From Pseudomonas extremaustralis (lineage in GTDB: Bacteria > Pseudomonadota > Gammaproteobacteria > Pseudomonadales > Pseudomonadaceae), in NCBI RefSeq assembly GCF_900102035.1, contig NZ_LT629689.1, forward strand, positions 1,302,001 through 1,366,000: 64,000 bases of DNA, read 5' to 3'. Under the pieces are notes generated by a model, which was given only the letters and a program-made list of their open reading frames with translations, made no database searches and was not told where the DNA came from. Shown piece by piece: positions 1 through 64,000 of the stretch. The translations under genes and the position numbers were made by a program. Position 1 is the first letter of the stretch; every line of letters begins with the position of its first letter.

Positions 1-316
1 TCGCGAGCCCCGGCCTGCTTACCGATGACCGAATATGTCGCAGCGTTGCAAGCAGCGGTCTTCATACACTCGTTAAGCTGCGCAACGGATGTGCATGTGC
101 CGGGCGCCTGACCTGCCCGTCATACCGTCACCTGGCAAGGTGCGTATCTTATGGAAGTTGCATGTGACCTCATTGTCTTGTCCAGCTTCACCCACCTGTC
201 ACCCTGATTCGTTTATGGTGCCTACAGCGTTACCTGCGAACAGAGCTGACGGTCTCCCCGCAAGGGGATAACACGCGACGCTTCCATCAATAACAAGCCC
301 AAGCGGAGTACCACAG
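1..316. other. Intergenic region upstream of gdhB
   Basis: I see no convincing gene here. The only open frame (89-271) has no recognisable family and no ribosome binding site. A small hairpin with a GCAA tetraloop (TCCCC-GCAA-GGGGA) lies at 255-268, about 50 bases before the gdhB start, and would sit in its leader. No promoter could be assigned with confidence. Confidence 0.5.
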
Positions 317-3300
317 ATGGCGTTCTTCACCGCAGCCAGCAAGGCCGATTTCCAGCATCAACTGCAAACGGCACTGGCGCAGCACATCAGTGAACAGGCA
401 CTGCCACAAGTGGCGCTGTTCGCTGAGCAATTCTTCGGCATCATTTCCCTGGACGAACTGACCCAGCGTCGCCTTTCCGACCTGGCCGGTTGCACCCTGT
501 CGGCCTGGCGCCTGCTTGAGCGCTTCGATCACACCCAACCGCAAGTGCGGGTGTACAACCCCGATTACGAACGTCATGGCTGGCAGTCGACCCACACCGC
601 CGTCGAAGTGCTGCACCACGACCTGCCCTTTTTGGTGGACTCGGTCCGCACCGAGCTGAACCGCCGTGGCTACAGCATCCACACCCTGCAGACCACCGTG
701 CTCAGCGTGCGCCGTGGCAAGAAGGGCGAGCTGCTGGAAATCCTGCCAAAAGGCACCCAGGGCGAAGGCATCCAGCAAGAATCGCTGATGTACCTGGAGA
801 TCGACCGCTGCGCCAATGCCGCCGAACTGAACGTGCTGAGCAAGGAACTGGAGCAGGTACTGGGCGAAGTGCGCGTGGCCGTGGCCGATTTCGAGCCGAT
901 GAAGGCCAAGGTCCAGGAGCTGCTGAAAGGCATCGACGCCAGCCCGTTCGGCATCGACGGCGAAGAAAAAGCCGAGATCAAGAACTTCCTCGAATGGCTG
1001 GTGGGCAACCACTTCACCTTCCTGGGCTATGAAGAGTTCGTGGTCCGTGACGAGGCGGACGGCGGTCATATCGAATATGACGCCAACTCCTTCCTCGGTC
1101 TGACCAAGCTGCTGCGCGCCGGCCTCACCGCCGACGACCTGCGCATCGAAGACTACGCTGTGTCCTACCTGCGCGAGCCGACCGTGCTGTCGTTCGCCAA
1201 GGCTGCTCACCCGAGCCGCGTACACCGCCCGGCCTACCCGGACTACGTGTCGATCCGCCAGATCGACGCGGATGGCAAGGTGCTCAAGGAATGCCGCTTC
1301 ATGGGCCTCTACACCTCCTCGGTGTACGGCGAAAGCGTGCGGGTCATCCCTTATATCCGCCGCAAGGTCGCGGAAATCGAACGCCGTTCGGGCTTCCAGC
1401 CCAAGGCGCACCTGGGCAAGGAACTGGCCCAGGTGGTCGAAGTGCTGCCGCGCGACGACCTGTTCCAGACCCCGGTCGATGAGTTGTTCAGCACGGTGAT
1501 GTCGATCGTGCAGATCCAGGAACGCAACAAGATCCGCGTGTTCCTGCGCAAAGACCCATACGGTCGTTTCTGCTACTGCCTGGCCTACGTGCCGCGCGAC
1601 GTCTATTCCACCGAAGTACGCCAGAAGATCCAGCAAGTGCTGATGGATCGCCTGAAGGCCTCGGACTGCGAGTTCTGGACCTTCTTCTCCGAATCCGTGC
1701 TGGCCCGCGTGCAACTGATTCTGCGGGTCGACCCGAAGAACCGCATCGACATCGACCCGCTGCAACTGGAAAAAGAAGTGGTGCAGGCCTGCCGCAGCTG
1801 GCAGGACGATTACTCCAGCCTGGTGGTGGAAAGCTTCGGCGAAGCCCACGGCACCAACGTGCTGGCGGACTTCCCGAAAGGCTTCCCGGCCGGCTACCGC
1901 GAGCGCTTTGCCGCGCATTCGGCGGTGGTCGACATGCAGCACCTGCTCAGCCTCACCGAAGCCAACCCGCTGGTGATGAGCTTCTACCAGCCGCTGGGCC
2001 AGGTCTCCGGCCAACGAGAGCTGCATTGCAAGCTCTACCATGCCGACACCCCGCTGGCGCTGTCCGACGTGCTGCCGATCCTGGAAAACCTCGGCCTGCG
2101 CGTGCTGGGTGAATTCCCGTATCGCCTGCGCCATGCCAACGGCCGCGAGTTCTGGATCCATGACTTCGCGTTCATCGCCGCCGAAGGCGTGAACCTGGAT
2201 ATCCAGCAGCTCAACGACACCCTGCAGGACGCCTTCGTGCACATCGTGCATGGCGACGCCGAGAACGATGCGTTCAACCGCCTGGTCCTCACCGCCGGCC
2301 TGCCTTGGCGCGACGTGGCGCTGCTGCGTGCCTACGCCCGTTACCTGAAACAGATCCGCCTGGGCTTCGACCTGGGTTACATCGCCAGCACCCTGAACAA
2401 CCACACCGACATCGCCCGCGAGTTGACCCGGCTGTTCAAGACCCGCTTCTACCTGGCGCGCAAACTCACCGCCGACGACCTCGAAGATAAGCAGCAACGC
2501 CTGGAACAAGCGATCCTCAGCGCCCTGGACGACGTTCAGGTGCTCAACGAAGACCGCATCCTGCGTCGCTACCTGGACCTGATCAAGGCGACCCTGCGCA
2601 CCAACTTCTACCAGACCGACGCCAACGGCCAGAACAAGTCGTACTTCAGCTTCAAGTTCGACCCACGGGCCATTCCCGAGCTGCCCAAGCCGGTGCCGAA
2701 GTTTGAAATCTTCGTCTACTCGCCGCGTGTCGAAGGCGTGCATCTGCGCTTTGGCAACGTGGCTCGCGGCGGCCTGCGCTGGTCCGACCGCGAAGAAGAC
2801 TACCGCACCGAAGTGCTGGGCCTGGTAAAAGCCCAGCAAGTGAAGAACTCGGTGATCGTGCCGGTGGGTGCCAAGGGTGGCTTCCTGCCGCGTCGCCTGC
2901 CACTGGGCGGTAGCCGCGACGAGATCGCGGCCGAGGGCATCGCCTGCTACCGCATCTTCATTTCCGGGCTGCTGGACATCACCGACAACCTGAAAGACGG
3001 CGCCCTGGTGCCGCCGGTCAATGTCGTGCGCCATGACGGCGATGACCCGTACCTGGTGGTGGCGGCGGACAAGGGCACTGCGACCTTCTCCGACATCGCC
3101 AACGGTATCGCCATCGACTACGGCTTCTGGCTGGGCGATGCGTTCGCCTCCGGCGGTTCGGCCGGTTACGACCACAAGAAAATGGGTATCACCGCCAAGG
3201 GCGCGTGGGTCGGTGTGCAGCGTCACTTCCGTGAGCGCGGCATCAACGTGCAGGAAGACAGCATCACCGTGGTCGGCATCGGCGACATGGCCGGCGACGT

Positions 3301-5185
3301 GTTCGGTAACGGCCTGTTGATGTCCGACAAGCTGCAACTGGTCGCGGCCTTCAACCACTTGCATATCTTCATCGATCCGAACCCGAACCCGGCCACCAGC
3401 TTCGTCGAGCGCCAGCGCATGTTCGAGCTGCCGCGTTCGGCCTGGAGCGACTACGACACCAGCATCATGTCCGAAGGCGGCGGTATCTTCTCGCGCAGCG
3501 CGAAGAGCATTGCCATCTCGCCACAGATGAAAGAACGCTTCGACATCCAGGCCGACAAGCTGACCCCGACCGAACTGCTGAACGCGCTGCTCAAGGCGCC
3601 GGTGGACCTGTTGTGGAACGGCGGTATCGGCACTTACGTCAAGGCCAGCACCGAAAGCCATGCCGACGTGGGCGACAAGGCCAACGACGCGCTGCGCGTC
3701 AACGGCAACGAGCTGCGCTGCAAAGTGGTGGGTGAGGGCGGCAACCTGGGCATGACCCAGCTGGGCCGCGTGGAATTCGGCCTCAATGGCGGCGGTTCCA
3801 ACACCGACTTCATCGACAACGCCGGCGGCGTGGACTGCTCCGACCACGAAGTGAACATCAAGATCCTGCTCAACGAAGTGGTGCAGGCCGGTGACATGAC
3901 CGACAAGCAACGCAACCAGTTGCTGGCGAGCATGACCGACGAAGTCGGCAGCCTGGTGTTGGGCAACAACTACAAGCAGACCCAGGCCCTGTCCCTGGCC
4001 GCGCGCAAAGCCTACGAGCGCGCCGCCGAGTACAAGCGCCTGATGAGCGACCTGGAAAGTCGTGGCAAGCTGGATCGCGCCATCGAGTACCTGCCGACCG
4101 AGGAGCAGCTCACCGAGCGTGCGTCCACCGGCAAGGGCCTGACCCGTCCGGAGCTGTCGGTGTTGATCTCCTACAGCAAGATCGACCTCAAGGAAGCGCT
4201 GCTCAAGTCGCTGGTACCGGATGACGAGTACCTGACCCGCGACATGGAGACCGCGTTCCCTCCGAGCCTGGTGGCCAAGTTCGGCGAGGCGATGCGTCGC
4301 CACCGCCTCAAGCGTGAGATCGTCAGCACCCAGATCGCCAACGACCTGGTCAACCACATGGGCATCACCTTCGTGCAGCGGCTCAAAGAGTCGACCGGCA
4401 TGAGCCCGGCGAACGTGGCCGGCGCCTACGTGATTGTGCGTGACATTTTCCATCTCCCGCACTGGTTCCGTCAGATCGAAGCCCTGGACCACCAGGTGTC
4501 CGCCGACGTGCAACTGGAGCTGATGGACGAGCTGATGCGCCTGGGCCGTCGCGCCACGCGCTGGTTCCTGCGCAGCCGTCGCAACGAGCAGGATGCCGGG
4601 CGTGACACCGCGCACTTCGGTCCGCACCTCGCTGCACTGGGCCTCAAGCTCGACGAACTGCTCGAAGGCCCGACCCGCGAAGGCTGGCAGACCCGCTACC
4701 AGGCCTACACCGAAGCCGGTGTACCGGAACTGTTGGCGCGCATGGTGGCAGGTACCACTCACCTGTACACCTTGCTGCCGATCATCGAAGCCGCCGACGT
4801 GACCGGGCATGACGCCGCCGAAGTGGCCAAGGCCTACTTCGCCGTCGGCAGCGCCCTGGACTTGCCATGGTACCTGCAGCAGATCAGCGATCTGCCGGTG
4901 GCCAACAACTGGCAGGCCGCGGCCCGCGAAGCCTTCCGCGATGACGTGGACTGGCAGCAACGGGCGATCACCATCTCGGTCCTGCAAATGGCCGATGCGC
5001 CACAAGACATGGAAGCCCGTGTGGCCCTGTGGCTCGAGCAGCATCAGGACATGGCCAATCGCTGGCGCTCGATGATGGTGGAAATTCGTGCGGCGGTTGG
5101 CACGGACTACGCCATGTATGCGGTGGCCAACCGTGAACTGCTGGACCTGGCGTTGAGCGGTCAGTCGGTGCTGCAATCGGCTTGA
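317..5185 (+). CDS. gdhB: NAD-specific glutamate dehydrogenase, large (L180) class
   Basis: This 1622-residue protein catalyses NAD-dependent oxidative deamination of glutamate to 2-oxoglutarate and ammonia in the cytoplasm, linking glutamate-family amino acid catabolism to the TCA cycle. The length matches the roughly 1600-residue L180 class. The N-terminal half corresponds to the ACT-like regulatory region. The catalytic core begins near residue 812 (GNVARGGLRWSDR), with a lysine-glycine motif VPVGAKGGF near residue 848 and the dinucleotide-binding motif VVGIGDMAGDVFG near residue 985. The start is the ATG preceded by a GGAG eight bases upstream. The gene stands alone and is followed by a strong inverted repeat. 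The family in pseudomonads is known to be arginine/glutamate responsive and allosteric; no operator was identified here. The name gdhB follows pseudomonad usage. Confidence 0.96.
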   Translation: MAFFTAASKADFQHQLQTALAQHISEQALPQVALFAEQFFGIISLDELTQRRLSDLAGCTLSAWRLLERFDHTQPQVRVYNPDYERHGWQSTHTAVEVLHHDLPFLVDSVRTELNRRGYSIHTLQTTVLSVRRGKKGELLEILPKGTQGEGIQQESLMYLEIDRCANAAELNVLSKELEQVLGEVRVAVADFEPMKAKVQELLKGIDASPFGIDGEEKAEIKNFLEWLVGNHFTFLGYEEFVVRDEADGGHIEYDANSFLGLTKLLRAGLTADDLRIEDYAVSYLREPTVLSFAKAAHPSRVHRPAYPDYVSIRQIDADGKVLKECRFMGLYTSSVYGESVRVIPYIRRKVAEIERRSGFQPKAHLGKELAQVVEVLPRDDLFQTPVDELFSTVMSIVQIQERNKIRVFLRKDPYGRFCYCLAYVPRDVYSTEVRQKIQQVLMDRLKASDCEFWTFFSESVLARVQLILRVDPKNRIDIDPLQLEKEVVQACRSWQDDYSSLVVESFGEAHGTNVLADFPKGFPAGYRERFAAHSAVVDMQHLLSLTEANPLVMSFYQPLGQVSGQRELHCKLYHADTPLALSDVLPILENLGLRVLGEFPYRLRHANGREFWIHDFAFIAAEGVNLDIQQLNDTLQDAFVHIVHGDAENDAFNRLVLTAGLPWRDVALLRAYARYLKQIRLGFDLGYIASTLNNHTDIARELTRLFKTRFYLARKLTADDLEDKQQRLEQAILSALDDVQVLNEDRILRRYLDLIKATLRTNFYQTDANGQNKSYFSFKFDPRAIPELPKPVPKFEIFVYSPRVEGVHLRFGNVARGGLRWSDREEDYRTEVLGLVKAQQVKNSVIVPVGAKGGFLPRRLPLGGSRDEIAAEGIACYRIFISGLLDITDNLKDGALVPPVNVVRHDGDDPYLVVAADKGTATFSDIANGIAIDYGFWLGDAFASGGSAGYDHKKMGITAKGAWVGVQRHFRERGINVQEDSITVVGIGDMAGDVFGNGLLMSDKLQLVAAFNHLHIFIDPNPNPATSFVERQRMFELPRSAWSDYDTSIMSEGGGIFSRSAKSIAISPQMKERFDIQADKLTPTELLNALLKAPVDLLWNGGIGTYVKASTESHADVGDKANDALRVNGNELRCKVVGEGGNLGMTQLGRVEFGLNGGGSNTDFIDNAGGVDCSDHEVNIKILLNEVVQAGDMTDKQRNQLLASMTDEVGSLVLGNNYKQTQALSLAARKAYERAAEYKRLMSDLESRGKLDRAIEYLPTEEQLTERASTGKGLTRPELSVLISYSKIDLKEALLKSLVPDDEYLTRDMETAFPPSLVAKFGEAMRRHRLKREIVSTQIANDLVNHMGITFVQRLKESTGMSPANVAGAYVIVRDIFHLPHWFRQIEALDHQVSADVQLELMDELMRLGRRATRWFLRSRRNEQDAGRDTAHFGPHLAALGLKLDELLEGPTREGWQTRYQAYTEAGVPELLARMVAGTTHLYTLLPIIEAADVTGHDAAEVAKAYFAVGSALDLPWYLQQISDLPVANNWQAAAREAFRDDVDWQQRAITISVLQMADAPQDMEARVALWLEQHQDMANRWRSMMVEIRAAVGTDYAMYAVANRELLDLALSGQSVLQSA

Positions 5186-5202
5186 TTTAGCGGGTAAACC
5201 AC

Positions 5203-5298
5203 TGTGGGAGGGGGCGTGCTCCCGATAGCGCTGGGTCAGTCATGTAGACGTTGACTGATCCACTGCTATCGGGAGCAAGCCCCCTCCCACATTTTTTT
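5203..5298. repeat. REP-like inverted repeat pair, probable gdhB terminator
   Basis: Two long arms (GTGGGAGGGGGCGTGCTC at 5204 and its near complement ending CCCCTCCCAC at 5290) enclose an inner stem GGTCAGTCA/TGACTGATCC. The whole folds into one hairpin of about 90 bases followed by seven T residues. The outer arms resemble the GTGGGAG-type repetitive palindromes common between pseudomonad genes. Its place just after gdhB and its T run suggest it also ends transcription. Confidence 0.8.
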
Positions 5299-5333
5299 GC
5301 CTGCCATCAGGCGCAGGGCACAGGAGATAAGGG

Positions 5334-5966
5334 ATGGATAAACCAGGACTGATCAGCGATGACAGCGGGCAAACCCACTGCGCCTGGCGCACGGCTGCGC
5401 CGGAATACCCGCGTTACCACGACCACGAGTGGGGCGTGCCGGTGGCGGATGACGTCCAGTTGTACGAAAAGATCTGCCTGGAGGGCTTTCAGGCGGGCAT
5501 GGCGTGGATCACCATCCTGCGCAAGCGCGAGCAGTTTCGGGCGGCGTTCGAGGGTTTCGATTTCCGTCGCGTGGCGCAGTATGGCGAGGCGGATATCCAG
5601 CGGTTGATGAGGGATGCGGGCATCGTACGTAATCGGGCGAAGATCGTTTCCGCCATCAACAATGCGCGCCGGGCCTGTGAGTTGGTGGATGAAACTGGTT
5701 CGCTGGCCCGCTGGTTATGGACATTCGAGCCCGGCGCCGAGGAACGCCCGACGGTGGTGGACATGGCCTACTGGACGGCCAATCCGACGTCACCAGCCTC
5801 GGTGCGACTGTCCAAGGCTTTGAAGAAACGCGGTTGGACCTACGTCGGCCCGACCACGATGTACGCGCTCATGCAGGCGACGGGCATGGTCAACGATCAC
5901 CTGGAAGGCTGCGCCTGCCGGCCCCGCATCGAAGCGTTGCGCCGCCACTTCAAACGCCCCACCTGA
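5334..5966 (+). CDS. tag: DNA-3-methyladenine glycosylase I
   Basis: This 210-residue base-excision repair enzyme removes 3-methyladenine from alkylated DNA. It aligns throughout with Escherichia coli Tag: the zinc-snap residues are present as Cys16 and His29 near the N terminus and as the His and Cys of NDHLEGCAC near the C terminus. The catalytic region reads CLEGFQAGMAWITIL, retaining the conserved glutamate. The protein is longer than E. coli Tag by a short N-terminal extension and a C-terminal tail. The ATG start follows an AGGAGATAAGGG stretch. It is a single gene between two repeat clusters; its stop codon lies inside the first copy of a duplicated intergenic segment. Confidence 0.95.
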   Translation: MDKPGLISDDSGQTHCAWRTAAPEYPRYHDHEWGVPVADDVQLYEKICLEGFQAGMAWITILRKREQFRAAFEGFDFRRVAQYGEADIQRLMRDAGIVRNRAKIVSAINNARRACELVDETGSLARWLWTFEPGAEERPTVVDMAYWTANPTSPASVRLSKALKKRGWTYVGPTTMYALMQATGMVNDHLEGCACRPRIEALRRHFKRPT

Positions 5967-6119
5967 AAGCGCTGCATTATCGTTGACGTTTTTCTCGGGC
6001 TAAAAGCCCACGACAACTGTAGGAGCGAGCTTCTTCGCGAAAAACCCGCAGGCGACACGGACCACCTGAAAGTGCTGCGTTATCGTTGAGGTTTTTCGCG
6101 GGCAAGCTCACTCTTACAG
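5959..6119. repeat. Dispersed intergenic repeat, one partial and one full copy
   Basis: The 42 bases 5959-6000, which include the last codons and stop of tag, recur at 6062-6103 with about 85 percent identity (both contain CCACCTGAAAG and TTATCGTTGA). The second copy is part of a longer imperfect inverted repeat at 6017-6119 that begins TGTAGGAGCGAGCTTC and ends CGGGCAAGCTC...TTACAG. The core, read on the minus strand, is GCGAAAA-N5-CAACGATAA. The same core recurs at 40456-40548 and 43777-43872. Confidence 0.75.
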
Positions 6120-6140
6120 GGGGGTGTGTTGTTTGTGGGG

Positions 6141-6908
6141 TCAGGACAGGAAGCCGCCGTCCACATTCAGCGATACGCCGGTGGTATAGCTCGACGCATC
6201 GCTGGCCAGGTACAGCACCGCACCGGCCATTTCGCTCGGGTCGGCTACGCGTTTGAGCGGGATCTGGGCCAGGGCTGTTTTCAGGATCGCGTCGTTCTTG
6301 ACCAGCGCCGAGGCGAACTTGGTGTCGGTCAGGCCGGGCAGCAGGGCGTTGCAGCGGATACCGAAGGCCGCGCACTCCTTGGCGAACACTTTGGTCATAT
6401 TGATCACGGCGGCCTTGGTCACCGAGTAGATGCCCTGAAACACACCCGGCGAGATGCCGTTGATCGACGCGACGTTGATGATGCTGCCGCCGCCGTTTTC
6501 GCGCATCAGCTTGCCGGCTTCCACCGACATGAAGAAGTAGCCGCGAATGTTTACGTCGACGGTCTTCTGGAAGGCGCCGAGGTCGGTGTCCAGCACGTTG
6601 CAGAATTGCGGGTTGGTCGCGGCGTTGTTGACCAGAATATCCAGGCGCCCGAATTGTTCGCGGATGCCGGCGAACACTTGGGTGATCTGCTCCATTTCAC
6701 CGATGTGGCAGGCAATCGCCGTGGCCTTGCCGCCGTCGGCGATGATCGCGTCGGCCACGTGCTGGCAGCCTTCGAGCTTGCGGCTGGAGACAATCACGTG
6801 GGCGCCTTGCTGGGCCAGCAACTTGGCGATGGCTTCGCCGATGCCACGGCTGGCGCCGGAAACAAAAGCAATCTTGCCGTCGAGGTCGAACAGGTGGGTC
6901 TTGGACAT
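6141..6908 (-). CDS. SDR-family NAD(P)-dependent oxidoreductase
   Basis: This 255-residue classical short-chain dehydrogenase has the cofactor-binding motif SGASRGIG at residues 17-24, the NNAA structural motif at 94-97, and the catalytic set Ser148, Tyr161 and Lys165 (YSVTK). The C-terminal region (SDASSYTTGVSLNVDGGF) is typical of the family. It lies 23 bases downstream of a phosphotransferase-family gene on the same strand, so the two are probably co-transcribed. Such SDR/phosphotransferase pairs often sit with acyl-CoA dehydrogenases in fatty or branched acid catabolism, but no acyl-CoA dehydrogenase is present here. The substrate cannot be read from the sequence. Confidence 0.9.
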   Translation of the reverse strand: MSKTHLFDLDGKIAFVSGASRGIGEAIAKLLAQQGAHVIVSSRKLEGCQHVADAIIADGGKATAIACHIGEMEQITQVFAGIREQFGRLDILVNNAATNPQFCNVLDTDLGAFQKTVDVNIRGYFFMSVEAGKLMRENGGGSIINVASINGISPGVFQGIYSVTKAAVINMTKVFAKECAAFGIRCNALLPGLTDTKFASALVKNDAILKTALAQIPLKRVADPSEMAGAVLYLASDASSYTTGVSLNVDGGFLS

Positions 6909-6931
6909 GGGGGATTCCTTGTTGTAGGCGA

Positions 6932-7999
6932 TCAGAGCACGGATTTGCCGATGACGTTCAGGCTCATCTGCTCCAGCAGCTTGTTCATGTGGATGAACTG
7001 CGCAAAGCGTTTGTCCTGGGTCTGGCCATGGAAGAAGCGGTAGTAGATCTGCTGCACGATGCCGGCCAGGCGGAACAGGCCGTAGGTGTAGTAGAAGTCG
7101 AAATTGTCGATCTGGAGACCGGCGCGCTCGGCGTAGTAATCCACGAACTCGCGGCGCGTGAGCATGCCGGGGGCGTTGCTCGGCTGGCGGCGCATCAGTT
7201 GCACCGGCGCCGGGTCATTGGCTTCGATCCAGTAGGCGAGGGTGTTGCCCAGGTCCATCAGCGGATCGCCGAGGGTGGTCAGCTCCCAGTCCAGCACGCC
7301 GATGATCTGCATCGGGTTGTGCGGATCGAGGATCACGTTATCGAAGCGGTAGTCGTTGTGCACGATGCTCGACGTGGGGTGGTCGGCGGGCATTTTCTCG
7401 CTGAGCCAGGCGCGTACTGCCTCCCATTTGGGCGCATCGGGGGTCAGGGCTTTTTCGTAGCGGTCGCTCCAGCCGCGAATCTGCCGTTCGACATAGCCTT
7501 CGGGTTTGCCCAGGTCGGCCAGGCCGCAGGCGCTGTAGTCGACCTGGTGCAGTTCGACGAGCTTATCGATGAAGCTTTTGCACAGCGCTTCGGTCTTGGC
7601 CGCATCGAGGCCCAGTTCGGTCGGCAGGTCGGAACGCAGGATGATGCCCTTGACCCGTTCCATCACATAGAACTCGGTGCCGATCACCGAAGTGTCGGTG
7701 CAGTGCACATAGGCCTTGGGGCAATACGGAAAGCCGTCCTTGAGCTGGTTGAGGATGCGGAACTCGCGGCCCATGTCGTGGGCGGACTTGGCTTTGTGGC
7801 CATGGGGCGGGCGACGCAGGACGAATTCCTGGCCAGGGTATTCCAGCAGGTAGGTCAGGTTCGATGCGCCGCCGGGGAACTGGCTGATGGTGGGCGTGCC
7901 GCTCAGGCCCGGGATATGAGCCTTGAGGTAGGGATCGATCAGGCTGACATCAAGTTCTTCGCCTGGGTGAATCTGGGTCGATTGGTCGTTCAGCGCCAT
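6932..7999 (-). CDS. APH-type phosphotransferase family protein (ACAD10-like)
   Basis: This 355-residue soluble protein has an aminoglycoside-phosphotransferase/choline-kinase fold. The catalytic loop reads HNDYRFDNVILD near residue 214, and the metal-binding segment is VLDWELTTLGDP. The N-terminal part (FPGGASNLTYLL) resembles the nucleotide-binding loop of ACAD10-related kinases, thought to phosphorylate hydroxyacyl intermediates. It is the first gene of a probable two-gene leftward operon with the SDR dehydrogenase. Assignment to aminoglycoside resistance is not supported. The ATG start follows an AGAAGGG stretch. Confidence 0.88.
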   Translation of the reverse strand: MALNDQSTQIHPGEELDVSLIDPYLKAHIPGLSGTPTISQFPGGASNLTYLLEYPGQEFVLRRPPHGHKAKSAHDMGREFRILNQLKDGFPYCPKAYVHCTDTSVIGTEFYVMERVKGIILRSDLPTELGLDAAKTEALCKSFIDKLVELHQVDYSACGLADLGKPEGYVERQIRGWSDRYEKALTPDAPKWEAVRAWLSEKMPADHPTSSIVHNDYRFDNVILDPHNPMQIIGVLDWELTTLGDPLMDLGNTLAYWIEANDPAPVQLMRRQPSNAPGMLTRREFVDYYAERAGLQIDNFDFYYTYGLFRLAGIVQQIYYRFFHGQTQDKRFAQFIHMNKLLEQMSLNVIGKSVL

Positions 8000-8056
8000 G
8001 CTTATCCCTTCTGCTTATTCTAAAGGCCTCGGACTATTTCCTAATCTAATGCGCGT

Positions 8057-8085
8057 AGCCGCCCAGCGACAAGGTCGGGGCGGCT
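8057..8085. terminator. Hairpin between hydroxyacid dehydrogenase and phosphotransferase genes
   Basis: AGCCGCCC at 8057-8064 pairs with GGGCGGCT at 8078-8085, and an inner CGAC/GTCG stem closes a three-base loop. It lies 44 bases beyond the end of the upstream leftward gene. No clear T run follows on either strand, so it is at best a weak or Rho-assisted terminator. Confidence 0.4.
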
Positions 8086-8128
8086 TAATAGGTTAGCGTG
8101 TTGAAGGGTGATCAGCGTGCCTGATCGG

Positions 8129-9082
8129 TCATTTTTCGGGCGCTGGCAAGGCCACGGGCGTGAGTACCGGGCGGCCGGCGAAGTATTCCACCAGGTTGTC
8201 GGCCACCCGTTGCACGGTGTCGTGGGCCGCTTCCGGCGACAGGCCGGCGACATGGGAGGTGAGCACGGTATTGCTCAGGCGCTTGAGGGCGTCGGGCACC
8301 TGGGGCTCGTCGTCGAACACGTCCAGGGCCGCGCCGCCGATACGGCGTTGTTCAAGGGCGGTGACGAGGTCGGCGGTGACGATCACGCTGCCACGGCCGA
8401 TGTTCACCAGGAAGCCGTTCGGGCCCAGGGCGTCCAGGGCATAACGATCGATCAGGTGGCGAGTCCCGGGGCCGCCGGGCGTGGCCAGGATCAGGAAGTC
8501 CGAGGTGCGCGCCAGTTCCACGGGCGATGCGCAATAGGTGTAGTCCACGTCATCGCGGGGCTGGCGGTTGTGGTAGCTCACTTGCATACCGAAGCCCAGG
8601 GCGGCCCGCGTGGCGATCTCCAGGCCGACCGCTCCCAGCCCGAGAATGCCCAGTTGTTTACCGCACAGGGAAGGGCGCATCACCTTGGGCCATTCGCCGC
8701 GCCTTACGGCCGCGTCTGTCTGGGGAATGCCGCGCACCAGCGACAGCAGCAGCGCCATGGCATGGTCTGCCACCGACGGCGCATTCACCCCGGCGCCGTT
8801 GGTGACCACAATCCCGCGGTTGCTCGCGGCCTGCAGGTCGACATGCTCGAAGCCAGCACCGATCACGCAGATGATTTCCAGCAATGGCAAGGCGGCGATT
8901 TCCTCGGCATACAAGCCCAGCGGGCCGCGGGTCAGGACCGCTTGAATCCGCCCGCCGTGGGCCTTGATCGCCTGACTGCGTTCGGCCGGGGTCGGCGCCA
9001 GGATGACGTGGAAGTCGTTGCTTTCGATGATCGACAGGTAGTCGTTGATGGTTTCAACCAGGACCAGCACGGTGACAGGCAT
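8129..9082 (-). CDS. D-2-hydroxyacid dehydrogenase (NAD(P)-dependent)
   Basis: This 317-residue enzyme of the D-isomer-specific 2-hydroxyacid dehydrogenase family interconverts a 2-hydroxy acid and its 2-keto acid, likely glyoxylate or hydroxypyruvate as in GhrB-type enzymes. The Rossmann motif GLGAVG is at residues 148-153. The catalytic triad is Arg230 (NIGRGS), Glu259 (FDDEP) and His277 (LTSHVAG). A hydrophobic residue near position 80 (IGAGFEHVD) is usual for the substrate loop. It appears to be a single gene, leftward, separated by a hairpin from the next operon. The exact substrate is an inference from the family. Confidence 0.9.
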   Translation of the reverse strand: MPVTVLVLVETINDYLSIIESNDFHVILAPTPAERSQAIKAHGGRIQAVLTRGPLGLYAEEIAALPLLEIICVIGAGFEHVDLQAASNRGIVVTNGAGVNAPSVADHAMALLLSLVRGIPQTDAAVRRGEWPKVMRPSLCGKQLGILGLGAVGLEIATRAALGFGMQVSYHNRQPRDDVDYTYCASPVELARTSDFLILATPGGPGTRHLIDRYALDALGPNGFLVNIGRGSVIVTADLVTALEQRRIGGAALDVFDDEPQVPDALKRLSNTVLTSHVAGLSPEAAHDTVQRVADNLVEYFAGRPVLTPVALPAPEK

Positions 9083-9158
9083 GGGAAGGCTCTTCCAGAG
9101 GGGCTTTGATGGAAGAGAGTATGCACATTTTGCCAGATGTTTCGGCTATCCCCTGTTG

Positions 9159-9190
9159 AAAAAGCGTCGCGGCTGACGGCTCGCGACGCT
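9159..9190 (-). terminator. Intrinsic terminator after the 69-residue orphan gene
   Basis: On the minus strand AGCGTCGCG (9190-9182) pairs with CGCGACGCT (9171-9163), followed by TTTT. It begins 13 bases after the stop codon of the small leftward gene at 9203-9412. Confidence 0.75.
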
Positions 9191-9202
9191 GTTTGAAGAG
9201 GC

Positions 9203-9412
9203 TTAACCGATTCGCGCGTAGGGGATCAGGGTGGGCCTGGATTTGGGCGCCCGGTATTCGGTGCCATTGAAAGGGAAGCTGGGCGGCTCGGGTTGCTGTG
9301 GGGTCGGGGCGTTTTTCTGGTTGATTTGCGCCTCGATGTGTTGCGAAACGGTGTCCACCATCAGGCCGGTATTGAAGAAGGGGTTATGAAAGTTTGGCAG
9401 TATGAGACTCAT
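9203..9412 (-). CDS. Small protein of unknown function, 69 residues
   Basis: I do not recognise a family. I chose the ATG at 9412 rather than the upstream in-frame one at 9574 because it has a clear AGGAG eight bases before it, while the extra N-terminal part is Cys-rich and unlike a natural start. The protein begins MSLILPNFHNPFFNTG, is rich in Pro, Asn and Gln in the middle (NAPTPQQPEPPSF), and has no signal peptide or membrane segment. A dedicated terminator follows, which supports it being a real gene. Confidence 0.6.
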   Translation of the reverse strand: MSLILPNFHNPFFNTGLMVDTVSQHIEAQINQKNAPTPQQPEPPSFPFNGTEYRAPKSRPTLIPYARIG

Positions 9413-9714
9413 TTCGGGTGCTCCTGGTACAAGGGATCGGTAGGGGGGCATCCCGTCATCCGGCTGGCAGCCGGTTTCGGTATGCGTCTTATGGGTGGCG
9501 CAGCCGTGGCAAGCGTTCCCACGCAAACAAGCCTTGCAATAAAAGCAGCGATGCCCAGTGGTCAGTGGCGACACCCTCCTGGCGCCGCATTCGTCAGCTA
9601 AGTCTTTGCTTATTCAAGAGAATCCCGGACAATCGCGCCCCTTCTAGGGTTGGGGCGCTGCCTGTCGGGTTTTTCTGACTCGCCCCGACCGTGCAAATGC
9701 GGAGATCCGACCGG

Positions 9715-10992
9715 ATGAATGATCAGGCCAATAGCGTCGACGAACGCTATGCAACGACACCTGTAACCCTCACAAGCTGGAGCCGCCAGGACACCACTTG
9801 GATGCTCGGCCTGTTTGGCACCGCCATTGGCGCCGGGACCTTGTTCTTGCCGATCAACGCCGGCCTCGGAGGATTCTGGCCGTTGATGGTCCTGGCGGTG
9901 CTGGCGTTCCCGATGACGTTCTTTGCCCACCGTGGCCTGACCCGTTTTGTACTGTCCGGTCGGGAAGGTTCCGACATCACCGATGTGGTCGAAGAACATT
10001 TCGGCATCCGCGCCGGTGCACTGATCACCTTGCTGTACTTCTTCGCGATTTTCCCGATCCTGCTGATCTACAGCGTGGCGCTGACCAATACCGTCGGCAG
10101 CTTCATGGAGCACCAGTTGCACCTCCAGCCACCGCCACGGGCGATCCTGTCGTTCGTACTGATCCTTGGCCTGCTGGCCGTGGTGCGCTGCGGCGAGCAA
10201 GCCATCGTCAAGGCCATGAGCCTGATGGTGTATCCGTTTATCGTGGCGTTGCTGTTCCTGGCGGTGTACCTGGTGCCCCATTGGAATGGCGGGATTCTCA
10301 GCACCGCCAGCGAGGTGCCGGCACCTTCCGCGTTGCTCAATACGCTGTGGCTGGCGATTCCGGTGATGGTGTTCTCGTTCAACCATTCGCCGATCATCTC
10401 GGCCTTTGCGGTGGACCAGAAGCGCCAGTATGGGGTGAACGCCGATGAGCGCAGTTCGCAGATCCTGTCCCGCGCGCACCTGTTGATGGTGGTGATGGTG
10501 CTGTTCTTCGTATTCAGCTGTGTGTTGACGTTGTCGCCGGCGCAGTTGGCTGAAGCCAAGCAGCAGAACCTGTCGATCCTGTCGTACCTGGCCAACCACT
10601 TCAATAATCCGACCATCGCGTTTGCTGCGCCGTTGATCGCGTTCGTGGCGATCGCCAAGTCGTTCCTGGGCCACTACATCGGCGCCAGCGAAGGTCTCAA
10701 GGGCCTGGTGCTCAAAAGCGGGCGTCGCCCCACGCCAAAGGCGCTGGACCGCATGACTGCCGCCTTCATGCTGGTGGTGTGTTGGATCGTCGCCACGCTC
10801 AATCCCAGCATCCTGCGCATGATCGAGACCCTGGGCGGGCCGATCATTGCGTCGATCCTGTTCTTGATGCCGATGTACGCGATCCGCAAGGTGCCGGCCA
10901 TGGCCAAGTACCGTGGGCAGGCGTCCAACGTGTTTGTCACGGCCGTGGGCCTGGTGGCGATTACCGCGCTGATTTATTCGTTGCTGTCCTGA
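9715..10992 (+). CDS. HAAAP-family amino acid permease (serine/aromatic type)
   Basis: This 425-residue inner-membrane transporter has about eleven hydrophobic segments and the diagnostic N-terminal motif GLFGTAIGAGTLFLP of the hydroxy/aromatic amino acid permease family, to which SdaC and YhaO belong. These carriers import serine, threonine or aromatic amino acids with protons. I start at the ATG at 9715 because GGAG lies about ten bases upstream; an in-frame GTG at 9691 would add eight residues. A well-formed terminator follows the stop, so it is probably monocistronic. The precise substrate is not clear from sequence alone. Confidence 0.88.
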   Translation: MNDQANSVDERYATTPVTLTSWSRQDTTWMLGLFGTAIGAGTLFLPINAGLGGFWPLMVLAVLAFPMTFFAHRGLTRFVLSGREGSDITDVVEEHFGIRAGALITLLYFFAIFPILLIYSVALTNTVGSFMEHQLHLQPPPRAILSFVLILGLLAVVRCGEQAIVKAMSLMVYPFIVALLFLAVYLVPHWNGGILSTASEVPAPSALLNTLWLAIPVMVFSFNHSPIISAFAVDQKRQYGVNADERSSQILSRAHLLMVVMVLFFVFSCVLTLSPAQLAEAKQQNLSILSYLANHFNNPTIAFAAPLIAFVAIAKSFLGHYIGASEGLKGLVLKSGRRPTPKALDRMTAAFMLVVCWIVATLNPSILRMIETLGGPIIASILFLMPMYAIRKVPAMAKYRGQASNVFVTAVGLVAITALIYSLLS

Positions 10993-11009
10993 CAGCCGGA
11001 TTCACACCC

Positions 11010-11047
11010 AAAGTCCGATTCGTGGATGCCGCGAGTCGGACTTTTTT
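11010..11047 (+). terminator. Intrinsic terminator of the amino acid permease gene
   Basis: AAAGTCCGA at 11010-11018 pairs with TCGGACTTT at 11036-11044, and the run of T continues to 11047. Inner bases TTCG/CGAG extend the stem with one wobble. Confidence 0.85.
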
Positions 11048-11087
11048 GTGTCATGAAAACCTGATTGGGCTCAACCACAGCCAGGCA

Positions 11088-12788
11088 ATGAGCGTTAAGC
11101 TGACGCACGTTATTTGTCAGGGTGAGTGGGGCCGATTGAACAGTCAAACCGATACGCCAGTTGTTGTGCCGCCTAATCGTTCCCAGGACTTGCTCGCCGG
11201 GTTATCCATTGCCGGGTTATTGCTGCCGGAGGCCGTGGCCTATTCCAGCATCGCCGCGCTGCCGCCCCAGGCTGGGGTCATTGCGTTGTTTGCCGGGCTG
11301 GTGTGTTACGGCCTGTTTGGCACCAGTCGTTTTGCCATTGTGTCGGCCACGTCGTCTTCGGCCGCCGTATTGGCTGCGGCCACGGCCAGCCTGGCCGGTG
11401 ACGATCCGGCGTTGAGGCTGTCCCTGGCCTTCGGGCTGGTGCTGCTCATTGGTGTGTTCTTTCTGTTGGCCGGGCTGCTCAGGCTCGGTGGCGTGACCTC
11501 GTTTATCGCCAAACCGGTATTGCGCGGGTTTGCCTTCGGCCTGGCGCTGACCATCATCCTCAAGCAATTGGCCAGTGTGGTGGGCGTGCACCTGACCGAT
11601 AACAACCTGATCCGCTTCCTGCCGCAGTTGCTGGAGCAACTGCCGCGCTGGAATTGGCCCGCTGCGGCGGTGGCGGCCGTGGCATTGATCGTCCTCTGGC
11701 TATGTGCCCGCGTTCCGCGCTTGCCCGGCGGGCTGGTGGTGATCGTGCTGGGCATTGCCGCTGGCCAGGGCCTGAACCTGCAAGCCCACGGCGTGGCGCT
11801 GATCGGCCTGATCGACTTGCGCCTGGAACTGGGGCATCTGCCGGTACTGCCGTTTGCCGACTGGCTGCGCCTGGGGGAATTGGCGTTTGCATTGGTCATG
11901 ATTTTGTACGCAGAGTCTTACGGCTCCATCAGTTCCTTCGCCCTCAAGCATGGCGACCGCGTGTCATCCAACCGCGATTTGCTCGCGCTGGGGGCGGCCA
12001 ACCTGGTGTCCGGGTTGTTCCACGGCATGCCGACGGGCGCCGGATACTCGGCGACTTCGGCCAACGAGGCAGCCGGTGCCTATTCGCGGTTGGCCGGGAT
12101 CGTTGCGGCGTTGGTGATTCTGGTGATTGTGCTGACCGTGTTGCCGTATGTGGCGCTCACGCCGGAGCCAGTGCTGGCGGCGGTGGTCATCTATGCCCTG
12201 GCTCAAGGTCTGAGCTTGCAGCCCTTGGGGCGTTACTTCCTGTGGCGGCGCGACCGCTTGCTGGTGGTGTGTGCGGTCGCGGCCGTGCTGGTGCTCGGCG
12301 TGCTGGATGGTTTGCTGCTGTCGGTCGCGATGAGTGTGGTGTTGATGTTGCGCCAGATGTCGGCAGCGGATATCCAGGTGCTGGGGCGCCTAGGCGATAG
12401 TCATGACTTCGTGGACCGCCAGCACCATGGCGATGCGCAGCCCGTTCCGGGGACGTTGATCATCCGGCCGAGCGAAGCGCTGTTTTTCGCCAATGCCGAG
12501 CGCATCCTCGGCGCCGCCCTGCGCTTGATCCGTCACTCATCCGCACACACGGTGGTGTTGAGCATGGAAGAGTCCCCCGACCTTGACGGTACCAGCGTTG
12601 AAGCGCTGGCCGGATTCTTTGCCCAGGTGCGGGGAGAGGGCAAGCAACTGGTACTGGCGCGGGTGCGCCATGATGCCCATGAGGTGTTGCAGTCACTGCC
12701 CGAAGCTGCGGAGCCACAGGTGTTGCTCAGTGGTTTGAGTGTCGACGGTGCGGTGAAACTGGCGCTGCAGGGCAATTCCCAGGCATAA
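11088..12788 (+). CDS. SulP/SLC26-family anion transporter with STAS domain
   Basis: This protein of about 566 residues has 10-12 hydrophobic segments beginning near LLAGLSIAGLLLPEAVAYS, the typical SulP opening, and a cytoplasmic C-terminal STAS domain (from about PGTLIIRPSEALFF, with DLDGTSVEAL at its phospho-site region). SulP proteins carry sulfate, bicarbonate or dicarboxylates; the substrate here is unknown. The start is uncertain: ATG 11088 has a poor Shine-Dalgarno sequence, while TTG 11136, after GAGTGGGG, would give a protein shorter by 16 residues. An upstream extension to 10779 overlaps the permease gene and is rejected. It ends at a bidirectional terminator shared with acnB. Confidence 0.88.
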   Translation: MSVKLTHVICQGEWGRLNSQTDTPVVVPPNRSQDLLAGLSIAGLLLPEAVAYSSIAALPPQAGVIALFAGLVCYGLFGTSRFAIVSATSSSAAVLAAATASLAGDDPALRLSLAFGLVLLIGVFFLLAGLLRLGGVTSFIAKPVLRGFAFGLALTIILKQLASVVGVHLTDNNLIRFLPQLLEQLPRWNWPAAAVAAVALIVLWLCARVPRLPGGLVVIVLGIAAGQGLNLQAHGVALIGLIDLRLELGHLPVLPFADWLRLGELAFALVMILYAESYGSISSFALKHGDRVSSNRDLLALGAANLVSGLFHGMPTGAGYSATSANEAAGAYSRLAGIVAALVILVIVLTVLPYVALTPEPVLAAVVIYALAQGLSLQPLGRYFLWRRDRLLVVCAVAAVLVLGVLDGLLLSVAMSVVLMLRQMSAADIQVLGRLGDSHDFVDRQHHGDAQPVPGTLIIRPSEALFFANAERILGAALRLIRHSSAHTVVLSMEESPDLDGTSVEALAGFFAQVRGEGKQLVLARVRHDAHEVLQSLPEAAEPQVLLSGLSVDGAVKLALQGNSQA

Positions 12789-12823
12789 AAAAACGCCGCG
12801 TATCTTGCGATACGCGGCGTCCT
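12787..12823. terminator. Bidirectional terminator between the SulP gene and acnB
   Basis: A perfect 12-base stem (ACGCCGCGTATC at 12793-12804, GATACGCGGCGT at 12809-12820) closes a four-base loop. Seven A residues on the left give a U run for the leftward acnB transcript; the right side has only CCTTT, so it is stronger for acnB. Confidence 0.85.
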
Positions 12824-12839
12824 TTACATCAACACACCC

Positions 12840-15440
12840 TTAGGCTTGCAGCACCGGGATGTTGGCGTTTGCAGCGCTTTCACGGAACTCGGCGATCTGA
12901 TCGAAACTCAGGTAGCGATATACGTCGCTGGCCATGGTGTTGATCTTCGCGGCGTATTCCATGTACTCCTCGACGGTCGGCAGGCGACCCAGGATCGAAG
13001 CTACCGACGCCAGCTCGGCCGAAGCCAGGTAGACGTTGGCGCCATCGCCCAGACGGTTCGGGAAGTTACGGGTCGAAGTCGACACAACAGTCGAATTCGG
13101 TTCTACACGTGCCTGGTTACCCATGCACAGCGAGCAGCCCGGCATTTCCATGCGCGCGCCAGCCTTGCCGTAGATGCCGTAGTAGCCTTCTTCGGTCAGT
13201 TGGTGAGCGTCCATCTTGGTCGGCGGCGACAGCCACAGACGGGTTGGCAGCTGACCCTTGACCTGATCCAGCAGTTTACCGGCAGCGCGGAAGTGACCGA
13301 TGTTGGTCATGCACGAACCGATGAACACTTCGTCGATCTTCTCGCCAGCAACGCTGGACAGCAGACGGGCGTCGTCCGGGTCGTTTGGCGCGCAGAGCAC
13401 AGGCTCTTTGATGTCGGCCAGGTCGATCTCGATCACTTCGGCGTATTCCGCGTCGGCATCGGCCACCATCAGCTCCGGGTTGGCGACCCAGGCTTCCATC
13501 GCTTGGGCGCGACGTTCCAGGGTGCGTGCATCGCCGTAGCCTTCGCCGATCATCCAGCGCAGCAGGGTGATGTTGGAGTTCAGGTATTCGGTGATCGACT
13601 CTTTGGACAGCTTGATGGTGCAACCGGCAGCCGAACGTTCAGCCGAGGCGTCGGACAGCTCGAAGGCTTGTTCGATGCTCAGGTTGTCCAGGCCTTCGAT
13701 TTCCAGGATGCGGCCGGAGAAGGCGTTCTTCTTGCCTTTCTTCTCTACGGTCAGCAGGCCAGCCTGGATCGCGTAGTAAGGAATGGCGTGAACCAGGTCA
13801 CGCAGGGTGATGCCAGGTTGCATTTTGCCTTTGAAGCGCACCAGGATCGATTCCGGCATGTCCAGTGGCATGACGCCAGTGGCTGCGGCGAACGCTACCA
13901 GGCCCGAACCGGCCGGGAACGAGATGCCCATCGGGAAACGGGTGTGGGAGTCACCACCGGTACCGACGGTGTCCGGCAGCAGCATGCGGTTCAGCCAGCT
14001 GTGGATGATACCGTCGCCTGGACGCAGCGATACACCGCCACGGGTCATGATGAAGTCAGGCAGGGTGTGGTGGGTGGTCACGTCGATCGGCTTAGGATAG
14101 GCCGCGGTGTGGCAGAAGGACTGCATCACCAGGTCGGTCGAGAAGCCCAGGCATGCCAGGTCTTTCAGTTCGTCACGGGTCATTGGACCGGTGGTGTCCT
14201 GGGAACCCACGGTGGTCATCTTAGGCTCGCAGTAGGTGCCTGGACGAACGCCAGCCACGCCACAGGCCTTGCCGACCATCTTCTGCGCCAGGGTGAAACC
14301 CTTGGTGCTTGCGGCAGGTGCTTCAGGCTTCTTGAACAGGTCGGACGATGGCAGACCCAGCTCGGCACGTGCCTTCTCGGTCAGGCCGCGGCCGATGATC
14401 AGCGGGATACGGCCGCCGGCGCGGACTTCGTCCAACAGGACCGGGGTCTTCATTTCGAAGGTGGCCAGGACTTCGTCGGTACCGTGCTTGCAGACTTTGC
14501 CAGCATGCGGGTACAGGTCGATCACGTCGCCCATGTTCAGCTTGGAGACGTCAAACTCGATTGGCAGTGCGCCAGCATCTTCCATGGTGTTGTAGAAGAT
14601 CGGAGCGATCTTGCTGCCGAAGCAGAAGCCGCCTGCACGCTTGTTCGGCACGTAAGGAACGTCGTCGCCGAAGAACCACAGTACGGAGTTGGTTGCCGAC
14701 TTACGCGACGAACCGGTACCGACCACGTCGCCGACGTAGGCGATCGGGAAGCCTTGGCCGCGCATTTCTTCGATCTGCTTCATCGGGCCGGTCTTGCCTT
14801 GCTCGTCCGGCACGATGCCGTCGCGAGCCATTTTCAGCATGGCCAGGGCGTGCAGCGGGATGTCAGGGCGGGACCAGGCGTCCGGGGCAGGGGACAGGTC
14901 GTCGGTGTTGGTTTCGCCGGAAACCTTGAACACGCGCAGGCTGATCTTGTCGGCCAGGGTCGGACGGTTCTTGAACCACTCGCCGTCGGCCCAGGACTGG
15001 ATCACGGCCTTGGCGTGCACGTTGCCGTTCTTGGCTTTTTCGGCCACGTCGTGGAACGCGTCGAACATCAGCAGGGTGTGCTTGAGTTGGGCGGCGGCGA
15101 CAGGTGCCAGTTCGGCGTTGTCGAGCAGGTCGACCAACGTCACGATGTTGTAGCCGCCTTGCATGGTGCCGAGCAGTTCAACAGCGCGTTTCTTGTCGAT
15201 CAGGGGGGAAGTGGCTTCGCCCTTGGCCAGGGCAGACAGGAAACCAGCTTTGACGTAGGCAGCTTCGTCAACACCTGGTGGAATGCGGTTGGTGATCAGG
15301 TCAACGAGAAATTCTTCTTCGCCAGCCGGGGGATTTTTCAGCAGCTCGACCAGGCCTGCGGTTTGTTCGGCATTAAGCGGCTGGGGAACGATTCCCAGTG
15401 CTGCACGCTCTTCGATATGTTTGCGATAGGCTTCAAGCAC
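12840..15440 (-). CDS. acnB: Bifunctional aconitate hydratase 2 / 2-methylisocitrate dehydratase
   Basis: This 866-residue AcnB interconverts citrate and isocitrate in the TCA cycle and usually also hydrates 2-methyl-cis-aconitate. The N-terminal HEAT-like domain ([15 protein letters not shown]) precedes the swivel domain and the catalytic domains. Iron-sulfur ligands appear in [12 protein letters not shown] and in CSLCMGNQ near the C terminus. I take the GTG at 15440 as the start because it gives the family's usual N terminus and has GAGG nine bases upstream; the longer ATG frame at 15467 adds nine unlikely residues. The gene is leftward, alone, with a long structured leader. AcnB is known in pseudomonads to be iron-regulated post-transcriptionally; that is family knowledge. 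Confidence 0.97.
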
Positions 15441-15840
15441 AGTTATTACCCTCATCAGTGGTCCCACGGGGGACGCTCATCCAGAAATGAACGGCACGCA
15501 TGCGCTCGGGGGCTTTTTGGGCCGCAAAGCCAGCGCTGCCGGCATTCCCTACAGAAGCTGCTTTCAAAGTTTTACGCCTGCAGAACGGAGCTGATGAGGG
15601 TTGGCGCTGATGATCGACCTGGTGGGTCGTTCATTACCGCCAACACCGTTCTGAAGGAAAGACTGTGCTCGTGACGCTTTGAAAACAGCTTCCAGCGGAT
15701 TATTGGCGCCTTACAAGGCCGGATGATTCTACGGCAAAAAAAATCTAAAGGTAAGTTGCCAAGCCAAGTTTGACGGGTGATGAAGGTTAGACAAAGGGCT
15801 AAGATGGTGCACTTTTTCGCTGATCTGCGTGCTGTTGCCC
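15441..15840. other. acnB leader/promoter region with structured element
   Basis: These 400 bases between divergent genes hold no convincing coding frame. They include the Shine-Dalgarno sequence for acnB, the multi-part inverted repeat at 15581-15653, and an AT-rich stretch near 15730-15750 (GCAAAAAAAATCTAAAGG) where promoters for either gene could lie. No sigma70 promoter could be fixed with correct spacing. Confidence 0.5.
15581..15653. ncRNA. Putative structured RNA element in the acnB leader
   Basis: Three nested helices can be read: CAGAACGG (15581-15588) with CCGTTCTG (15646-15653), GTTGGCG (15600-15606) with CGCCAAC (15638-15644), and CGACC (15615-15619) with GGTCG (15625-15629). Together they give 20 base pairs with an 11-by-1 internal loop. 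It lies about 140 bases upstream of the acnB start and could fold in RNA from either strand. No known riboswitch family is recognised, so the RNA role is inference. Confidence 0.4.
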
Positions 15841-16311
15841 ATGTCCAACCAAACCATCAAGACCCCCTGCGTCGGCCTGTGTTCCACGGTCTACGGCGAT
15901 CTGGTGTGCCGCGGCTGCAAGCGTTTCCACCACGAGGTGATCCAGTGGAATGGCTATAACGAAGAAGAAAAGCGTGCGGTCTGGCTGCGGTTGGAGCAGT
16001 TATTGGTGCAAGTGATGGCCGGCAAGCTCGAAGTCTTCGACCCGAAAAAACTGCGCGGCCAACTGGAGCAGCGCAAGATTCGCTTCGTGCCGCACCAGTC
16101 CGAGTATTGCTGGGCCTATCAGTTGATTGCCCGTGGGGCGCGGGTGATCAGCAACCTGGAGGCCTACGGGATGGTGCTGCTGCCGGAGTTCCGTGACTGG
16201 GCCTTGCCGGACCTGCGCGATGCCATCGACCGCGAGTTTTTTATCTTGTCCGAGGCCCATTACCAGCGCTATATCGCGCCGGGGTTTCTCAAGGAAGCGT
16301 TTGGCGCCTGA
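15841..16311 (+). CDS. DUF1289 domain protein
   Basis: This 156-residue protein opens with a four-cysteine cluster, CVGLCSTVYGDLVCRGCKR, which is the DUF1289 signature and probably binds a metal. The remainder is soluble, with a helical middle (KRAVWLRLEQLLVQVMAGKLE) and no membrane segment. The family is widespread in proteobacteria and has no established role; this member is longer than the minimal domain of about 60 residues. The start is the ATG at 15841, giving MSNQTIKTPC; an in-frame GTG/TTG extension at 15829 adds four residues. It appears monocistronic, divergent from acnB. Confidence 0.85.
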   Translation: MSNQTIKTPCVGLCSTVYGDLVCRGCKRFHHEVIQWNGYNEEEKRAVWLRLEQLLVQVMAGKLEVFDPKKLRGQLEQRKIRFVPHQSEYCWAYQLIARGARVISNLEAYGMVLLPEFRDWALPDLRDAIDREFFILSEAHYQRYIAPGFLKEAFGA

Positions 16312-16314
16312 CGG

Positions 16315-17178
16315 TCAACGCTTGCCCGCCAGCTTTTCCAACTGAATCATCAACGATTCGGGCTTGAGCACCAGCACATCGCTTTCCACCCCATCCAGCA
16401 CCACTTCGGCGGTATTGCCGATCAAGGCCCCGGAAATCCCGGTGCGCGCCACGGTGCCGATGATGGTCAGCGCCGCGTGCAGGGTGTCGGCGAAATGTCG
16501 AATCTGTACGTCCGCCGGGCCTTCCTCGATATGCAGGTGGGCATCGTCCACGTCGAACTCGGCCTGGAATTTCTCGCACTGCTCACGATAGCGCGCTTCG
16601 ATGGTGCTCTTGAGCTGGAACGTCGGGTCTGCCGCCGAGAGCATCGGCGAGGGATGGGCGCTGATCACATGCAACTGCGCCTTGGCCATGCTGGCGATGT
16701 CGAAGCCATGGTCAATGATCGTGTAGTGCAGCTCGCGGTGTTCTTCGTCGGTATTGCCGACATCGACGGCGGCGAGGATCACGCCGCCCGTCCATGGTTT
16801 CGACGTTTTCACCAGCAGCAGGGGCGTGGGGCAGTAGCGCAGCAGCTTCCAGTCCGCCGGCGTCAGCAGCGCCTTTTTCAACGGGTTGTCGGGGAAGTGC
16901 TGCTTGATTACCAAGCCACAACCTTCGGCCTGCTGCACGTCGATGATGGTTTCATGCAGGCTTTCGTTCCACGCCTGCTCGGTGGTGACGCTGTAGCCGT
17001 CCGACTGCAAGCCGGACTTGAGCAGGCTCAGCAGCGCCGAGTGCTCGTGCTTCCTGTCGCACACCAGCAGGTGCAGGTGCGCGCCAGTAACCCCGGCGAT
17101 CAGCTTGGCGCGCTTGAGGGCCAGGCTTTCCGGATGCTCGGGCTCGATCACCACCAGAATGCTGCGGATAGCTTGCAT
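16315..17178 (-). CDS. Universal stress protein with tandem Usp domains (UspE-like)
   Basis: This 287-residue cytoplasmic protein carries two UspA domains, roughly residues 1-135 (MQAIRSILVVIEPEHPESL) and 145-280. The second ends in the G-x2-G-x9-G(S/T)-type loop IIGTVARTGISGALIGNTAE, usually associated with ATP binding. I chose the ATG at 17178, which has GGAG eight bases upstream; an in-frame ATG at 17217 adds 13 residues. The gene ends three bases after the stop of the convergent DUF1289 gene. Tandem Usp proteins of this kind support stress or anaerobic survival in pseudomonads, but no Anr box was identified. Confidence 0.9.
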   Translation of the reverse strand: MQAIRSILVVIEPEHPESLALKRAKLIAGVTGAHLHLLVCDRKHEHSALLSLLKSGLQSDGYSVTTEQAWNESLHETIIDVQQAEGCGLVIKQHFPDNPLKKALLTPADWKLLRYCPTPLLLVKTSKPWTGGVILAAVDVGNTDEEHRELHYTIIDHGFDIASMAKAQLHVISAHPSPMLSAADPTFQLKSTIEARYREQCEKFQAEFDVDDAHLHIEEGPADVQIRHFADTLHAALTIIGTVARTGISGALIGNTAEVVLDGVESDVLVLKPESLMIQLEKLAGKR

Positions 17179-17332
17179 GGACGGATCTCCAAGAATAAAA
17201 AACGGGGTGTGGGACAACTATAGTTGCTGCTCGTCAGACGTCATGTTGATGCACATCAAGTCCAGTGGCTGGTGGTCTGCGGCGCTGTCGGTATAATCGG
17301 CGCCCTTTTGTGATTCTTGACCCGTGAGCCCG

Positions 17333-17935
17333 ATGAACCTGCCCGAAATCCACGAATTCCTCGGTTGCCGCACCCCTGATGCCTGGGTCCAGGCTGCGCT
17401 GGCCGATCAGGAGACGCTGCTGATCGACCACAAGAACTGCGAATTCAAGGCCGCCAGCACCGCCCTGAGCCTGATCGCGAAATACCACAGTCATGTCGAC
17501 CTGATCAACCTGATGTCGCGCCTGGCCCGGGAAGAGCTGGTGCACCACGAACAAGTCATGCGCCTGATGAAAAAGCGCAAAGTCGAGCTGCGCCAGTTGC
17601 ACGCCGGGCGCTATGCCTCGGCGTTGCGCAAGGTGGTGCGCAGCCACGAGCCGGTCAAACTGGTGGATACGCTGGTGGTCGGTGCGTTTATCGAAGCGCG
17701 CAGCTGCGAGCGTTTCGAGGCGCTGGTGCCGCATTTGGACGAGGAACTTGGCAAGTTCTACTTCGGTTTGCTCAAAAGCGAGGCGCGGCACTACCAGGGG
17801 TACTTGAAGCTGGCCTATCAGTACGGCGACGCCAAGGACATTGCCCAGGTAATCGAGCGGGTGAGGGCGACCGAGCAGGAGCTGATCGAATCCCCCGACA
17901 TCGAGTTCCGCTTTCACAGTGGTGTGCCAGCCTGA
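17333..17935 (+). CDS. miaE: tRNA-(ms2io6A37) hydroxylase
   Basis: This 200-residue ferritin-like non-haem di-iron monooxygenase hydroxylates ms2i6A at position 37 of tRNAs reading UNN codons. Iron-ligand motifs are visible: E-x6-Y in the first helices (NCEFKAASTALSLIAKY), EELVHHEQ (ExxH) and EARHYQGYL (ExxH). The family start MNLPEIHEFLGCRTPDAW corresponds to ATG 17333; an in-frame GTG at 17324 would add three residues and neither has a strong ribosome binding site. It is a single gene with no operon partner. Confidence 0.93.
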   Translation: MNLPEIHEFLGCRTPDAWVQAALADQETLLIDHKNCEFKAASTALSLIAKYHSHVDLINLMSRLAREELVHHEQVMRLMKKRKVELRQLHAGRYASALRKVVRSHEPVKLVDTLVVGAFIEARSCERFEALVPHLDEELGKFYFGLLKSEARHYQGYLKLAYQYGDAKDIAQVIERVRATEQELIESPDIEFRFHSGVPA

Positions 17936-18064
17936 GGTGCTGGCTACGCCAACGGTTTAAGGGCTAACGGGTCAGCCCCTGTCGCTCATGCCGCTGTGCG
18001 ATGCTGACGCCTGTCGGGCTCCGCCAGCCAGCGTAACCTCAGCCTGCGCTGAGCGTGTCCGGCA

Positions 18065-19219
18065 TCAGTGGTCCATCGCGCTCAAGATCGCATGGGCCAC
18101 TTTCACCCGTTCGGCGTTCGGGTAGTTTTTGTTCGCCAGGATCACTACACCCAACCCCTTGCCCGGCACATACGCCACGTAGGCGCCAAAGCCGTTGGTG
18201 GAGCCGGTTTTGTTCACCAGGGTATCGGCGCGCAGCGCCTGCGGGGGCGTGCGCCAGTTGACCTTGTGCGGCGCCATGGCCATCGGGGTGGCGTTGCCTT
18301 CAATCAACGCATCGAGCTCGATGGGGTAAGGGTACATTTCCCAGCCCAGGCCTTGGGTCATGCCGTCGACGCTGTAATAGCCGGTGTGAGTGAGGGCGAT
18401 GGCCTGTCGGATGGGTTTTGCCTGGCGTGCCGGGTGCATATTCACCTCAACGTAGTGCAGCAGGTCGGCGGCGCTGGTCTTGATGCCGTAGGCCTCGCTG
18501 TCCAGGGCGCCGGGGCCGACGCGCACGGGCTTGCCGTCTTTGCCATAGCCTTGGGCGTATAGGTTCATCTGGCTTTTTGGCACGTTGAGGTAGGTGTGCT
18601 TGAGCCCGAGCTTGGGCAGCAGGGTGTGCTCCATCAACTGATCGAACGGCTGCTTCAGGCTCTGCGCCGCCAGGTAGCCGAACAGGCCCAGGCTGGGGTT
18701 GGAATACAGGCGTTGGGTGCCGGGGGCGAAGTCGGGTTTCCATTGCTGGAAGTAGCTGATCATGCGCGGGGTGTTGTCGAACGCCGCCGGGAACTGCAAG
18801 GGCAGGCCGCCAGCAGTGTAGGTACCGAGGTTGAGCACGCTGATGTGATCGAACTTGCCGCCGCGCAGTGCCGGCAGGTAGTGGCTGGCCGGGGCCGAGA
18901 GCTTGAGTTGGCCGCTGGCTACGGCGTATCCGGCCAGGGTCGCGGTGAAGGTTTTGCTCACCGAGCCGATTTCGAACAAGGTGTGTTCGCTCACGGGCTG
19001 CCGGGTGTCTGTGGCGGCGACACCGTAGTTGAAGTAGCGCGCCTTGCCATCCTGAACCACGCCGACCACGAGACCGGCAATCGCCTGCTGCTGCATCAAC
19101 GGTTTGACGCTAGCGTCGACCACGGCTTGCAAGTCGGTGGCGGCCAGGCAGTTGCCGGCGGCGAGAAAGGCCGCGAGGGCGCAGGCACTGCGCACGCCAG
19201 ACAGCAATGAGTGGGGCAT
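18065..19219 (-). CDS. ampC: Class C (AmpC-type) beta-lactamase
   Basis: This 384-residue serine hydrolase has an N-terminal signal peptide (ALAAFLAAGNCLA, cut near residue 26) for periplasmic export. The three class C motifs are intact: Ser86-Val-Ser-Lys89 (SVSK), Tyr172-Ser-Asn (YSN) and Lys337-Thr-Gly (KTG). It hydrolyses cephalosporins and penicillins; spectrum cannot be predicted here. I start at ATG 19219, giving a proper signal sequence, with GGGA upstream. No ampR regulator lies beside it, unlike the divergent ampR-ampC pair of enterobacteria and P. aeruginosa. A DUF2252 gene diverges instead. Confidence 0.93.
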   Translation of the reverse strand: MPHSLLSGVRSACALAAFLAAGNCLAATDLQAVVDASVKPLMQQQAIAGLVVGVVQDGKARYFNYGVAATDTRQPVSEHTLFEIGSVSKTFTATLAGYAVASGQLKLSAPASHYLPALRGGKFDHISVLNLGTYTAGGLPLQFPAAFDNTPRMISYFQQWKPDFAPGTQRLYSNPSLGLFGYLAAQSLKQPFDQLMEHTLLPKLGLKHTYLNVPKSQMNLYAQGYGKDGKPVRVGPGALDSEAYGIKTSAADLLHYVEVNMHPARQAKPIRQAIALTHTGYYSVDGMTQGLGWEMYPYPIELDALIEGNATPMAMAPHKVNWRTPPQALRADTLVNKTGSTNGFGAYVAYVPGKGLGVVILANKNYPNAERVKVAHAILSAMDH

Positions 19220-19415
19220 GATAACGCTTCCCTGAAAATGATCGTTCGGCTGAAAAAAAACGGCGCGGGTGAAGTCAATCAGAGCGCCCACCGACGCCGG
19301 GCAACGGATGATAGCTCGCACCTGTCATTTGAGGGTTTATCGCTTATTTTGGAAACACAATGAAACATTTGCGCGTGGCCGGTGCTCTACCCCCACACCT
19401 GCACTGAGTTATTCC

Positions 19416-20600
19416 ATGAAAACACCGCGCCCCTCCGCCCGTATGCCTCACCTGATCCAACTGCGAAACCTGAAGATGGCGCGCTCGGCCCACGCCTACG
19501 TGCGCGGCAGCACCGTGCAATTCTACGAGTGGTTGCACAGCCAGTCGGGCCGACGTTTGCCCCATGGCCCGGCGATCTGGATCTGCGGCGACTGCCACGC
19601 CGGCAACCTGGGCCCCACCGGGGACACCAAGGGCCGTATCGACATGCATATCCGCGACCTCGACCAAACGGTGATCGGCAATCCGGCCCACGACCTGGTG
19701 CGCCTGGCATTGTCCCTGGCCACTGCCGCCCGCGGCTCCGATCTGCCTGGCGTGACCACCGCGCGGATGCTCGAAGAAATGATGGTGGGCTACGAACAGG
19801 CATTCAAAGACAAGCCCGACGCAGCGCCACCGCGCCCCTCCCAGGTCAAGGCGGGGATGCGCAGTGCGGTGGAGCGCACCTGGAAGAATCTTGCCCGCGA
19901 CCGCATCGAAAACGTGCGGCCGACGATTCCCTTGGGCAAGCATTTCTGGCCGCTGTCACGGGCCGAAAAAAACGCGCTGCACACCGTGTGCGCTTCCGAT
20001 GAGATCCAGCAATTGGTCACCTCGCTCAAGGGACGGCCCAAGGACGCCAAGGTCGAACTGCTGGACTCGGCCTATTGGGTCAAAGGTTGCAGCTCCCTCG
20101 GTCTGTTGCGGTATGCGGCATTGCTGGGGGTGGGCGATAAGGACGACCAGGAATACTGCCTGATCGATATCAAGGAAGCTGTGGGCGCCGCCGCACCCCG
20201 CGTGGCACGGGCGAAGATGCCCAGGGATAACGGGCGCCGCGTGGTGGAGGGCGCACGCCAGCTGTCACCGGGGCTGGGTGAGCGCATGGTGGCGACACGT
20301 TTTCTGGACCACGGTTTTTTTATTCGCGAACTGCTGCCCCAGGACATGAAGCTGGAGCTGGATGAACTGAGCGAAACCGATGCGATGCACGCTGCCGGTT
20401 ACCTGGCCCGGGTCGTCGGGGTGGCCCATGCGCGGCAGATGGATCGCGCGACGCGCAAGGACTGGATGGCAGTGTTGCAGGAAAACCGCTCCAAGCAACT
20501 GGATGCGCCCTCGTGGCTATGGACCAGCGTGGTGCAACTGGTGGGCAGCCACGAGCAGGGCTACCTCAACCATTGCCGCCGGTATGCGCTGGAACACTGA
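19416..20600 (+). CDS. DUF2252 family protein
   Basis: This 394-residue cytoplasmic protein belongs to the DUF2252 family. Segments IWICGDCHAGNLGP and DMHIRDLDQTVIGNPAHDLVRLA resemble the catalytic loop and metal-binding segments of kinase-fold phosphotransferases (an HxGN and a D-x-D pattern), which supports the proposed protein-kinase-like fold of this family. No function is established. I start at ATG 19416 (MKTPRPSARMPHLIQL); the longer frame from 19269 overlaps the divergent ampC promoter region. It is a single gene, with a convergent hydrolase gene behind it. Confidence 0.82.
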   Translation: MKTPRPSARMPHLIQLRNLKMARSAHAYVRGSTVQFYEWLHSQSGRRLPHGPAIWICGDCHAGNLGPTGDTKGRIDMHIRDLDQTVIGNPAHDLVRLALSLATAARGSDLPGVTTARMLEEMMVGYEQAFKDKPDAAPPRPSQVKAGMRSAVERTWKNLARDRIENVRPTIPLGKHFWPLSRAEKNALHTVCASDEIQQLVTSLKGRPKDAKVELLDSAYWVKGCSSLGLLRYAALLGVGDKDDQEYCLIDIKEAVGAAAPRVARAKMPRDNGRRVVEGARQLSPGLGERMVATRFLDHGFFIRELLPQDMKLELDELSETDAMHAAGYLARVVGVAHARQMDRATRKDWMAVLQENRSKQLDAPSWLWTSVVQLVGSHEQGYLNHCRRYALEH

Positions 20601-20629
20601 CCGCGAATATGAGGGCCTGTGCGCCGGGC

Positions 20630-21517
20630 TCAGGCCAGGTATTTGCGCAACCATCCCAGGGTGCGCTCCCACGCCAGATTCGCCGCCGCCTCGTCATAGC
20701 GCGGCGTCGAGTCATTGTGGAAGCCGTGGTTGGTGCCCTTGTAGATATAGGCCTCATAGCGGGTGCCGGCGGCCTTCAAGGCCTTTTCGTATGCGGGCCA
20801 GCCTTCGTTGATCCGTGTATCCAGTTCCGCGTAATGCAGCATGATCGGCGCCTTGATTTTCGGCACGTCCTTGGCCTCGGGTTGACGCCCATAAAACGAC
20901 ACCGCCGCGCCCAGTTCCGGGTATGCCACCGCCGCTGCGTTGGTCACGCCGCCGCCATAACAAAAGCCGATGATGCCGACTTTGCCGGTGCTGCTGTCGT
21001 GGTGCATCAGCCATTCGATGGCGGCGAAGAAGTCGTTCATCAGCTTGGTCGGATCAACGGTCTGTTGCAGCGCGACGCCTTTTTCATCGTTGCCGGGATA
21101 GCCGCCGACCGAGGTCAGGCCATCTGGCGCCAAGGCGATGAACCCGGCTTTGGCCAGGCGCCGGGCGACGTCTTCGATGTAGGGGTTCAGGCCGCGGTTT
21201 TCATGCACCACCACCACCGCCGGCAATTTGCCGGTGGCGTTGGCCGGGCGCACCAGGTAGCCGCGTACCGTGCCGTTGCCTTTGGGCGAAGGGTAGGTGA
21301 TGTAGTCGGCGACGATAGCCGGGTCGGTGAATTTCACCTGTTCGGCCAGGGCGTAGTTGGGGCTCAGCGCCGCCAGCAGGGCCGAGGCGGTGAGACCACC
21401 AAAGGTGAACAGTGCGGCGCGGTCGAGGAACTCGCGGCGGTTGAGCTTGCCGTGGGCGTAGCCGTCGTAGAGTTCCAGCAGTTCGGGGGCAAAGTCTTTC
21501 GCGGTGAGACGAGTCAT
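20630..21517 (-). CDS. Dienelactone hydrolase family protein with Tat-type signal
   Basis: This 295-residue alpha/beta hydrolase has the DLH nucleophile motif GFCYGGG (Cys at about residue 185), with a downstream aspartate (LDTRI) and histidine (GTNHGFHND) completing the usual triad. The N terminus has a twin-arginine-like sequence, [16 protein letters not shown], followed by a hydrophobic stretch and an ALA-E cleavage site, so it is probably exported folded to the periplasm. DLH enzymes hydrolyse lactone or ester bonds; this exported clade has no assigned substrate. It follows the thioesterase gene on the same strand at 44 bases, so co-transcription is possible. Confidence 0.88.
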
Positions 21518-21561
21518 CGGATCGATCCTCGATTAGCGGTGGCAATCACTGTAGACCACGA

Positions 21562-22056
21562 TCAGCCTTCGCGACCGTGGGCGGCCGCTGCCAGTTGGCC
21601 GGTGTCCACGCGCACGAATACCGAGTCGCCGATGGCCGTGAGCACATCGCCGGCGTAGACCTCGCAGACCACCCGACTTTTGCGCCCGACCTCGCCCTCG
21701 ACCCGTGCGCGCAAGGTCAGCGTCACGCCCATGGGCGTCGGCTTGATGAATTTGATCCCCAGGTTGCCGGTGACGCAGTCGATACGCGGCAGGCTCCCGG
21801 GTTCGCGCTGTTCGGCGCGGTAGTGATAGGCCATGGCGGCCCAGTTGGAGTGGCAGTCCACCAGCATGGCGATCAGCCCGCCGTAGACCAGGTCGGGCCA
21901 GCCGCTGTATTTGGCGTCTGGCAGATGCTCGGCGATCAGGTGCACGCCGTCGCTGTCCCAGCGGCTCTTGATGTGCAGGCCATGGGGGTTGCTGCCACCG
22001 CAGCCGTAGCAAATGCCTTCCGGCGCGGTGGTGTCTTGTAGAGAGGGGGTGTGCAT
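21562..22056 (-). CDS. PaaI-like hotdog-fold thioesterase
   Basis: This 164-residue hotdog-fold protein resembles PaaI/YigI-type acyl-CoA thioesterases. The N-terminal CYGCGGSNPHGLHIK has a Cys pair seen in a subgroup of these proteins. The hotdog helix contains YGGLIAMLVDCHSNWAA, carrying the acidic/polar active-site positions. It presumably hydrolyses a small or aromatic acyl-CoA in the cytoplasm. It lies between the EamA transporter and the DLH hydrolase on the same strand with short spacers, which suggests a loose leftward transcription unit. Confidence 0.85.
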   Translation of the reverse strand: MHTPSLQDTTAPEGICYGCGGSNPHGLHIKSRWDSDGVHLIAEHLPDAKYSGWPDLVYGGLIAMLVDCHSNWAAMAYHYRAEQREPGSLPRIDCVTGNLGIKFIKPTPMGVTLTLRARVEGEVGRKSRVVCEVYAGDVLTAIGDSVFVRVDTGQLAAAAHGREG

Positions 22057-22095
22057 GCAGCGTCCTTAGTGTTTTGCGGGCGACTGCTCTGTTTA

Positions 22096-23010
22096 TCAGG
22101 ACGTGGGCCGGATGGGAACCACTCGACTGAAACGCTTGGCGCCGGCCACGCAGCCGATGACGGCAAGCGTCACCAGCAACATGCCCAGGCTGACCTGTTC
22201 ATGCAGCAACCCCGCCGCCAACGCCAGGCCGAAAAACGGTTGCAGCAACTGCAACTGGCCGACGGCGGCGATGCCACCCTGGGCCAGGCCGCGGTACCAG
22301 AACACAAAGCCGATCAGCATGCTGAACAGCGACACGTAGCCCAGGCTCAGCCAGGCCGGCAGGCTGATGCCGGTCAAGCTTGGCGGTGCGAGGATCAGGC
22401 TCAACGCCGCCGTCACTGGCAGCGCCACCATCAAGGCCCAGCAAATCACCTGCCAACCGCCCAGGCTGCGCGACAACGTGGCGCCCTCGGCATAGCCCAG
22501 GCCGCACACCAACACCGCCAACAGCATCAGCACATCACCGGCGGGCGCGGCGCTCAGGCCCTGGGCCACGGCATAGCCCATCACCAGCGCGCTACCCAGG
22601 ATCGAAAACAGCCAGAACACCGGACGCGGTCGCTCGCCGCCGCGCAGGACGCCAAACACCGCCGTGGCCAGGGGCAGCAGGCCGATGAATACGATGGAGT
22701 GCGCCGACGTGACGTATTGCAGGGCCAGCGCAGTCAGCAGGGGAAAGCCGATCACCACGCCGAGGGACACGATCGCCAGGGCCGCCCATTGGCGGCCGGC
22801 GGGGCGTTTGACCTTGAAGCACCCCAGCAGGAGCAATCCCACCAGGGCGGCGAGGGTGGCACGCAGCATGGTGAGGAACACCGGGTCGAACTCCATCACC
22901 GCCAGGCGCGTCGCTGGCAAGGAACCGCTGAAGATCACCACGCCGATAAGGCCGTTGATCCAGCCTTGGGTGCTGGTGTTCGGGGGATTGAGCGCTGAGG
23001 TACGTTCCAT
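22096..23010 (-). CDS. EamA/DMT-family transporter
   Basis: This 304-residue inner-membrane protein contains ten hydrophobic helices arranged as two EamA repeats (starting near GWINGLIGVVIFSGSLPATR and near AGDVLMLLAVLVCGLGY). The family exports metabolites or amino acids. It diverges from a MocR-type regulator gene across a short interval that holds a perfect inverted repeat, the usual arrangement when a MocR protein controls a neighbouring exporter. I start at MERTSALNPP (ATG 23010); a longer frame from 23073 would run through the operator. The ribosome binding site is weak. Confidence 0.87.
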   Translation of the reverse strand: MERTSALNPPNTSTQGWINGLIGVVIFSGSLPATRLAVMEFDPVFLTMLRATLAALVGLLLLGCFKVKRPAGRQWAALAIVSLGVVIGFPLLTALALQYVTSAHSIVFIGLLPLATAVFGVLRGGERPRPVFWLFSILGSALVMGYAVAQGLSAAPAGDVLMLLAVLVCGLGYAEGATLSRSLGGWQVICWALMVALPVTAALSLILAPPSLTGISLPAWLSLGYVSLFSMLIGFVFWYRGLAQGGIAAVGQLQLLQPFFGLALAAGLLHEQVSLGMLLVTLAVIGCVAGAKRFSRVVPIRPTS

Positions 23011-23068
23011 GAGAGTAGGCCCGGATAAGGAGAGGTTGCGTGACGGGCATCCTAGGGACCAGGATGAA

Positions 23069-23086
23069 GACAATCAAAAAATTGTC
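23069..23086. promoter_or_regulatory. Candidate MocR operator (perfect inverted repeat)
   Basis: GACAAT-N6-ATTGTC spans 23069-23086 with an A-rich spacer (CAAAAA). It abuts the ATG of the regulator gene and lies in the 76-base divergent interval with the EamA transporter gene. Its position suits repression of the regulator and control of the exporter. Confidence 0.6.
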
Positions 23087-24427
23087 ATGGATACATCGCC
23101 GATGCCACGCGCCCGCTACAAATCCCTGGTCGATACCTTTGCCGACGACATCCGCAGCGGCAGACTGGCGCCCGGCACGCGCCTGCCCACCCATCGCCAG
23201 TTGGCCGCCGACCAGGGCCTGGCGCTGGTCACCGCCAGCCGGGTGTATGCCGAACTGGAGGCCATGGGCCTGGTCAGCGGGGAAACCGGTCGGGGGACGT
23301 TCGTGCGTGAGATCGCGTTGCCGCCGGGGCAGGGCAGCGGGCAGATGAACGTCGCGGCGGGCATGCTCGATCTGAATTTCAACTACCCGTCATTGCCGGG
23401 CCAGGCAGACCTGCTGCGCACGGCCTTGCGCCAGTTGGCGTTGTCCGGCGAACTGGAGGCGTTGCTGCGTTACCAGCCCCATGCCGGCCGCCTGCACGAA
23501 CGTGCGGCTGTTGCGCGGCATTTGCTCTGTCGCGGGCTGACGGTGGAGGCCGGGCAGGTGCTGCTGGTCAGCGGCGCCCAGCACGGTTTGGCGGTGACCC
23601 TGATGGCGCTGCTCAAGCCAGGGGATGTGATTGCCGTCGATGCGCTGACGTATTCGGGGTTCAAGGTGCTGGCCGAGACCCTGCACCTGGAAATGCTGGC
23701 GATCCCGGTCACCGCCAGCGGCCCCGATCTCGATGCGCTGCACAGCCTGTGTCAAAAGCGTCCGGTGCGGGCGGTGTATTGCATGCCGACCCTGCATAAC
23801 CCGTTGGGGTGGGTGCTGGAACTGGCGCAGCGCGAGCGACTGGTGGCGATCGCTCGCCAGCACCACCTGATGATCATCGAGGATGCCGCCTATGCATTTC
23901 TCGCCGACAACCCGCCGCCGCCATTGGCGACATTGGCGCCGGAATGCACGGTGTATGTCGGTGGGTTGTCCAAGAGTGTCGCCACCGGTTTGCGCGTGGG
24001 CTTTATCAGCGCGCCGCTCGCGTGGGTGAAAAGCTTGGAGCGCACCATCATGGCGACCACCTGGAACGTGCCGGGGGTGATGAGTGCCATTGCCGTGGCA
24101 TGGATCGAGGACGGCACGGTGGCGCAGTTGGAGGCGCAAAAACGTGAGGACGCGCGGGCGCGGCAAGCCTTGGCGGCTCAGGTGTTCAAGGGGCTGGCGT
24201 ACATCAGCCATCCGTCCTCGTATTTCCTGTGGTTGCCCCTGGGGGAAGATGCCCGCGCCGACCAGATCGCCATGGCGCTGCAACGCGAGCACATTTCGGT
24301 GTCCACCGCCGAGCCATTCGCCGTCTCGGCCCATGTGCCTCACGCGCTGCGCCTGGCCTTGGGGTCAGTGGAGATGGGCGCGTTGCGGGAGGCGTTGATG
24401 AGGGTGCGCAGGGCGGTGGCGTGGTGA
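23087..24427 (+). CDS. MocR-type transcriptional regulator (GntR wHTH plus aminotransferase domain)
   Basis: This 446-residue regulator has a GntR winged-helix DNA-binding domain at about residues 8-75 (YKSLVDTFADDIRSGRLAPGT, LAADQGLALVTASRVYAEL) and a fold-type I aminotransferase domain at about 110-440. The PLP lysine is Lys296 in GGLSKSVATGLRVG, and an aspartate (IIEDAAYAF) contacts the cofactor ring. MocR proteins sense PLP or amino acid adducts. The start could be ATG 23087 (MDTSPMPRARY) or ATG 23102; the first directly follows the palindrome. It is divergent from the EamA transporter, its likely target. Confidence 0.9.
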   Translation: MDTSPMPRARYKSLVDTFADDIRSGRLAPGTRLPTHRQLAADQGLALVTASRVYAELEAMGLVSGETGRGTFVREIALPPGQGSGQMNVAAGMLDLNFNYPSLPGQADLLRTALRQLALSGELEALLRYQPHAGRLHERAAVARHLLCRGLTVEAGQVLLVSGAQHGLAVTLMALLKPGDVIAVDALTYSGFKVLAETLHLEMLAIPVTASGPDLDALHSLCQKRPVRAVYCMPTLHNPLGWVLELAQRERLVAIARQHHLMIIEDAAYAFLADNPPPPLATLAPECTVYVGGLSKSVATGLRVGFISAPLAWVKSLERTIMATTWNVPGVMSAIAVAWIEDGTVAQLEAQKREDARARQALAAQVFKGLAYISHPSSYFLWLPLGEDARADQIAMALQREHISVSTAEPFAVSAHVPHALRLALGSVEMGALREALMRVRRAVAW

Positions 24428-24473
24428 TGGGGCTGCTGCGCAGCCCAACGGGGGACAAGCGCCCTCGCCACGC

Positions 24474-26174
24474 CTATTCCAGCGCCGGGGTACGCGGTGG
24501 AATCAGGCGTTTGCTGCCGGTGGCTTCGTACGCCGAGGCCAGGCGCAGCAGCGTCGAGTCGTCATAGGCACGCCCGGCAAACGTCAGTCCCACCGGCATG
24601 CCGATATCCGCCATCACGCCCATGGGCACGGTGACGGTGGGCACGCCCAGGTGGCGAATGGCAAGGTTGCCGTTGGCCACCCACACGCCGTTGCTCCAGG
24701 CGATATCCGCGCTGGCTTCGTTCACGTCGGCATCCGCCGGGCCGACATCGGCCACGGTCGGGAACAACACCGCGTCGAGCCCCAGTGTGTCCATCCAGTC
24801 TTCCAGATCGATCCGACGGGTCTGTTCCAGGCCGCGCAGGCCGTCGGGCACGGTGCCGATCTCGTTCCATGGCTTGATGCCGCGCTGGGCCATGCGCACG
24901 TATTCGTCCATGCCGGCGGCCAGATCGTCTTCACGGTTGGGCAGGGTGCCGGGGTCGTGGGGGAAGATCTTGGGGCCGTCCACATCCGCCAGGCGGTTCA
25001 GGGCCGGGTCGTTGTTGGCGCGCAGGAAATCGTCAAAGGCCCAGGCCGACAGTTCCCACAACTCATCGTGGAGGAACTCCTTGGACACCAAGCCACGGGT
25101 AAACACGGTCGGCGCGCCGGGGCGGTCGCCTTCGCAGTTGGACACCAGCGGGAAATCCACCTCGATGACTTCGGCACCGGCGGCTTCAAGCGCCTGGCGT
25201 GCGGCTTGCCACAAGTCGATCACGCTGGCGCGGGTGTGGATCTTCTGCCCGGTCGGACCGCCGATGCCGGGCTTTTCGCTGGTGCCGGCGTCCGGGTCGG
25301 CGTTGATGTACATGCGCGGGACACCAAGGCGCTTGCCGGCGAGGGCGGCGGGCGTGGCGGCCAGTTCAAGGTAGGACGCCGGGCGCACCGAGGCGACGCT
25401 GGGAATCGGTACCCAGGGTTGCAGGCGCCACAGGTCGCCACGGGTGTCCGGGTCGTCGGCGACCACTACGTCGAGCACTTCCAGCAGGTCGGCCATGGTG
25501 CGCGCGTACGGCACTACCACGTCCATGGTCGGGGTCAACGGCCAGTTGCCACGTACCGAAATCACCCCACGGGACGGCGTATAGGCGCACAAGCCATTGT
25601 TGGACGCCGGGCCTCGGCCGCTGGACCAGGTTTCTTCCGCCAAGCCGAAGGCGGAGAAGCTCGCGGCGGTGGCGGTGCCGGCGCCATTGGACGAGCCGGA
25701 GGCGAACGGCGCGGTCAGGTAGTCGGCGTTATACGGGCTTTCCGCCCGGCCATACACGCCACGCTGCATGCCGCCATTGGCCATCGGCGGCATATTGGTC
25801 TTGCCCAGGCAGATCGCACCACCGGCCCGCAACCGTTCGATGGTGAAGGCATCGCGCTGGGCGACGAGGCTGGCAAATGCCGGGCTGCCCGATGCCGCTG
25901 TTAGCCCTTTGACCAGGTAACTGTCTTTGGCGGTATAGGGAATGCCATCCAGTGGCCCCAAGGTTTCGCCCCTGGCCCGGCGCGCATCGGACGCCTCGGC
26001 TTCCTTCAGGGCTTCGGGGTTGCGCACTACCACGGCATTCAGGGCCGTGGCGGTCTGCGGACCGTTGTAGGCATCGATACGGGCCAGGTAAGCCTGGACC
26101 AGTTCAACGGCCGTGGTCTGGCCGGATTCAAGCGCCGCGCGCAATTGGGCAATGCAGACTTCGGTAACTTGCAT
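24474..26174 (-). CDS. Amidase-signature family hydrolase
   Basis: This 566-residue cytoplasmic enzyme belongs to the amidase signature family, which hydrolyses carboxamides with a Ser-cisSer-Lys triad. Lys83 lies in IPYTAKDSY, the cis-serine is Ser161 in FASGSSNGAG, and the nucleophile is most likely Ser185 in EETWSSGRGPAS. The glycine-rich loop deviates from the usual GGSSGG and GTDTGGS forms. No signal peptide is seen. A neighbouring convergent MocR gene and upstream GGDEF gene give no functional clue, so the substrate is unknown. Confidence 0.9.
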   Translation of the reverse strand: MQVTEVCIAQLRAALESGQTTAVELVQAYLARIDAYNGPQTATALNAVVVRNPEALKEAEASDARRARGETLGPLDGIPYTAKDSYLVKGLTAASGSPAFASLVAQRDAFTIERLRAGGAICLGKTNMPPMANGGMQRGVYGRAESPYNADYLTAPFASGSSNGAGTATAASFSAFGLAEETWSSGRGPASNNGLCAYTPSRGVISVRGNWPLTPTMDVVVPYARTMADLLEVLDVVVADDPDTRGDLWRLQPWVPIPSVASVRPASYLELAATPAALAGKRLGVPRMYINADPDAGTSEKPGIGGPTGQKIHTRASVIDLWQAARQALEAAGAEVIEVDFPLVSNCEGDRPGAPTVFTRGLVSKEFLHDELWELSAWAFDDFLRANNDPALNRLADVDGPKIFPHDPGTLPNREDDLAAGMDEYVRMAQRGIKPWNEIGTVPDGLRGLEQTRRIDLEDWMDTLGLDAVLFPTVADVGPADADVNEASADIAWSNGVWVANGNLAIRHLGVPTVTVPMGVMADIGMPVGLTFAGRAYDDSTLLRLASAYEATGSKRLIPPRTPALE

Positions 26175-26320
26175 GACGTTTTCTTCGCCGCCTTCATATG
26201 GGTGTAAGGCCGCAGTCTACGGAGAGATATTTCACAAAACCAGCGGCGCATATTCCGCATACGCGGTTCGCATCGCTTGCCAGGGGGTGGCATCGGCGAG
26301 AATCAGAATCCCGGCGAGCG

Positions 26321-27484
<1,164 letters not shown>

Positions 27485-27592
27485 GTCGTGCCGGGTTTGC
27501 CTGGGTGTGCGTGTGAACGCGATTGTAAGCGCACACCCAGGTTTTTCAGAACAGAAAGCTTGATGGCACACAGCCAGCCGATGTTCGGCCGA

Positions 27593-28804
27593 TCAGACGC
27601 CTTTGGTGGACGGCAGCAGGATCGTCAGGATGCCCACCAGCGGCAGGAACGAGCACAGCGTATAGACGTACTCGATGCCGTGGCGATCGGCGAGCAGGCC
27701 GAGCAAGGCCGCGCCGATACCGCTGAAGCCGAACATCAGGCCGAAGAACACCCCGGCGATCATGCCCACGTTGCCCGGCACCAGTTCCTGGGCGTAGACC
27801 ACGATGGCCGAGAACGCCGAGGCGAGGATAAAGCCGATCACCACACTCAGTACGGCGGTCCAGAACAGGTCGACGTAGGGCAGGGCGAGGGTGAATGGCG
27901 CGGCGCCGAGGATCGAGAACCAGATGACTTTCTTGCGCCCGATCCGGTCGCCGATCGGTCCGCCGAAAAAGGTGCCCGCGGCCACGGCGCCGAGGAACAG
28001 GAACAGATACAGCTGGGAACTGGCCACCGACAGGCTGAATTTTTCGATCAGGTAGAAGGTGAAGTAGCTGGTCAGGCTGGACATGTAGAAGTATTTGGAG
28101 AACACCAGGATCGCCAGCACCACCAGGGCAAAGGTCACGCGGCCCTTGGACAAACCGTGGGTGGCCTGGCTGCCTTGCTTGAGCTTGAACAGGTTGAGGT
28201 GGTTACGGTACCAGCGGCTCAACCCGTAGAGCACCAGGATCGCGAACACCGCAAACAGCCCGAACCAGGCGACGTGGCCCTGGCCGTAGGGAATGATGAT
28301 CGCCGCCGCCAGCAATGGGCCCAAGGCGCTGCCGGTGTTGCCGCCGACCTGGAAGGTCGATTGCGCCAGGCCATAGCGCCCGCCGGACGCCAGGCGCGCG
28401 ACGCGGGACGTCTCCGGGTGGAAGGTCGACGAGCCCACGCCCACCAGGCCCGATGCGAGCAGGATCGCCGGGAAGTTGCCGACAAATGCCAGCATCAGGA
28501 TGCCCACCAGGGTACACACCATGCCTGCCGGCAACAGCCACGGCTTGGGGTGGCGGTCGGTGTGGTAGCCGATCCACGGTTGCAGCAGCGAGGCGGTCAA
28601 TTGGAAGGTCAGGGTGATCAGACCAACTTGGGTGAAGGTCAGTCCGTAGTCGGCTTTGAGCATCGGGTAGATCGACGGCAGCACGGCCTGGATCAGGTCA
28701 TTGACCAGGTGCGCCAGGGCGCAGGCGCCGAGGACGCGCATGACCAACGGGCTTGCGTGCGGCGGGCTGGAGGTTGAGGCGGGTGAGGCGGTCAGGGTCG
28801 TCAT
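27593..28804 (-). CDS. fsr: MFS efflux transporter of the fosmidomycin-resistance (Fsr) type
   Basis: This 403-residue, 12-helix major facilitator opens with LGACALAHLVNDLIQAVLPSIYPMLK, the characteristic Fsr start, and carries GYHTDRHPKPW and GDRIGRKK loop motifs between helices 2-3 and 8-9. E. coli Fsr exports fosmidomycin with protons; the natural substrate is unclear. An AraC-family regulator gene diverges from it, with 145 bases between the two starts, and is its likely regulator. The assignment to Fsr is by resemblance, the resistance role is inference. Confidence 0.88.
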   Translation of the reverse strand: MTTLTASPASTSSPPHASPLVMRVLGACALAHLVNDLIQAVLPSIYPMLKADYGLTFTQVGLITLTFQLTASLLQPWIGYHTDRHPKPWLLPAGMVCTLVGILMLAFVGNFPAILLASGLVGVGSSTFHPETSRVARLASGGRYGLAQSTFQVGGNTGSALGPLLAAAIIIPYGQGHVAWFGLFAVFAILVLYGLSRWYRNHLNLFKLKQGSQATHGLSKGRVTFALVVLAILVFSKYFYMSSLTSYFTFYLIEKFSLSVASSQLYLFLFLGAVAAGTFFGGPIGDRIGRKKVIWFSILGAAPFTLALPYVDLFWTAVLSVVIGFILASAFSAIVVYAQELVPGNVGMIAGVFFGLMFGFSGIGAALLGLLADRHGIEYVYTLCSFLPLVGILTILLPSTKGV

Positions 28805-28949
28805 GGGTGCAGTCCATACAAGGCAGTGAGCAGAGGCAGCCAGTACGTGGGCCGGCTACCCGTTTCAGATTGTTTCGGCGTTTATGCTAGATTCGGCAAA
28901 AATGCCTGTCTCACGTAATTCGGGAGGCAACTCTCGCAAAAAGGGCGAA

Positions 28950-29723
28950 ATGATCACGTCATTGGATAAATTTCTGCAGGAGATCGATGAGGGCGAGTGG
29001 GCCGTCATCAGTTCGGCCACCGACTACCCGGAAAACTGGGTGATCCCCGAGCACAGCCACGAGAAGCACCAACTGCTCTACGCCACCGAAGGCGTGATGG
29101 TGGTGCATTCGGCACAGAACCAGTGGACGGTGCCGCCCCATCGCGGTTTCTGGATGCCCAGCGGGCACGTGCATTCGTTGCGTTGTGTGGGGGCGCTGAA
29201 AATGCGCAGTGTGTTTGTACGCCCCGACAGCTTCCCCAACCTGCCGACCGAGACCAAGGCGGTGAGCATTTCGCCGCTGCTCAGCGAGCTGATCAAGGCC
29301 TCGGTCAGCCTGAAGCCGCCGTATGCCGAGGATTCGCGGGATGCACGGATCATGCACCTGATCCTCGACGAACTTGCCCTGTTGCCGGCCTTGCCGCTCT
29401 CACTGCCGCAGCCCGCCGACTCGCGCATCCGCCTGATCTGCCAGGCCTTGCAGGACGAGCCGGGCGATGCCTCCACCGTGGCCGACTGGAGCGAGCGCCT
29501 GGGCCTGGACCAGAAAACCATCCAGCGTCTGTTCCGCAAGGACACCGGCATGACCTTCGGCCAATGGCGGCAGCAGGCGCGGCTGTTGCTGGCGCTGGAG
29601 CGCATGGCGGTGGGCGAGAAAATCATCGATGTGGCGCTGGCGCTGGGCTATGACAGCCCGAGCGCTTTTACCAGCATGTTCAAGAAGCAGTTCGGCAAGA
29701 CGCCGAGTCATTTCTTCTGGTAG
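28950..29723 (+). CDS. AraC-family transcriptional regulator
   Basis: This 257-residue regulator has an N-terminal cupin sensor domain (PEHSHEKHQLLYATEGVMVV, then PHRGFWMPSGHVHSL) and a C-terminal double helix-turn-helix (LGLDQKTIQRLFRKDTGMTFGQWR and VALALGYDSPSAFTSMFKKQFG). I place the start at ATG 28950 (MITSLDKFL), which has AAGGG seven bases upstream; the longer frame from 28884 begins in a sequence that looks like a -10 box (TATGCT). It is divergent from the fsr-like exporter and probably controls it in response to a small hydrophobic compound. Confidence 0.9.
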   Translation: MITSLDKFLQEIDEGEWAVISSATDYPENWVIPEHSHEKHQLLYATEGVMVVHSAQNQWTVPPHRGFWMPSGHVHSLRCVGALKMRSVFVRPDSFPNLPTETKAVSISPLLSELIKASVSLKPPYAEDSRDARIMHLILDELALLPALPLSLPQPADSRIRLICQALQDEPGDASTVADWSERLGLDQKTIQRLFRKDTGMTFGQWRQQARLLLALERMAVGEKIIDVALALGYDSPSAFTSMFKKQFGKTPSHFFW

Positions 29724-29741
29724 CGCCGGGCTTGCCGGGGC

Positions 29742-32294
29742 CTAGCCCAGCAGGTCGTCGAAGGCATCGCTGTCCAGTGGCCGGCTGAGAAAGAAACCCT
29801 GGCCCTCGCCGCAGGCGACCGACTTGAGCATGGCCAGCTGTTCGGCGGTTTCGATGCCTTCGGCGGTCACCGTCAGCGCCAGGGCATGGCCCAGGCCGAC
29901 AATGGCCTGGATGATGGTCTTGTCATCCTCGCTTTCTTCCAGGCGGCTCAGGAAGCTGCGGTCGATCTTCAACCCATCGAAGGGGAATGCGCGCAGATAG
30001 CTCAGGGAGGAATAACCGGTACCGAAATCATCCATGGCGATACGGATACCCAGGTCTTTGAGCGTGTGCATGATGTCGAGCGCGCTGGCGGTGTCTTCGA
30101 GCATCACGCTCTCGGTGATTTCCAGTTCCAGCCGCGCCGGGTCGATGCCCGAGGCCTGCAGCGCGTGTTGCACGCGGGCCAACAGGTCGCCGCGCTTGAA
30201 CTCGCTGGGCGACAGGTTCACCGACACAAACAACGCGGCCGGCCAGCGGGCGGCGAAGGTGCAGGCGTTTGTGAGCACCCAGTCGCTCAGCGCCAGGATC
30301 AGCCCGGACTCCTCGGCAATCGGGATGAACGTGTCCGGTGAAATCAGGCCGCGCACCGGGTGTTGCCAGCGCACCAGCGCTTCGGCGCCGACCATCTGGC
30401 CATCGGCGATGCGGTAGCGCGGTTGGAAGTACAGGCGCAATTCCCCATGCTTGATCCCATACCGCAGGTCGCTTTCCAGACGGCGGCGCTCGATGATCCG
30501 CGTATTCATTTCGCCGGAATAAAAACGCCAGGTGTTGCGCCCGGCTGCCTTGGCTTCGTACAGCGCGATGTCGGCGTAGCGCAGCAGTTCGGCGGCCTCG
30601 CAGGCATCGTTGGGCGCCAGTGCAATGCCAATGCTGGCGCTGACAAACACTTCCTGGTCGTCGATTCTGATCGCGTGTTCGATGGAGTCGATCAGGCGTT
30701 TGCACAGCGCCTCGACGTCGTCCTGGGTACCGGCATCGTTGATGATCAGCACAAACTCATCGCCGCCGACACGGGCCACCAGATCACCGTGGCGCACGCA
30801 GTCGGCCAGGCGGTTCGACACTTCATTGAGGACCCGATCGCCCGCCGCGTGGCCGAGCAGATCGTTCACCGGCTTGAACCGGTCCAGGTCCAGGGTCAGC
30901 ATCACCAAGGGGTGTTCCATCGTCGGCGATGCCTTGAGTTTGCCGTCCAGAAAGGCCTGCAAACGGGTGCGATTGGCCAGCCCGGTCAGGGCGTCGTGCT
31001 GGGACAAAAATTCGATGCGCCGACGGGCCTCGACTTCTTCGGTGACATCGGTGGCCGTGCCGCGAAATCCGCCACAGGGCATTTCCCGCGCGGAGAGACG
31101 CGTGGTGCGTTCCTGGCCCTGGGCGTCGATATAGCGACACTGGATGCTGGCATCCGGGCGCCGCCCCGGTGTGCTCAGCCACTGTGAAAGCAGGCCGGCG
31201 TCGGTGTCCAGCAGGTCGCTCATCGCGGCACCGAGCCAGGTCTGCCGGGCCAGGCCGGTGACGTTTTCGAAACGCTCGGACAAATAGATAAAGCGCCAAC
31301 CGGCGTCGATTTCCCAGACCCAGTCCGAACTGGCTTCCACCACATCGCGAAAGCGCGCTTCGCTGGTGGCCAGGGCGTCCTGGCTGTTTTGCAACGAGGT
31401 ATGGGTGGTGTCGAGCGCAAGGGCGTCGGCGCTGGTTCGACGCAGAATCAGCCCGGCCATCAGGTACACCAGTAACGCGGCCAGGCCCAGCAGGGGCAGG
31501 CCGACACCCATCAGCCGCAGGCCCGGCCGTTCGGGCAGCCAGCGCAGGCTACCGGCTGCACCGTTGTCGCCCAGCGTGAACAACCGGGTCGTGCGGATTT
31601 CGTCGGGCGTGGCGATATGCAGGTGACTCACGCCGAAGTCGTTACCGAGTTCGCTGAGCTTTTCGCTGTCAAGCATCTCAATGAAGAACAACACCGACGC
31701 CGGCCGGCCATCGTTCAAGACGCTCGGGTCGCTGCCGGGGGTTATCGCCGCCGCCGCCACCAGCGTGGGAACGCCGCCCACGTTGATAAAGGTGGTGACC
31801 GGCGTTTCGCTCTCGGCACCGGCGCGTGCCTGTGCCAGCAGCGAGTCGATGGGCTGACCGAGCCAGTCGGTGAGTTCGGTCGGCTGCAGCTTGCCGTCAA
31901 TCACTGCATAGACCGTACGATCGAGGTCGTTGACCACGAACAGGCCCTGAAAGCCAAAATCCTTGACCAAGCTCGGCCCCAGGTTTTTACGCCCATAGGC
32001 CCAATCCGTATCGACCTTGATGTGCAGGTGTTTGTAGGCGTCGCTCCAGAACGCGTAATCCTTGAGGGTCTGGCGCAGGGATTTTTCCAGCGATTGCGTG
32101 GCTTTTTGGGTGTAAAACGCGTTTTCCAACTCTTCGTTGCGGTCCAGGTCGTGGGCCAGGTAAACCAGTGAGTAGGCGGCGGCGGCAAAGACGCAGGTGA
32201 GCAGGATCACGCACTGCAACAGCGACGTGCGCGCCAGCGACAGGCTGGAGCGATGGGGGGCAGGGCTGACGGTCGGAGCGAGAGTGTTTGGCAT
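29742..32294 (-). CDS. CHASE4-PAS-GGDEF-EAL cyclic di-GMP enzyme
   Basis: This 850-residue inner-membrane protein has a first helix at about 22-45, a periplasmic CHASE4-like sensor (about 50-255, with KDYAFWSDAYKHL typical of CHASE4), a second helix at 262-284, a PAS domain at about 312-420 (FRDVVEASSDWVWEID), a GGDEF domain with GGDEF at 510-514, and an EAL domain with EAL at 638-640. The inhibitory site RHGD at 501-504 is present. The EAL domain keeps ITESVMLED and DDFGTGYSSLSYL, so both cyclase and phosphodiesterase activity are plausible. Its stop is 18 bases from the convergent AraC gene. Confidence 0.92.
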   Translation of the reverse strand: MPNTLAPTVSPAPHRSSLSLARTSLLQCVILLTCVFAAAAYSLVYLAHDLDRNEELENAFYTQKATQSLEKSLRQTLKDYAFWSDAYKHLHIKVDTDWAYGRKNLGPSLVKDFGFQGLFVVNDLDRTVYAVIDGKLQPTELTDWLGQPIDSLLAQARAGAESETPVTTFINVGGVPTLVAAAAITPGSDPSVLNDGRPASVLFFIEMLDSEKLSELGNDFGVSHLHIATPDEIRTTRLFTLGDNGAAGSLRWLPERPGLRLMGVGLPLLGLAALLVYLMAGLILRRTSADALALDTTHTSLQNSQDALATSEARFRDVVEASSDWVWEIDAGWRFIYLSERFENVTGLARQTWLGAAMSDLLDTDAGLLSQWLSTPGRRPDASIQCRYIDAQGQERTTRLSAREMPCGGFRGTATDVTEEVEARRRIEFLSQHDALTGLANRTRLQAFLDGKLKASPTMEHPLVMLTLDLDRFKPVNDLLGHAAGDRVLNEVSNRLADCVRHGDLVARVGGDEFVLIINDAGTQDDVEALCKRLIDSIEHAIRIDDQEVFVSASIGIALAPNDACEAAELLRYADIALYEAKAAGRNTWRFYSGEMNTRIIERRRLESDLRYGIKHGELRLYFQPRYRIADGQMVGAEALVRWQHPVRGLISPDTFIPIAEESGLILALSDWVLTNACTFAARWPAALFVSVNLSPSEFKRGDLLARVQHALQASGIDPARLELEITESVMLEDTASALDIMHTLKDLGIRIAMDDFGTGYSSLSYLRAFPFDGLKIDRSFLSRLEESEDDKTIIQAIVGLGHALALTVTAEGIETAEQLAMLKSVACGEGQGFFLSRPLDSDAFDDLLG

Positions 32295-32677
32295 GGGTCC
32301 CCGCAGGGCATCGCTGCAAGTCGAGTAGATGCCATGCTATCGGCAGCGATCGGGAAAACTGAGCACCGGGCGAAGGGGTTGTTGTGGGTGACACCGGCGA
32401 TCAATACCGAGACGTTGAAGGCACTGGCCAGCGCGCTTAGCTCAGTTGCTTGGCAAACATCGCCGGCAGTGTCGAGCCGAAATGCCATTATCGGGTTATG
32501 CGCGCATGTCATCCTACAACGTAGCCTGCCTGATGATTTTCCAAGCTGCATAAAACCCCAGAAAAACCGCAATATTTCAGATTGACAGTCGATAGGCAGC
32601 CCGATATAAAAGTCGCAGTTGTACGACGACATATGACGTTACATGTGTCCTACCTAACAAAAATAAAAAGTGATGCC
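32295..32677. other. Divergent regulatory region, c-di-GMP enzyme and MFS carrier
   Basis: These 383 bases hold no recognisable coding frame. An imperfect 18-base palindrome lies at 32629-32646, close before the MFS start. The right half is noticeably more AT-rich than the flanking genes, as expected for a promoter, but no -35/-10 pair was assigned. Confidence 0.45.
32629..32646. promoter_or_regulatory. Candidate operator upstream of the sugar-acid carrier
   Basis: ACATATGACGTTACATGT matches its own reverse complement at 14 of 18 positions, centred on ACGT, and ends 31 bases before the MFS start. A partly overlapping TTGTACGACGACA (32619-32631) resembles GntR-family half-sites. No regulator gene is adjacent. 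Confidence 0.3.
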
Positions 32678-34081
32678 ATGAATCTGAACGAGCCCATCCG
32701 TGCCCATCGTGTTGGCCAGGCGGTCGGCAACTACCGCTGGACCATCTGCGCGATGCTGTTTTTCGCCACCACCGTCAACTACCTCGATCGCCAGGTGCTC
32801 AGCCTGCTGGCGCCGCAGTTGTCGACACAATTCGGCTGGAGCAACAGCGATTACGCCAACATCGCGGCGGTGTTCCAGTTTGTGTATGCGATTTCCATGC
32901 TGTTCGCCGGGCGCTTTGTCGACCGGATCGGCACCAAGGCCGCCTACGTGGTAGCGATCGCCATCTGGTCCACCGGCGCCATCATGCATGCGTTTGCGGT
33001 GCCGATGGGTGAGGGCATCGCGGCGGTCAGCGGGGCCATCGGGCTGGCGGTAATCCCCGTGTCCATCGCAGGCTTCATGCTGTCCCGCGCGGTGCTGGCG
33101 ATTGGCGAGGCGGGTAACTTCCCGATTGCGATCAAGGCTACTGCGGAGTATTTCCCCAAGAAAGAACGCTCCCTGGCCACCGGCATCTTCAACTCCGGGG
33201 CCAACGTGGGGGCGATCCTGGCGCCGATCTGCGTACCGTTGATCGCCGGTCTGTGGGGCTGGGAGGCGGCCTTCATGGTGATCGGTATGCTCGGCTTCGT
33301 GTGGGTGGCGGTGTGGGCGGCGCTGTATGAAAAACCCGAGCAGCAGAAACGCCTGTCGGCCGACGAGCTGGCCTATATCCGCAGCGACCAGACGGTGCAG
33401 CCATTCGCGCCAGTGCCGGCGGGCGCGGTTGACAAGAAAGTCTCGTGGTTCAAGTTGCTCACCTACCGCCAGACCTGGGCGTTTGCCTTCGGCAAGTTCA
33501 TGACCGATGGGGTGTGGTGGTTCTTCCTGTTCTGGCTGCCCACTTACCTGTCGGCGCAATACGGCATGAAAGGCGCCGATATCGTGATGCCGCTGGCGGT
33601 GCTGTACAGCATGACCATGGTCGGCAGCATCGGCGGCGGCTGGTTCCCCAGCTACTTCATGGCGCGCGGCGATGCTCCGTATGACGGGCGCATGAAAGCC
33701 ATGCTGGTGATCGCCCTGTTCCCGCTGGTGGTGCTATTGGCGCAACCGCTGGGCTATATCGGTTTCTGGGTGCCGGTGCTGCTGATCGGCGTGGGCGCCT
33801 CGGCGCATCAGGCGTGGTCGTGCAATATCTTCACCACGGTGTCCGACATGTTCCCGCAGAAAACCGTGGCCTCGGTGGTCGGTATCGGTGGCATGGCCGG
33901 CGGCCTCGGTGGTGTGGTGATGACCAAGATCGGCGGTTGGGTGTTCGATTACTACAAGTCCGTCAACGACATCCACACCGGTTACATGATCATGTTCGCG
34001 ATCTGTGCCCTGGCCTACCTGGTGGCCTGGAGCGTGATGAAGACGCTGGTGCCGCGCCACAAGGAAATCACTGATCTGTAA
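32678..34081 (+). CDS. MFS transporter, hexuronate/aldonate (ExuT-like) type
   Basis: This 467-residue, 12-helix carrier belongs to the anion:cation symporter branch of the MFS. The segment FFATTVNYLDRQVLSLLAPQL is the characteristic start of ExuT/GudP/DgoT-type carriers, and AIGEAGNFPIAIKATAEYFPKKERS and the Asn-rich GIFNSGANVGAILAP follow as expected. It probably imports a hexuronate or aldonate with protons. The start is ATG 32678 (MNLNEPIRAHR). No catabolic genes lie beside it and it ends at a terminator shared with the convergent MarR-GNAT gene. Confidence 0.87.
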   Translation: MNLNEPIRAHRVGQAVGNYRWTICAMLFFATTVNYLDRQVLSLLAPQLSTQFGWSNSDYANIAAVFQFVYAISMLFAGRFVDRIGTKAAYVVAIAIWSTGAIMHAFAVPMGEGIAAVSGAIGLAVIPVSIAGFMLSRAVLAIGEAGNFPIAIKATAEYFPKKERSLATGIFNSGANVGAILAPICVPLIAGLWGWEAAFMVIGMLGFVWVAVWAALYEKPEQQKRLSADELAYIRSDQTVQPFAPVPAGAVDKKVSWFKLLTYRQTWAFAFGKFMTDGVWWFFLFWLPTYLSAQYGMKGADIVMPLAVLYSMTMVGSIGGGWFPSYFMARGDAPYDGRMKAMLVIALFPLVVLLAQPLGYIGFWVPVLLIGVGASAHQAWSCNIFTTVSDMFPQKTVASVVGIGGMAGGLGGVVMTKIGGWVFDYYKSVNDIHTGYMIMFAICALAYLVAWSVMKTLVPRHKEITDL

Positions 34082-34088
34082 ACGGCAC

Positions 34089-34117
34089 GGGGCTTGGAGC
34101 GTCCAAGCCCTGTTTCC
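34089..34117. terminator. Terminator between the MFS gene and the MarR-GNAT gene
   Basis: GGGCTTGGA (34090-34098) pairs perfectly with TCCAAGCCC (34102-34110) around a three-base loop, followed by TGTTTCC. It lies between two convergent genes and may serve both. Confidence 0.7.
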
Positions 34118-35037
34118 TACAGATCTCGGGCCCAGGTCTCGCTGACCAGTTCCTTGCCGAAACTGACGGTGGGCTCGGCTTCAATCAAGGCGAAACCGGC
34201 CTTCTGGTAGAGCTTGCGCGCATCGGTCAACGCGCTCATGGTCCACAGCATCATGCGTTTGTAGCCGGCATGGCGGGCAAAGCGCAGGCATTCGTCCACC
34301 AGGCGCTGACCGATCCCCAGGCCCCTGGCGCTGGCGTCGACATACAGCAAGCGCAGCTTGGCGGTGCGCTCGTCATGGCGCACGACAAACACTGAGCCCA
34401 CCACTTCGCCATCCTTTTCGGCGATCCAGCAGCGTTCGCGCGTTGGGTCGAATTCACGCAGGTACTTGGCAACGATCTCCGCCACCAACGCCTCGAACTC
34501 CCAATTCCACTGGTATTCACGCGCATACAGCGCCGCTTGTTGCTGCACCACCAAGCCCATGTCCCCCGGTTGCGGATCACGCAGCAGGTAACTGGGCGCA
34601 GTGCCTTGCAGAAGGGCCTGGATGCGTTTCATCGCTTCGGTGAGCTGGCGCTGCTGGGGTTCGGGCAGGCTTTCGAGCAGGGCGATGACTTCATCCTGGG
34701 TTCGCTGCTCCAGCGGTGCGAGCACGGCGCGGCCATGGTCGCTGAGGTGCAACTGCACGGCCCGCGCATCGGTGGCGCTGCGGACTTTCTGGATCAGCGC
34801 GTTTTTTTCCAGTCCCGCGGTCAGTCGGCTCAGGTAGCCGGGGTCCAGGCTGAGCATCTGGCACAGGTCGGCGCTGGTCAGGTCGCCTCGCGAAGACAGC
34901 TCATACATCACGCGGATTTCGGTCAGGGAGTAGTCGCTTTGCAGCAGGTGTTCCTGCAGCACACCGATCTGGTGGGTGTAGAAACGGTTGAACCCGCGCA
35001 CGATGCCAGCGCGTTCGACAAGCAGGGGGGTGGACAT
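34117..35037 (-). CDS. MarR-type regulator fused to a GNAT acetyltransferase
   Basis: This 306-residue protein has a MarR winged-helix domain at about residues 5-140 (LTEIRVMYELSSRGDLTSADLCQMLSLDPG split over helices, with SATDARAVQLHLSDHG forming the wing) and a GNAT domain at about 150-306 with the acetyl-CoA loop ARGLGIGQRLVDECL. Such fusions are known and presumably acetylate a small metabolite while sensing it. I start at MSTPLLVERAG (ATG 35037). A perfect palindrome made of two operator-like repeats lies 15 bases upstream of this start, which points to autoregulation. Confidence 0.9.
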   Translation of the reverse strand: MSTPLLVERAGIVRGFNRFYTHQIGVLQEHLLQSDYSLTEIRVMYELSSRGDLTSADLCQMLSLDPGYLSRLTAGLEKNALIQKVRSATDARAVQLHLSDHGRAVLAPLEQRTQDEVIALLESLPEPQQRQLTEAMKRIQALLQGTAPSYLLRDPQPGDMGLVVQQQAALYAREYQWNWEFEALVAEIVAKYLREFDPTRERCWIAEKDGEVVGSVFVVRHDERTAKLRLLYVDASARGLGIGQRLVDECLRFARHAGYKRMMLWTMSALTDARKLYQKAGFALIEAEPTVSFGKELVSETWARDL

Positions 35038-35052
35038 GGCGGATGCTCGAAT

Positions 35053-35090
35053 GGTTGCCTGAGGCAACAATATTGTTGCCTCAGGCAACC
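35053..35090. promoter_or_regulatory. Tandem MarR operators forming a 38-bp perfect palindrome
   Basis: Two 15-base palindromes, GTTGCCTGAGGCAAC (35054-35068) and GTTGCCTCAGGCAAC (35075-35089), have centres 21 bases apart, two helical turns, and are joined by AATATT. The whole 35053-35090 is its own reverse complement. Such TTGCCT-N-AGGCAA sites fit dimeric MarR proteins, and the adjacent leftward gene encodes one. Confidence 0.8.
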
Positions 35091-35238
35091 AAGTCAACCG
35101 CTTTCCCCTGCATTCAGGGGGCAACCGCCGGACGGTATGGGCCGATTCATCGGTGCCAGGGGCGATTTTCGATTCGCTCGCAGCGACACGCACCTATGCT
35201 CGTATAATCGCGACGTCCGCCCACTACCAGGCCTTCCC

Positions 35239-36267
35239 ATGACCCACCCTCGCATCGGCTTCGCCTGTCAGTACAAGCATCCCGAACGCCTGTTGTCCGC
35301 CAGCGCCCAGAAGCTGATCGAAGGCCCGCTCAACCCTCGCACCACCACCTTGCGCTGGATGGACAGCGTCGAGCCCAGCGTGGCGCGGGACAAGCTGGTG
35401 GAGGTGGTCACTCACAACCTGGCGGCGCAGTTGCGCCTGCTGGCGTATGTCGCCGGGCTGCCGCCGATGTTGCGCATGCTGCGCTTGAGCAGCGACCTGC
35501 TGCCGTTCTACAGCCATCCGAAGGTGGCCGCCGTCTATCGCGACCCGGCGATCGAACGCCAGTTGATCGAAGGTTTCGCCGCGATCGGCGACTTGGCGCG
35601 CGCGTCGGATATTCGCCTGTCGTTCCATCCCGGCCAGTATTGCGTGCTCGGCTCGGAAAACCCCGGCGTGGTGGAAAACAGCCTCGCCGAATTCGAGTAC
35701 CACGCCGACATGATCCGCATGATGGGCTACGGCCAGCGCTTCCAGGACCTCAAGTGCAACGTGCACATCGCCGGTCGCCTGGGTGTGGAAGGCACCCGCG
35801 CGGTGTGGTCACGCCTGTCGGAAGTGGCGCGCAACTGCATCACTTTCGAGAACGATGAAAAGACCTATGGCCTCGACCACTGCCTGCAAGTCGCCGACCT
35901 GGCGCCGGTGGTGCTGGACATCCATCACTGCTGGATCAACGAAAACGACTACATCGACCCCGACTCCCCCAGGGTCGCCCGCGTGATCGAAAGCTGGCGC
36001 GGTGTGCGCCCGACAATGCATTACTCCCAGCCTCAGGAAAGCCTGCAGGAACTGGGCTTCGAGGCCGGACAGAAGCTGGAAATGGCGGCGTTGATGCAGG
36101 TGGTCACCAAACGCGACCTGTATGGCCACAGCGCACAAATGTGGAACCGCTGGACCAACGACTACGCCCTGCGGTTTCTCGACCGCTTCGACATCATGCT
36201 GGAAGCCAAGGACAAGAATGTGGCGACGTTGGCGTTTTATGAGCATTTCAAGCGTCGCCAGGCTTGA
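35239..36267 (+). CDS. uvsE: UV damage endonuclease-like protein (UvdE/UvsE family)
   Basis: This 342-residue protein resembles UV damage endonucleases, TIM-barrel metal enzymes that nick DNA 5' to pyrimidine dimers. Family segments are RIGFACQ at the N terminus, DIRLSFHPGQYCVLGSENP (metal-binding His), CITFENDEKTYGL (metal-binding Glu) and LDIHHCWIN (paired His). The ATG at 35239 gives the expected N terminus. A much longer frame from 34537 is antisense to the MarR-GNAT gene and is rejected. It is a single gene, divergent from the MarR-GNAT gene across a 201-base interval. Confidence 0.85.
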   Translation: MTHPRIGFACQYKHPERLLSASAQKLIEGPLNPRTTTLRWMDSVEPSVARDKLVEVVTHNLAAQLRLLAYVAGLPPMLRMLRLSSDLLPFYSHPKVAAVYRDPAIERQLIEGFAAIGDLARASDIRLSFHPGQYCVLGSENPGVVENSLAEFEYHADMIRMMGYGQRFQDLKCNVHIAGRLGVEGTRAVWSRLSEVARNCITFENDEKTYGLDHCLQVADLAPVVLDIHHCWINENDYIDPDSPRVARVIESWRGVRPTMHYSQPQESLQELGFEAGQKLEMAALMQVVTKRDLYGHSAQMWNRWTNDYALRFLDRFDIMLEAKDKNVATLAFYEHFKRRQA

Positions 36268-36292
36268 AGGCCGAAGTTCCTGCCGTATCCCA

Positions 36293-39200
36293 TCAATACA
36301 CATCGCGCAGATAACGCTTCTGCTCGCTCAACTGGCGCCAATATTCCATGGCGCCGTCCACGCCAAGCCCGCCATGGCTTTGCGCGACTTGCCGGAGTGC
36401 CTGGTCGACGTCCTTGGCCATATGGCTGGCATCGCCGCAGATGTATACCTTGGCGCCGTCCTGCAGCCAGCGCCACAGCTCGGCGCCCTGTTCGCGGATG
36501 CGGTCCTGCACATACACCTTCTGCGCCTGGTCGCGGGAAAACGCCAGGCTCAGGTGGGTGAGCAGGCCGTCGCGCTGCATGCCTTGCAGTTCGTCCTGGT
36601 AATAGAAGTCGCTGGCGGCGTGTTGCTCGCCAAAGAACAGCCAGTTGCGCCCTGCATGCCCCAGGGCCCGGCGCTCTTGCAGAAACGCGCGGAACGGCGC
36701 CACGCCGGTGCCGGGGCCGATCATGATCATCGGCAGCGTGCCGTCGGCGGGCGTGCGAAAGTGCTTGGATGGCTGCACGAACACCGGTACTTCGCCTTCG
36801 CCGGCGCGGTCGGCGAGGAAAGTCGACGACACGCCCTTGCGCTTGCCATAGCGCACGGCAGCCACGGTGAGGTGGACTTCGTGCGGGCAGGCCTTGGCGC
36901 TGGAAGCGATGGAGTACAGGCGCGGTTGCAGGCGCTTGAGGGTGCCGAGCAGGTCGTCCGCCGAACACTCGATGGGGTAGGCCTGAAGGATGTCGGCCAG
37001 TTGCCGGCCCCACAGCCAGTCCTGGAGTTCGGCTTTGCGTTCGGGCTCAAGCAACTGCTTGAGCCCCGGATTGGTGCTGCGCTCGGCGATAAACCCCAGG
37101 GTGTCGCTGCTGGGACGGGCGATTTCGAAATGCTGGGTCAATGCCTGTTGCAGTGGCATGTCGCCGAAGGTGTCGATGTTCACCGGGGTATTGGCACCCA
37201 AGCGCAGCAGGTCGAGCAATTCATCGACCAGTTCCGGGCAGTTGCGCGGTCGCACGCCGAGGGCATCGCCGGCCTCGTAGCTGAGCCCCGATTCGGCCAG
37301 GTCGAGGGCGAACTGGCGGGTTTCCTTGTGCTGGCTTTGCGGGTTCAGGTGCCGATTGAGCAGCAGGCGTGACCCATGCAGCTTGGTTTTGCCGGCAGGT
37401 GTGGCGGGCGACGCGGGTGTCATGGGTTTTGCCGGATTGAGGCTGTGCAGGAACTGCGTCAACCAGGCATCGGCGCGTGCTTCGAATTCGGTGTCGCAGT
37501 CGACGCGCTCCAGCAGGCGAGTGGCCCCCAGTTCCAGCAGGCGTTGGTCGAGTCGCTGGCCGTGCCGGCAGAACTGGGCGTAGTTTGGATCGCCCAGGGC
37601 CAGGACGGCAAAGCGCAGCGAGTCCAGGCGCATCTCGGCGCTGCTGAGGCTGTGCCAGAAACCCTCGCCGTTGTCCGGTGGGTCGCCGTCGCCGAAGGTG
37701 CTGCTGATTAACGCCAGGTTTTGCGTGTGGGCCAGTTGGCTGGCGGGGAAGTCCGCCATGGCGCTCAGTTGCACCGCCATGCCCGCTTCGCGCAGGCGCT
37801 GGGCAAAACGCTCGGCCAGGGCTTCGGCGTTGCCGGTTTGCGAGGCCCATAACAGGGTGACGGTCGGCGCGGGCGGGGCGCTGGTCGCCGGGCTGTTGAA
37901 CAAGCCACCGAGCAGACCGTCCAGCCATAACCGTGCGTCCTGGGTCAGCGGCGCATTCGCCGGCATGGTCGGGACACCGATGGCCTGACGCGCGGCGTTC
38001 GCTTGCAGGCCATTGAGGAACCCGGCGAGGTAGGTGCGTTCGCTGTCGCTCAGGGGCGGCGGCGAGAGGTGGCGGATGCCGACGAGGTCGGCGAAGGCGT
38101 TGAGGCGCGACAAGCTGAGGTCCTCTGCTAAGGGGGCAGTGTCGTTGGCCGCAGGGGCGGGCACGTCGAGGAACTGATGGTCGATCAACTCGACGCGGGT
38201 CAGTTCCACGGCGCAGAACTTGAATTCGGGCTGCAGTGAAATCGGGTCGACCGCGTCATGGGTCACGGCGTTGATTGCCAGGTGTTGGCCAAACACATCG
38301 TTCCAGTGAAACGGCGCAAAGCAGTGGCCGGGCTGTACCCGGTCGGTGACCACGGCGGGCAGCACCGCATGGCCGCGCTGCGAGCGGATCTGCACCGCGT
38401 CTTTGTCCTTGATGCCCAGGCTGGCGGCGTCTGCGGGGTGCAGTTCGACGAACGGGCCGGGGTTGAGTTTGTTCAGGGTGGCGACCTTGCCGGTCTTGGT
38501 CAGGGTGTGCCACTGGTGCTGCACGCGGCCGGTATTCAATACGAAGGGAAACGCCGCGTCGGGCATCTCCGCCGGCGGCATATGGGGGCGGAGCAGGAAT
38601 TGGCCTTTGCCGCTTTCGGTGGGGAAGGTGAGTGTGTCGCCCTGGCGGTAGCGGATCGGGTTGCGGTCCGCCGCGTCCGGGGAGGCGCAGGGCCATTGCA
38701 GCGGTTGTTCGCGCAGGCGCGGGTGGCTGGCGCCGCGCAGGTCGTAGCCGGTCTGGGGGTTCCAGGCGCGCTTGAGCTCCTCGAACACCTCGGCGGCGCT
38801 CGTATAACTGAAGGCCTCGGCATAGCCCATGGCGCAGGCGACCCTGGCGATGATCTGCCAGTCGGGCAAGCTCTCGCCGGGCGGTTCGACAGCTTTTTGC
38901 ATCAGGGTCAGGTTGCGTTCGGAGTTGATCATCACGCCTTCGGCCTCGGCCCACAGCGCGCCGGGCAGCAGGATGTCGGCGTAGCGGTTGGTCTCGGTGT
39001 CGAGGAAGGCGTCCTGGGTGATCACCAGTTCGGCGGCTTGCAGGGCGTCGATGACCGTGCGGCGATTAGGCACGCTGGCCACCGGGTTGGTGCAGATGAT
39101 CCAACAGGCTTTGATCTGCCCGGCGGCCATCTGCTCGAACATCGCCACGGTGCCGCCGCCGGCCTGGCGCGGCAGGCTGTCGCCGGGGATTTGCCAGAGG

Positions 39201-40297
39201 TCTTCGATAAACGCGCGGTCGCCCTCCACCAGCAGCGAACGTTGCCCCGGCAGGCCCGGGCCCATGTAGCCCATTTCGCGCCCGCCCATGGCGTTGGGCT
39301 GGCCGGTGAGGGAAAACGGCCCGCTGCCGGGCCGGCAGATGGCGCCGGTGGCCAGGTGCAGGTTGCACAGCGCGTTGGTATTCCAGGTGCCGTGGGTGCT
39401 CTGGTTGAGGCCCATGGTCCAGCAACTCATCCAGTCGGCGGCGTGGCCGATCCAGTCGGCGGCCTGGCGGATATCCGCTTCGGCCAGGCCCGTAAGCTCG
39501 GCGACGCGCTGGGGCGGGTAGTCCTCGAGAAAGCCCGGCATGGCGTCCCAGCCCTGGGTAAAGGCGGCAATGAACGCTGGGTCGGTATGGCTGTTGTTCA
39601 CCAGCAGGTGCAGCAGGCCGTTGAGCAGGGCCAGGTCGGTGCCCGGCAAAATCTGCAGGAACAGGTCGGCCTTGTCGGCCGTAGCGCTGCGTCGGGGATC
39701 GACCACGATCAGCTTCGCCCCGGCCTTGACCCGATCCATCATGCGCAGGAACAGGATCGGGTGACAGTCGGCCATGTTCGCGCCGATCACGAAGAACAGG
39801 TCGGCGCGGTCGAAGTCCTCATAGGACCCCGGCGGCCCGTCGGCACCCAGGGACAGCTTGTAGCCGCTGCCGGCGCTGGCCATGCACAGGCGCGAGTTGG
39901 ATTCGATGTGGGGCGTGCGCACAAAGCCCTTGGCCAGTTTGTTGACCAGGTACTGGGCCTCCAGCGACATCTGCCCGGAGACATAAAAGGCCACGGCATC
40001 GGGGCCGTCGCGGTCGAGGATATGGCGCAGGCGGCCGGCGGTCTCACCGATTGCCTGGTCCATGGCGATGCGCACCGGGTCGTGGTCGCGCTTCTCGCGC
40101 ACATAGGCATTTTCCATGCGCCCGGACTCGGCGATGGCTTGCCCGCAGGTGCTGCCCTTGGTGCACAGCCTGCCGACGTTGGTGGGGTGGGCCTGGTCGC
40201 CGATCACCTTGACCACTTTGTTGTCCTCCACCTGCATGACGATGCCGCAGCCCACGCCACAATAGGGACACACACTGCGTACGCTTTGGTTTGCCAT
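36293..40297 (-). CDS. nasA: Assimilatory nitrate reductase fused to a CysJ-like flavoprotein
   Basis: This 1334-residue polypeptide joins two enzymes. Residues 1 to about 795 are a NasA-type molybdopterin nitrate reductase with [4Fe-4S] ligands Cys10, Cys13, Cys17 and Cys45. From about 808 it continues as a flavodoxin domain (LLWASQTGNAEALAERF), then an FAD domain near 965-1170 (RLYSIASS) and an NAD(P)H domain near 1185-1334 (MIGPGTGVAPFRAFLQER), as in sulfite reductase CysJ. Electrons thus pass from NAD(P)H through flavins to the Mo centre in one chain, and the usual C-terminal 2Fe-2S domain and separate NasC reductase are not seen. The ATG at 40297 follows AGGGTTAGGA. It diverges from nirBD; similar fusions occur in other pseudomonads. 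Confidence 0.94.
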   Translation of the reverse strand: MANQSVRSVCPYCGVGCGIVMQVEDNKVVKVIGDQAHPTNVGRLCTKGSTCGQAIAESGRMENAYVREKRDHDPVRIAMDQAIGETAGRLRHILDRDGPDAVAFYVSGQMSLEAQYLVNKLAKGFVRTPHIESNSRLCMASAGSGYKLSLGADGPPGSYEDFDRADLFFVIGANMADCHPILFLRMMDRVKAGAKLIVVDPRRSATADKADLFLQILPGTDLALLNGLLHLLVNNSHTDPAFIAAFTQGWDAMPGFLEDYPPQRVAELTGLAEADIRQAADWIGHAADWMSCWTMGLNQSTHGTWNTNALCNLHLATGAICRPGSGPFSLTGQPNAMGGREMGYMGPGLPGQRSLLVEGDRAFIEDLWQIPGDSLPRQAGGGTVAMFEQMAAGQIKACWIICTNPVASVPNRRTVIDALQAAELVITQDAFLDTETNRYADILLPGALWAEAEGVMINSERNLTLMQKAVEPPGESLPDWQIIARVACAMGYAEAFSYTSAAEVFEELKRAWNPQTGYDLRGASHPRLREQPLQWPCASPDAADRNPIRYRQGDTLTFPTESGKGQFLLRPHMPPAEMPDAAFPFVLNTGRVQHQWHTLTKTGKVATLNKLNPGPFVELHPADAASLGIKDKDAVQIRSQRGHAVLPAVVTDRVQPGHCFAPFHWNDVFGQHLAINAVTHDAVDPISLQPEFKFCAVELTRVELIDHQFLDVPAPAANDTAPLAEDLSLSRLNAFADLVGIRHLSPPPLSDSERTYLAGFLNGLQANAARQAIGVPTMPANAPLTQDARLWLDGLLGGLFNSPATSAPPAPTVTLLWASQTGNAEALAERFAQRLREAGMAVQLSAMADFPASQLAHTQNLALISSTFGDGDPPDNGEGFWHSLSSAEMRLDSLRFAVLALGDPNYAQFCRHGQRLDQRLLELGATRLLERVDCDTEFEARADAWLTQFLHSLNPAKPMTPASPATPAGKTKLHGSRLLLNRHLNPQSQHKETRQFALDLAESGLSYEAGDALGVRPRNCPELVDELLDLLRLGANTPVNIDTFGDMPLQQALTQHFEIARPSSDTLGFIAERSTNPGLKQLLEPERKAELQDWLWGRQLADILQAYPIECSADDLLGTLKRLQPRLYSIASSAKACPHEVHLTVAAVRYGKRKGVSSTFLADRAGEGEVPVFVQPSKHFRTPADGTLPMIMIGPGTGVAPFRAFLQERRALGHAGRNWLFFGEQHAASDFYYQDELQGMQRDGLLTHLSLAFSRDQAQKVYVQDRIREQGAELWRWLQDGAKVYICGDASHMAKDVDQALRQVAQSHGGLGVDGAMEYWRQLSEQKRYLRDVY

Positions 40298-40326
40298 TCC
40301 TAACCCTCGAGACTTTTTTACCCGCC

Positions 40327-40377
40327 AACAAAAAAGCGCCCTGCAACCCTCCGTTGGAAACGGGGATTGCACGGCGC
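40327..40377 (-). terminator. Attenuator-type terminator in the nasA leader
   Basis: On the minus strand helices GCGCC/GGCGC, TGCAA/TTGCA, CCC/GGG and CGTT/AACG stack into a long hairpin (40377-40336) followed by TTTTTT. It ends about 30 bases before the nasA start codon and lies downstream of the sigma54-like promoter, so it must be read through for nasA expression. An alternative pairing GATTGC/GCAATC just upstream could disrupt it. Confidence 0.7.
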
Positions 40378-40425
40378 CTTTGTCGTGAATGGGCAATCAG
40401 CGTTGACTGCTCTTGCGGTGTTCCT

Positions 40426-40441
40426 AGCAAGTCACGCGCCA
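40426..40441 (-). promoter_or_regulatory. Sigma54-like promoter for nasA
   Basis: Read leftward the sequence is TGGCGCG-TGAC-TTGCT, matching the RpoN consensus TGGCACG-N4-TTGCW with one mismatch and GG/GC ten bases apart. It would start a leader of about 115 bases. Confidence 0.65.
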
Positions 40442-40455
40442 GCTTTTCCACGGCC

Positions 40456-40548
40456 GAGCTTGCTCGCGAAAATCGCCAACGATAATGCGGTCTTCCTGGG
40501 GCTATGGGGCGACTTTGGGGTTTTCGCGAACGAGCTCGCTCCTACAGG
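40456..40548. repeat. Dispersed intergenic repeat, second full copy
   Basis: It begins GAGCTTGCTCGCGAAAATC, contains the core GCGAAAATCGCCAACGATAA and ends GAGCTCGCTCCTACAGG, with terminal arms that can pair. It is closely similar to 43777-43872 and related to 6017-6119. It lies between the two sigma54-like promoters. Confidence 0.7.
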
Positions 40549-40644
40549 TGATATGCGCGTTTATGAGGCGGGGTGCACCAGTTGGAGGCGTGGTGGGCGC
40601 GGTTCTATCGGTCTGAAGCCGCTGCCGTGGGCCTGACGGCGGGT

Positions 40645-40660
40645 TGGCACAGAGCCTGCA
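40645..40660 (+). promoter_or_regulatory. Sigma54-like promoter for nirBD
   Basis: TGGCACA-GAGC-CTGCA has GG and GC ten bases apart and two mismatches to the RpoN consensus. It is nearly identical to the leftward site at 61663-61678. Transcription would start near 40671, giving a leader of about 180 bases before nirB. Confidence 0.65.
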
Positions 40661-40727
40661 AGCTCACCTGCAACCCACCTCGGTCAACGACGATCGACAG
40701 GCCATAAAGGTCATGGGCAATAGCGGT

Positions 40728-40811
40728 GGATCCGGCGAAGTCGCCCGATCCGACCCCGCATAAGAACAGGCAAAGACGCCTGGAACCGCAAGGTTTCAGG
40801 CGTTTTTTTTT
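40728..40811 (+). promoter_or_regulatory. nirB leader: ANTAR-type antiterminator hairpin and overlapping terminator
   Basis: A first hairpin (GGATC-C-GGCG/CGCC-C-GATCC, 40728-40751) is followed by CAGGC-AAAGAC-GCCTG (40767-40782), a five-base-pair stem with a hexaloop having A at position 1 and G at position 4, the ANTAR-protein recognition pattern. Its right arm overlaps the left arm of a terminator, ACGCCTGGAACC (40776-40787) with GGTTTCAGGCGT (40792-40803) and nine T. The two structures are mutually exclusive, so an ANTAR protein such as NasT would allow read-through into nirB. The first hairpin lacks a clear A1/G4 hexaloop. Confidence 0.75.
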
Positions 40812-40850
40812 GCTTTTTTCAACCGTGATGAGCTGTGTCGGGTGCTTGAT

Positions 40851-43412
40851 ATGAATTCCACTATCGCCAGTAGCAAACACAACAAAACCCTGATCGTCGT
40901 CGGCAATGGCATGGTCGGCCACCATTGCGTGGAGCAACTGATCGCGCGTGGCGCGCTGGATCACTACCAGTTGCATGTGTTCAGCGAGGAGCCGATGCGC
41001 GCCTATGACCGTGTGCATCTGTCCGAGTATTTCACCGGCCGCGATGCCGAATCGCTGGCGCTGTCCGATGCGGCGCTGTACCACACGCCGGGCGTCACCT
41101 TGCACCTGGGGGTGCCGGTGCTGGAGATCGACCGCGAGCGTCGCGAGGTGATCACCGCCCAAGGCTGCGTCGCGTATGACACGTTGGTGCTGGCCACCGG
41201 TTCGTACCCGTTCGTACCGCCCATCGACGGCGCCGAAGGCGATTCGCGGCTGGTCTACCGCACTTTGCAAGACCTCGACGCGATCCGCGCCGCAGCGGCC
41301 AATGCGCGGCGCGGTGTGGTGGTCGGCGGTGGCCTGCTGGGCCTGGAAGCTGCCAATGCCCTGAAAAGTCTGGGTCTGGAAGCCCACGTGGTGGAATTCG
41401 CGCCGCGCCTGATGCCGGTGCAACTGGATGACTTCGGCGGCATGGCGCTCAAGGCGCAGATCGAACGCCTCGGCGTCGGCGTCCACTTGTCCCGCGCCAC
41501 GCAGTCGATCAGCGCGGGCGAGCAGTACCGCTACCGCATGAATTTCGCCAACGACGAATTCCTCGAAACCGACCTGATCGTGTTCTCCGCCGGGATCCGC
41601 GCCCAGGACACTCTGGCCCGCCAGGCCGGCCTGGAGATCGGCCCGCGCGGCGGCGTGGTGATCAACGACGAATGCCTGAGCGTCGATCCGCACATCTACG
41701 CGATCGGCGAGTGTGCGTCCTGGAACGGCAGCCTGTTCGGCCTGGTCGCACCGGGCTACCAGATGGCCCGCGGGGTCGCTGCGCTGTTGTGCGAGCAGGC
41801 CGCCGAACCCTTTATCGGCGCCGACATGTCCACCAAGCTCAAACTGCTGGGCGTGGACGTCGGTTCCATCGGCGATGCCCATGCCCACACGCCGGGCGCG
41901 CGCAGCTACCAGTTCATCGACGAGGCCACGGCCAGCTATCGCCGCCTGGTGGTGGACGCCAGCGGCAAGCATGTGATCGGCGCGGTGCTGGTGGGCGACA
42001 ACAGCTACTACGACACCTTGCTGCAATACATGCAGAACCGCATCGCGCTGCCGCCGGAACCGGCCAGTTTGATCCTGCCGTCGTCCAGCGGCGCGCCGAC
42101 CCTTGGCCCCGGCGCCTTGCCCGAATCGGCCACCGTCTGCTCGTGTCACAACGTGACCAAGGGCGCGATCTGCTCGGCCATCGACGGCGGTTGCAGCGAC
42201 CTCGGCGGGCTCAAGACCCAGACCAAGGCCTGCACCGGTTGCGGCGGCTGCGCCGGCTTGCTCAAGCAGGTGTTCGAGCATGAGCTGGTGGCCCGTGGCG
42301 TCAGTGTCGACAAGAGCCTGTGCGAACACTTCGCCTACACCCGTCAGGAGCTGTACGCGCTGGTTCGTGTGGAAGGGCTCAGCACCTTCGAAGAACTGTT
42401 GGCCAAACATGGCCGTGGCCACATCGGTTGCGACGTGTGCAAGCCGGCGGTGGGCTCGATCCTGGCTTCGTGCTGGAACCAGCCGATCATGGACGCGTCC
42501 CTGGTGCCCTTGCAGGACACCAACGACACCTTCATGGCCAACATGCAGAAAAACGGCACCTACTCGGTGGTGCCGCGTATTCCCGGCGGCGAGATCACCG
42601 CGGACAAACTCATCGTGATCGGCGAGGTGGCGAAGAAATACGAGCTCTACACCAAGATCACCGGCGGCCAGCGCATCGACCTGTTTGGCGCGCAACTGCA
42701 CGAGCTGCCGGACATCTGGGCCGAGCTGATCGCGGCCGGTTTCGAGACCGGGCATGCCTATGGCAAATCCACGCGCACGGTGAAGTCCTGCGTGGGCAGC
42801 ACCTGGTGCCGCTACGGCGTGCAGGACAGCGTGAAAATGGCGCTGCTGATCGAAGACCGCTACAAAGGCCTGCGCTCGCCGCACAAGCTCAAGTTCGCGG
42901 TGTCCGGCTGCACCCGCGAGTGCGCCGAAGCCCAGAGCAAGGACGTCGGCGTGATCGCCACCGAGAAGGGCTGGAACCTCTACATCGCCGGCAACGGTGG
43001 CATGCGCCCGCGTCATGCGGAACTGTTCGCCACCGACCTGGATGACGCCACGCTGATCCGGTACATCGACCGCTTCCTGATGTTCTACATCCGCACCGCC
43101 GACAAGCTGCAACGCACCTCGGTGTGGCGCGAAAGCCTGGAAGGCGGCCTGGATTTCCTCAAGGCCGTGATCCTGCACGACAGCCTGGGCCTGGGCGCCG
43201 AGCTTGAAGCGCAGATGCAACTGATCGTCGATCGCTACGAATGCGAATGGGCCAACGCCCTCAAGGACCCGGAAAAACTCAAGCGCTTCCGCACCTTCGT
43301 CAACGACAAACGCCCCGACCCGGACATCCATTTTGTCCAGGAACGCGGCCAGCGCCGGCCGATCATGGCCGCCGAACTCAACCTGATTGCCGTCACCGAG
43401 GAGATTGCCTGA
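40851..43412 (+). CDS. nirB: Assimilatory nitrite reductase (NADH), large subunit
   Basis: This 853-residue enzyme reduces nitrite to ammonium with NADH. The N-terminal FAD/NAD domains start at LIVVGNGMVGHH and continue to about residue 400. A BFD-type [2Fe-2S] domain at about 428-475 shows CSCHN and CTGCGGC. The nitrite/sulfite reductase half follows, with siroheme/[4Fe-4S] cysteines in CVGSTWC (near 648) and SGCTREC (near 686). I use ATG 40851 (MNSTIASSKHN); a GTG at 40842 is also possible. Its stop overlaps the nirD start (TGATG), so the two are translationally coupled. Control is likely by RpoN and leader antitermination. Confidence 0.96.
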   Translation: MNSTIASSKHNKTLIVVGNGMVGHHCVEQLIARGALDHYQLHVFSEEPMRAYDRVHLSEYFTGRDAESLALSDAALYHTPGVTLHLGVPVLEIDRERREVITAQGCVAYDTLVLATGSYPFVPPIDGAEGDSRLVYRTLQDLDAIRAAAANARRGVVVGGGLLGLEAANALKSLGLEAHVVEFAPRLMPVQLDDFGGMALKAQIERLGVGVHLSRATQSISAGEQYRYRMNFANDEFLETDLIVFSAGIRAQDTLARQAGLEIGPRGGVVINDECLSVDPHIYAIGECASWNGSLFGLVAPGYQMARGVAALLCEQAAEPFIGADMSTKLKLLGVDVGSIGDAHAHTPGARSYQFIDEATASYRRLVVDASGKHVIGAVLVGDNSYYDTLLQYMQNRIALPPEPASLILPSSSGAPTLGPGALPESATVCSCHNVTKGAICSAIDGGCSDLGGLKTQTKACTGCGGCAGLLKQVFEHELVARGVSVDKSLCEHFAYTRQELYALVRVEGLSTFEELLAKHGRGHIGCDVCKPAVGSILASCWNQPIMDASLVPLQDTNDTFMANMQKNGTYSVVPRIPGGEITADKLIVIGEVAKKYELYTKITGGQRIDLFGAQLHELPDIWAELIAAGFETGHAYGKSTRTVKSCVGSTWCRYGVQDSVKMALLIEDRYKGLRSPHKLKFAVSGCTRECAEAQSKDVGVIATEKGWNLYIAGNGGMRPRHAELFATDLDDATLIRYIDRFLMFYIRTADKLQRTSVWRESLEGGLDFLKAVILHDSLGLGAELEAQMQLIVDRYECEWANALKDPEKLKRFRTFVNDKRPDPDIHFVQERGQRRPIMAAELNLIAVTEEIA

Positions 43413-43774
43413 TGCGCCAGTCCAACACTCAACGAAACCTTGCCCTCTGGAAACGCGTGTGCGACGAGCACGACCTGGTGCGCAACTCTGGCGTGGTGGT
43501 GTGGGCCGACGGCGCGCAAGTGGCGCTGTTCTACCTGCCCGGCGCAGAGGAGCAGACGCTGTACGCCATCGACAATCACGACCCGGAATCCGGCGCGAAT
43601 GTGATCGGGCGTGGACTGGTCGCCAGCATCAAGGGCGAGTTGGTGGTGGCGGCGCCGATCTACAAGCAGCATTACCGCCTGCGGGATGGCCAATGCCTGG
43701 AAGCACCGCATCAACACTTGCGTGTGTGGCCGGTGCGGTTGAACGGCGGGGTGGTGGAGTTGGCAATGGACTGA
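43412..43774 (+). CDS. nirD: Assimilatory nitrite reductase (NADH), small subunit
   Basis: This 120-residue protein has the Rieske-like fold of NirD (NSGVVVWADGAQVALFYL, ASIKGELVVAAPIYKQHYRL). As usual for NirD, the Cys/His ligands of true Rieske proteins are absent, so it probably has a structural role in the NirBD complex. The ATG overlaps the nirB stop codon. A longer frame from 43241 lies within nirB and is rejected. A dispersed repeat follows the stop by two bases. Confidence 0.94.
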   Translation: MRQSNTQRNLALWKRVCDEHDLVRNSGVVVWADGAQVALFYLPGAEEQTLYAIDNHDPESGANVIGRGLVASIKGELVVAAPIYKQHYRLRDGQCLEAPHQHLRVWPVRLNGGVVELAMD

Positions 43775-43776
43775 AT

Positions 43777-43872
43777 GTAGCGGGCTTGCCCGCGAAAATC
43801 GCCAACGATAACGCGCTCTTCCTGGGTAAATGCGCTGTGTTTGGGGGCTTCGCGAGCAAGCCCCCTACCACA
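43777..43872. repeat. Dispersed intergenic repeat, third full copy
   Basis: It contains GCGAAAATCGCCAACGATAA, identical over 20 bases to the copy at 40456-40548, with terminal arms CGGGCTTGC and GCAAGCCCC that can pair. It separates the convergent nirD and binding-protein genes and may stop transcription from both sides. Confidence 0.75.
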
Positions 43873-43896
43873 AAGCCCATGAATGCGGGGAGGGGA

Positions 43897-45228
43897 TTAC
43901 TGTTCCTGGCTGCAATTGCGCGGGGTGATGCCTTTTTCCTTGGCGTATTGCGCGGCGGAAGCTTCGATGATCGGGCGCAGCAGGGCGCGGTCGGCTTGGA
44001 CCCAATCGCTGATCAGGTTCCAGTGTTGGCCGTCCCATTGCTGGAAGCGTACGGCGCCGCCGCCTTCGTGGTCGGCGCAGGACAGTTTCAGCGGTTGCAC
44101 CAGGCCCTTGGCGCCCAGTGCCTGCAAGCGCGCATCGTCCAGGTTCAAGTGTTCGAAGCCCCAGCGCACTTGCTCACCGGTCAAGGGCTTGTTGCCATAT
44201 TTTTCCTGGGCCAGACGCACGGCTTCGACATTGAGAATGCCGTTCACCACCCCGAGGTTGTAGTACACCGTCCCGAAGCGCTTCGGATCGGCCAGGTTGC
44301 CTTTACCAGCGTCCACCACGCTTTGCTTGATGCCTTGCAGCACCGGGAAGTCGGTGCCGGACGGGTGCGTGGTAATCGAGATAAAGCCTTTGGCGGCGGC
44401 GCCGGCCGGTACCACGTCTTCTTCCGAGTTGCTCCAGATATTGCCGATGATGTGATCGGCCGGGTAACCGACTTTCTGCGCGGATTTAAGCGCCACCGGG
44501 TTCATCACACCCCAGCCGCGCAGGATCACCCAGTCTGGCTTGAGGCGGCGGATATTCAGCCACTGGGACTGTTGCTCGTTGCCCGGATGCGGCACTTCAA
44601 GCAGGGTCAGCTCGAAACCGGCGTTTTTCGCCAGGGTTTCCAGCACGCCGTTGGTTTCCTTGCCATAGGGCGAGCCGTGGTAGAGCACTGCGATTTTCTT
44701 GCCCTTGAGCTTGTCGGCGCCGCCTTCGCGTTGGCCGATGTAGTTGATGATCGCCGAGACTTCCGAATACGGGTTCAGTTGCAGCGGGAACACGTAGGGG
44801 AACACGCTGCCGTCGGTGGAGTCGGTGCGGCCGTGGTTGATGGTGATCAGCGGCAGCTTGTCGGCGGTGGAGCGATCCAGTGTGGCGTAGGCGATGCCCA
44901 CCGACAGCGGGTTGGTGGCGGCGGCCGGCGCACCGTTGAGGCCACCTTTGAGGCGCTCATAGCACTCGACGCCTTTTTCCACCACGTACTCGGTTTCGCA
45001 CTCGCTCCAGGTCAGCTTGACGCCGTTCACCCCGCCCTTTGCGTTGATGTATTGCAGGTAGTCGATAAAACCACCGAAGAACCCCGTGCCGCCGGCGGCG
45101 TAAGGGCCGACCCGGTAGCTCTGCAATGGGAAGTATTGTTCGTTGGCGGCCTGGACGCTCGCCGTGAGCCCGGCGGTGATCAAGGCCAGGCCCAGTGCCA
45201 GGCGGCGCAGCGATGTACGGTGTTTCAT
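43897..45228 (-). CDS. Branched-chain-type ABC transporter substrate-binding protein
   Basis: This 443-residue periplasmic protein has a signal peptide (LALGLALITAGLTASVQA, cut before ANEQ) and a type I periplasmic-binding fold of the LivK family. Segments FIDYLQYINAKGGVNGVKL and KIAVLYHGSPYGKETNGVL are characteristic. It is somewhat longer than classical LivJ/LivK. It is the last gene of a leftward operon with two permeases, one ATPase and a degenerate acyl-CoA synthetase. The association with an acyl-CoA synthetase suggests an aromatic or aliphatic carboxylate rather than an amino acid as ligand, which is inference. Confidence 0.88.
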   Translation of the reverse strand: MKHRTSLRRLALGLALITAGLTASVQAANEQYFPLQSYRVGPYAAGGTGFFGGFIDYLQYINAKGGVNGVKLTWSECETEYVVEKGVECYERLKGGLNGAPAAATNPLSVGIAYATLDRSTADKLPLITINHGRTDSTDGSVFPYVFPLQLNPYSEVSAIINYIGQREGGADKLKGKKIAVLYHGSPYGKETNGVLETLAKNAGFELTLLEVPHPGNEQQSQWLNIRRLKPDWVILRGWGVMNPVALKSAQKVGYPADHIIGNIWSNSEEDVVPAGAAAKGFISITTHPSGTDFPVLQGIKQSVVDAGKGNLADPKRFGTVYYNLGVVNGILNVEAVRLAQEKYGNKPLTGEQVRWGFEHLNLDDARLQALGAKGLVQPLKLSCADHEGGGAVRFQQWDGQHWNLISDWVQADRALLRPIIEASAAQYAKEKGITPRNCSQEQ

Positions 45229-45288
45229 AGAGGCGTTTCCTCGGGAAAAGCTGGGGTTGGGTTGTTGTGGGGTGAGAAAAAAACCGAG

Positions 45289-46356
45289 TCAGTAGCGCAG
45301 CGGCCAGACCCTGGCCCGTTGGCGAAAGCGCTGCCACAGCCGCGCCAGGCCTTGGGGTTCTTTGATCAGGAAGGCGATGATCAGCGCACCGAACAGCATC
45401 TTCTGGATGTTTTCCAGCTGGCCGGCGTCCATCAAGCCTGCGGGCAGCAGGGCGAAGAGATGGGCCAGCAGGATCGGGAACAGCACGATGAATGCGGCCC
45501 CCAGAAAGTTGCCGAGCACGCTGCCCAGGCCGCCGATGATGATGATGAACAGCACCTGGAACGAGCGGCTCAAGTCAAAGCCGTGGGGTTCCACCGTGCC
45601 CAGGTAGGCGAACGCCCACAGCGAGCCGGCGACGCCCAGGTAGAAGCCGCTGATCGCAAAGGCCAGCAACTTGGTCTTCAACAGACGAATACCGATCACG
45701 GCGGCGGCGGTGTCCATGTCGCGCACGGCCATCCAGTTGCGCCCCAGTTCGCTGCGCACCAGGTTCTTGCCCAGCCAGAACAGCGCGGCCACCACGGCCA
45801 GGGTCAACACGTAACGGCCGCGCGGCGAGCTGAAATCCAGCCCGGCAATCAGCAACGGCGGCGAGGTGATCACGCCGGACGCGTTGTCGTTGGTAAACCA
45901 GCTGAAGCGCGTGAGCACCCACTCCACCACGAACTGCGCGGCCAGGGTCGAGACCAGCAGGTAAAAGCCCTTGATGCGCAGGCTCGGCAAGCCGAACAGC
46001 ACCGCCACCAGGGCGGCGATCACCCCGCCCAGGGCGAAGCTCACCAGCAGCGGCAATCCGGGGACGCGCAATTGCAGGTTGTAGGCGGCAAACGCGCCCA
46101 CCGCCATGAACGCCGCCGAACCCAATGACAATTGCCCGGCATAGCCGGTCAACAGGTTGAGCCCCAGCCCCGCCAGGGACAGCACCAGCAGCGGCACCAG
46201 AATCGCGCTGAACCAATAGTCATTGCCCAGCCATGGCACCGCGAAAAATGCGAAGCCCAGCAGCAACCACAACGCGACGCGGTCCTGGCGCAGACGGAAG
46301 GTGCGGCGCTCGGCCGCGTAGGAGGTACTGATTTGACCGACTTCTTGATACAGCAT
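45289..46356 (-). CDS. Branched-chain-type ABC transporter permease (LivM-like)
   Basis: This 355-residue inner-membrane permease has 8-10 hydrophobic helices and the LivM signatures LNLLTGYAGQLSLGSAAFMAVGA and FIIIIGGLGSVLGNFLGAAF. A hydrophilic leader of about 27 residues precedes the first helix. It is the fourth gene of the leftward operon, 22 bases after the LivH-like gene and 60 before the binding protein. The C-terminal Arg-rich tail is cytoplasmic. Confidence 0.92.
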   Translation of the reverse strand: MLYQEVGQISTSYAAERRTFRLRQDRVALWLLLGFAFFAVPWLGNDYWFSAILVPLLVLSLAGLGLNLLTGYAGQLSLGSAAFMAVGAFAAYNLQLRVPGLPLLVSFALGGVIAALVAVLFGLPSLRIKGFYLLVSTLAAQFVVEWVLTRFSWFTNDNASGVITSPPLLIAGLDFSSPRGRYVLTLAVVAALFWLGKNLVRSELGRNWMAVRDMDTAAAVIGIRLLKTKLLAFAISGFYLGVAGSLWAFAYLGTVEPHGFDLSRSFQVLFIIIIGGLGSVLGNFLGAAFIVLFPILLAHLFALLPAGLMDAGQLENIQKMLFGALIIAFLIKEPQGLARLWQRFRQRARVWPLRY

Positions 46357-46378
46357 GCAGGCATTTCCTCAAGGACAA

Positions 46379-47260
46379 TCAGACCCGTTCGATGGCGCGC
46401 TCGCCGAACAACCCGGCAGGCCGCACCAGCAGGAACAGCAAGGCCAGGACGTAGGGCACCCAGTTTTCTATGCCGCTGCCGATGAGCGGGCCGAGGTAGA
46501 TCTCGGCGACTTTCTCACTGGCGCCGATGATCAACCCGCCGACAATCGCGCCGCCGATGGAAGAAAAGCCACCGATGATCAGCACCGGCAGGGCCTTGAG
46601 CACCACCAGCGACAGCGAGAACTGCACGCCCAGGCGCGCGCCCCAGAGCAACCCGGCCACCAGGCCGACAAACCCCGCCACGGCCCAGACCAGCGCCCAG
46701 ATGCGCGGCAGGCGGATACCGATGGAAATGGAGGCCAGGGGATCGTCGGCCACGGCGCGCAACGACAGGCCCACACGTGTTTTGTTGAATAGCAACGACA
46801 GGGCGATCACCAGCACGGCGGCGGTGCCGGCGGCGAACACGTCGAATTGCGAGAGCAGCATGCCGCGGATTTCCAGCGGTTCGTCGGCGATGCCCAGGTC
46901 CAGCCCATGCACCTGCGCGCCCCAGAGAAACTGCGCGAACCCTTCGACCAAGTAAGACAGCCCCAGGGTGGCCATGAACAGGATGATCGGCGGGCGATTG
47001 ACCAGGGGCCGCAGCACCACTTTTTCGATCAGCAACGCCAGCACCACCATGCTCGCCAGGGTGGCCAGGAACGCCCAGAAGAACGGCACATTGCGTTCCA
47101 GCAGGCTGACGAACGTCAGCGCGGCGAACAGCACCATGGCGCCCTGGGCAAAGTTGAACACCCCCGAGGCCTTGTAGATCAGCACAAAGCCGATCGCCAC
47201 CAGGGAATACATCACGCCCGCCAGCAGCCCGCCGATCAGCACTTCAAAGAAAAATTCCAT
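46379..47260 (-). CDS. Branched-chain-type ABC transporter permease (LivH-like)
   Basis: This 293-residue permease has about eight helices. It shows LivH features: the N-terminal LIGGLLAGVMYSLVAIGFVLIYKASGVFNFAQG region split across helices 1-2, and LKALPVLIIGGFSSIGGAIVGG near the C terminus, which includes the ATPase-coupling loop. I start at MEFFFEVLIGG (ATG 47260), two bases after the ATPase gene's stop. A longer frame from 47368 overlaps the ATPase gene and is rejected. Confidence 0.92.
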   Translation of the reverse strand: MEFFFEVLIGGLLAGVMYSLVAIGFVLIYKASGVFNFAQGAMVLFAALTFVSLLERNVPFFWAFLATLASMVVLALLIEKVVLRPLVNRPPIILFMATLGLSYLVEGFAQFLWGAQVHGLDLGIADEPLEIRGMLLSQFDVFAAGTAAVLVIALSLLFNKTRVGLSLRAVADDPLASISIGIRLPRIWALVWAVAGFVGLVAGLLWGARLGVQFSLSLVVLKALPVLIIGGFSSIGGAIVGGLIIGASEKVAEIYLGPLIGSGIENWVPYVLALLFLLVRPAGLFGERAIERV

Positions 47261-47262
47261 GC

Positions 47263-48039
47263 TCAGGTCCCCAGGTAGGCAGCGATGACATCGGGGTTGG
47301 CGCGCACCTGTTCCGGGGTGCCGTCGCCGATCTTGCGACCGTAGTCGAGCACCACCACGTGGTCGCACAGCCCCATGACCACGCCGATGTCGTGTTCGAT
47401 CAACACCACCGTGGTGCCGAATTCGCGGTTGATGTCGCGGATGAATTGGCTCATCTGCGCTTTCTCCTGGGCGTTCATGCCGGCCATGGGTTCGTCGAGC
47501 AACAGCAGGGTGGGTTCGGCCGCCAGGGCGCGGGCCAGCTCGACCCGTTTTTGCAGGCCGTAGGGCAGGGTGCCGACCAGCACATGGCGCCAGGGATGGA
47601 TCTGCAAAAAGGTGATCACCTTTTCCGCGTGCAGGCGGTGCGCGTCGTCTTCACGGGGCGCCCGGCCCACGCGCAGCATCTGTTCGAGCCAACTGCTGCG
47701 GCGCTTGAGGTTGCGGCCGGTGAGTACGTTGTCGAGCACGCTCATGCCCTTGAACAGCGCGATGTTTTGAAAGGTCCGTGCGATCCCGCCTTCGGCCGCT
47801 TGATGGGCGCGCATGCGCCGCCGGGTCTGGCCGGCGTAGCGGATGCTGCCGCTCTGGGGGTGGTAGACGCCGTTGATCACATTCAGCAGCGAGCTTTTGC
47901 CGGCGCCGTTGGGGCCGATCAGCCCGCAGATATCGCCAGCCTTGACGTCAAAGCTGATGGAGGTGATGGCCTTGATGCCCTTGAACGACAGGGAGATGTC
48001 ATCGAGCCGCAGTAATACCGATTCAGTGGGTGCGTGCAT
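47263..48039 (-). CDS. Branched-chain-type ABC transporter ATP-binding protein (LivG-like)
   Basis: This 258-residue ATPase has Walker A GPNGAGKS near residue 43, the signature region LPYGLQKRVELARAL, Walker B TLLLLDEP and an H-loop LIEHDIGVV. The long insert between Walker A and the signature is typical of LivG. It overlaps the end of the acyl-CoA-synthetase-like gene by 17 bases, showing translational coupling. No LivF partner is present in the operon, so the importer either uses a LivG homodimer or recruits an ATPase encoded elsewhere. Confidence 0.93.
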   Translation of the reverse strand: MHAPTESVLLRLDDISLSFKGIKAITSISFDVKAGDICGLIGPNGAGKSSLLNVINGVYHPQSGSIRYAGQTRRRMRAHQAAEGGIARTFQNIALFKGMSVLDNVLTGRNLKRRSSWLEQMLRVGRAPREDDAHRLHAEKVITFLQIHPWRHVLVGTLPYGLQKRVELARALAAEPTLLLLDEPMAGMNAQEKAQMSQFIRDINREFGTTVVLIEHDIGVVMGLCDHVVVLDYGRKIGDGTPEQVRANPDVIAAYLGT

Positions 48040-49102
48040 GGAGGGCTCGTCGGGCGGATTGAGACAACAGATGGTCGCTGGTCGTGTGGTGCTGCGGTTC
48101 TTGCCAGGCGCGCGGACGAATGCCCAGCGCGCCGAAGAACGCCGCGCTTTCCGGGGTCAGCGGCGGTCCCACCAGCAACGGCACGCGCAGGCGGCTCATG
48201 CCCAGCACATCACGCAACGGGCGCCGCACCAGCCAGTGCCCGAGCCAGCGGCGCACGGCCCAGCGGCTCGGTTGCAGGGCCCAGTGGTACAGGCGATGGC
48301 TGAAGGTGCCCGGCATCGGCAGGCGTTCACGCACCCACAGTTCCAGGCGCCCATAGGATTCACGGGTGCCCAGTACCAGGGTAGGGCCGAGTTCCCGGCG
48401 GTCGGTATCGCGGGTGGCGAGGGCCTCGGGGAAATTCAGGCGAAAGCCGGCGTGCAGCCAGGGTGCGAGCAGGTAGCGTGCCTGTCCGCTGGCGGCGAAC
48501 ACCCGCGCGGCCAGGGCCTCCTCATCGGCGCTCAAGTGTTCGCGCTCGACCAGCGCACGGGCGCCGGCGAGCAACTGATCGTGGTTCAAGCGCAGGGGCG
48601 TGTCGGCATAAAAGACGAACGCGGTGCGGCCCCATTGCGTGGCGCAGGCCGGTGGCGGTGTGGTCGCGATCAAGTCGGCATAGGCGATCAAGCCGTCGTC
48701 CAGGTGCTGATTCAGGCCACGCCCGTCGAGGTACAGCACCACCTGGCGCTCATCGAGTTGTTGCAACGCATCCAGGTCTTGCGCCAACACAAAGCGCGGC
48801 CGCAGCTCGGCCAGCAACGCGCGGTTATCACGCTCGGGGTCCAGCAGCGTGACGCTGCCACCCAACCACTGCGCGGCCAGCGCCAGCAACAACGCTTCGT
48901 GGCGCGCCTGGCTGATGATCAGCACATTATCGTCAGGGCCAAAGTTGCGTTGGTGCAGGGCTGCGGCCAGCTGGGCGACCTCATCGGCCAGCTCGCTCCA
49001 GCTGCGCGTGTGCCAGATGCCCAGGCGTTTATAGCGCAAGGCAATCGCCGCGCCTCGGGTTCGGGCTTGAAGCAACAGTGCCTGGGGCAGTGTTTGCGGC
49101 AT
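48023..49102 (-). CDS. Degenerate AMP-binding (acyl-CoA synthetase-like) protein
   Basis: This 359-residue protein aligns with the N-terminal part of long-chain acyl-CoA synthetases: LPQALLLQARTRGAAIALR, WSELADEVAQLAAALHQR, LALAAQWLGGSVTLLD and PLRDVLGMSRLRVPLLVGPPLTPESAAFF are all recognisable. The ATP-binding P-loop TSGTTGxPK is not present; the equivalent place reads GRTAFVFYADTPLRLNH. The protein ends before the YGxTE adenylate motif and lacks the C-terminal lid. It is therefore unlikely to be an active ligase. It keeps a strong GGAGG ribosome binding site, a sigma54-like promoter and overlap with the ATPase gene, so it seems retained rather than decaying. A regulatory or chaperone role is possible. 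Confidence 0.8.
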   Translation of the reverse strand: MPQTLPQALLLQARTRGAAIALRYKRLGIWHTRSWSELADEVAQLAAALHQRNFGPDDNVLIISQARHEALLLALAAQWLGGSVTLLDPERDNRALLAELRPRFVLAQDLDALQQLDERQVVLYLDGRGLNQHLDDGLIAYADLIATTPPPACATQWGRTAFVFYADTPLRLNHDQLLAGARALVEREHLSADEEALAARVFAASGQARYLLAPWLHAGFRLNFPEALATRDTDRRELGPTLVLGTRESYGRLELWVRERLPMPGTFSHRLYHWALQPSRWAVRRWLGHWLVRRPLRDVLGMSRLRVPLLVGPPLTPESAAFFGALGIRPRAWQEPQHHTTSDHLLSQSARRALHARTH

Positions 49103-49135
49103 GGGGGCCTCCTTCGGGGTTGATGCGAAGGGGAT

Positions 49136-49151
49136 TGCACACGCCGTGCCA
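49136..49151 (-). promoter_or_regulatory. Sigma54-like promoter of the acyl-CoA-synthetase-like/ABC operon
   Basis: Read leftward: TGGCACG-GCGT-GTGCA, matching the RpoN consensus at all but one position with GG and GC ten bases apart. It lies 34 bases upstream of the first gene's start codon. Confidence 0.75.
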
Positions 49152-49236
49152 GGGGGATAAGTGCTTTTAATTCAATGAGATAGTTGGATTTTTTTCGGGG
49201 TGGGTCTGTGTGGATTCAGCACAAGCTGTCCAACTA

Positions 49237-49254
49237 CTGTTGTTGCAACAACAG
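49237..49254. promoter_or_regulatory. Palindrome, candidate enhancer-binding site
   Basis: CTGTTGTTGCAACAACAG is a perfect 18-base palindrome centred about 95 bases upstream of the -24 element of the sigma54-like promoter. That is the usual distance for an RpoN activator's binding site. Confidence 0.55.
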
Positions 49255-49491
49255 CCGATAGAGGGTGTGCCTGACCTGTACGAGCGCGTCCGTCCCGATT
49301 GCCACTGACGGAGTCATTGCGCAGCCCTGTTGAGTGATGTCATTATGCGATCGCTTGCCTATTAAGTGGCTGTTCCTCAGCATCATCCGCGAGCTTATCT
49401 CCCTATTTTCACTTATTTTTTTCGCCGACGATCACCCGCTCGGGCGTTTGCCGGTGGGTACCTGTACTCGACGCTTTGACAAGAGATTGCC

Positions 49492-49998
49492 GTGTTATCG
49501 ATCAGCGAATTCAAGCAATACCGGATTTTCTGGGTATGGCAGCAAGTCACTCCGGACGTGCGCCAGGCCCTGATCAGTTTTTGGCAGGACAACGCGGCGA
49601 TCAAGGACGCGTTCGAGGCTTGGCGGCGCACCTTCGAGGTGGCCTGTGTGGCCTTGAACCCCAGCGGACAGATCATTGGCGTGAGTTCGGTGTACAGCGC
49701 CCTCGGGGCGGGGGCGCCTTACTGGTTCTATCGCACCTTTATCCGTAAGGACTGCCGCGACGTGGGCCTCGCGCAGCGCCTGTTCACCGGTACTCGGCAA
49801 CAATTGGCCCTGGCCTATACCGATGAGCCCCAGGCCCCGGTCGGCATGATGGTGGTTCTCGAAAACCCGAAACTGGAACGCCCGTCGGGTACCCGTATCA
49901 ACCAGCGCGGGGGCCTTTCATTCCTCGGCTGCAACGAGCATGGCCAGAGCGTCTGGCACCTGTTGTTCCAGTCATCGGCTCGCCAGGAGGCCCCATGA
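49492..49998 (+). CDS. GNAT-like acyltransferase
   Basis: This 168-residue protein has a GNAT-like layout: a beta strand (GQIIGVSSVYSAL), then YWFYRTFIRKDCRDVGLAQRLF, where RDVGLA stands at the acetyl-CoA loop RGxGxG/A, and a later strand VGMMVVLENPKLERP. The loop lacks two of the usual glycines, so activity is uncertain. The start is GTG 49492 with an AAGAGA upstream. Its stop overlaps the start of the sulfotransferase gene (ATGA), so both are made together. The substrate is unknown; the operon context suggests a surface or secreted product. Confidence 0.75.
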   Translation: MLSISEFKQYRIFWVWQQVTPDVRQALISFWQDNAAIKDAFEAWRRTFEVACVALNPSGQIIGVSSVYSALGAGAPYWFYRTFIRKDCRDVGLAQRLFTGTRQQLALAYTDEPQAPVGMMVVLENPKLERPSGTRINQRGGLSFLGCNEHGQSVWHLLFQSSARQEAP

Positions 49999-50816
49999 TG
50001 GCCGAACGAACCCTGCACTTTATCTCCGGGTTGCCACGTTCCGGTTCGACGTTGCTGTCGGCCTTGTTGCGGCAGAACCCGCGTTTTCACGCGCACATGA
50101 GCAGCCCCTTGGCCGGACTGGTCACCAACCTGATCAATGGCATGGGCGGCAGCAATGAATATTCGTTGTTCATCTCCGACCCGCAGCGCCAGCGCATCCT
50201 GCGCGGCCTGTTCGAGCAGTTCTACGGCGAAGAGTTCGCCCAGCCGGTGGTCTTCGACAGCAACCGCGCCTGGTGCGCGCAGATGCCCCTGCTGCACAGT
50301 CTGTTTCCCCAGAGCAAGGTGATCGCCTGTGTGCGTGACGTGCCCTGGATCATCGACAGCGTTGAGCGGCTGGTGCAGAGCAACATGTTGTTGCCTTCGG
50401 CGCTGTTCAACTTCCAGGCCGGCGGCACGGTGTATAGCCGCGCCGATATGCTGGCGAATGCCGAAGGCATGCTCGGCTACCCCTACAACGCGCTCAAACA
50501 GGCTTTTTATGGCGCCCATGCCAGCCGTTTGTTGCTGGTGCGTTACGAAACCCTGGCCAGCGATCCGCAGGCGGTGCTGGACGGCATTTACGCGTTTATC
50601 GACGAGCCGGCCTTCAGCCACGACCTGCACAACATCCAGTTCGACGCCCAAGAATTCGACAAGCGCGCCGGCACCCCTGGCCTGCACGATGTCAGGCCCA
50701 GCGTGCAGGCGCTGCCTCGGCCGACGCTGTTGCCTCCAGATGTATTTGCCCGTTTTACCAACGATGCCTTCTGGCAACACCCACAAAACAATACGCAAGG
50801 GGTTCGAATTCTATGA
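49995..50816 (+). CDS. PAPS-type sulfotransferase family protein
   Basis: This 273-residue protein has the 5'-phosphosulfate binding loop GLPRSGSTLL at residues 12-21 and a 3'-phosphate segment VIACVRDVPWIIDSVER near residue 108. The C-terminal third (LLVRYETLASDPQAVLDGIYAFI) is typical of sulfotransferase_3 proteins. No signal peptide is present, so it acts in the cytoplasm, presumably moving sulfate from PAPS to a hydroxyl or amine. It is coupled to the GNAT gene (overlap, with AGGAGG before the ATG) and lies 43 bases before the autotransporter gene. The acceptor is unknown. Confidence 0.85.
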   Translation: MMAERTLHFISGLPRSGSTLLSALLRQNPRFHAHMSSPLAGLVTNLINGMGGSNEYSLFISDPQRQRILRGLFEQFYGEEFAQPVVFDSNRAWCAQMPLLHSLFPQSKVIACVRDVPWIIDSVERLVQSNMLLPSALFNFQAGGTVYSRADMLANAEGMLGYPYNALKQAFYGAHASRLLLVRYETLASDPQAVLDGIYAFIDEPAFSHDLHNIQFDAQEFDKRAGTPGLHDVRPSVQALPRPTLLPPDVFARFTNDAFWQHPQNNTQGVRIL

Positions 50817-50859
50817 ACGGCCCGGATGCGACTCGAAGTACAGCACTGGAGCGGTCTAG

Positions 50860-53800
50860 ATGAACAAAGACATTTATCGGTTGGTATGGAACACCAGCCT
50901 GGGGGCGTTGCAGGTGGTTTCCGAGGCCGCGAAGTCGAAAAGCTGCGGTGGTTCGGGAACGCGCAGTCTTGGCGGGCAGTGCAAGGCCATGGTCTGGCCC
51001 CTGGCATTGCTGTCGTTGAGCATGGCGAGTTCCGCGTGGGCAATTCCCCGGATTACCGTCACCACGGGCGCCGACGCCGGCGCCGGGTCGTTGCGCGAAG
51101 GCTTGAGTTCGTTTGGTACGGTGCTGATCGACCCCAGTGTCAGCAGCATTGTCCTGAGTTCGAATGTGGCGGCGGCCAACGGGCTGACCTCGTTGACCGC
51201 CGCCGCACCGTTGACCATTGCGGGCGCGAGCCTGGCTGGCAGCGGCGGCTCGCTGAGCTTGAACGGCTCTAACGCCGGCACGCTAACAACGGCAATTTCG
51301 GGCGTGTTTACCGGCACTGCTTCCAATACGGGGTCGGCGTCCAATGGTGTTACAGGCGCCGACGGTGCCTATTCCCGAACAGGTACCGCTGGCACAGGTA
51401 GCGTAGGGACTGACGGCAGTTATGTTGCCCACACGGTCAATGCTTCCAGCGCCGTCAGTGGGAGCTTCTTTGCCCTCACCAACAATGCCACGGTGACCGG
51501 CGGGGCGGGTATGTCCATAGTGGCGGCAGGAAGCGGCGGAAGAGGCGGAAGAGGCGGCAACAGCGACTATTTATATTCGGGGACGCACGGTGGCACCGGC
51601 GGCACCGGCGGCGCGGGTAGCAGCGGTGGCGTAAGCGCTGGCGGTGGCGCAGGTGTTTCGGGGAGTTTTTTTGCGCTGGTCAACAACTCCACTATTTCCG
51701 GCGGTCACGGTGCCAATGGTGTTGCCGGTGGCGCGGGCGGAGCGGGAGGCAACGGTGGCGATTGGGGAAAATATGGCGGCAACGGCGGTAACGGCGGCCT
51801 TGGCGGTAATGGCGGTACCGGCGGTGCAGGCGGTGCTGGCGTATCGGGTGCCGGTATGCAGGTGTTCAATACGGGGACGATTCAAGGCGGCAACGGCGGC
51901 TTGGCAGGCGCCGCAGGCCAGGGGGAACCGCAGGCTCGGCAGGGTATGGCTATCGCTACACAGGTTCGTCAGGCCTAGCGGGCAGCTCCGGCCTGGCAGG
52001 CACCGCCGGCGCGGGCGGAGTAGGGCTTGTGTCCACGGGCAATTCGACTATCCATAACGCCGGGACCATCGCCGGCGGCTTCGCCAATGGCGGAGCGGGT
52101 GTGCGGGCCAATGCCATCGAGCTGTCCGGGGGCGGCAACACCCTGGTCCTGGAAGCCAACTCGGTCATCCTCGGCAACGTCGTGAGCCACTCAGGCAGCG
52201 CCGATACATTGGCCTTTGGCGGCGATATCAACGCCGTAAGCAACCGCTTCGACCTCGGCCAACTGGGGACCGTGGGCAGTGCCGCGCAGTACCAAGGGTT
52301 TGACAGTTTTGAAAAAGACGGCACCAGCGCCTGGACGCTGACGGGCACCGACACCGTCAGCAGGATCTGGGCGGTGAAGGCCGGCACGCTGGTCCTGGAC
52401 GACAGCGCACAGTTGGCGGGCGCGCTGGGTATCCAGAACAGCGGCACGCTCAACACGGGCACCGCGTCCATCGCCGGCGGCGTGATCAACGCCGGCAACC
52501 TGAGCATCGGCACCGTCGCGACGCCTTATGCCACGTTGTCGATTGGCGGCGATTACACCCAAGGCAGCCATGGCGCGTTGAATATCAACGCGTTCAGCAC
52601 GTCGCAGTACAGCAAGCTTGCGATCACGGGCAATGCGTTCCTGGCAGGAGCTCTCAACGTCGATGTGAAGTCCGGCAACACCCTGGGCATCGGTAATCAA
52701 CTGCAAAATGTGCTCACGACGACTGGCCATATCAACGGCACCTTCGACAGCGTGAGCGACAATAGCCTGCTGTTCAATTTCACCCCGACCTACACCACCA
52801 ACAGCGTCAGCCTGAATGTGGTCGCCGATGGTACTGGTGGCGGCAACAGCGGCGGCGGGGGCAATACGGTGCTGGGCAGCGTCCAGGCCCTTGGCAACTC
52901 GCCGGCTCGCGGCGCCGCGCAGGTGCTGGACGGTATTGTCGCCAGCAACCCCGGTGGGCGCCTGGCCGGTTATTTCATCCCGTTGAGCACCGAGGCTGAA
53001 GTCTCCAATGCCGCGACGCAGACCTTGCCGATACTGGCGGGCGGCTCCACTGAATCGGCGCGTACCGCGTTGAGTGGCATCAACGGCGTGATCCAGGGAC
53101 GCAGCGAGGCGGTTCGCGGGTTGTCGTCGGGCGATGCGGCGTTCACCGACCAGCATCTGTGGATCAAACCGTTCGGCAGCTGGGCCGACCAGGAAAGCCG
53201 TGGCGGTCTCGCCGGGTTCAACTCGACGGTGGGCGGTCTGGCGTTCGGCCTGGATGCCAGCCTCAACGACCGCTGGCTGCTCGGCACGGCGTTCATCTAC
53301 GCCAATGTGGACACGCGCAGCAGTGGCGACACCGCGCGCCAACAGTTGAAGACCAATGTGTATCAGTTGGTCGGCTACGGCACGTACCACCTGGACGACA
53401 CCACCGACCTGAACTTCCAGATCGACGGCGGCCAGAACCATAACGAAGGCTCACGGGATATCGACTTTGCCGGGTTGCAGGCCAAGTCCAACTACGATTC
53501 CTGGACGGCCCACGCTGGCGCATCCCTGGACCGAACCTTCCACTTGAGTACGGCCACGCGCTTCACGCCGTCGCTGCGTGCCGACTACACCTGGATCAAA
53601 GACGAGGCTTACCGCGAAAAAGGCGCGCAAGACTTGGACCTGAGCGCCAAGAGCCGCTCCACCGACCAGTTCATCCTGGGCGTCGACGGCAAGCTCAGCC
53701 ATGACTTGACCCAACAGGTCAGTGTCAGTGGCAATCTGGGCGTGGGCTACGATTTCCTGGCCAGCCGCGACTCGATCAGCACCAGCTTCGCCGGGGCGCC

Positions 53801-53975
53801 GGGTGCCAGCTTCACCACCTATTCGGGCGATCCGCAACGGTGGTTGGTGCGCGGCGGTACGGGGCTGAACTATCAGGTCAACGGCCAGTTGCAATTGGGT
53901 GTGCGCTATGACGTGGAGAAACGCACTGACTACCTCAATCAGACCGCTTCAGCCGAAGCGCGCTGGGCGTTCTAG
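50860..53975 (+). pseudogene. ESPR autotransporter (type Va), interrupted by one frameshift
   Basis: The reading frame from ATG 50860 (GGAG eight bases upstream) encodes an extended signal peptide, MNKDIYRLVWNTSLGALQVV, then a cleavage site ASSAWA, and a passenger very rich in Gly, Ala, Asn and Ser with GGxGG repeats at about residues 225-350. It stops at 51978. A second frame, open through 52029-53975, continues the Gly-rich passenger, a pertactin-like strand region and a 12-strand beta-barrel domain (from LWIKPFGSWADQESRGG to the terminal aromatic AEARWAF). The two join if one G is added to the GGGGG run at 51921-51925, giving about 1038 residues. It may be a sequencing error, phase variation, -1 ribosomal slippage or a true loss. 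Confidence 0.85.
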
Positions 53976-53979
53976 CCTG

Positions 53980-54840
53980 GTGTTGCGCGCACGCGGCCTG
54001 CTGACGGGGCTGTTCAGCCTGTTGCTGGCCGGGTGCGCGGCTGCGCCGAATCAGCTCGAACTCACCCGACAGGCGCAGACGGTTGCGCAGGCCGGCGGGC
54101 TGGTCATGGCGCAGGTGCCGACCGAGCGTTTTGTCCTCACCGGTTTTTACCGGATCACCCGCCCGGACCTGCCATTGACGGTGTATATCGAAGGCGACGG
54201 CTTTGCCTGGCGCACGCGCAGCCAGCCCTCGTCGAACCCTACCCCGATCAATGCGCAAGGGCTCAAACTCGCCGCAGCGGACCCGGCACCGAATGTGCTG
54301 TACCTCGCTCGGCCCTGCCAATTCACGCCCATGGCCGTCAACCCGCGCTGCGAGGTCAGTTATTGGACCGGCAAGCGTTTCGCCGAAGACGTCGTCGTGA
54401 CGATGAACCAGGCTATCAATCAGTACACCGCCCGCGTACCTGGGCAGCCGATTCATCTGGTCGGCTACTCGGGCGGTGCCACTATCGCCGCGCTGCTCGC
54501 CGCCAGGCGCGGGGATGTCATCAGCCTGCGCACGGTGGCGGGTAATCTGGATGTGGACGAGGTCAATCGCCTGCACCGGGTAACGCCTATGCCGGGCTCA
54601 CTCAACGCCATCGACATCGCCCCGCGATTGATCGACCTGCCGCAAATCCACTACACCGGCAGTGACGATTCGGTCGTGCCCCCGGTGATTGCCCAGCGCT
54701 TCGCCGCTGCGACCGGCGGGCACTGTACGCAGGTGCGCGTCGTGCCGACGATGCGGCATGACAGTGACTGGGCGCGGGCGTGGCCGGCGCTATCGAATGA
54801 ACCGCCACGCTGTATGAAGAGAGCCGACGATGAACGATGA
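53980..54840 (+). CDS. Lipoprotein with alpha/beta-hydrolase domain
   Basis: This 286-residue protein starts at GTG 53980, four bases after the autotransporter stop, and opens with a lipoprotein signal (LLTGLFSLLLAGC, lipid-modified Cys19). The hydrolase nucleophile is Ser164 in VGYSGG, with an acidic residue in YTGSDDSVVPP and a histidine in MRHDSDW completing a plausible triad. The protein should be anchored in the outer or inner membrane facing the periplasm. Its tight coupling to the autotransporter suggests a role in passenger release, modification or lipid processing, but no such function is shown. The frame upstream of the GTG lies inside the autotransporter gene. Confidence 0.82.
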   Translation: MLRARGLLTGLFSLLLAGCAAAPNQLELTRQAQTVAQAGGLVMAQVPTERFVLTGFYRITRPDLPLTVYIEGDGFAWRTRSQPSSNPTPINAQGLKLAAADPAPNVLYLARPCQFTPMAVNPRCEVSYWTGKRFAEDVVVTMNQAINQYTARVPGQPIHLVGYSGGATIAALLAARRGDVISLRTVAGNLDVDEVNRLHRVTPMPGSLNAIDIAPRLIDLPQIHYTGSDDSVVPPVIAQRFAAATGGHCTQVRVVPTMRHDSDWARAWPALSNEPPRCMKRADDER

Positions 54841-55024
54841 ATCCATGCTGCCCGGCTCCCCGCGTTTTGGTCACGAGGGCGCCGTGATCTGGCTCACCGG
54901 GCTGTCGGCCTCGCTGCAACCGCAGTTACGGCTTGAAACCGCGAGGGAATCCCTGGAGGCGAGCGTGGCAACGCTGCTGGGCTATGTGCTGGAAAAAATA
55001 CCGCGACCGCTCAAGGCCGATTAA
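54830..55024 (+). CDS. Small protein with APS-kinase-like start, 64 residues
   Basis: It overlaps the lipoprotein gene by 11 bases and follows a GAGAG ribosome binding site. Residues 15-27 (HEGAVIWLTGLSA) resemble the strand leading into the Walker A loop of adenylylsulfate kinases, which normally continue GSGKST; here the text is ASLQPQ, so nucleotide binding is lost. Residues 43-55 (LEASVATLLGYVL) could match the following helix and strand. It may be a remnant of a kinase or a coincidental resemblance. The placement at the end of a sulfotransferase operon is notable. Confidence 0.5.
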   Translation: MNDESMLPGSPRFGHEGAVIWLTGLSASLQPQLRLETARESLEASVATLLGYVLEKIPRPLKAD

Positions 55025-55038
55025 GCGCAATCACGTCG

Positions 55039-55064
55039 GGTCGCCCGTTGAACGGGCGACCTTT
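55039..55064. terminator. Hairpin between the autotransporter operon and aer
   Basis: GGTCGCCCG (55039-55047) pairs perfectly with CGGGCGACC (55053-55061) around a TTGAA loop, followed by TTT. It lies between convergent genes and probably ends transcription of the rightward operon. Confidence 0.75.
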
Positions 55065-55075
55065 CGCGGTGCGAA

Positions 55076-56641
55076 TCAGCGATTGAAGCGTTCGACCAGC
55101 GCATATTGGGTGGCAGCGGTGTTGGTCAGCTCTTTGCTCAGGTCGTTGGATTGATGGGCCTGTAGCGAGGTCTGGTCGGCCAGTTCAGCGATGGTGGTGA
55201 TGTTGCGGCTGATCTCCTCGGCAACCGCGCTTTGTTCTTCGGTGGCGGCGGCGATCTGGGTGGTCATTTCGGTGATGTGCGAAACGGCTTCGCTGATGCC
55301 CACCAGGGCCTGGTCGGCTTCCAGTACCCAGGCCACGCCTTCCTGGGCCTGGCGCTGGCCGTGTTCCATGCTTTGCACGGCATTGTTGGAGGACGCCTGC
55401 AACTGGGTGATCAGCCCATGGATCTGCATGGTGGACTGGGAGGTGCGCTGAGCCAGCTGGCGCACTTCATCGGCCACCACCGCAAAGCCCCGGCCCATAT
55501 CCCCGGCGCGTGCGGCTTCAATCGCGGCGTTGAGCGCCAACAGGTTGGTTTGATCGGCGATGCCTTTGATCACATCGACCACGCTGCCGATCTCGTCGCT
55601 GTCCCTGGCCAATTGCGCCACGGTGGCGCCGGTCTCGCCGACCATGGCGGACAGGCGTTCGATGGCTTGACGGGTATCGCGCGCCACCTCACGGCCACGC
55701 CCGGTCAGCACATTGGCTTGCTGGGTGGCATCGGCGGTGCGTTGCACGTGACTGGCGACTTCCTGGGTGGTCGCGGCCATCTGGTTGACTGCGGCGGAGA
55801 CCTGTTCGGTTTCCGTGCGCTGACGATCCAGGCCTTTGGAGCTGGCGTGGGCCAGTTGATCGGATTGCCCGGCCAGGGCGCTGAGTTGTTCGGCGCTGTC
55901 CTGCAGGCGCGTAAGGCAGGTCTTCAGGCGCGCGGTCTGGCTGAGGAACGCGGTTTCCAAACGTCCTTGGGGGCCGCTTGCGTCACTGTACATTTGTGCG
56001 ATCAAGGCATCCGAGGTCGAAGGCTCGACCCCCGCCAGCAGGCGTAAAGTGCTGCCTTGACGCCAGCGCGAGCACAGCAAGCCCACCGGCACCGCGACCG
56101 CCACGGCGACCGCAATGGCCACCGGTGCGCTGAGGAACAGGCCAGCCACGCTGCCCGCCACGCCGGTCACCATGTAGGGCACGCAGCCCAGGGTTGCCGG
56201 TAGCCAGGCATTGCGGCGCGGCACGCCGGCCTTGCCCTGGCTGATGCGCTGGTACAACGCCTGGGCGCGGCGGATTTCATCGGCGGTGGGCTTGACCCGG
56301 ACCGACTCGAAACCCACCACTTGGTTGCCGTCGAATATCGGCGTGACGTAGGCGTTGACCCAATAGTGATCACCGTTCTTGGAGCGGTTCTTGACGATGC
56401 CCATCCAGGGCTGGCCTTGTTTGAGTGCACTCCACATGTGCGCAAATATGGCGGGAGGTACATCGGGGTGACGCACAATGTTCTGGGGGGCGCCGATCAG
56501 ATCGGCGCGGTTGAAACCGCTGATATCAACAAATGCGTCATTACAGTAAGTAATGACACCGCGTACATCGGTGGCGGAGATGAGTTTTTGCTGCGGCGCG
56601 AGGGATATCTCACGCTGTGTGACAGGCTGATTGTTGCGCAT
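55076..56641 (-). CDS. aer: Aerotaxis receptor
   Basis: This 521-residue methyl-accepting protein has an N-terminal PAS domain at about residues 15-120 ([20 protein letters not shown], then [18 protein letters not shown]), which in Aer binds FAD and senses redox state. A hydrophobic anchor at about 150-190 follows, and a long signalling coiled coil ends in the conserved hairpin tip ([22 protein letters not shown] split around residue 385). There is no periplasmic sensor domain, as expected for Aer. The length equals that of the P. aeruginosa receptor as I recall it. It is a single leftward gene. Confidence 0.94.
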
Positions 56642-56804
56642 TCCGACTACTCCCTGGTTGCACTCATACCATCGGCGCCGACAGGCAAAAGGTTAATGCA
56701 CATTTGGCATTTAGCCAGCCGCCGGTCAAAAGCCTGAAATTTCCCGATGAAACACCTCATAATGGCCGCCATTTTCGTTTAGCCCGTTATTCTGGTGTGC
56801 CCCC

Positions 56805-59003
56805 ATGGAAATCAAGGTCAACTTTCTCGACAACCTCCGACTTGAAGCCAAGTTCGACGACTTCACGGTGATTGCCGACCAACCCATCCGCTATAAAGGC
56901 GATGGTTCGGCACCGGGGCCGTTCGATTACTTCCTGGCGTCGTCGGCCTTGTGCGCGGCGTACTTCGTGAAGTTGTACTGCGAAACACGCAACATCCCCA
57001 CGGACAATATCCGCCTGTCGCAGAACAACATCGTCGACCCGGAAAACCGCTACAACCAGATCTTCAAGATCCAGGTGGAGTTGCCGGCGGACATCAGCGA
57101 CAAAGACCGCCAGGGCATTTTGCGTTCCATCGAACGTTGCACCGTGAAAAAAGTGGTGCAGGCCGGGCCCCAGTTCGTCATCGAAGAAGTGGAAAACCTT
57201 GACGCCGATGCCCAGGCGTTGCTGATGCCCAACTCGACGTCGGAGGCGGGCACTTATATCGTCGGCAAGGACCTGCCGCTGGAGCAGACCATCGCCAATA
57301 TGTCCGGCATCCTTGCCGGCCTTGGCATGAAGATCGAGATCGCCTCGTGGCGCAATATCGTGCCCAACGTCTGGTCGCTGCACATTCGCGACGCGCACTC
57401 GCCGATGTGCTTCACCAACGGCAAGGGCGCGACCAAGGAAGGCGCGTTGGCGTCGGCGCTGGGCGAGTTCATCGAGCGTCTCAACTGCAACTTCTTCTAT
57501 AACGATCAATTCTGGGGTGAAACCCTGGCCAATGCGCCGTTCGTGCATTACCCGGACGAGCGCTGGTTCCAGCCCGGCGGCAACGACGAACTGCCGGCGG
57601 AAATCCTCGACGCCTACTGCCTGAAGATCTACAACCGCGACGGCGAGCTGCGTGGCTCGCATTTGTACGACACCAACTCCGGCAACGAAGCGCGCGGCAT
57701 CGTGTCGTTGCCGTTCGTGCGTCAGTCGGACGGCGAGGTGGTGTACTTCCCGTCCAACCTGATCGAAAACCTCTACCTCAGCAACGGCATGAGCGCTGGC
57801 AACACCTTGGCCGAAGCCCAGGTGCAGTGCCTGTCGGAGATTTTCGAGCGGGCGGTGAAGCGCGAAATCATCGAAGGCGAATTCGCCCTGCCGGATGTGC
57901 CGGCAGAGGTGTTGGCCAAATACCCCAAGATCCTGGCCGGCATTCAAGGCCTGGAAGCCCAGGGCTTCCCGGTGCTGGTCAAGGACGCGTCCCTGGGCGG
58001 TGAGTTCCCGGTGATGTGCGTGACCCTGATGAACCCGCGTACCGGCGGCGTGTTCGCCTCGTTCGGCGCGCACCCGAGCCTGGAAGTGGCGCTGGAACGC
58101 AGCCTCACCGAACTGCTGCAAGGTCGTAGTTTCGAGGGCCTTAACGACTTGCCACCGCCGACCTTCGAGGGCCAAGCGGTCACCGAGCCGAACAACTTCG
58201 TCGAGCACTTCATCGATTCCAGCGGCGTGGTCTCGTGGCGCTTCTTCAGTGCCCAGTCGGACTATGAATTTGTCGAGTGGGACTTCTCCGGCCAGGGCGA
58301 AAACTCCAACGCCGAAGAGGCCGCGACGCTGTTCGGCATTCTGGAAAACATGGGCAAAGAGTCCTACATGGCGGTGTACGAGCACCTCGGCGCCACCGCT
58401 TGCCGCATCCTGGTGCCGGATTATTCGGAAATCTACCCGGTGGACGACCTGATCTGGGACAACACCAACAAGGCGCTGTTTTTCCGCGAGGACATTCTCA
58501 ACCTGCACCGCCTGGACGATGAGGAGTTGCAGGCGTTGGTCGAGCGCCTGATCGAAAGCGAGCTGGACGACTACACCGATATCACCACCCTGATCGGCAT
58601 CGAGTTCGACGACAACACCGCCTGGGGCCAACTGACCATCCTGGAGTTGAAGCTGCTGATCTTCCTCGCCTTGCGGCAGTTTGAAGAGGCCAAGGAGTGC
58701 GTGGAGATGTTCTTGCAGTACAACGACAACACCGCCGAGCGCGGCCTGTTTTACCAGGCGATGAACGCGGTGCTGGAAATGGAACTGGACGACGACTTGG
58801 AACTGGCGGATTACGAAGCCAACTTCCGCCGCATGTTTGGCAATGAACGCATGGATGCGGTGATCGGCTCAGTCAACGGCAGTGTGCGGTTCCACGGGTT
58901 GACGCCGACCAGCATGAAGCTGGAAGGGTTGGATCGGCATTTGCGCTTGATTGAGAGCTATAAGAAGCTGCATGGCGCGCGGGCTGCGGTCTCTATCCGT
59001 TAA
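56805..59003 (+). CDS. ycaO: OsmC-YcaO fusion protein
   Basis: This 732-residue protein joins an OsmC-like domain (about 1-140, with FDYFLASSALCAAYFVKLYC and RCTVKK carrying the two redox cysteines) to a full YcaO protein (about 155-732). The second part aligns with E. coli YcaO over its whole length: VPNVWSLHIRDAHSPMCFTNGKGATKEGALASALGEFIERL runs through the ATP-binding region, and the C-terminal part (ALRQFEEAKECVEMFLQYN) is TPR-like. E. coli YcaO is linked to RimO-dependent methylthiolation of ribosomal protein S12. No azoline-peptide precursor or partner cyclase lies nearby. The OsmC half may protect or deliver a thiol; that is inference. Confidence 0.92.
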   Translation: MEIKVNFLDNLRLEAKFDDFTVIADQPIRYKGDGSAPGPFDYFLASSALCAAYFVKLYCETRNIPTDNIRLSQNNIVDPENRYNQIFKIQVELPADISDKDRQGILRSIERCTVKKVVQAGPQFVIEEVENLDADAQALLMPNSTSEAGTYIVGKDLPLEQTIANMSGILAGLGMKIEIASWRNIVPNVWSLHIRDAHSPMCFTNGKGATKEGALASALGEFIERLNCNFFYNDQFWGETLANAPFVHYPDERWFQPGGNDELPAEILDAYCLKIYNRDGELRGSHLYDTNSGNEARGIVSLPFVRQSDGEVVYFPSNLIENLYLSNGMSAGNTLAEAQVQCLSEIFERAVKREIIEGEFALPDVPAEVLAKYPKILAGIQGLEAQGFPVLVKDASLGGEFPVMCVTLMNPRTGGVFASFGAHPSLEVALERSLTELLQGRSFEGLNDLPPPTFEGQAVTEPNNFVEHFIDSSGVVSWRFFSAQSDYEFVEWDFSGQGENSNAEEAATLFGILENMGKESYMAVYEHLGATACRILVPDYSEIYPVDDLIWDNTNKALFFREDILNLHRLDDEELQALVERLIESELDDYTDITTLIGIEFDDNTAWGQLTILELKLLIFLALRQFEEAKECVEMFLQYNDNTAERGLFYQAMNAVLEMELDDDLELADYEANFRRMFGNERMDAVIGSVNGSVRFHGLTPTSMKLEGLDRHLRLIESYKKLHGARAAVSIR

Positions 59004-59049
59004 CGCTGGCACGCTGGGGTGAGCCTCCGTGCTCACCGCCTATCCCGCC

Positions 59050-59766
59050 TCAGATCACATGGGCCCGCTGCAACTCCGTCAGGGACAACGCCTTGAGCCG
59101 GGCCAGCAGCGGGTCGCGCCGGTCCCGTGGGTGGGGCAGGTCCACCGCCAATTCCTGGCGAATGCTGCTCGGTCGGTTGTCCATCACCAGCACCCGATCA
59201 CTCAGGTACAGCGCTTCGTCCACATCATGGGTCACCAGCAACAGGGCGATGGCATGGTGTTCGGCCAGTTGCAGCAGCAGGTCCTGCAGTTTCATGCGGG
59301 TAAATGCATCCACCGCGCTGAACGGTTCATCCAGCAGCAACACCTGGGGGCGTGAATACAGGCCGCGGGCAATCGCGACCCGCTGGGCCATGCCACCGGA
59401 TAGTGCCTTGGGCAAGGCCTGGGCAAACCCCTTGAGACCGACTTCCTCGATCAATTGCGTGACCCAGGCCTTGTCGTAGTGGTCGTCATCGCTCAAGCCG
59501 ATGTTCTGCTCCACCGTGAGCCAGGGCATCAGGCGCGGTTCCTGGAACACAAACGCCACTTCGCCTTCGGGGCTGCGCAGTTCGCCCTGGAAGTCGGTTT
59601 CCAGGCCGGCGACGATGCGCAGCAACGTGCTCTTGCCGCAGCCGCTGGGCCCCAGCAGGCTCACGGCTTCGCGCGGTTGCAGCGCCAGGCTGACGTTTTT
59701 CAATACGGTGGTGCTGGCGAAGCTTTTACGCTGCACCCGGATTTCCAATAACGGCTGCGTGCTCAT
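59050..59766 (-). CDS. Sulfonate-type ABC transporter ATP-binding protein (SsuB/TauB-like)
   Basis: This 238-residue ATPase has Walker A LGPSGCGKST near residue 40, the signature LSGGMAQR, Walker B VLLLDEPFSAVDA and an H-loop VTHDVDEAL. It belongs to the nitrate/sulfonate/taurine importer group. I start at MSTQPLLEIRV (ATG 59766), which overlaps the permease stop by four bases (ATGA); the longer frame from 60381 is antisense-like junk within the permease gene. It is the last gene of a three-gene leftward operon. Confidence 0.93.
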   Translation of the reverse strand: MSTQPLLEIRVQRKSFASTTVLKNVSLALQPREAVSLLGPSGCGKSTLLRIVAGLETDFQGELRSPEGEVAFVFQEPRLMPWLTVEQNIGLSDDDHYDKAWVTQLIEEVGLKGFAQALPKALSGGMAQRVAIARGLYSRPQVLLLDEPFSAVDAFTRMKLQDLLLQLAEHHAIALLLVTHDVDEALYLSDRVLVMDNRPSSIRQELAVDLPHPRDRRDPLLARLKALSLTELQRAHVI

Positions 59767-60590
59767 TGTTCCGCCCCTTGACCATTGAAGGTGTCGCGCC
59801 AGGCCAGGCAGCGTTTTTCCAGCGCGGCGAGCAGGCCATCGCTGACCTTGCCGAGTAACGCCAGCACGATGATTGCCGCCAGTACGATGTCCGGCCGTGA
59901 GGTTTCGCGCCCATCGCTGAGCAAGTAACCCAAGCCTTTGGTGGCTGCGATCAGCTCGGCCGCCACGAGGAACATCCACGCTAGGCTCAAGCCGCTGCGC
60001 AACCCGGTGAACAGGCCGGGCAGGGCGGCGGGCAACAGGATGCGGCGCACCAGGCGCCGCCGGCTGAAGCCATACATCTGCCCGACTTCCACCAGCTTGC
60101 GGTCGATGTCGCGAATCGCCGCCACACCGTTGACGTACACCGGGAAGAACGCGCCGATAGCGATCAGCACGATTTTCGAGGTTTCGTCGATGCCCAGCCA
60201 CAGCAGCAACAACGGTACCCAAGCCAGGCTCGGGATTGAACGCAGCCCGGCGAAGGTCGGCTCCAGATAGGCTTCGGCGTCGCGGCTCAAACCGACCCAG
60301 GCGGCAAACACCAGGGCCAGGCTGGCGCCGATGGCAAAGCCCAGCAGCACCCGTGCGAGGCTGGCGCCGAGGTGTTTCCACAACGCGCCTTCAGCCAGAT
60401 CGGTGAGCGTCACCGCGATCTCGCTCGGCGCCGGCATCTGGTAGGACGGCAGCCAGCCGATCCGCACTACCGCTTCGAGGATCAACAGGATCAGCACCGG
60501 CAGGGCCAGGCCTTTGAGCCGTCTGGGCCAGGCGCTGCGCCGGTTCACCACCGCTGCCGGAAGGGGCATTGCTTGGCTTTTGCTGGTCAT
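59763..60590 (-). CDS. Sulfonate-type ABC transporter permease (SsuC/TauC-like)
   Basis: This 275-residue inner-membrane permease has six hydrophobic helices and the family segment SLARVLLGFAIGASLALVFAAWVGLS. The ATPase-coupling loop is around EVGQMYGFSRRRLVRRILLPAALPGLFTGLR. It lies 10 bases after the binding-protein gene and overlaps the ATPase gene, so the three form a compact importer operon. Sulfonate is the likely ligand group; nitrate or another organosulfur compound cannot be excluded. Confidence 0.93.
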   Translation of the reverse strand: MTSKSQAMPLPAAVVNRRSAWPRRLKGLALPVLILLILEAVVRIGWLPSYQMPAPSEIAVTLTDLAEGALWKHLGASLARVLLGFAIGASLALVFAAWVGLSRDAEAYLEPTFAGLRSIPSLAWVPLLLLWLGIDETSKIVLIAIGAFFPVYVNGVAAIRDIDRKLVEVGQMYGFSRRRLVRRILLPAALPGLFTGLRSGLSLAWMFLVAAELIAATKGLGYLLSDGRETSRPDIVLAAIIVLALLGKVSDGLLAALEKRCLAWRDTFNGQGAEQ

Positions 60591-60600
60591 CGCGAGCCCC

Positions 60601-61572
60601 TTACGGTTTCGGCAGGTTTTGGCCGAACGAGGTGTCGATCAATTGGTCGATCACCTGGTCCACATTGACCCCACGGCGCACCAACTCCTCGGACACCAGG
60701 ATCGGTGCCGCCGCCTTGGACGACTGCACATCCTTGCTGCTCAGCAGCGGCGTGCTCAGGTCGGTACGCGACAGTTGCAACTTGGCCACGTCCAGCGGCA
60801 GGCCGGATTCGTCGGCGAGCAGCTTGGCGAATTCATCCGGGTGCTTCACCGCCCAGTCACGGGCTTTTTCGTAGGCGCCGAGGACCTTGGTGATGGTCTG
60901 TGGATGGGCGGCGGCGAACTTCTCGGTGACGCTGACCACGCCATAGCTGTTGAAGTCTTTGTTGCGGTACAGCAGGCGCGAACCGGCCTGGACTTGACTG
61001 GCGGCCATGTGTGGGTCGAGGCCGGCCCAGGCGTCCACGTCGCCTTTTTCCAGCGCGGTGCGGCCGTCCGGGTGTTGCAGGTGCACCAGTTCCACGTCGT
61101 CTTTTTTCAGCCCGGCTTTTTCCAGGCTGCGCAGGGTGAACAGGTACGGATCGGTGCCTTTGGTGGCCGCGATTTTCTTGCCTTTCAGGTCGGTGACGCT
61201 GTTGAGCGGCGAGTCCTTGCGAACCACAAGAGCGGTCCATTCGGCGCGGCTGTAGACATACACCGATTTGATCGGGCTGCCGTTGGCCCGGCTCAGCACG
61301 GCCGACAGGCTCGCCGAAGAGGCGAAATCCACGCCGCCGCTATTGAGGTATTCCAGGGAGCGGTTGCTGCCCTGGCTCAGTACCCAACCCACCTTGCTAT
61401 GGGGCAGGGCCTGTTCGAGCCAGCCGAAGTGCTTGAGCACCAGGCTGACGGGCGAGTAGTAGGCGTAATCCAGATTGACTTCGGCCGGATCGGTTTCGGC
61501 CGCGAACGCTTGGGGTTGCAGGCACAGGGCGAGGGCGCAGGCGCCGAGTAAACGTTGGGTAAAAGGTTTCAT
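60601..61572 (-). CDS. Sulfonate-type ABC transporter substrate-binding protein (SsuA-like)
   Basis: This 323-residue periplasmic protein has a signal peptide (LLGACALALCLQPQAFAAE, cut near residue 25) and a type II binding fold related to SsuA/TauA/NMT1. DLKGKKIAATKGTDPYLFTL and GDVDAWAGLDPHMAASQ are characteristic segments. I use ATG 61572, with GGAG upstream; the frame continuing to 61986 is not coding. It is the first gene of the operon and sits 90 bases downstream of a sigma54-like promoter, pointing to RpoN-dependent expression under sulfur limitation, as in SfnR-controlled genes; that link is inference. Confidence 0.92.
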   Translation of the reverse strand: MKPFTQRLLGACALALCLQPQAFAAETDPAEVNLDYAYYSPVSLVLKHFGWLEQALPHSKVGWVLSQGSNRSLEYLNSGGVDFASSASLSAVLSRANGSPIKSVYVYSRAEWTALVVRKDSPLNSVTDLKGKKIAATKGTDPYLFTLRSLEKAGLKKDDVELVHLQHPDGRTALEKGDVDAWAGLDPHMAASQVQAGSRLLYRNKDFNSYGVVSVTEKFAAAHPQTITKVLGAYEKARDWAVKHPDEFAKLLADESGLPLDVAKLQLSRTDLSTPLLSSKDVQSSKAAAPILVSEELVRRGVNVDQVIDQLIDTSFGQNLPKP

Positions 61573-61662
61573 GGAGCAGCTCCGGAGAAGGCGTTGAGAG
61601 ACGGCTTTTCTTATATTCAGAAAATTGAGCTTTTTATGGCTCAATAATGCCTTATAGGAATA

Positions 61663-61678
61663 TGCAGTCTCTGTGCCA
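61663..61678 (-). promoter_or_regulatory. Sigma54-like promoter of the sulfonate importer operon
   Basis: Read leftward: TGGCACA-GAGA-CTGCA, with GG and GC ten bases apart and two mismatches to the RpoN consensus. It differs from the nirB promoter at one base only. Confidence 0.65.
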
Positions 61679-61737
61679 TCTGGCGCGGTGCCGGATTTGC
61701 TGGGGTTGGGGCCGCAAAGGCTGTTATGGAAGGCGAC

Positions 61738-61772
61738 AAAGTGTTGAATCGCTGTTTGCAGCACAACACTTT
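61738..61772. promoter_or_regulatory. Inverted repeat, candidate activator site
   Basis: AAAGTGTTG (61738-61746) and CAACACTTT (61764-61772) are perfect complements enclosing a smaller GCTG/CAGC repeat. The centre lies about 78 bases upstream of the -24 element, which suits an RpoN enhancer-binding protein. Confidence 0.5.
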
Positions 61773-61893
61773 TCATATATCTAAATGGAATAAATAAAGA
61801 GTTATATATTCCTTTTATTGTTTTCCCCAATAGCGCATTTTGAAGGCCTGCGCATTCGTGCGGATTGACCCAACAGCTAATAGGAAACCCGAC

Positions 61894-62109
61894 ATGACCA
61901 TTAAAGCGATCAACGTGCGCAACCAGTTCAAAGGCGTAATCAAGGAAATCCTGCTGGGCGAGGTGGTGTCCGAAATCGATGTGCAAACCGCGTCGGGTAT
62001 CGTGACGTCCGTGATCACGACCCGTTCGGTACGCGACCTGGAATTGAAAGTGGGCAGCGAAGTGATTGCCTTCGTGAAGTCCACCGAAGTGTCCATCGCC
62101 AAGCTGTGA
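61894..62109 (+). CDS. Molbindin-type TOBE domain protein
   Basis: This 71-residue protein is a single TOBE/Mop domain (FKGVIKEILLGEVVSEIDVQ, then SGIVTSVITTRSVRDLELK and VIAFVKSTEVSIAKL), the fold that binds molybdate or tungstate oxyanions in the cytoplasm. I start at ATG 61894 with AGGA eight bases upstream; the longer frame from 61840 adds 18 residues. It diverges from the sulfonate importer operon and is followed by a short terminator. A storage or homeostasis role for molybdenum is usual in the family. Confidence 0.9.
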   Translation: MTIKAINVRNQFKGVIKEILLGEVVSEIDVQTASGIVTSVITTRSVRDLELKVGSEVIAFVKSTEVSIAKL

Positions 62110-62121
62110 ACCCGGCAGAAT

Positions 62122-62140
62122 GTGGGAGCGCCGCTCCCAC
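62122..62140. terminator. Short GTGGGAGC palindrome between convergent genes
   Basis: GTGGGAGC (62122-62129) and GCTCCCAC (62133-62140) form a perfect eight-pair stem with a three-base loop between the molbindin gene and the patB-like gene. There is no T run, so it may be a half-REP element more than an intrinsic terminator. Confidence 0.5.
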
Positions 62141-62160
62141 CGCCGCTTGCAGTCGCGCGT

Positions 62161-63306
62161 CTAGCGCTGACGCAGCGCCCGTTCCATGCGCTGCACACCT
62201 TCTTCCAGCAACGCCCGTGGGCAGCCGAAGTTCAGGCGCACGAATTGCTGGCTGTCATCACCGAATTCGATCCCTGCGCTGAGCCCGACCTTGGCTTGCT
62301 CCAGGAAGAACCGGTGTGGGTCATCCAGGCCCAGGGCGCTGCAATCCAGCCAGGCCAGGAACGTACCTTGGGGCGCATGCATGACGATGCCGGGCAAGCG
62401 CGTGCGCACGGCGTCGAGCAGGTAGTCACGGTTGGCTTGCAGGTATTGCACCAATGCCTGCAGCCATTCGCCGCATTCAGCGTAGGCCGCACGGGTGGCT
62501 TCCAGGCCCAGGGGGCTGACGCTGTCGACCATGCCGCAGCGCGCGTTATTGAAACGCTCGCGGATTTCGGCGTTCTGCACCACGGCAAAACAGGTTTTCA
62601 AGCCGGCCACGTTGTAGGCCTTGCTCGCCGACATCAACGTGATGGTGCGCTGGGCAATCTCGGCGCTGAGGCTGGCGGTGGGGATGTGACGGCGGCCGTC
62701 GAAGCACAGCTCGGCGTGGATTTCATCGGAGATGATCAGTGCGCCGTGCTCCAGGCAGGCATTGGCCACGGCCAGCAATTCTTCGCGGGGGAAGACCTTG
62801 CCCAGGGGGTTGTGCGGGTTGCTCAACAGCAGCGCGCCGGCGCCGTTCAGCGCCTGGCGCAGGGCCGGCAGTGGCGTGATGTATTCAGCGCCGATCAGTT
62901 CGAACGGCACTTCGATACGCGGCAGGTTCCAGTGGCCGGGCGCCAGGCGGATCGGGCGATAGTTGGGGGTTTGCAGCACCACCGGCTGGCCGGGTTGCAC
63001 GAAAGCGTGCAGCGCCATATTGAAGCCTGGTTCGACGCCGGGCAGAAACAGCAGCTCGTCAGGCTGCACGCGCCAGGCGTACTTGGCCCACAAATCGGCG
63101 ACGATGGCCTCGCGCACGTCCGGGCCGGCCACGCTGTAGCCGAGGATCTGCTGGTCGAGGCGCGCGTGCAGGGCCTGCAACACGGCGGGCGGCGCGGCGA
63201 TGTCCATGTCGGCGATCCACATCGGCAACACGTCGGGCGGGTAACGGTTCCATTTGGTGCTGCCGGTGCCGAGGCGGGGGTGGATCGTGTCGAAATCAAA
63301 GCTCAT
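62161..63306 (-). CDS. patB: PatB/MalY-type pyridoxal-phosphate C-S lyase
   Basis: This 381-residue fold-type I enzyme is of the PatB/MalY group, which cleaves cystathionine or related thioethers to a thiol, pyruvate and ammonia. The N terminus DFDTIHPRLGTGSTKWN is characteristic. The PLP lysine is Lys229 in SASKAYNVAG, and Asp194 in SDEIHAEL contacts the ring nitrogen. It is cytoplasmic. It lies between the sulfonate importer region and a gamma-glutamyltransferase gene, both of which feed sulfur or glutathione-derived compounds, so a role in sulfur recycling is plausible. Confidence 0.9.
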   Translation of the reverse strand: MSFDFDTIHPRLGTGSTKWNRYPPDVLPMWIADMDIAAPPAVLQALHARLDQQILGYSVAGPDVREAIVADLWAKYAWRVQPDELLFLPGVEPGFNMALHAFVQPGQPVVLQTPNYRPIRLAPGHWNLPRIEVPFELIGAEYITPLPALRQALNGAGALLLSNPHNPLGKVFPREELLAVANACLEHGALIISDEIHAELCFDGRRHIPTASLSAEIAQRTITLMSASKAYNVAGLKTCFAVVQNAEIRERFNNARCGMVDSVSPLGLEATRAAYAECGEWLQALVQYLQANRDYLLDAVRTRLPGIVMHAPQGTFLAWLDCSALGLDDPHRFFLEQAKVGLSAGIEFGDDSQQFVRLNFGCPRALLEEGVQRMERALRQR

Positions 63307-63486
63307 GGGGGGGCTCGTGTCGGAGAGTCAGGCGAAGAATGGCGCCGATTTTAGCGCCATTGGCCGTCCAGGCCAGCGCTGAATCGTTCCGTGACCGACA
63401 AACTCTGTCATAAAAACGCCATTGCGCTGGGTCTTGGGTTCGCTACGGGCTATTTTGGTGCATCTCAATAACCCGAGTAACCATGG

Positions 63487-64000
63487 ATGAAATATCAACC
63501 CTTCAGCCGTACCTTGATTGCCACTGCCCTGGTGTTGACGGTCAGTGGTGTACACGCCGCGTCCCAGGCCCCGGTGGCCGGTGAAAACGGCATGGTGGTC
63601 ACGGCCCAGCATTTAGCCACCCACGTTGGCGTGGATGTGCTCAAGGCCGGCGGTAACGCAGTGGATGCGGCAGTGGCCGTGGGCTACGCTCTGGCGGTGG
63701 TCTACCCGGCCGCGGGCAACCTCGGCGGCGGCGGATTCATGACCGTGCAACTGGCGGACGGGCGCAAGACCTTCCTCGACTTCCGCGAAAAAGCGCCCTT
63801 GGCGGCGACGGCCGACATGTATCTGGACAAGGCCGGCAACGTGGTCGAAGGCCTGAGCGCCAAGGGCCATCTGGCGGTTGGTGTGCCGGGTACGGTATCA
63901 GGCATGGAACTGGCCCTGAACAAATATGGCTCCCTCAAGCGCGCCCAGGTAATGGCGCCAGCGATCAAGCTGGCGGAAAACGGCTTCGCGCTGGAGCAGG
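63487..64000 (+). CDS. ggt: Gamma-glutamyltransferase, 5' part (cut by window end)
   Basis: The frame from ATG 63487 stays open to the last base and gives 171 residues. It begins with a signal peptide (MKYQPFSRTLIATALVL, cut near HAA-SQ) and continues with the family's N-terminal sequence: NGMVVTAQHLATHVGVDVLKAGGNAVDAAVA in segments, then GNLGGGGFM, LDFREKAP and GVPGTVSGMELAL. These are hallmarks of the large subunit of periplasmic gamma-glutamyltransferases, which cleave glutathione. The catalytic threonine of the small subunit lies beyond the window. The gene diverges from the patB-like gene. Confidence 0.93.
   Translation, partial: MKYQPFSRTLIATALVLTVSGVHAASQAPVAGENGMVVTAQHLATHVGVDVLKAGGNAVDAAVAVGYALAVVYPAAGNLGGGGFMTVQLADGRKTFLDFREKAPLAATADMYLDKAGNVVEGLSAKGHLAVGVPGTVSGMELALNKYGSLKRAQVMAPAIKLAENGFALEQ

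What the first reader, a model, noticed from the sequence alone, without database searches (positions are those of the whole stretch)
49492..55024. GNAT, sulfotransferase, autotransporter, lipoprotein hydrolase and APS-kinase-like gene in one packed unit
Five rightward genes follow with overlaps or short gaps (ATGA overlap, 43 bases, 4 bases, 11-base overlap). They encode two group-transfer enzymes, a glycine-rich ESPR autotransporter, a periplasmic lipoprotein hydrolase and a small protein resembling the start of an APS kinase. Coupling of a PAPS-dependent sulfotransferase to a surface autotransporter suggests that the passenger, or a lipid or glycan it meets, is sulfated and perhaps acylated before or after export. 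I know of no described system with this set. The role is inference.
Basis: partly seen in the sequence, partly recalled or inferred. Interest (0 to 1): 0.7.

Follow-up and report, generated by a model that had tools for sequence, protein, structure and literature searches.

The report
Decayed surface-protein sulfation gene cassette
A Pseudomonas chromosome carries a worn copy of a gene set that probably attaches sulfate to a large bacterial surface protein, and relatives of its key enzyme sit beside very large secreted proteins in many other bacteria, which hints at an overlooked kind of protein modification.

Summary
The five-gene layout is real, with two corrections. The autotransporter (AT) frame is broken (50860-51978 in one frame, 51810-53975 in another), and the 64-aa "APS-kinase-like" ORF is the two ends of an APS kinase whose core is missing. 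Three other Pseudomonas carry an intact radical SAM-GNAT-sulfotransferase-AT run, so the window copy looks decayed. The sulfotransferase (ST) is nearest to protein-tyrosine sulfotransferases by sequence profile and by predicted fold. Of 35 ST loci at 40% identity or more, 30 have an open frame of 900 aa or more within 1 kb (other sulfotransferases: 0 of 19 by the same measure, 5 of 19 by a looser one; random genes: 6 of 178). The partners include ESPR autotransporters and Ig/cadherin-repeat giants. On a Caballeronia plasmid ST, APS kinase and a type I exporter lie together. A Lys-Tyr site in the Gly-rich passenger occurs in 9 of 11 ST-linked ATs and in neither of two close ATs without ST. Best reading: secretion-coupled tyrosine sulfation, as in RaxST-RaxX but on giant surface proteins; the chemistry is inferred. 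The hydrolase belongs to a separate, common AT-hydrolase pairing.

The parts
49492..49998 (+). GNAT-like acyltransferase, 168 aa, GTG start
   Evidence: PF13673 E 0.026, under its cut-off; low-confidence model (pLDDT 61.2) whose Foldseek rows are mostly acetyltransferases and N-myristoyltransferases; relatives in 4 of 398 Pseudomonas genomes, own included, and in none but the own of 299 genomes of the phylum
49995..50816 (+). TPST-like sulfotransferase (ST), 273 aa, apparently intact
   Evidence: PF13469 5.8e-17; PDB profile search and fold search led by tyrosylprotein sulfotransferases; model pLDDT 91.7
50860..51978 (+). Autotransporter, first piece: ESPR signal and Gly-rich passenger, 372 aa
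   Evidence: ESPR PF13018 2.6e-12; single intact ORF in L034, L035, L050
51769..51780 (+). Codons for the Lys-Tyr-Gly-Gly site, candidate acceptor
51810..53975 (+). Autotransporter, second piece in another frame (open frame of 721 aa; first start codon 52029): rest of passenger and beta-barrel
   Evidence: PF03797 9e-47
51921..51925 (+). Run of five G in the overlap of the two AT frames
53980..54840 (+). Putative lipoprotein alpha/beta hydrolase with LLLAGC start and GYSGG, D and H candidates of a triad by eye
   Evidence: family usually beside ATs
54830..55024 (+). APS kinase remnant: both ends joined in frame, core missing
   Evidence: full-length relatives behind the same hydrolase in L131 and L126

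Best explanation
The unit is a decayed copy of a secretion-coupled protein-sulfation cassette. In the intact form a cytoplasmic TPST-like sulfotransferase takes PAPS, made by a nearby or a housekeeping APS kinase, and sulfates tyrosine in the Gly-rich passenger of the autotransporter encoded next to it, most likely the Tyr of the Lys-Tyr-Gly-Gly site, before the protein leaves the cytoplasm for export by the type V route. The GNAT and, in the intact operons, a radical SAM enzyme add or prepare a second modification, perhaps on the neighbouring Lys. In this genome the radical SAM gene is not found, the APS kinase is a remnant and the AT frame is interrupted, so the local product is probably not made, or made only by slippage; the ST is intact and other APS kinases of the genome could feed it. 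The hydrolase comes from a separate, common AT-hydrolase pairing. Shown: anatomy, decay, recurring linkage, TPST-like fold, association of the Lys-Tyr site with ST. Inferred: the chemistry, the acceptor, the timing, the roles of GNAT and radical SAM.
For: Radical SAM-GNAT-ST-AT intact in P. batumici, P. putida 31800 and G415, whose radical SAM protein is 99% identical to one named P. asplenii. Open frame of at least 900 aa, same strand, within 1 kb of the ST match in 30 of 35 loci at 40% identity or more, at least 1500 aa in 24 of 35; same measure for other sulfotransferases 0 of 19, and with distance taken from the whole sulfotransferase frame 31 of 35 against 5 of 19, none of the 19 at 1500 aa; random genes 6 of 178. 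Partners: ESPR autotransporters in L036, L037, L038, L040, L042, passenger-repeat proteins in L041 and L043, DUF4347 plus Ig/cadherin giants in L022, L116, L121. Plasmids: RTX protein-ST-cysC in Nostoc; M10-domain protein-ST-APS kinase-C39 ABC exporter-HlyD in Caballeronia. A parallel AT locus with a TPR-sulfotransferase, the same hydrolase family and a full-length APS kinase (L131). TPSTs first by profile and fold. Lys-Tyr in the passenger of 9 of 11 ST-linked ATs, absent in both close ATs without ST; 13 of the 18 Lys in Gly-rich parts of the 11 are followed by Tyr; of 349 columns 5 separate ST-linked from ST-less, two of them this Lys and Tyr. Four full-length APS kinase matches elsewhere in the genome.
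Against: No chemistry is shown. Five of 35 ST loci lack the adjacent frame: the window (split AT), L112, L113, L114, L120. In the phylum-wide draw alone it is 8 of 13 hits at 40% or more. The 35 are partly close relatives. Relatives at 40% and 36% on a Komagataeibacter and an Acetobacter plasmid have no large neighbour. An APS kinase lies in the stretch held for only 4 of 36 chromosomal ST loci examined. Two of 11 ST-linked ATs (P0269, P0263) lack Lys-Tyr, and of 25 giant frames at other ST loci only two have one Lys-Tyr each, so it is not a general acceptor. The close-family contrast rests on two ST-less sequences (6 of 6 against 0 of 2, Fisher 0.036). Of 17 further close ATs of unknown ST status 11 have Lys-Tyr at the site and 6 do not, among the latter P0252, the closest to the window's AT by identity (82%). 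The TPST catalytic Glu (recalled) is not matched in the alignment.
Confidence: 0.55

Rival explanations
1. The ST sulfates a glycan or lipid carried or met by the surface protein, not a protein tyrosine.
For: Six Pseudomonas giant loci share a gene family next to ST whose member in L022 is a PMT-type glycosyltransferase. Carbohydrate sulfotransferases match the fold too, lower down. The TPST catalytic Glu is not matched.
Confidence: 0.25
2. The neighbourhood is mostly shared mobility or cargo: ST, GNAT and APS kinase travel with large surface-protein genes without acting on them.
For: The units sit at different places and decay readily (window; relic L208); some relatives at 36-51% have no giant neighbour.
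Against: The same pairing recurs with unrelated partners and export routes and in several phyla; the Lys-Tyr site goes with ST.
Confidence: 0.12
3. The AT break in the window is a sequencing or assembly error, or is bridged by slippage, and the window unit still works in part.
For: A run of five G lies in the overlap of the two frames; both halves keep high similarity to intact relatives, up to 82% in the second half; the ST is intact.
Against: APS kinase core and radical SAM gene are gone too, which points to decay.
Confidence: 0.35

Closest known systems
RaxX-RaxST-RaxAB of Xanthomonas (PMC4216712 and PMC6637879, passages read)
   Same: Sulfotransferase in one operon with the export genes of its protein substrate; PAPS from an ATP sulfurylase and an APS kinase; RaxST modelled on TPST2. 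PMC6637879 reports raxST homologues of about 40% identity in diverse contexts in Proteobacteria and Cyanobacteria and presumes other substrates.
   Different: RaxX is a 60-residue precursor exported by a type I system; here the partner is a type V auttransporter of about 1000 aa with GNAT and, in relatives, a radical SAM enzyme. RaxST itself was not compared here.
Eukaryotic tyrosylprotein sulfotransferases TPST1/TPST2
   Different: About 17% identity; catalytic Glu not matched; bacterial, encoded beside its presumed substrate.
TPR-sulfotransferases next to other Pseudomonas ATs (L131, L127, L129, L130)
   Same: Sulfotransfer_3 domain, AT, hydrolase and in L131 an APS kinase in one stretch.
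   Different: 700-aa TPR enzyme and another AT family.
AIDA-I/Aah and TibA/TibC heptosylated autotransporters (recalled, no call)
   Same: A dedicated cytoplasmic transferase encoded beside the AT whose passenger it modifies.
   Different: Heptose, not sulfate; unrelated enzymes.

Membership tests
RaxST-type secretion-coupled sulfation | Sulfotransfer_3 enzyme with PAPS-binding motifs | tested here: met
   PF13469 5.8e-17; P14-R15-G17, R114 and S122 invariant in 44 sequences; that these are the PAPS motifs is recalled
RaxST-type secretion-coupled sulfation | Type I exporter (RaxA/RaxB) in the operon | tested here: not met
   None among the window genes 46379-59003 seen by ORF list and Pfam; a type V AT instead. 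Met in the relative on the Caballeronia plasmid
RaxST-type secretion-coupled sulfation | PAPS supply by APS kinase | tested here: inconclusive
   Local copy is a remnant; four full-length APS kinase matches elsewhere in the genome
RaxST-type secretion-coupled sulfation | Sulfated tyrosine on the exported protein | not testable with these tools
   Needs mass spectrometry
Tyrosylprotein sulfotransferase (TPST) | TPST fold | tested here: met
Tyrosylprotein sulfotransferase (TPST) | Catalytic Glu between the PAPS motifs (recalled) | tested here: inconclusive
   Not matched in the profile alignment to TPST1; the alignment is weak there
Type Va autotransporter | ESPR or signal peptide, passenger and C-terminal barrel | tested here: met
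   PF13018 and PF03797, on two pieces
Type Va autotransporter | One continuous reading frame | tested here: not met
   Two frames
APS kinase | Kinase core with P-loop GKS/GKT | tested here: not met
   WLTGLSAS runs straight into the C-terminal part; no Pfam match
GNAT acyltransferase | GNAT domain over a curated cut-off | tested here: inconclusive
   PF13673 14.9 bits, cut-off 23.6; low-confidence model with mostly acyltransferase matches

The most novel reading that the evidence does not exclude
A multi-enzyme cassette writes a paired mark on adjacent residues of a surface autotransporter: the GNAT acylates Lys and the TPST-like enzyme sulfates Tyr of a Gly-Lys-Tyr-Gly-Gly site, with a radical SAM enzyme of a little-described family adding a third step; and the same ST clade is a general bacterial tyrosine sulfotransferase for giant secreted proteins of several export routes.
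Probability: 0.25. Interest if true: 0.88.

Novelty: new variant of a known kind. Interest (0 to 1): 0.66.

Why it matters
The bacterial tyrosine sulfation met in the papers looked at here is that of RaxX by RaxST, and what the RaxST homologues elsewhere modify was left open (PMC6637879, passages). If this reading is right, a large clade (6974 proteins at E <= 1e-20 among 7997 scored candidates) often has its substrate encoded next door: a giant surface or secreted protein. That makes bacterial protein sulfation directly testable in ordinary soil bacteria and would add a modification to type V secretion.

Tried and rejected
Considered the 64-aa ORF as a small functional protein: rejected as the simplest reading, since both halves align to the two ends of full-length APS kinases above the best of 500 shuffles of each half, in 3 of 3 comparisons. 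Considered the five genes as one fixed unit: rejected, an AT lies in the stretch of 10 of 14 hydrolase loci and the hydrolase in 15 of 20 AT loci, and none of these 34 stretches holds the ST; the hydrolase call in two of the 15 is on the other strand. Tested Lys-Tyr as the acceptor of the whole ST clade: rejected. Sought an empty site: the left neighbour has a strong relative in 1 other of 38 genomes, and the stretch fetched there holds only that gene and ABC genes, so nothing followed. Radical SAM gene in the own genome: no match; that call has no positive control of its own, though the query matches three other genomes. Promoter scan: none found, 1.2 expected; no tRNA in the window. GNAT model: low confidence, used only as weak support. 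Recount: a first version of the control measured distance from the whole sulfotransferase frame while the clade was measured from the match; one search repeats both measures for both sets, and the text gives both.

Paper searches for the linkage (listings only, open-licence library): sulfotransferase with autotransporter 19 papers, with type I secretion and adhesin 8, with APS kinase and surface protein 2, with LEPR-XLL 0, with TPR and autotransporter 0, with type V secretion 4, with genomic neighborhood 2; autotransporter with tyrosine sulfation 2; tyrosine sulfation with RaxST 13; TPST with bacterial 86, 12 listed. I saw no title or abstract start about such a linkage; bodies were not read except passages of PMC4216712 and PMC6637879.

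Rows dropped before counts: L052 and L053 (same places as L035 and L034); L150, one of 20 control sulfotransferases, without a BLAST hit; L122 and L123 (under 30% identity) from the clade; P0238 from the column test because its site is shifted in the alignment; P0242 and P0256 (short) from the passenger alignment; L208 from the Lys-Tyr comparison (no passenger). ST links of P0238, P0249, P0259, P0261, P0263, P0269 and P0274 rest on equal contig lengths, not on read DNA. L209 starts at a contig end, so an ST upstream of its AT is not excluded.

Full report
WHAT IS THERE. Two points differ. The AT is split: ESPR and the Gly-rich start are in 50860-51978, the rest and the barrel in another frame, open 51810-53975. 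The 64-aa ORF aligns with its first part to residues 20-36 and with its second part to residues 166-195 of the 211-residue APS kinase of L131, scores 79 and 80 against shuffle maxima of 41 and 45; the core between is missing. Full-length APS kinases (PF01583 8.7e-64 for L131) stand directly behind the same hydrolase in L131 and L126.

THE INTACT FORM. Three other Pseudomonas, P. batumici (L034), P. putida 31800 (L035) and G415 (L050), carry radical SAM-GNAT-ST-AT in this order with a single AT ORF of 1113, 1026 and 1033 aa. The radical SAM gene (CNLTCEGC, by eye) has no Pfam match at E 0.01 in the two copies scanned; it belongs to a set of 113 database proteins, some of which carry PF04055, and is not found in the own genome. 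A further genome, G354 (L208), keeps only a relic in which part of the radical SAM gene runs into the C-terminal part of the AT. So the window is one of two decayed copies seen. GNAT relatives occur in 4 of 398 Pseudomonas genomes, own included, and in none but the own of 299 genomes of the phylum. A second GNAT copy in P. putida 31800 (L051) stands beside a ShlB/FhaC-type translocator, another type V exporter (PF03865 3.2e-15).

THE ST CLADE AND GIANT SECRETED PROTEINS. I examined 35 distinct ST loci at 40% identity or more: the window, 13 found, 10, one and 10. In 30 a same-strand open frame of at least 900 aa lies within 1 kb of the ST match, in 24 one of at least 1500. The misses are the window, L112, L113, L114 and L120. 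Many of the 35 are related (12 Pseudomonas loci of one type), so the counts are not independent; in the phylum-wide draw alone 8 of 13 hits have the large frame, and one more is the split window copy. Other sulfotransferases: 0 of 19 by the same measure; with distance taken from the whole sulfotransferase frame 5 of 19, against 31 of 35 for the clade, and none of the 19 reaches 1500 aa by either measure. Random genes: 6 of 178. The partners are of several kinds. Dyella, two Pseudoxanthomonas, Lysobacter and Rhodanobacter have an ESPR plus PATR protein whose frame runs off the stretch held, so its barrel was not seen. Variovorax and Sphingopyxis have passenger-repeat proteins upstream of ST. 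L022, L116 and L121 have DUF4347 with Ig or cadherin repeats; beside the one in L022 lie HlyD-type, M50-peptidase/HlyD and outer-membrane OEP genes, and no ABC exporter gene was seen among those scanned. The own genome has such a second ST copy at 4.80 Mb with an APS kinase about 7 kb away. On a Caballeronia plasmid an M10-domain protein, ST, APS kinase, a C39-ABC exporter and HlyD follow each other; on a Nostoc plasmid an RTX protein, ST and cysC. Against this, the Komagataeibacter and Acetobacter plasmid relatives that I looked at (two records of the 15) have no large neighbour, and only 4 of 36 chromosomal ST loci show an APS kinase in the stretch held.

A CANDIDATE ACCEPTOR. In the Gly-rich passenger the ATs of window, L034, L035 and L050 share Lys-Tyr-Gly-Gly; the two close ATs without ST, L124 and L128, differ at the site. 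Of 11 ATs with ST on the same record (four read in DNA, seven by equal contig length) 9 have Lys-Tyr in the passenger, and 13 of the 18 Lys in the Gly-rich parts of the 11 are followed by Tyr. Of 349 columns ungapped in five ST-linked ATs, 5 separate them from the two ST-less ones, and two of these are this Lys and Tyr. Of 20 more distant ATs without ST in the stretch held, L215 has Lys-Tyr within the passenger, and L217 has one before the likely start. Results that do not help: 17 further close ATs have unknown ST status, 11 with the site and 6 without, and P0252, closest to the window's AT by identity (82%), lacks it, while P0238 (81%, ST-linked) has Lys-Tyr-Gly and P0247 (80%, the protein of L124, no ST) has not. 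Of 25 giant frames at other ST loci, two have one Lys-Tyr each. The association is suggestive, not proof.

THE HYDROLASE. Its family rings in 97 of 398 Pseudomonas genomes at E 0.001. In 14 fetched loci an AT lies in the stretch in 10, and in 20 AT loci the hydrolase is present in 15, without this ST. So AT-hydrolase is a pairing of its own. A parallel cassette, L131, joins an AT, a 702-aa TPR-sulfotransferase (Sulfotransfer_3 1.4e-43), a gene with a weak glycosyltransferase-9 match, the hydrolase and an APS kinase, so AT-linked sulfation genes have come together at least twice with different parts.

VERDICT. The most likely mechanism is tyrosine sulfation of the passenger before export, at about 0.55. 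Direct chemistry is missing.

Noticed in passing
L208 (G354:C7:756001-772000), about 6350-8396: Deletion relic: part of the radical SAM gene abuts the C-terminal part of the AT; ST, GNAT and most of the passenger are gone.
   Followed up: partly
L051 (G113:C2), 9886-11931 and 14724-15593: Second GNAT copy beside a ShlB/FhaC-type two-partner translocator, with a minus-strand ORF downstream that looks by eye like a polymorphic-toxin C-terminus.
   Followed up: partly
L022, L116, L119 and other ST-giant loci: Phage tail-collar-domain proteins (PF07484 in L022; look-alikes by eye, in tandem, in L116 and L119) recur beside ST and the giant protein.
   Followed up: no
L244 (Methylomagnum ishizawai plasmid), 6772-15085: A distant relative (34%) of the radical SAM protein, annotated hypothetical, sits between a TauD-type dioxygenase and a non-ribosomal peptide synthetase.
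   Followed up: no
L021 (G000:C1:4796000-4814000): The genome's second ST copy has an open giant partner frame (1948 aa) and an APS kinase, so sulfation capacity may persist there.
   Followed up: partly
window 48023-49102, minus strand: Short AMP-binding protein (359 aa) next to an ABC transporter; only 1 other of 38 genomes has a strong relative.
   Followed up: no
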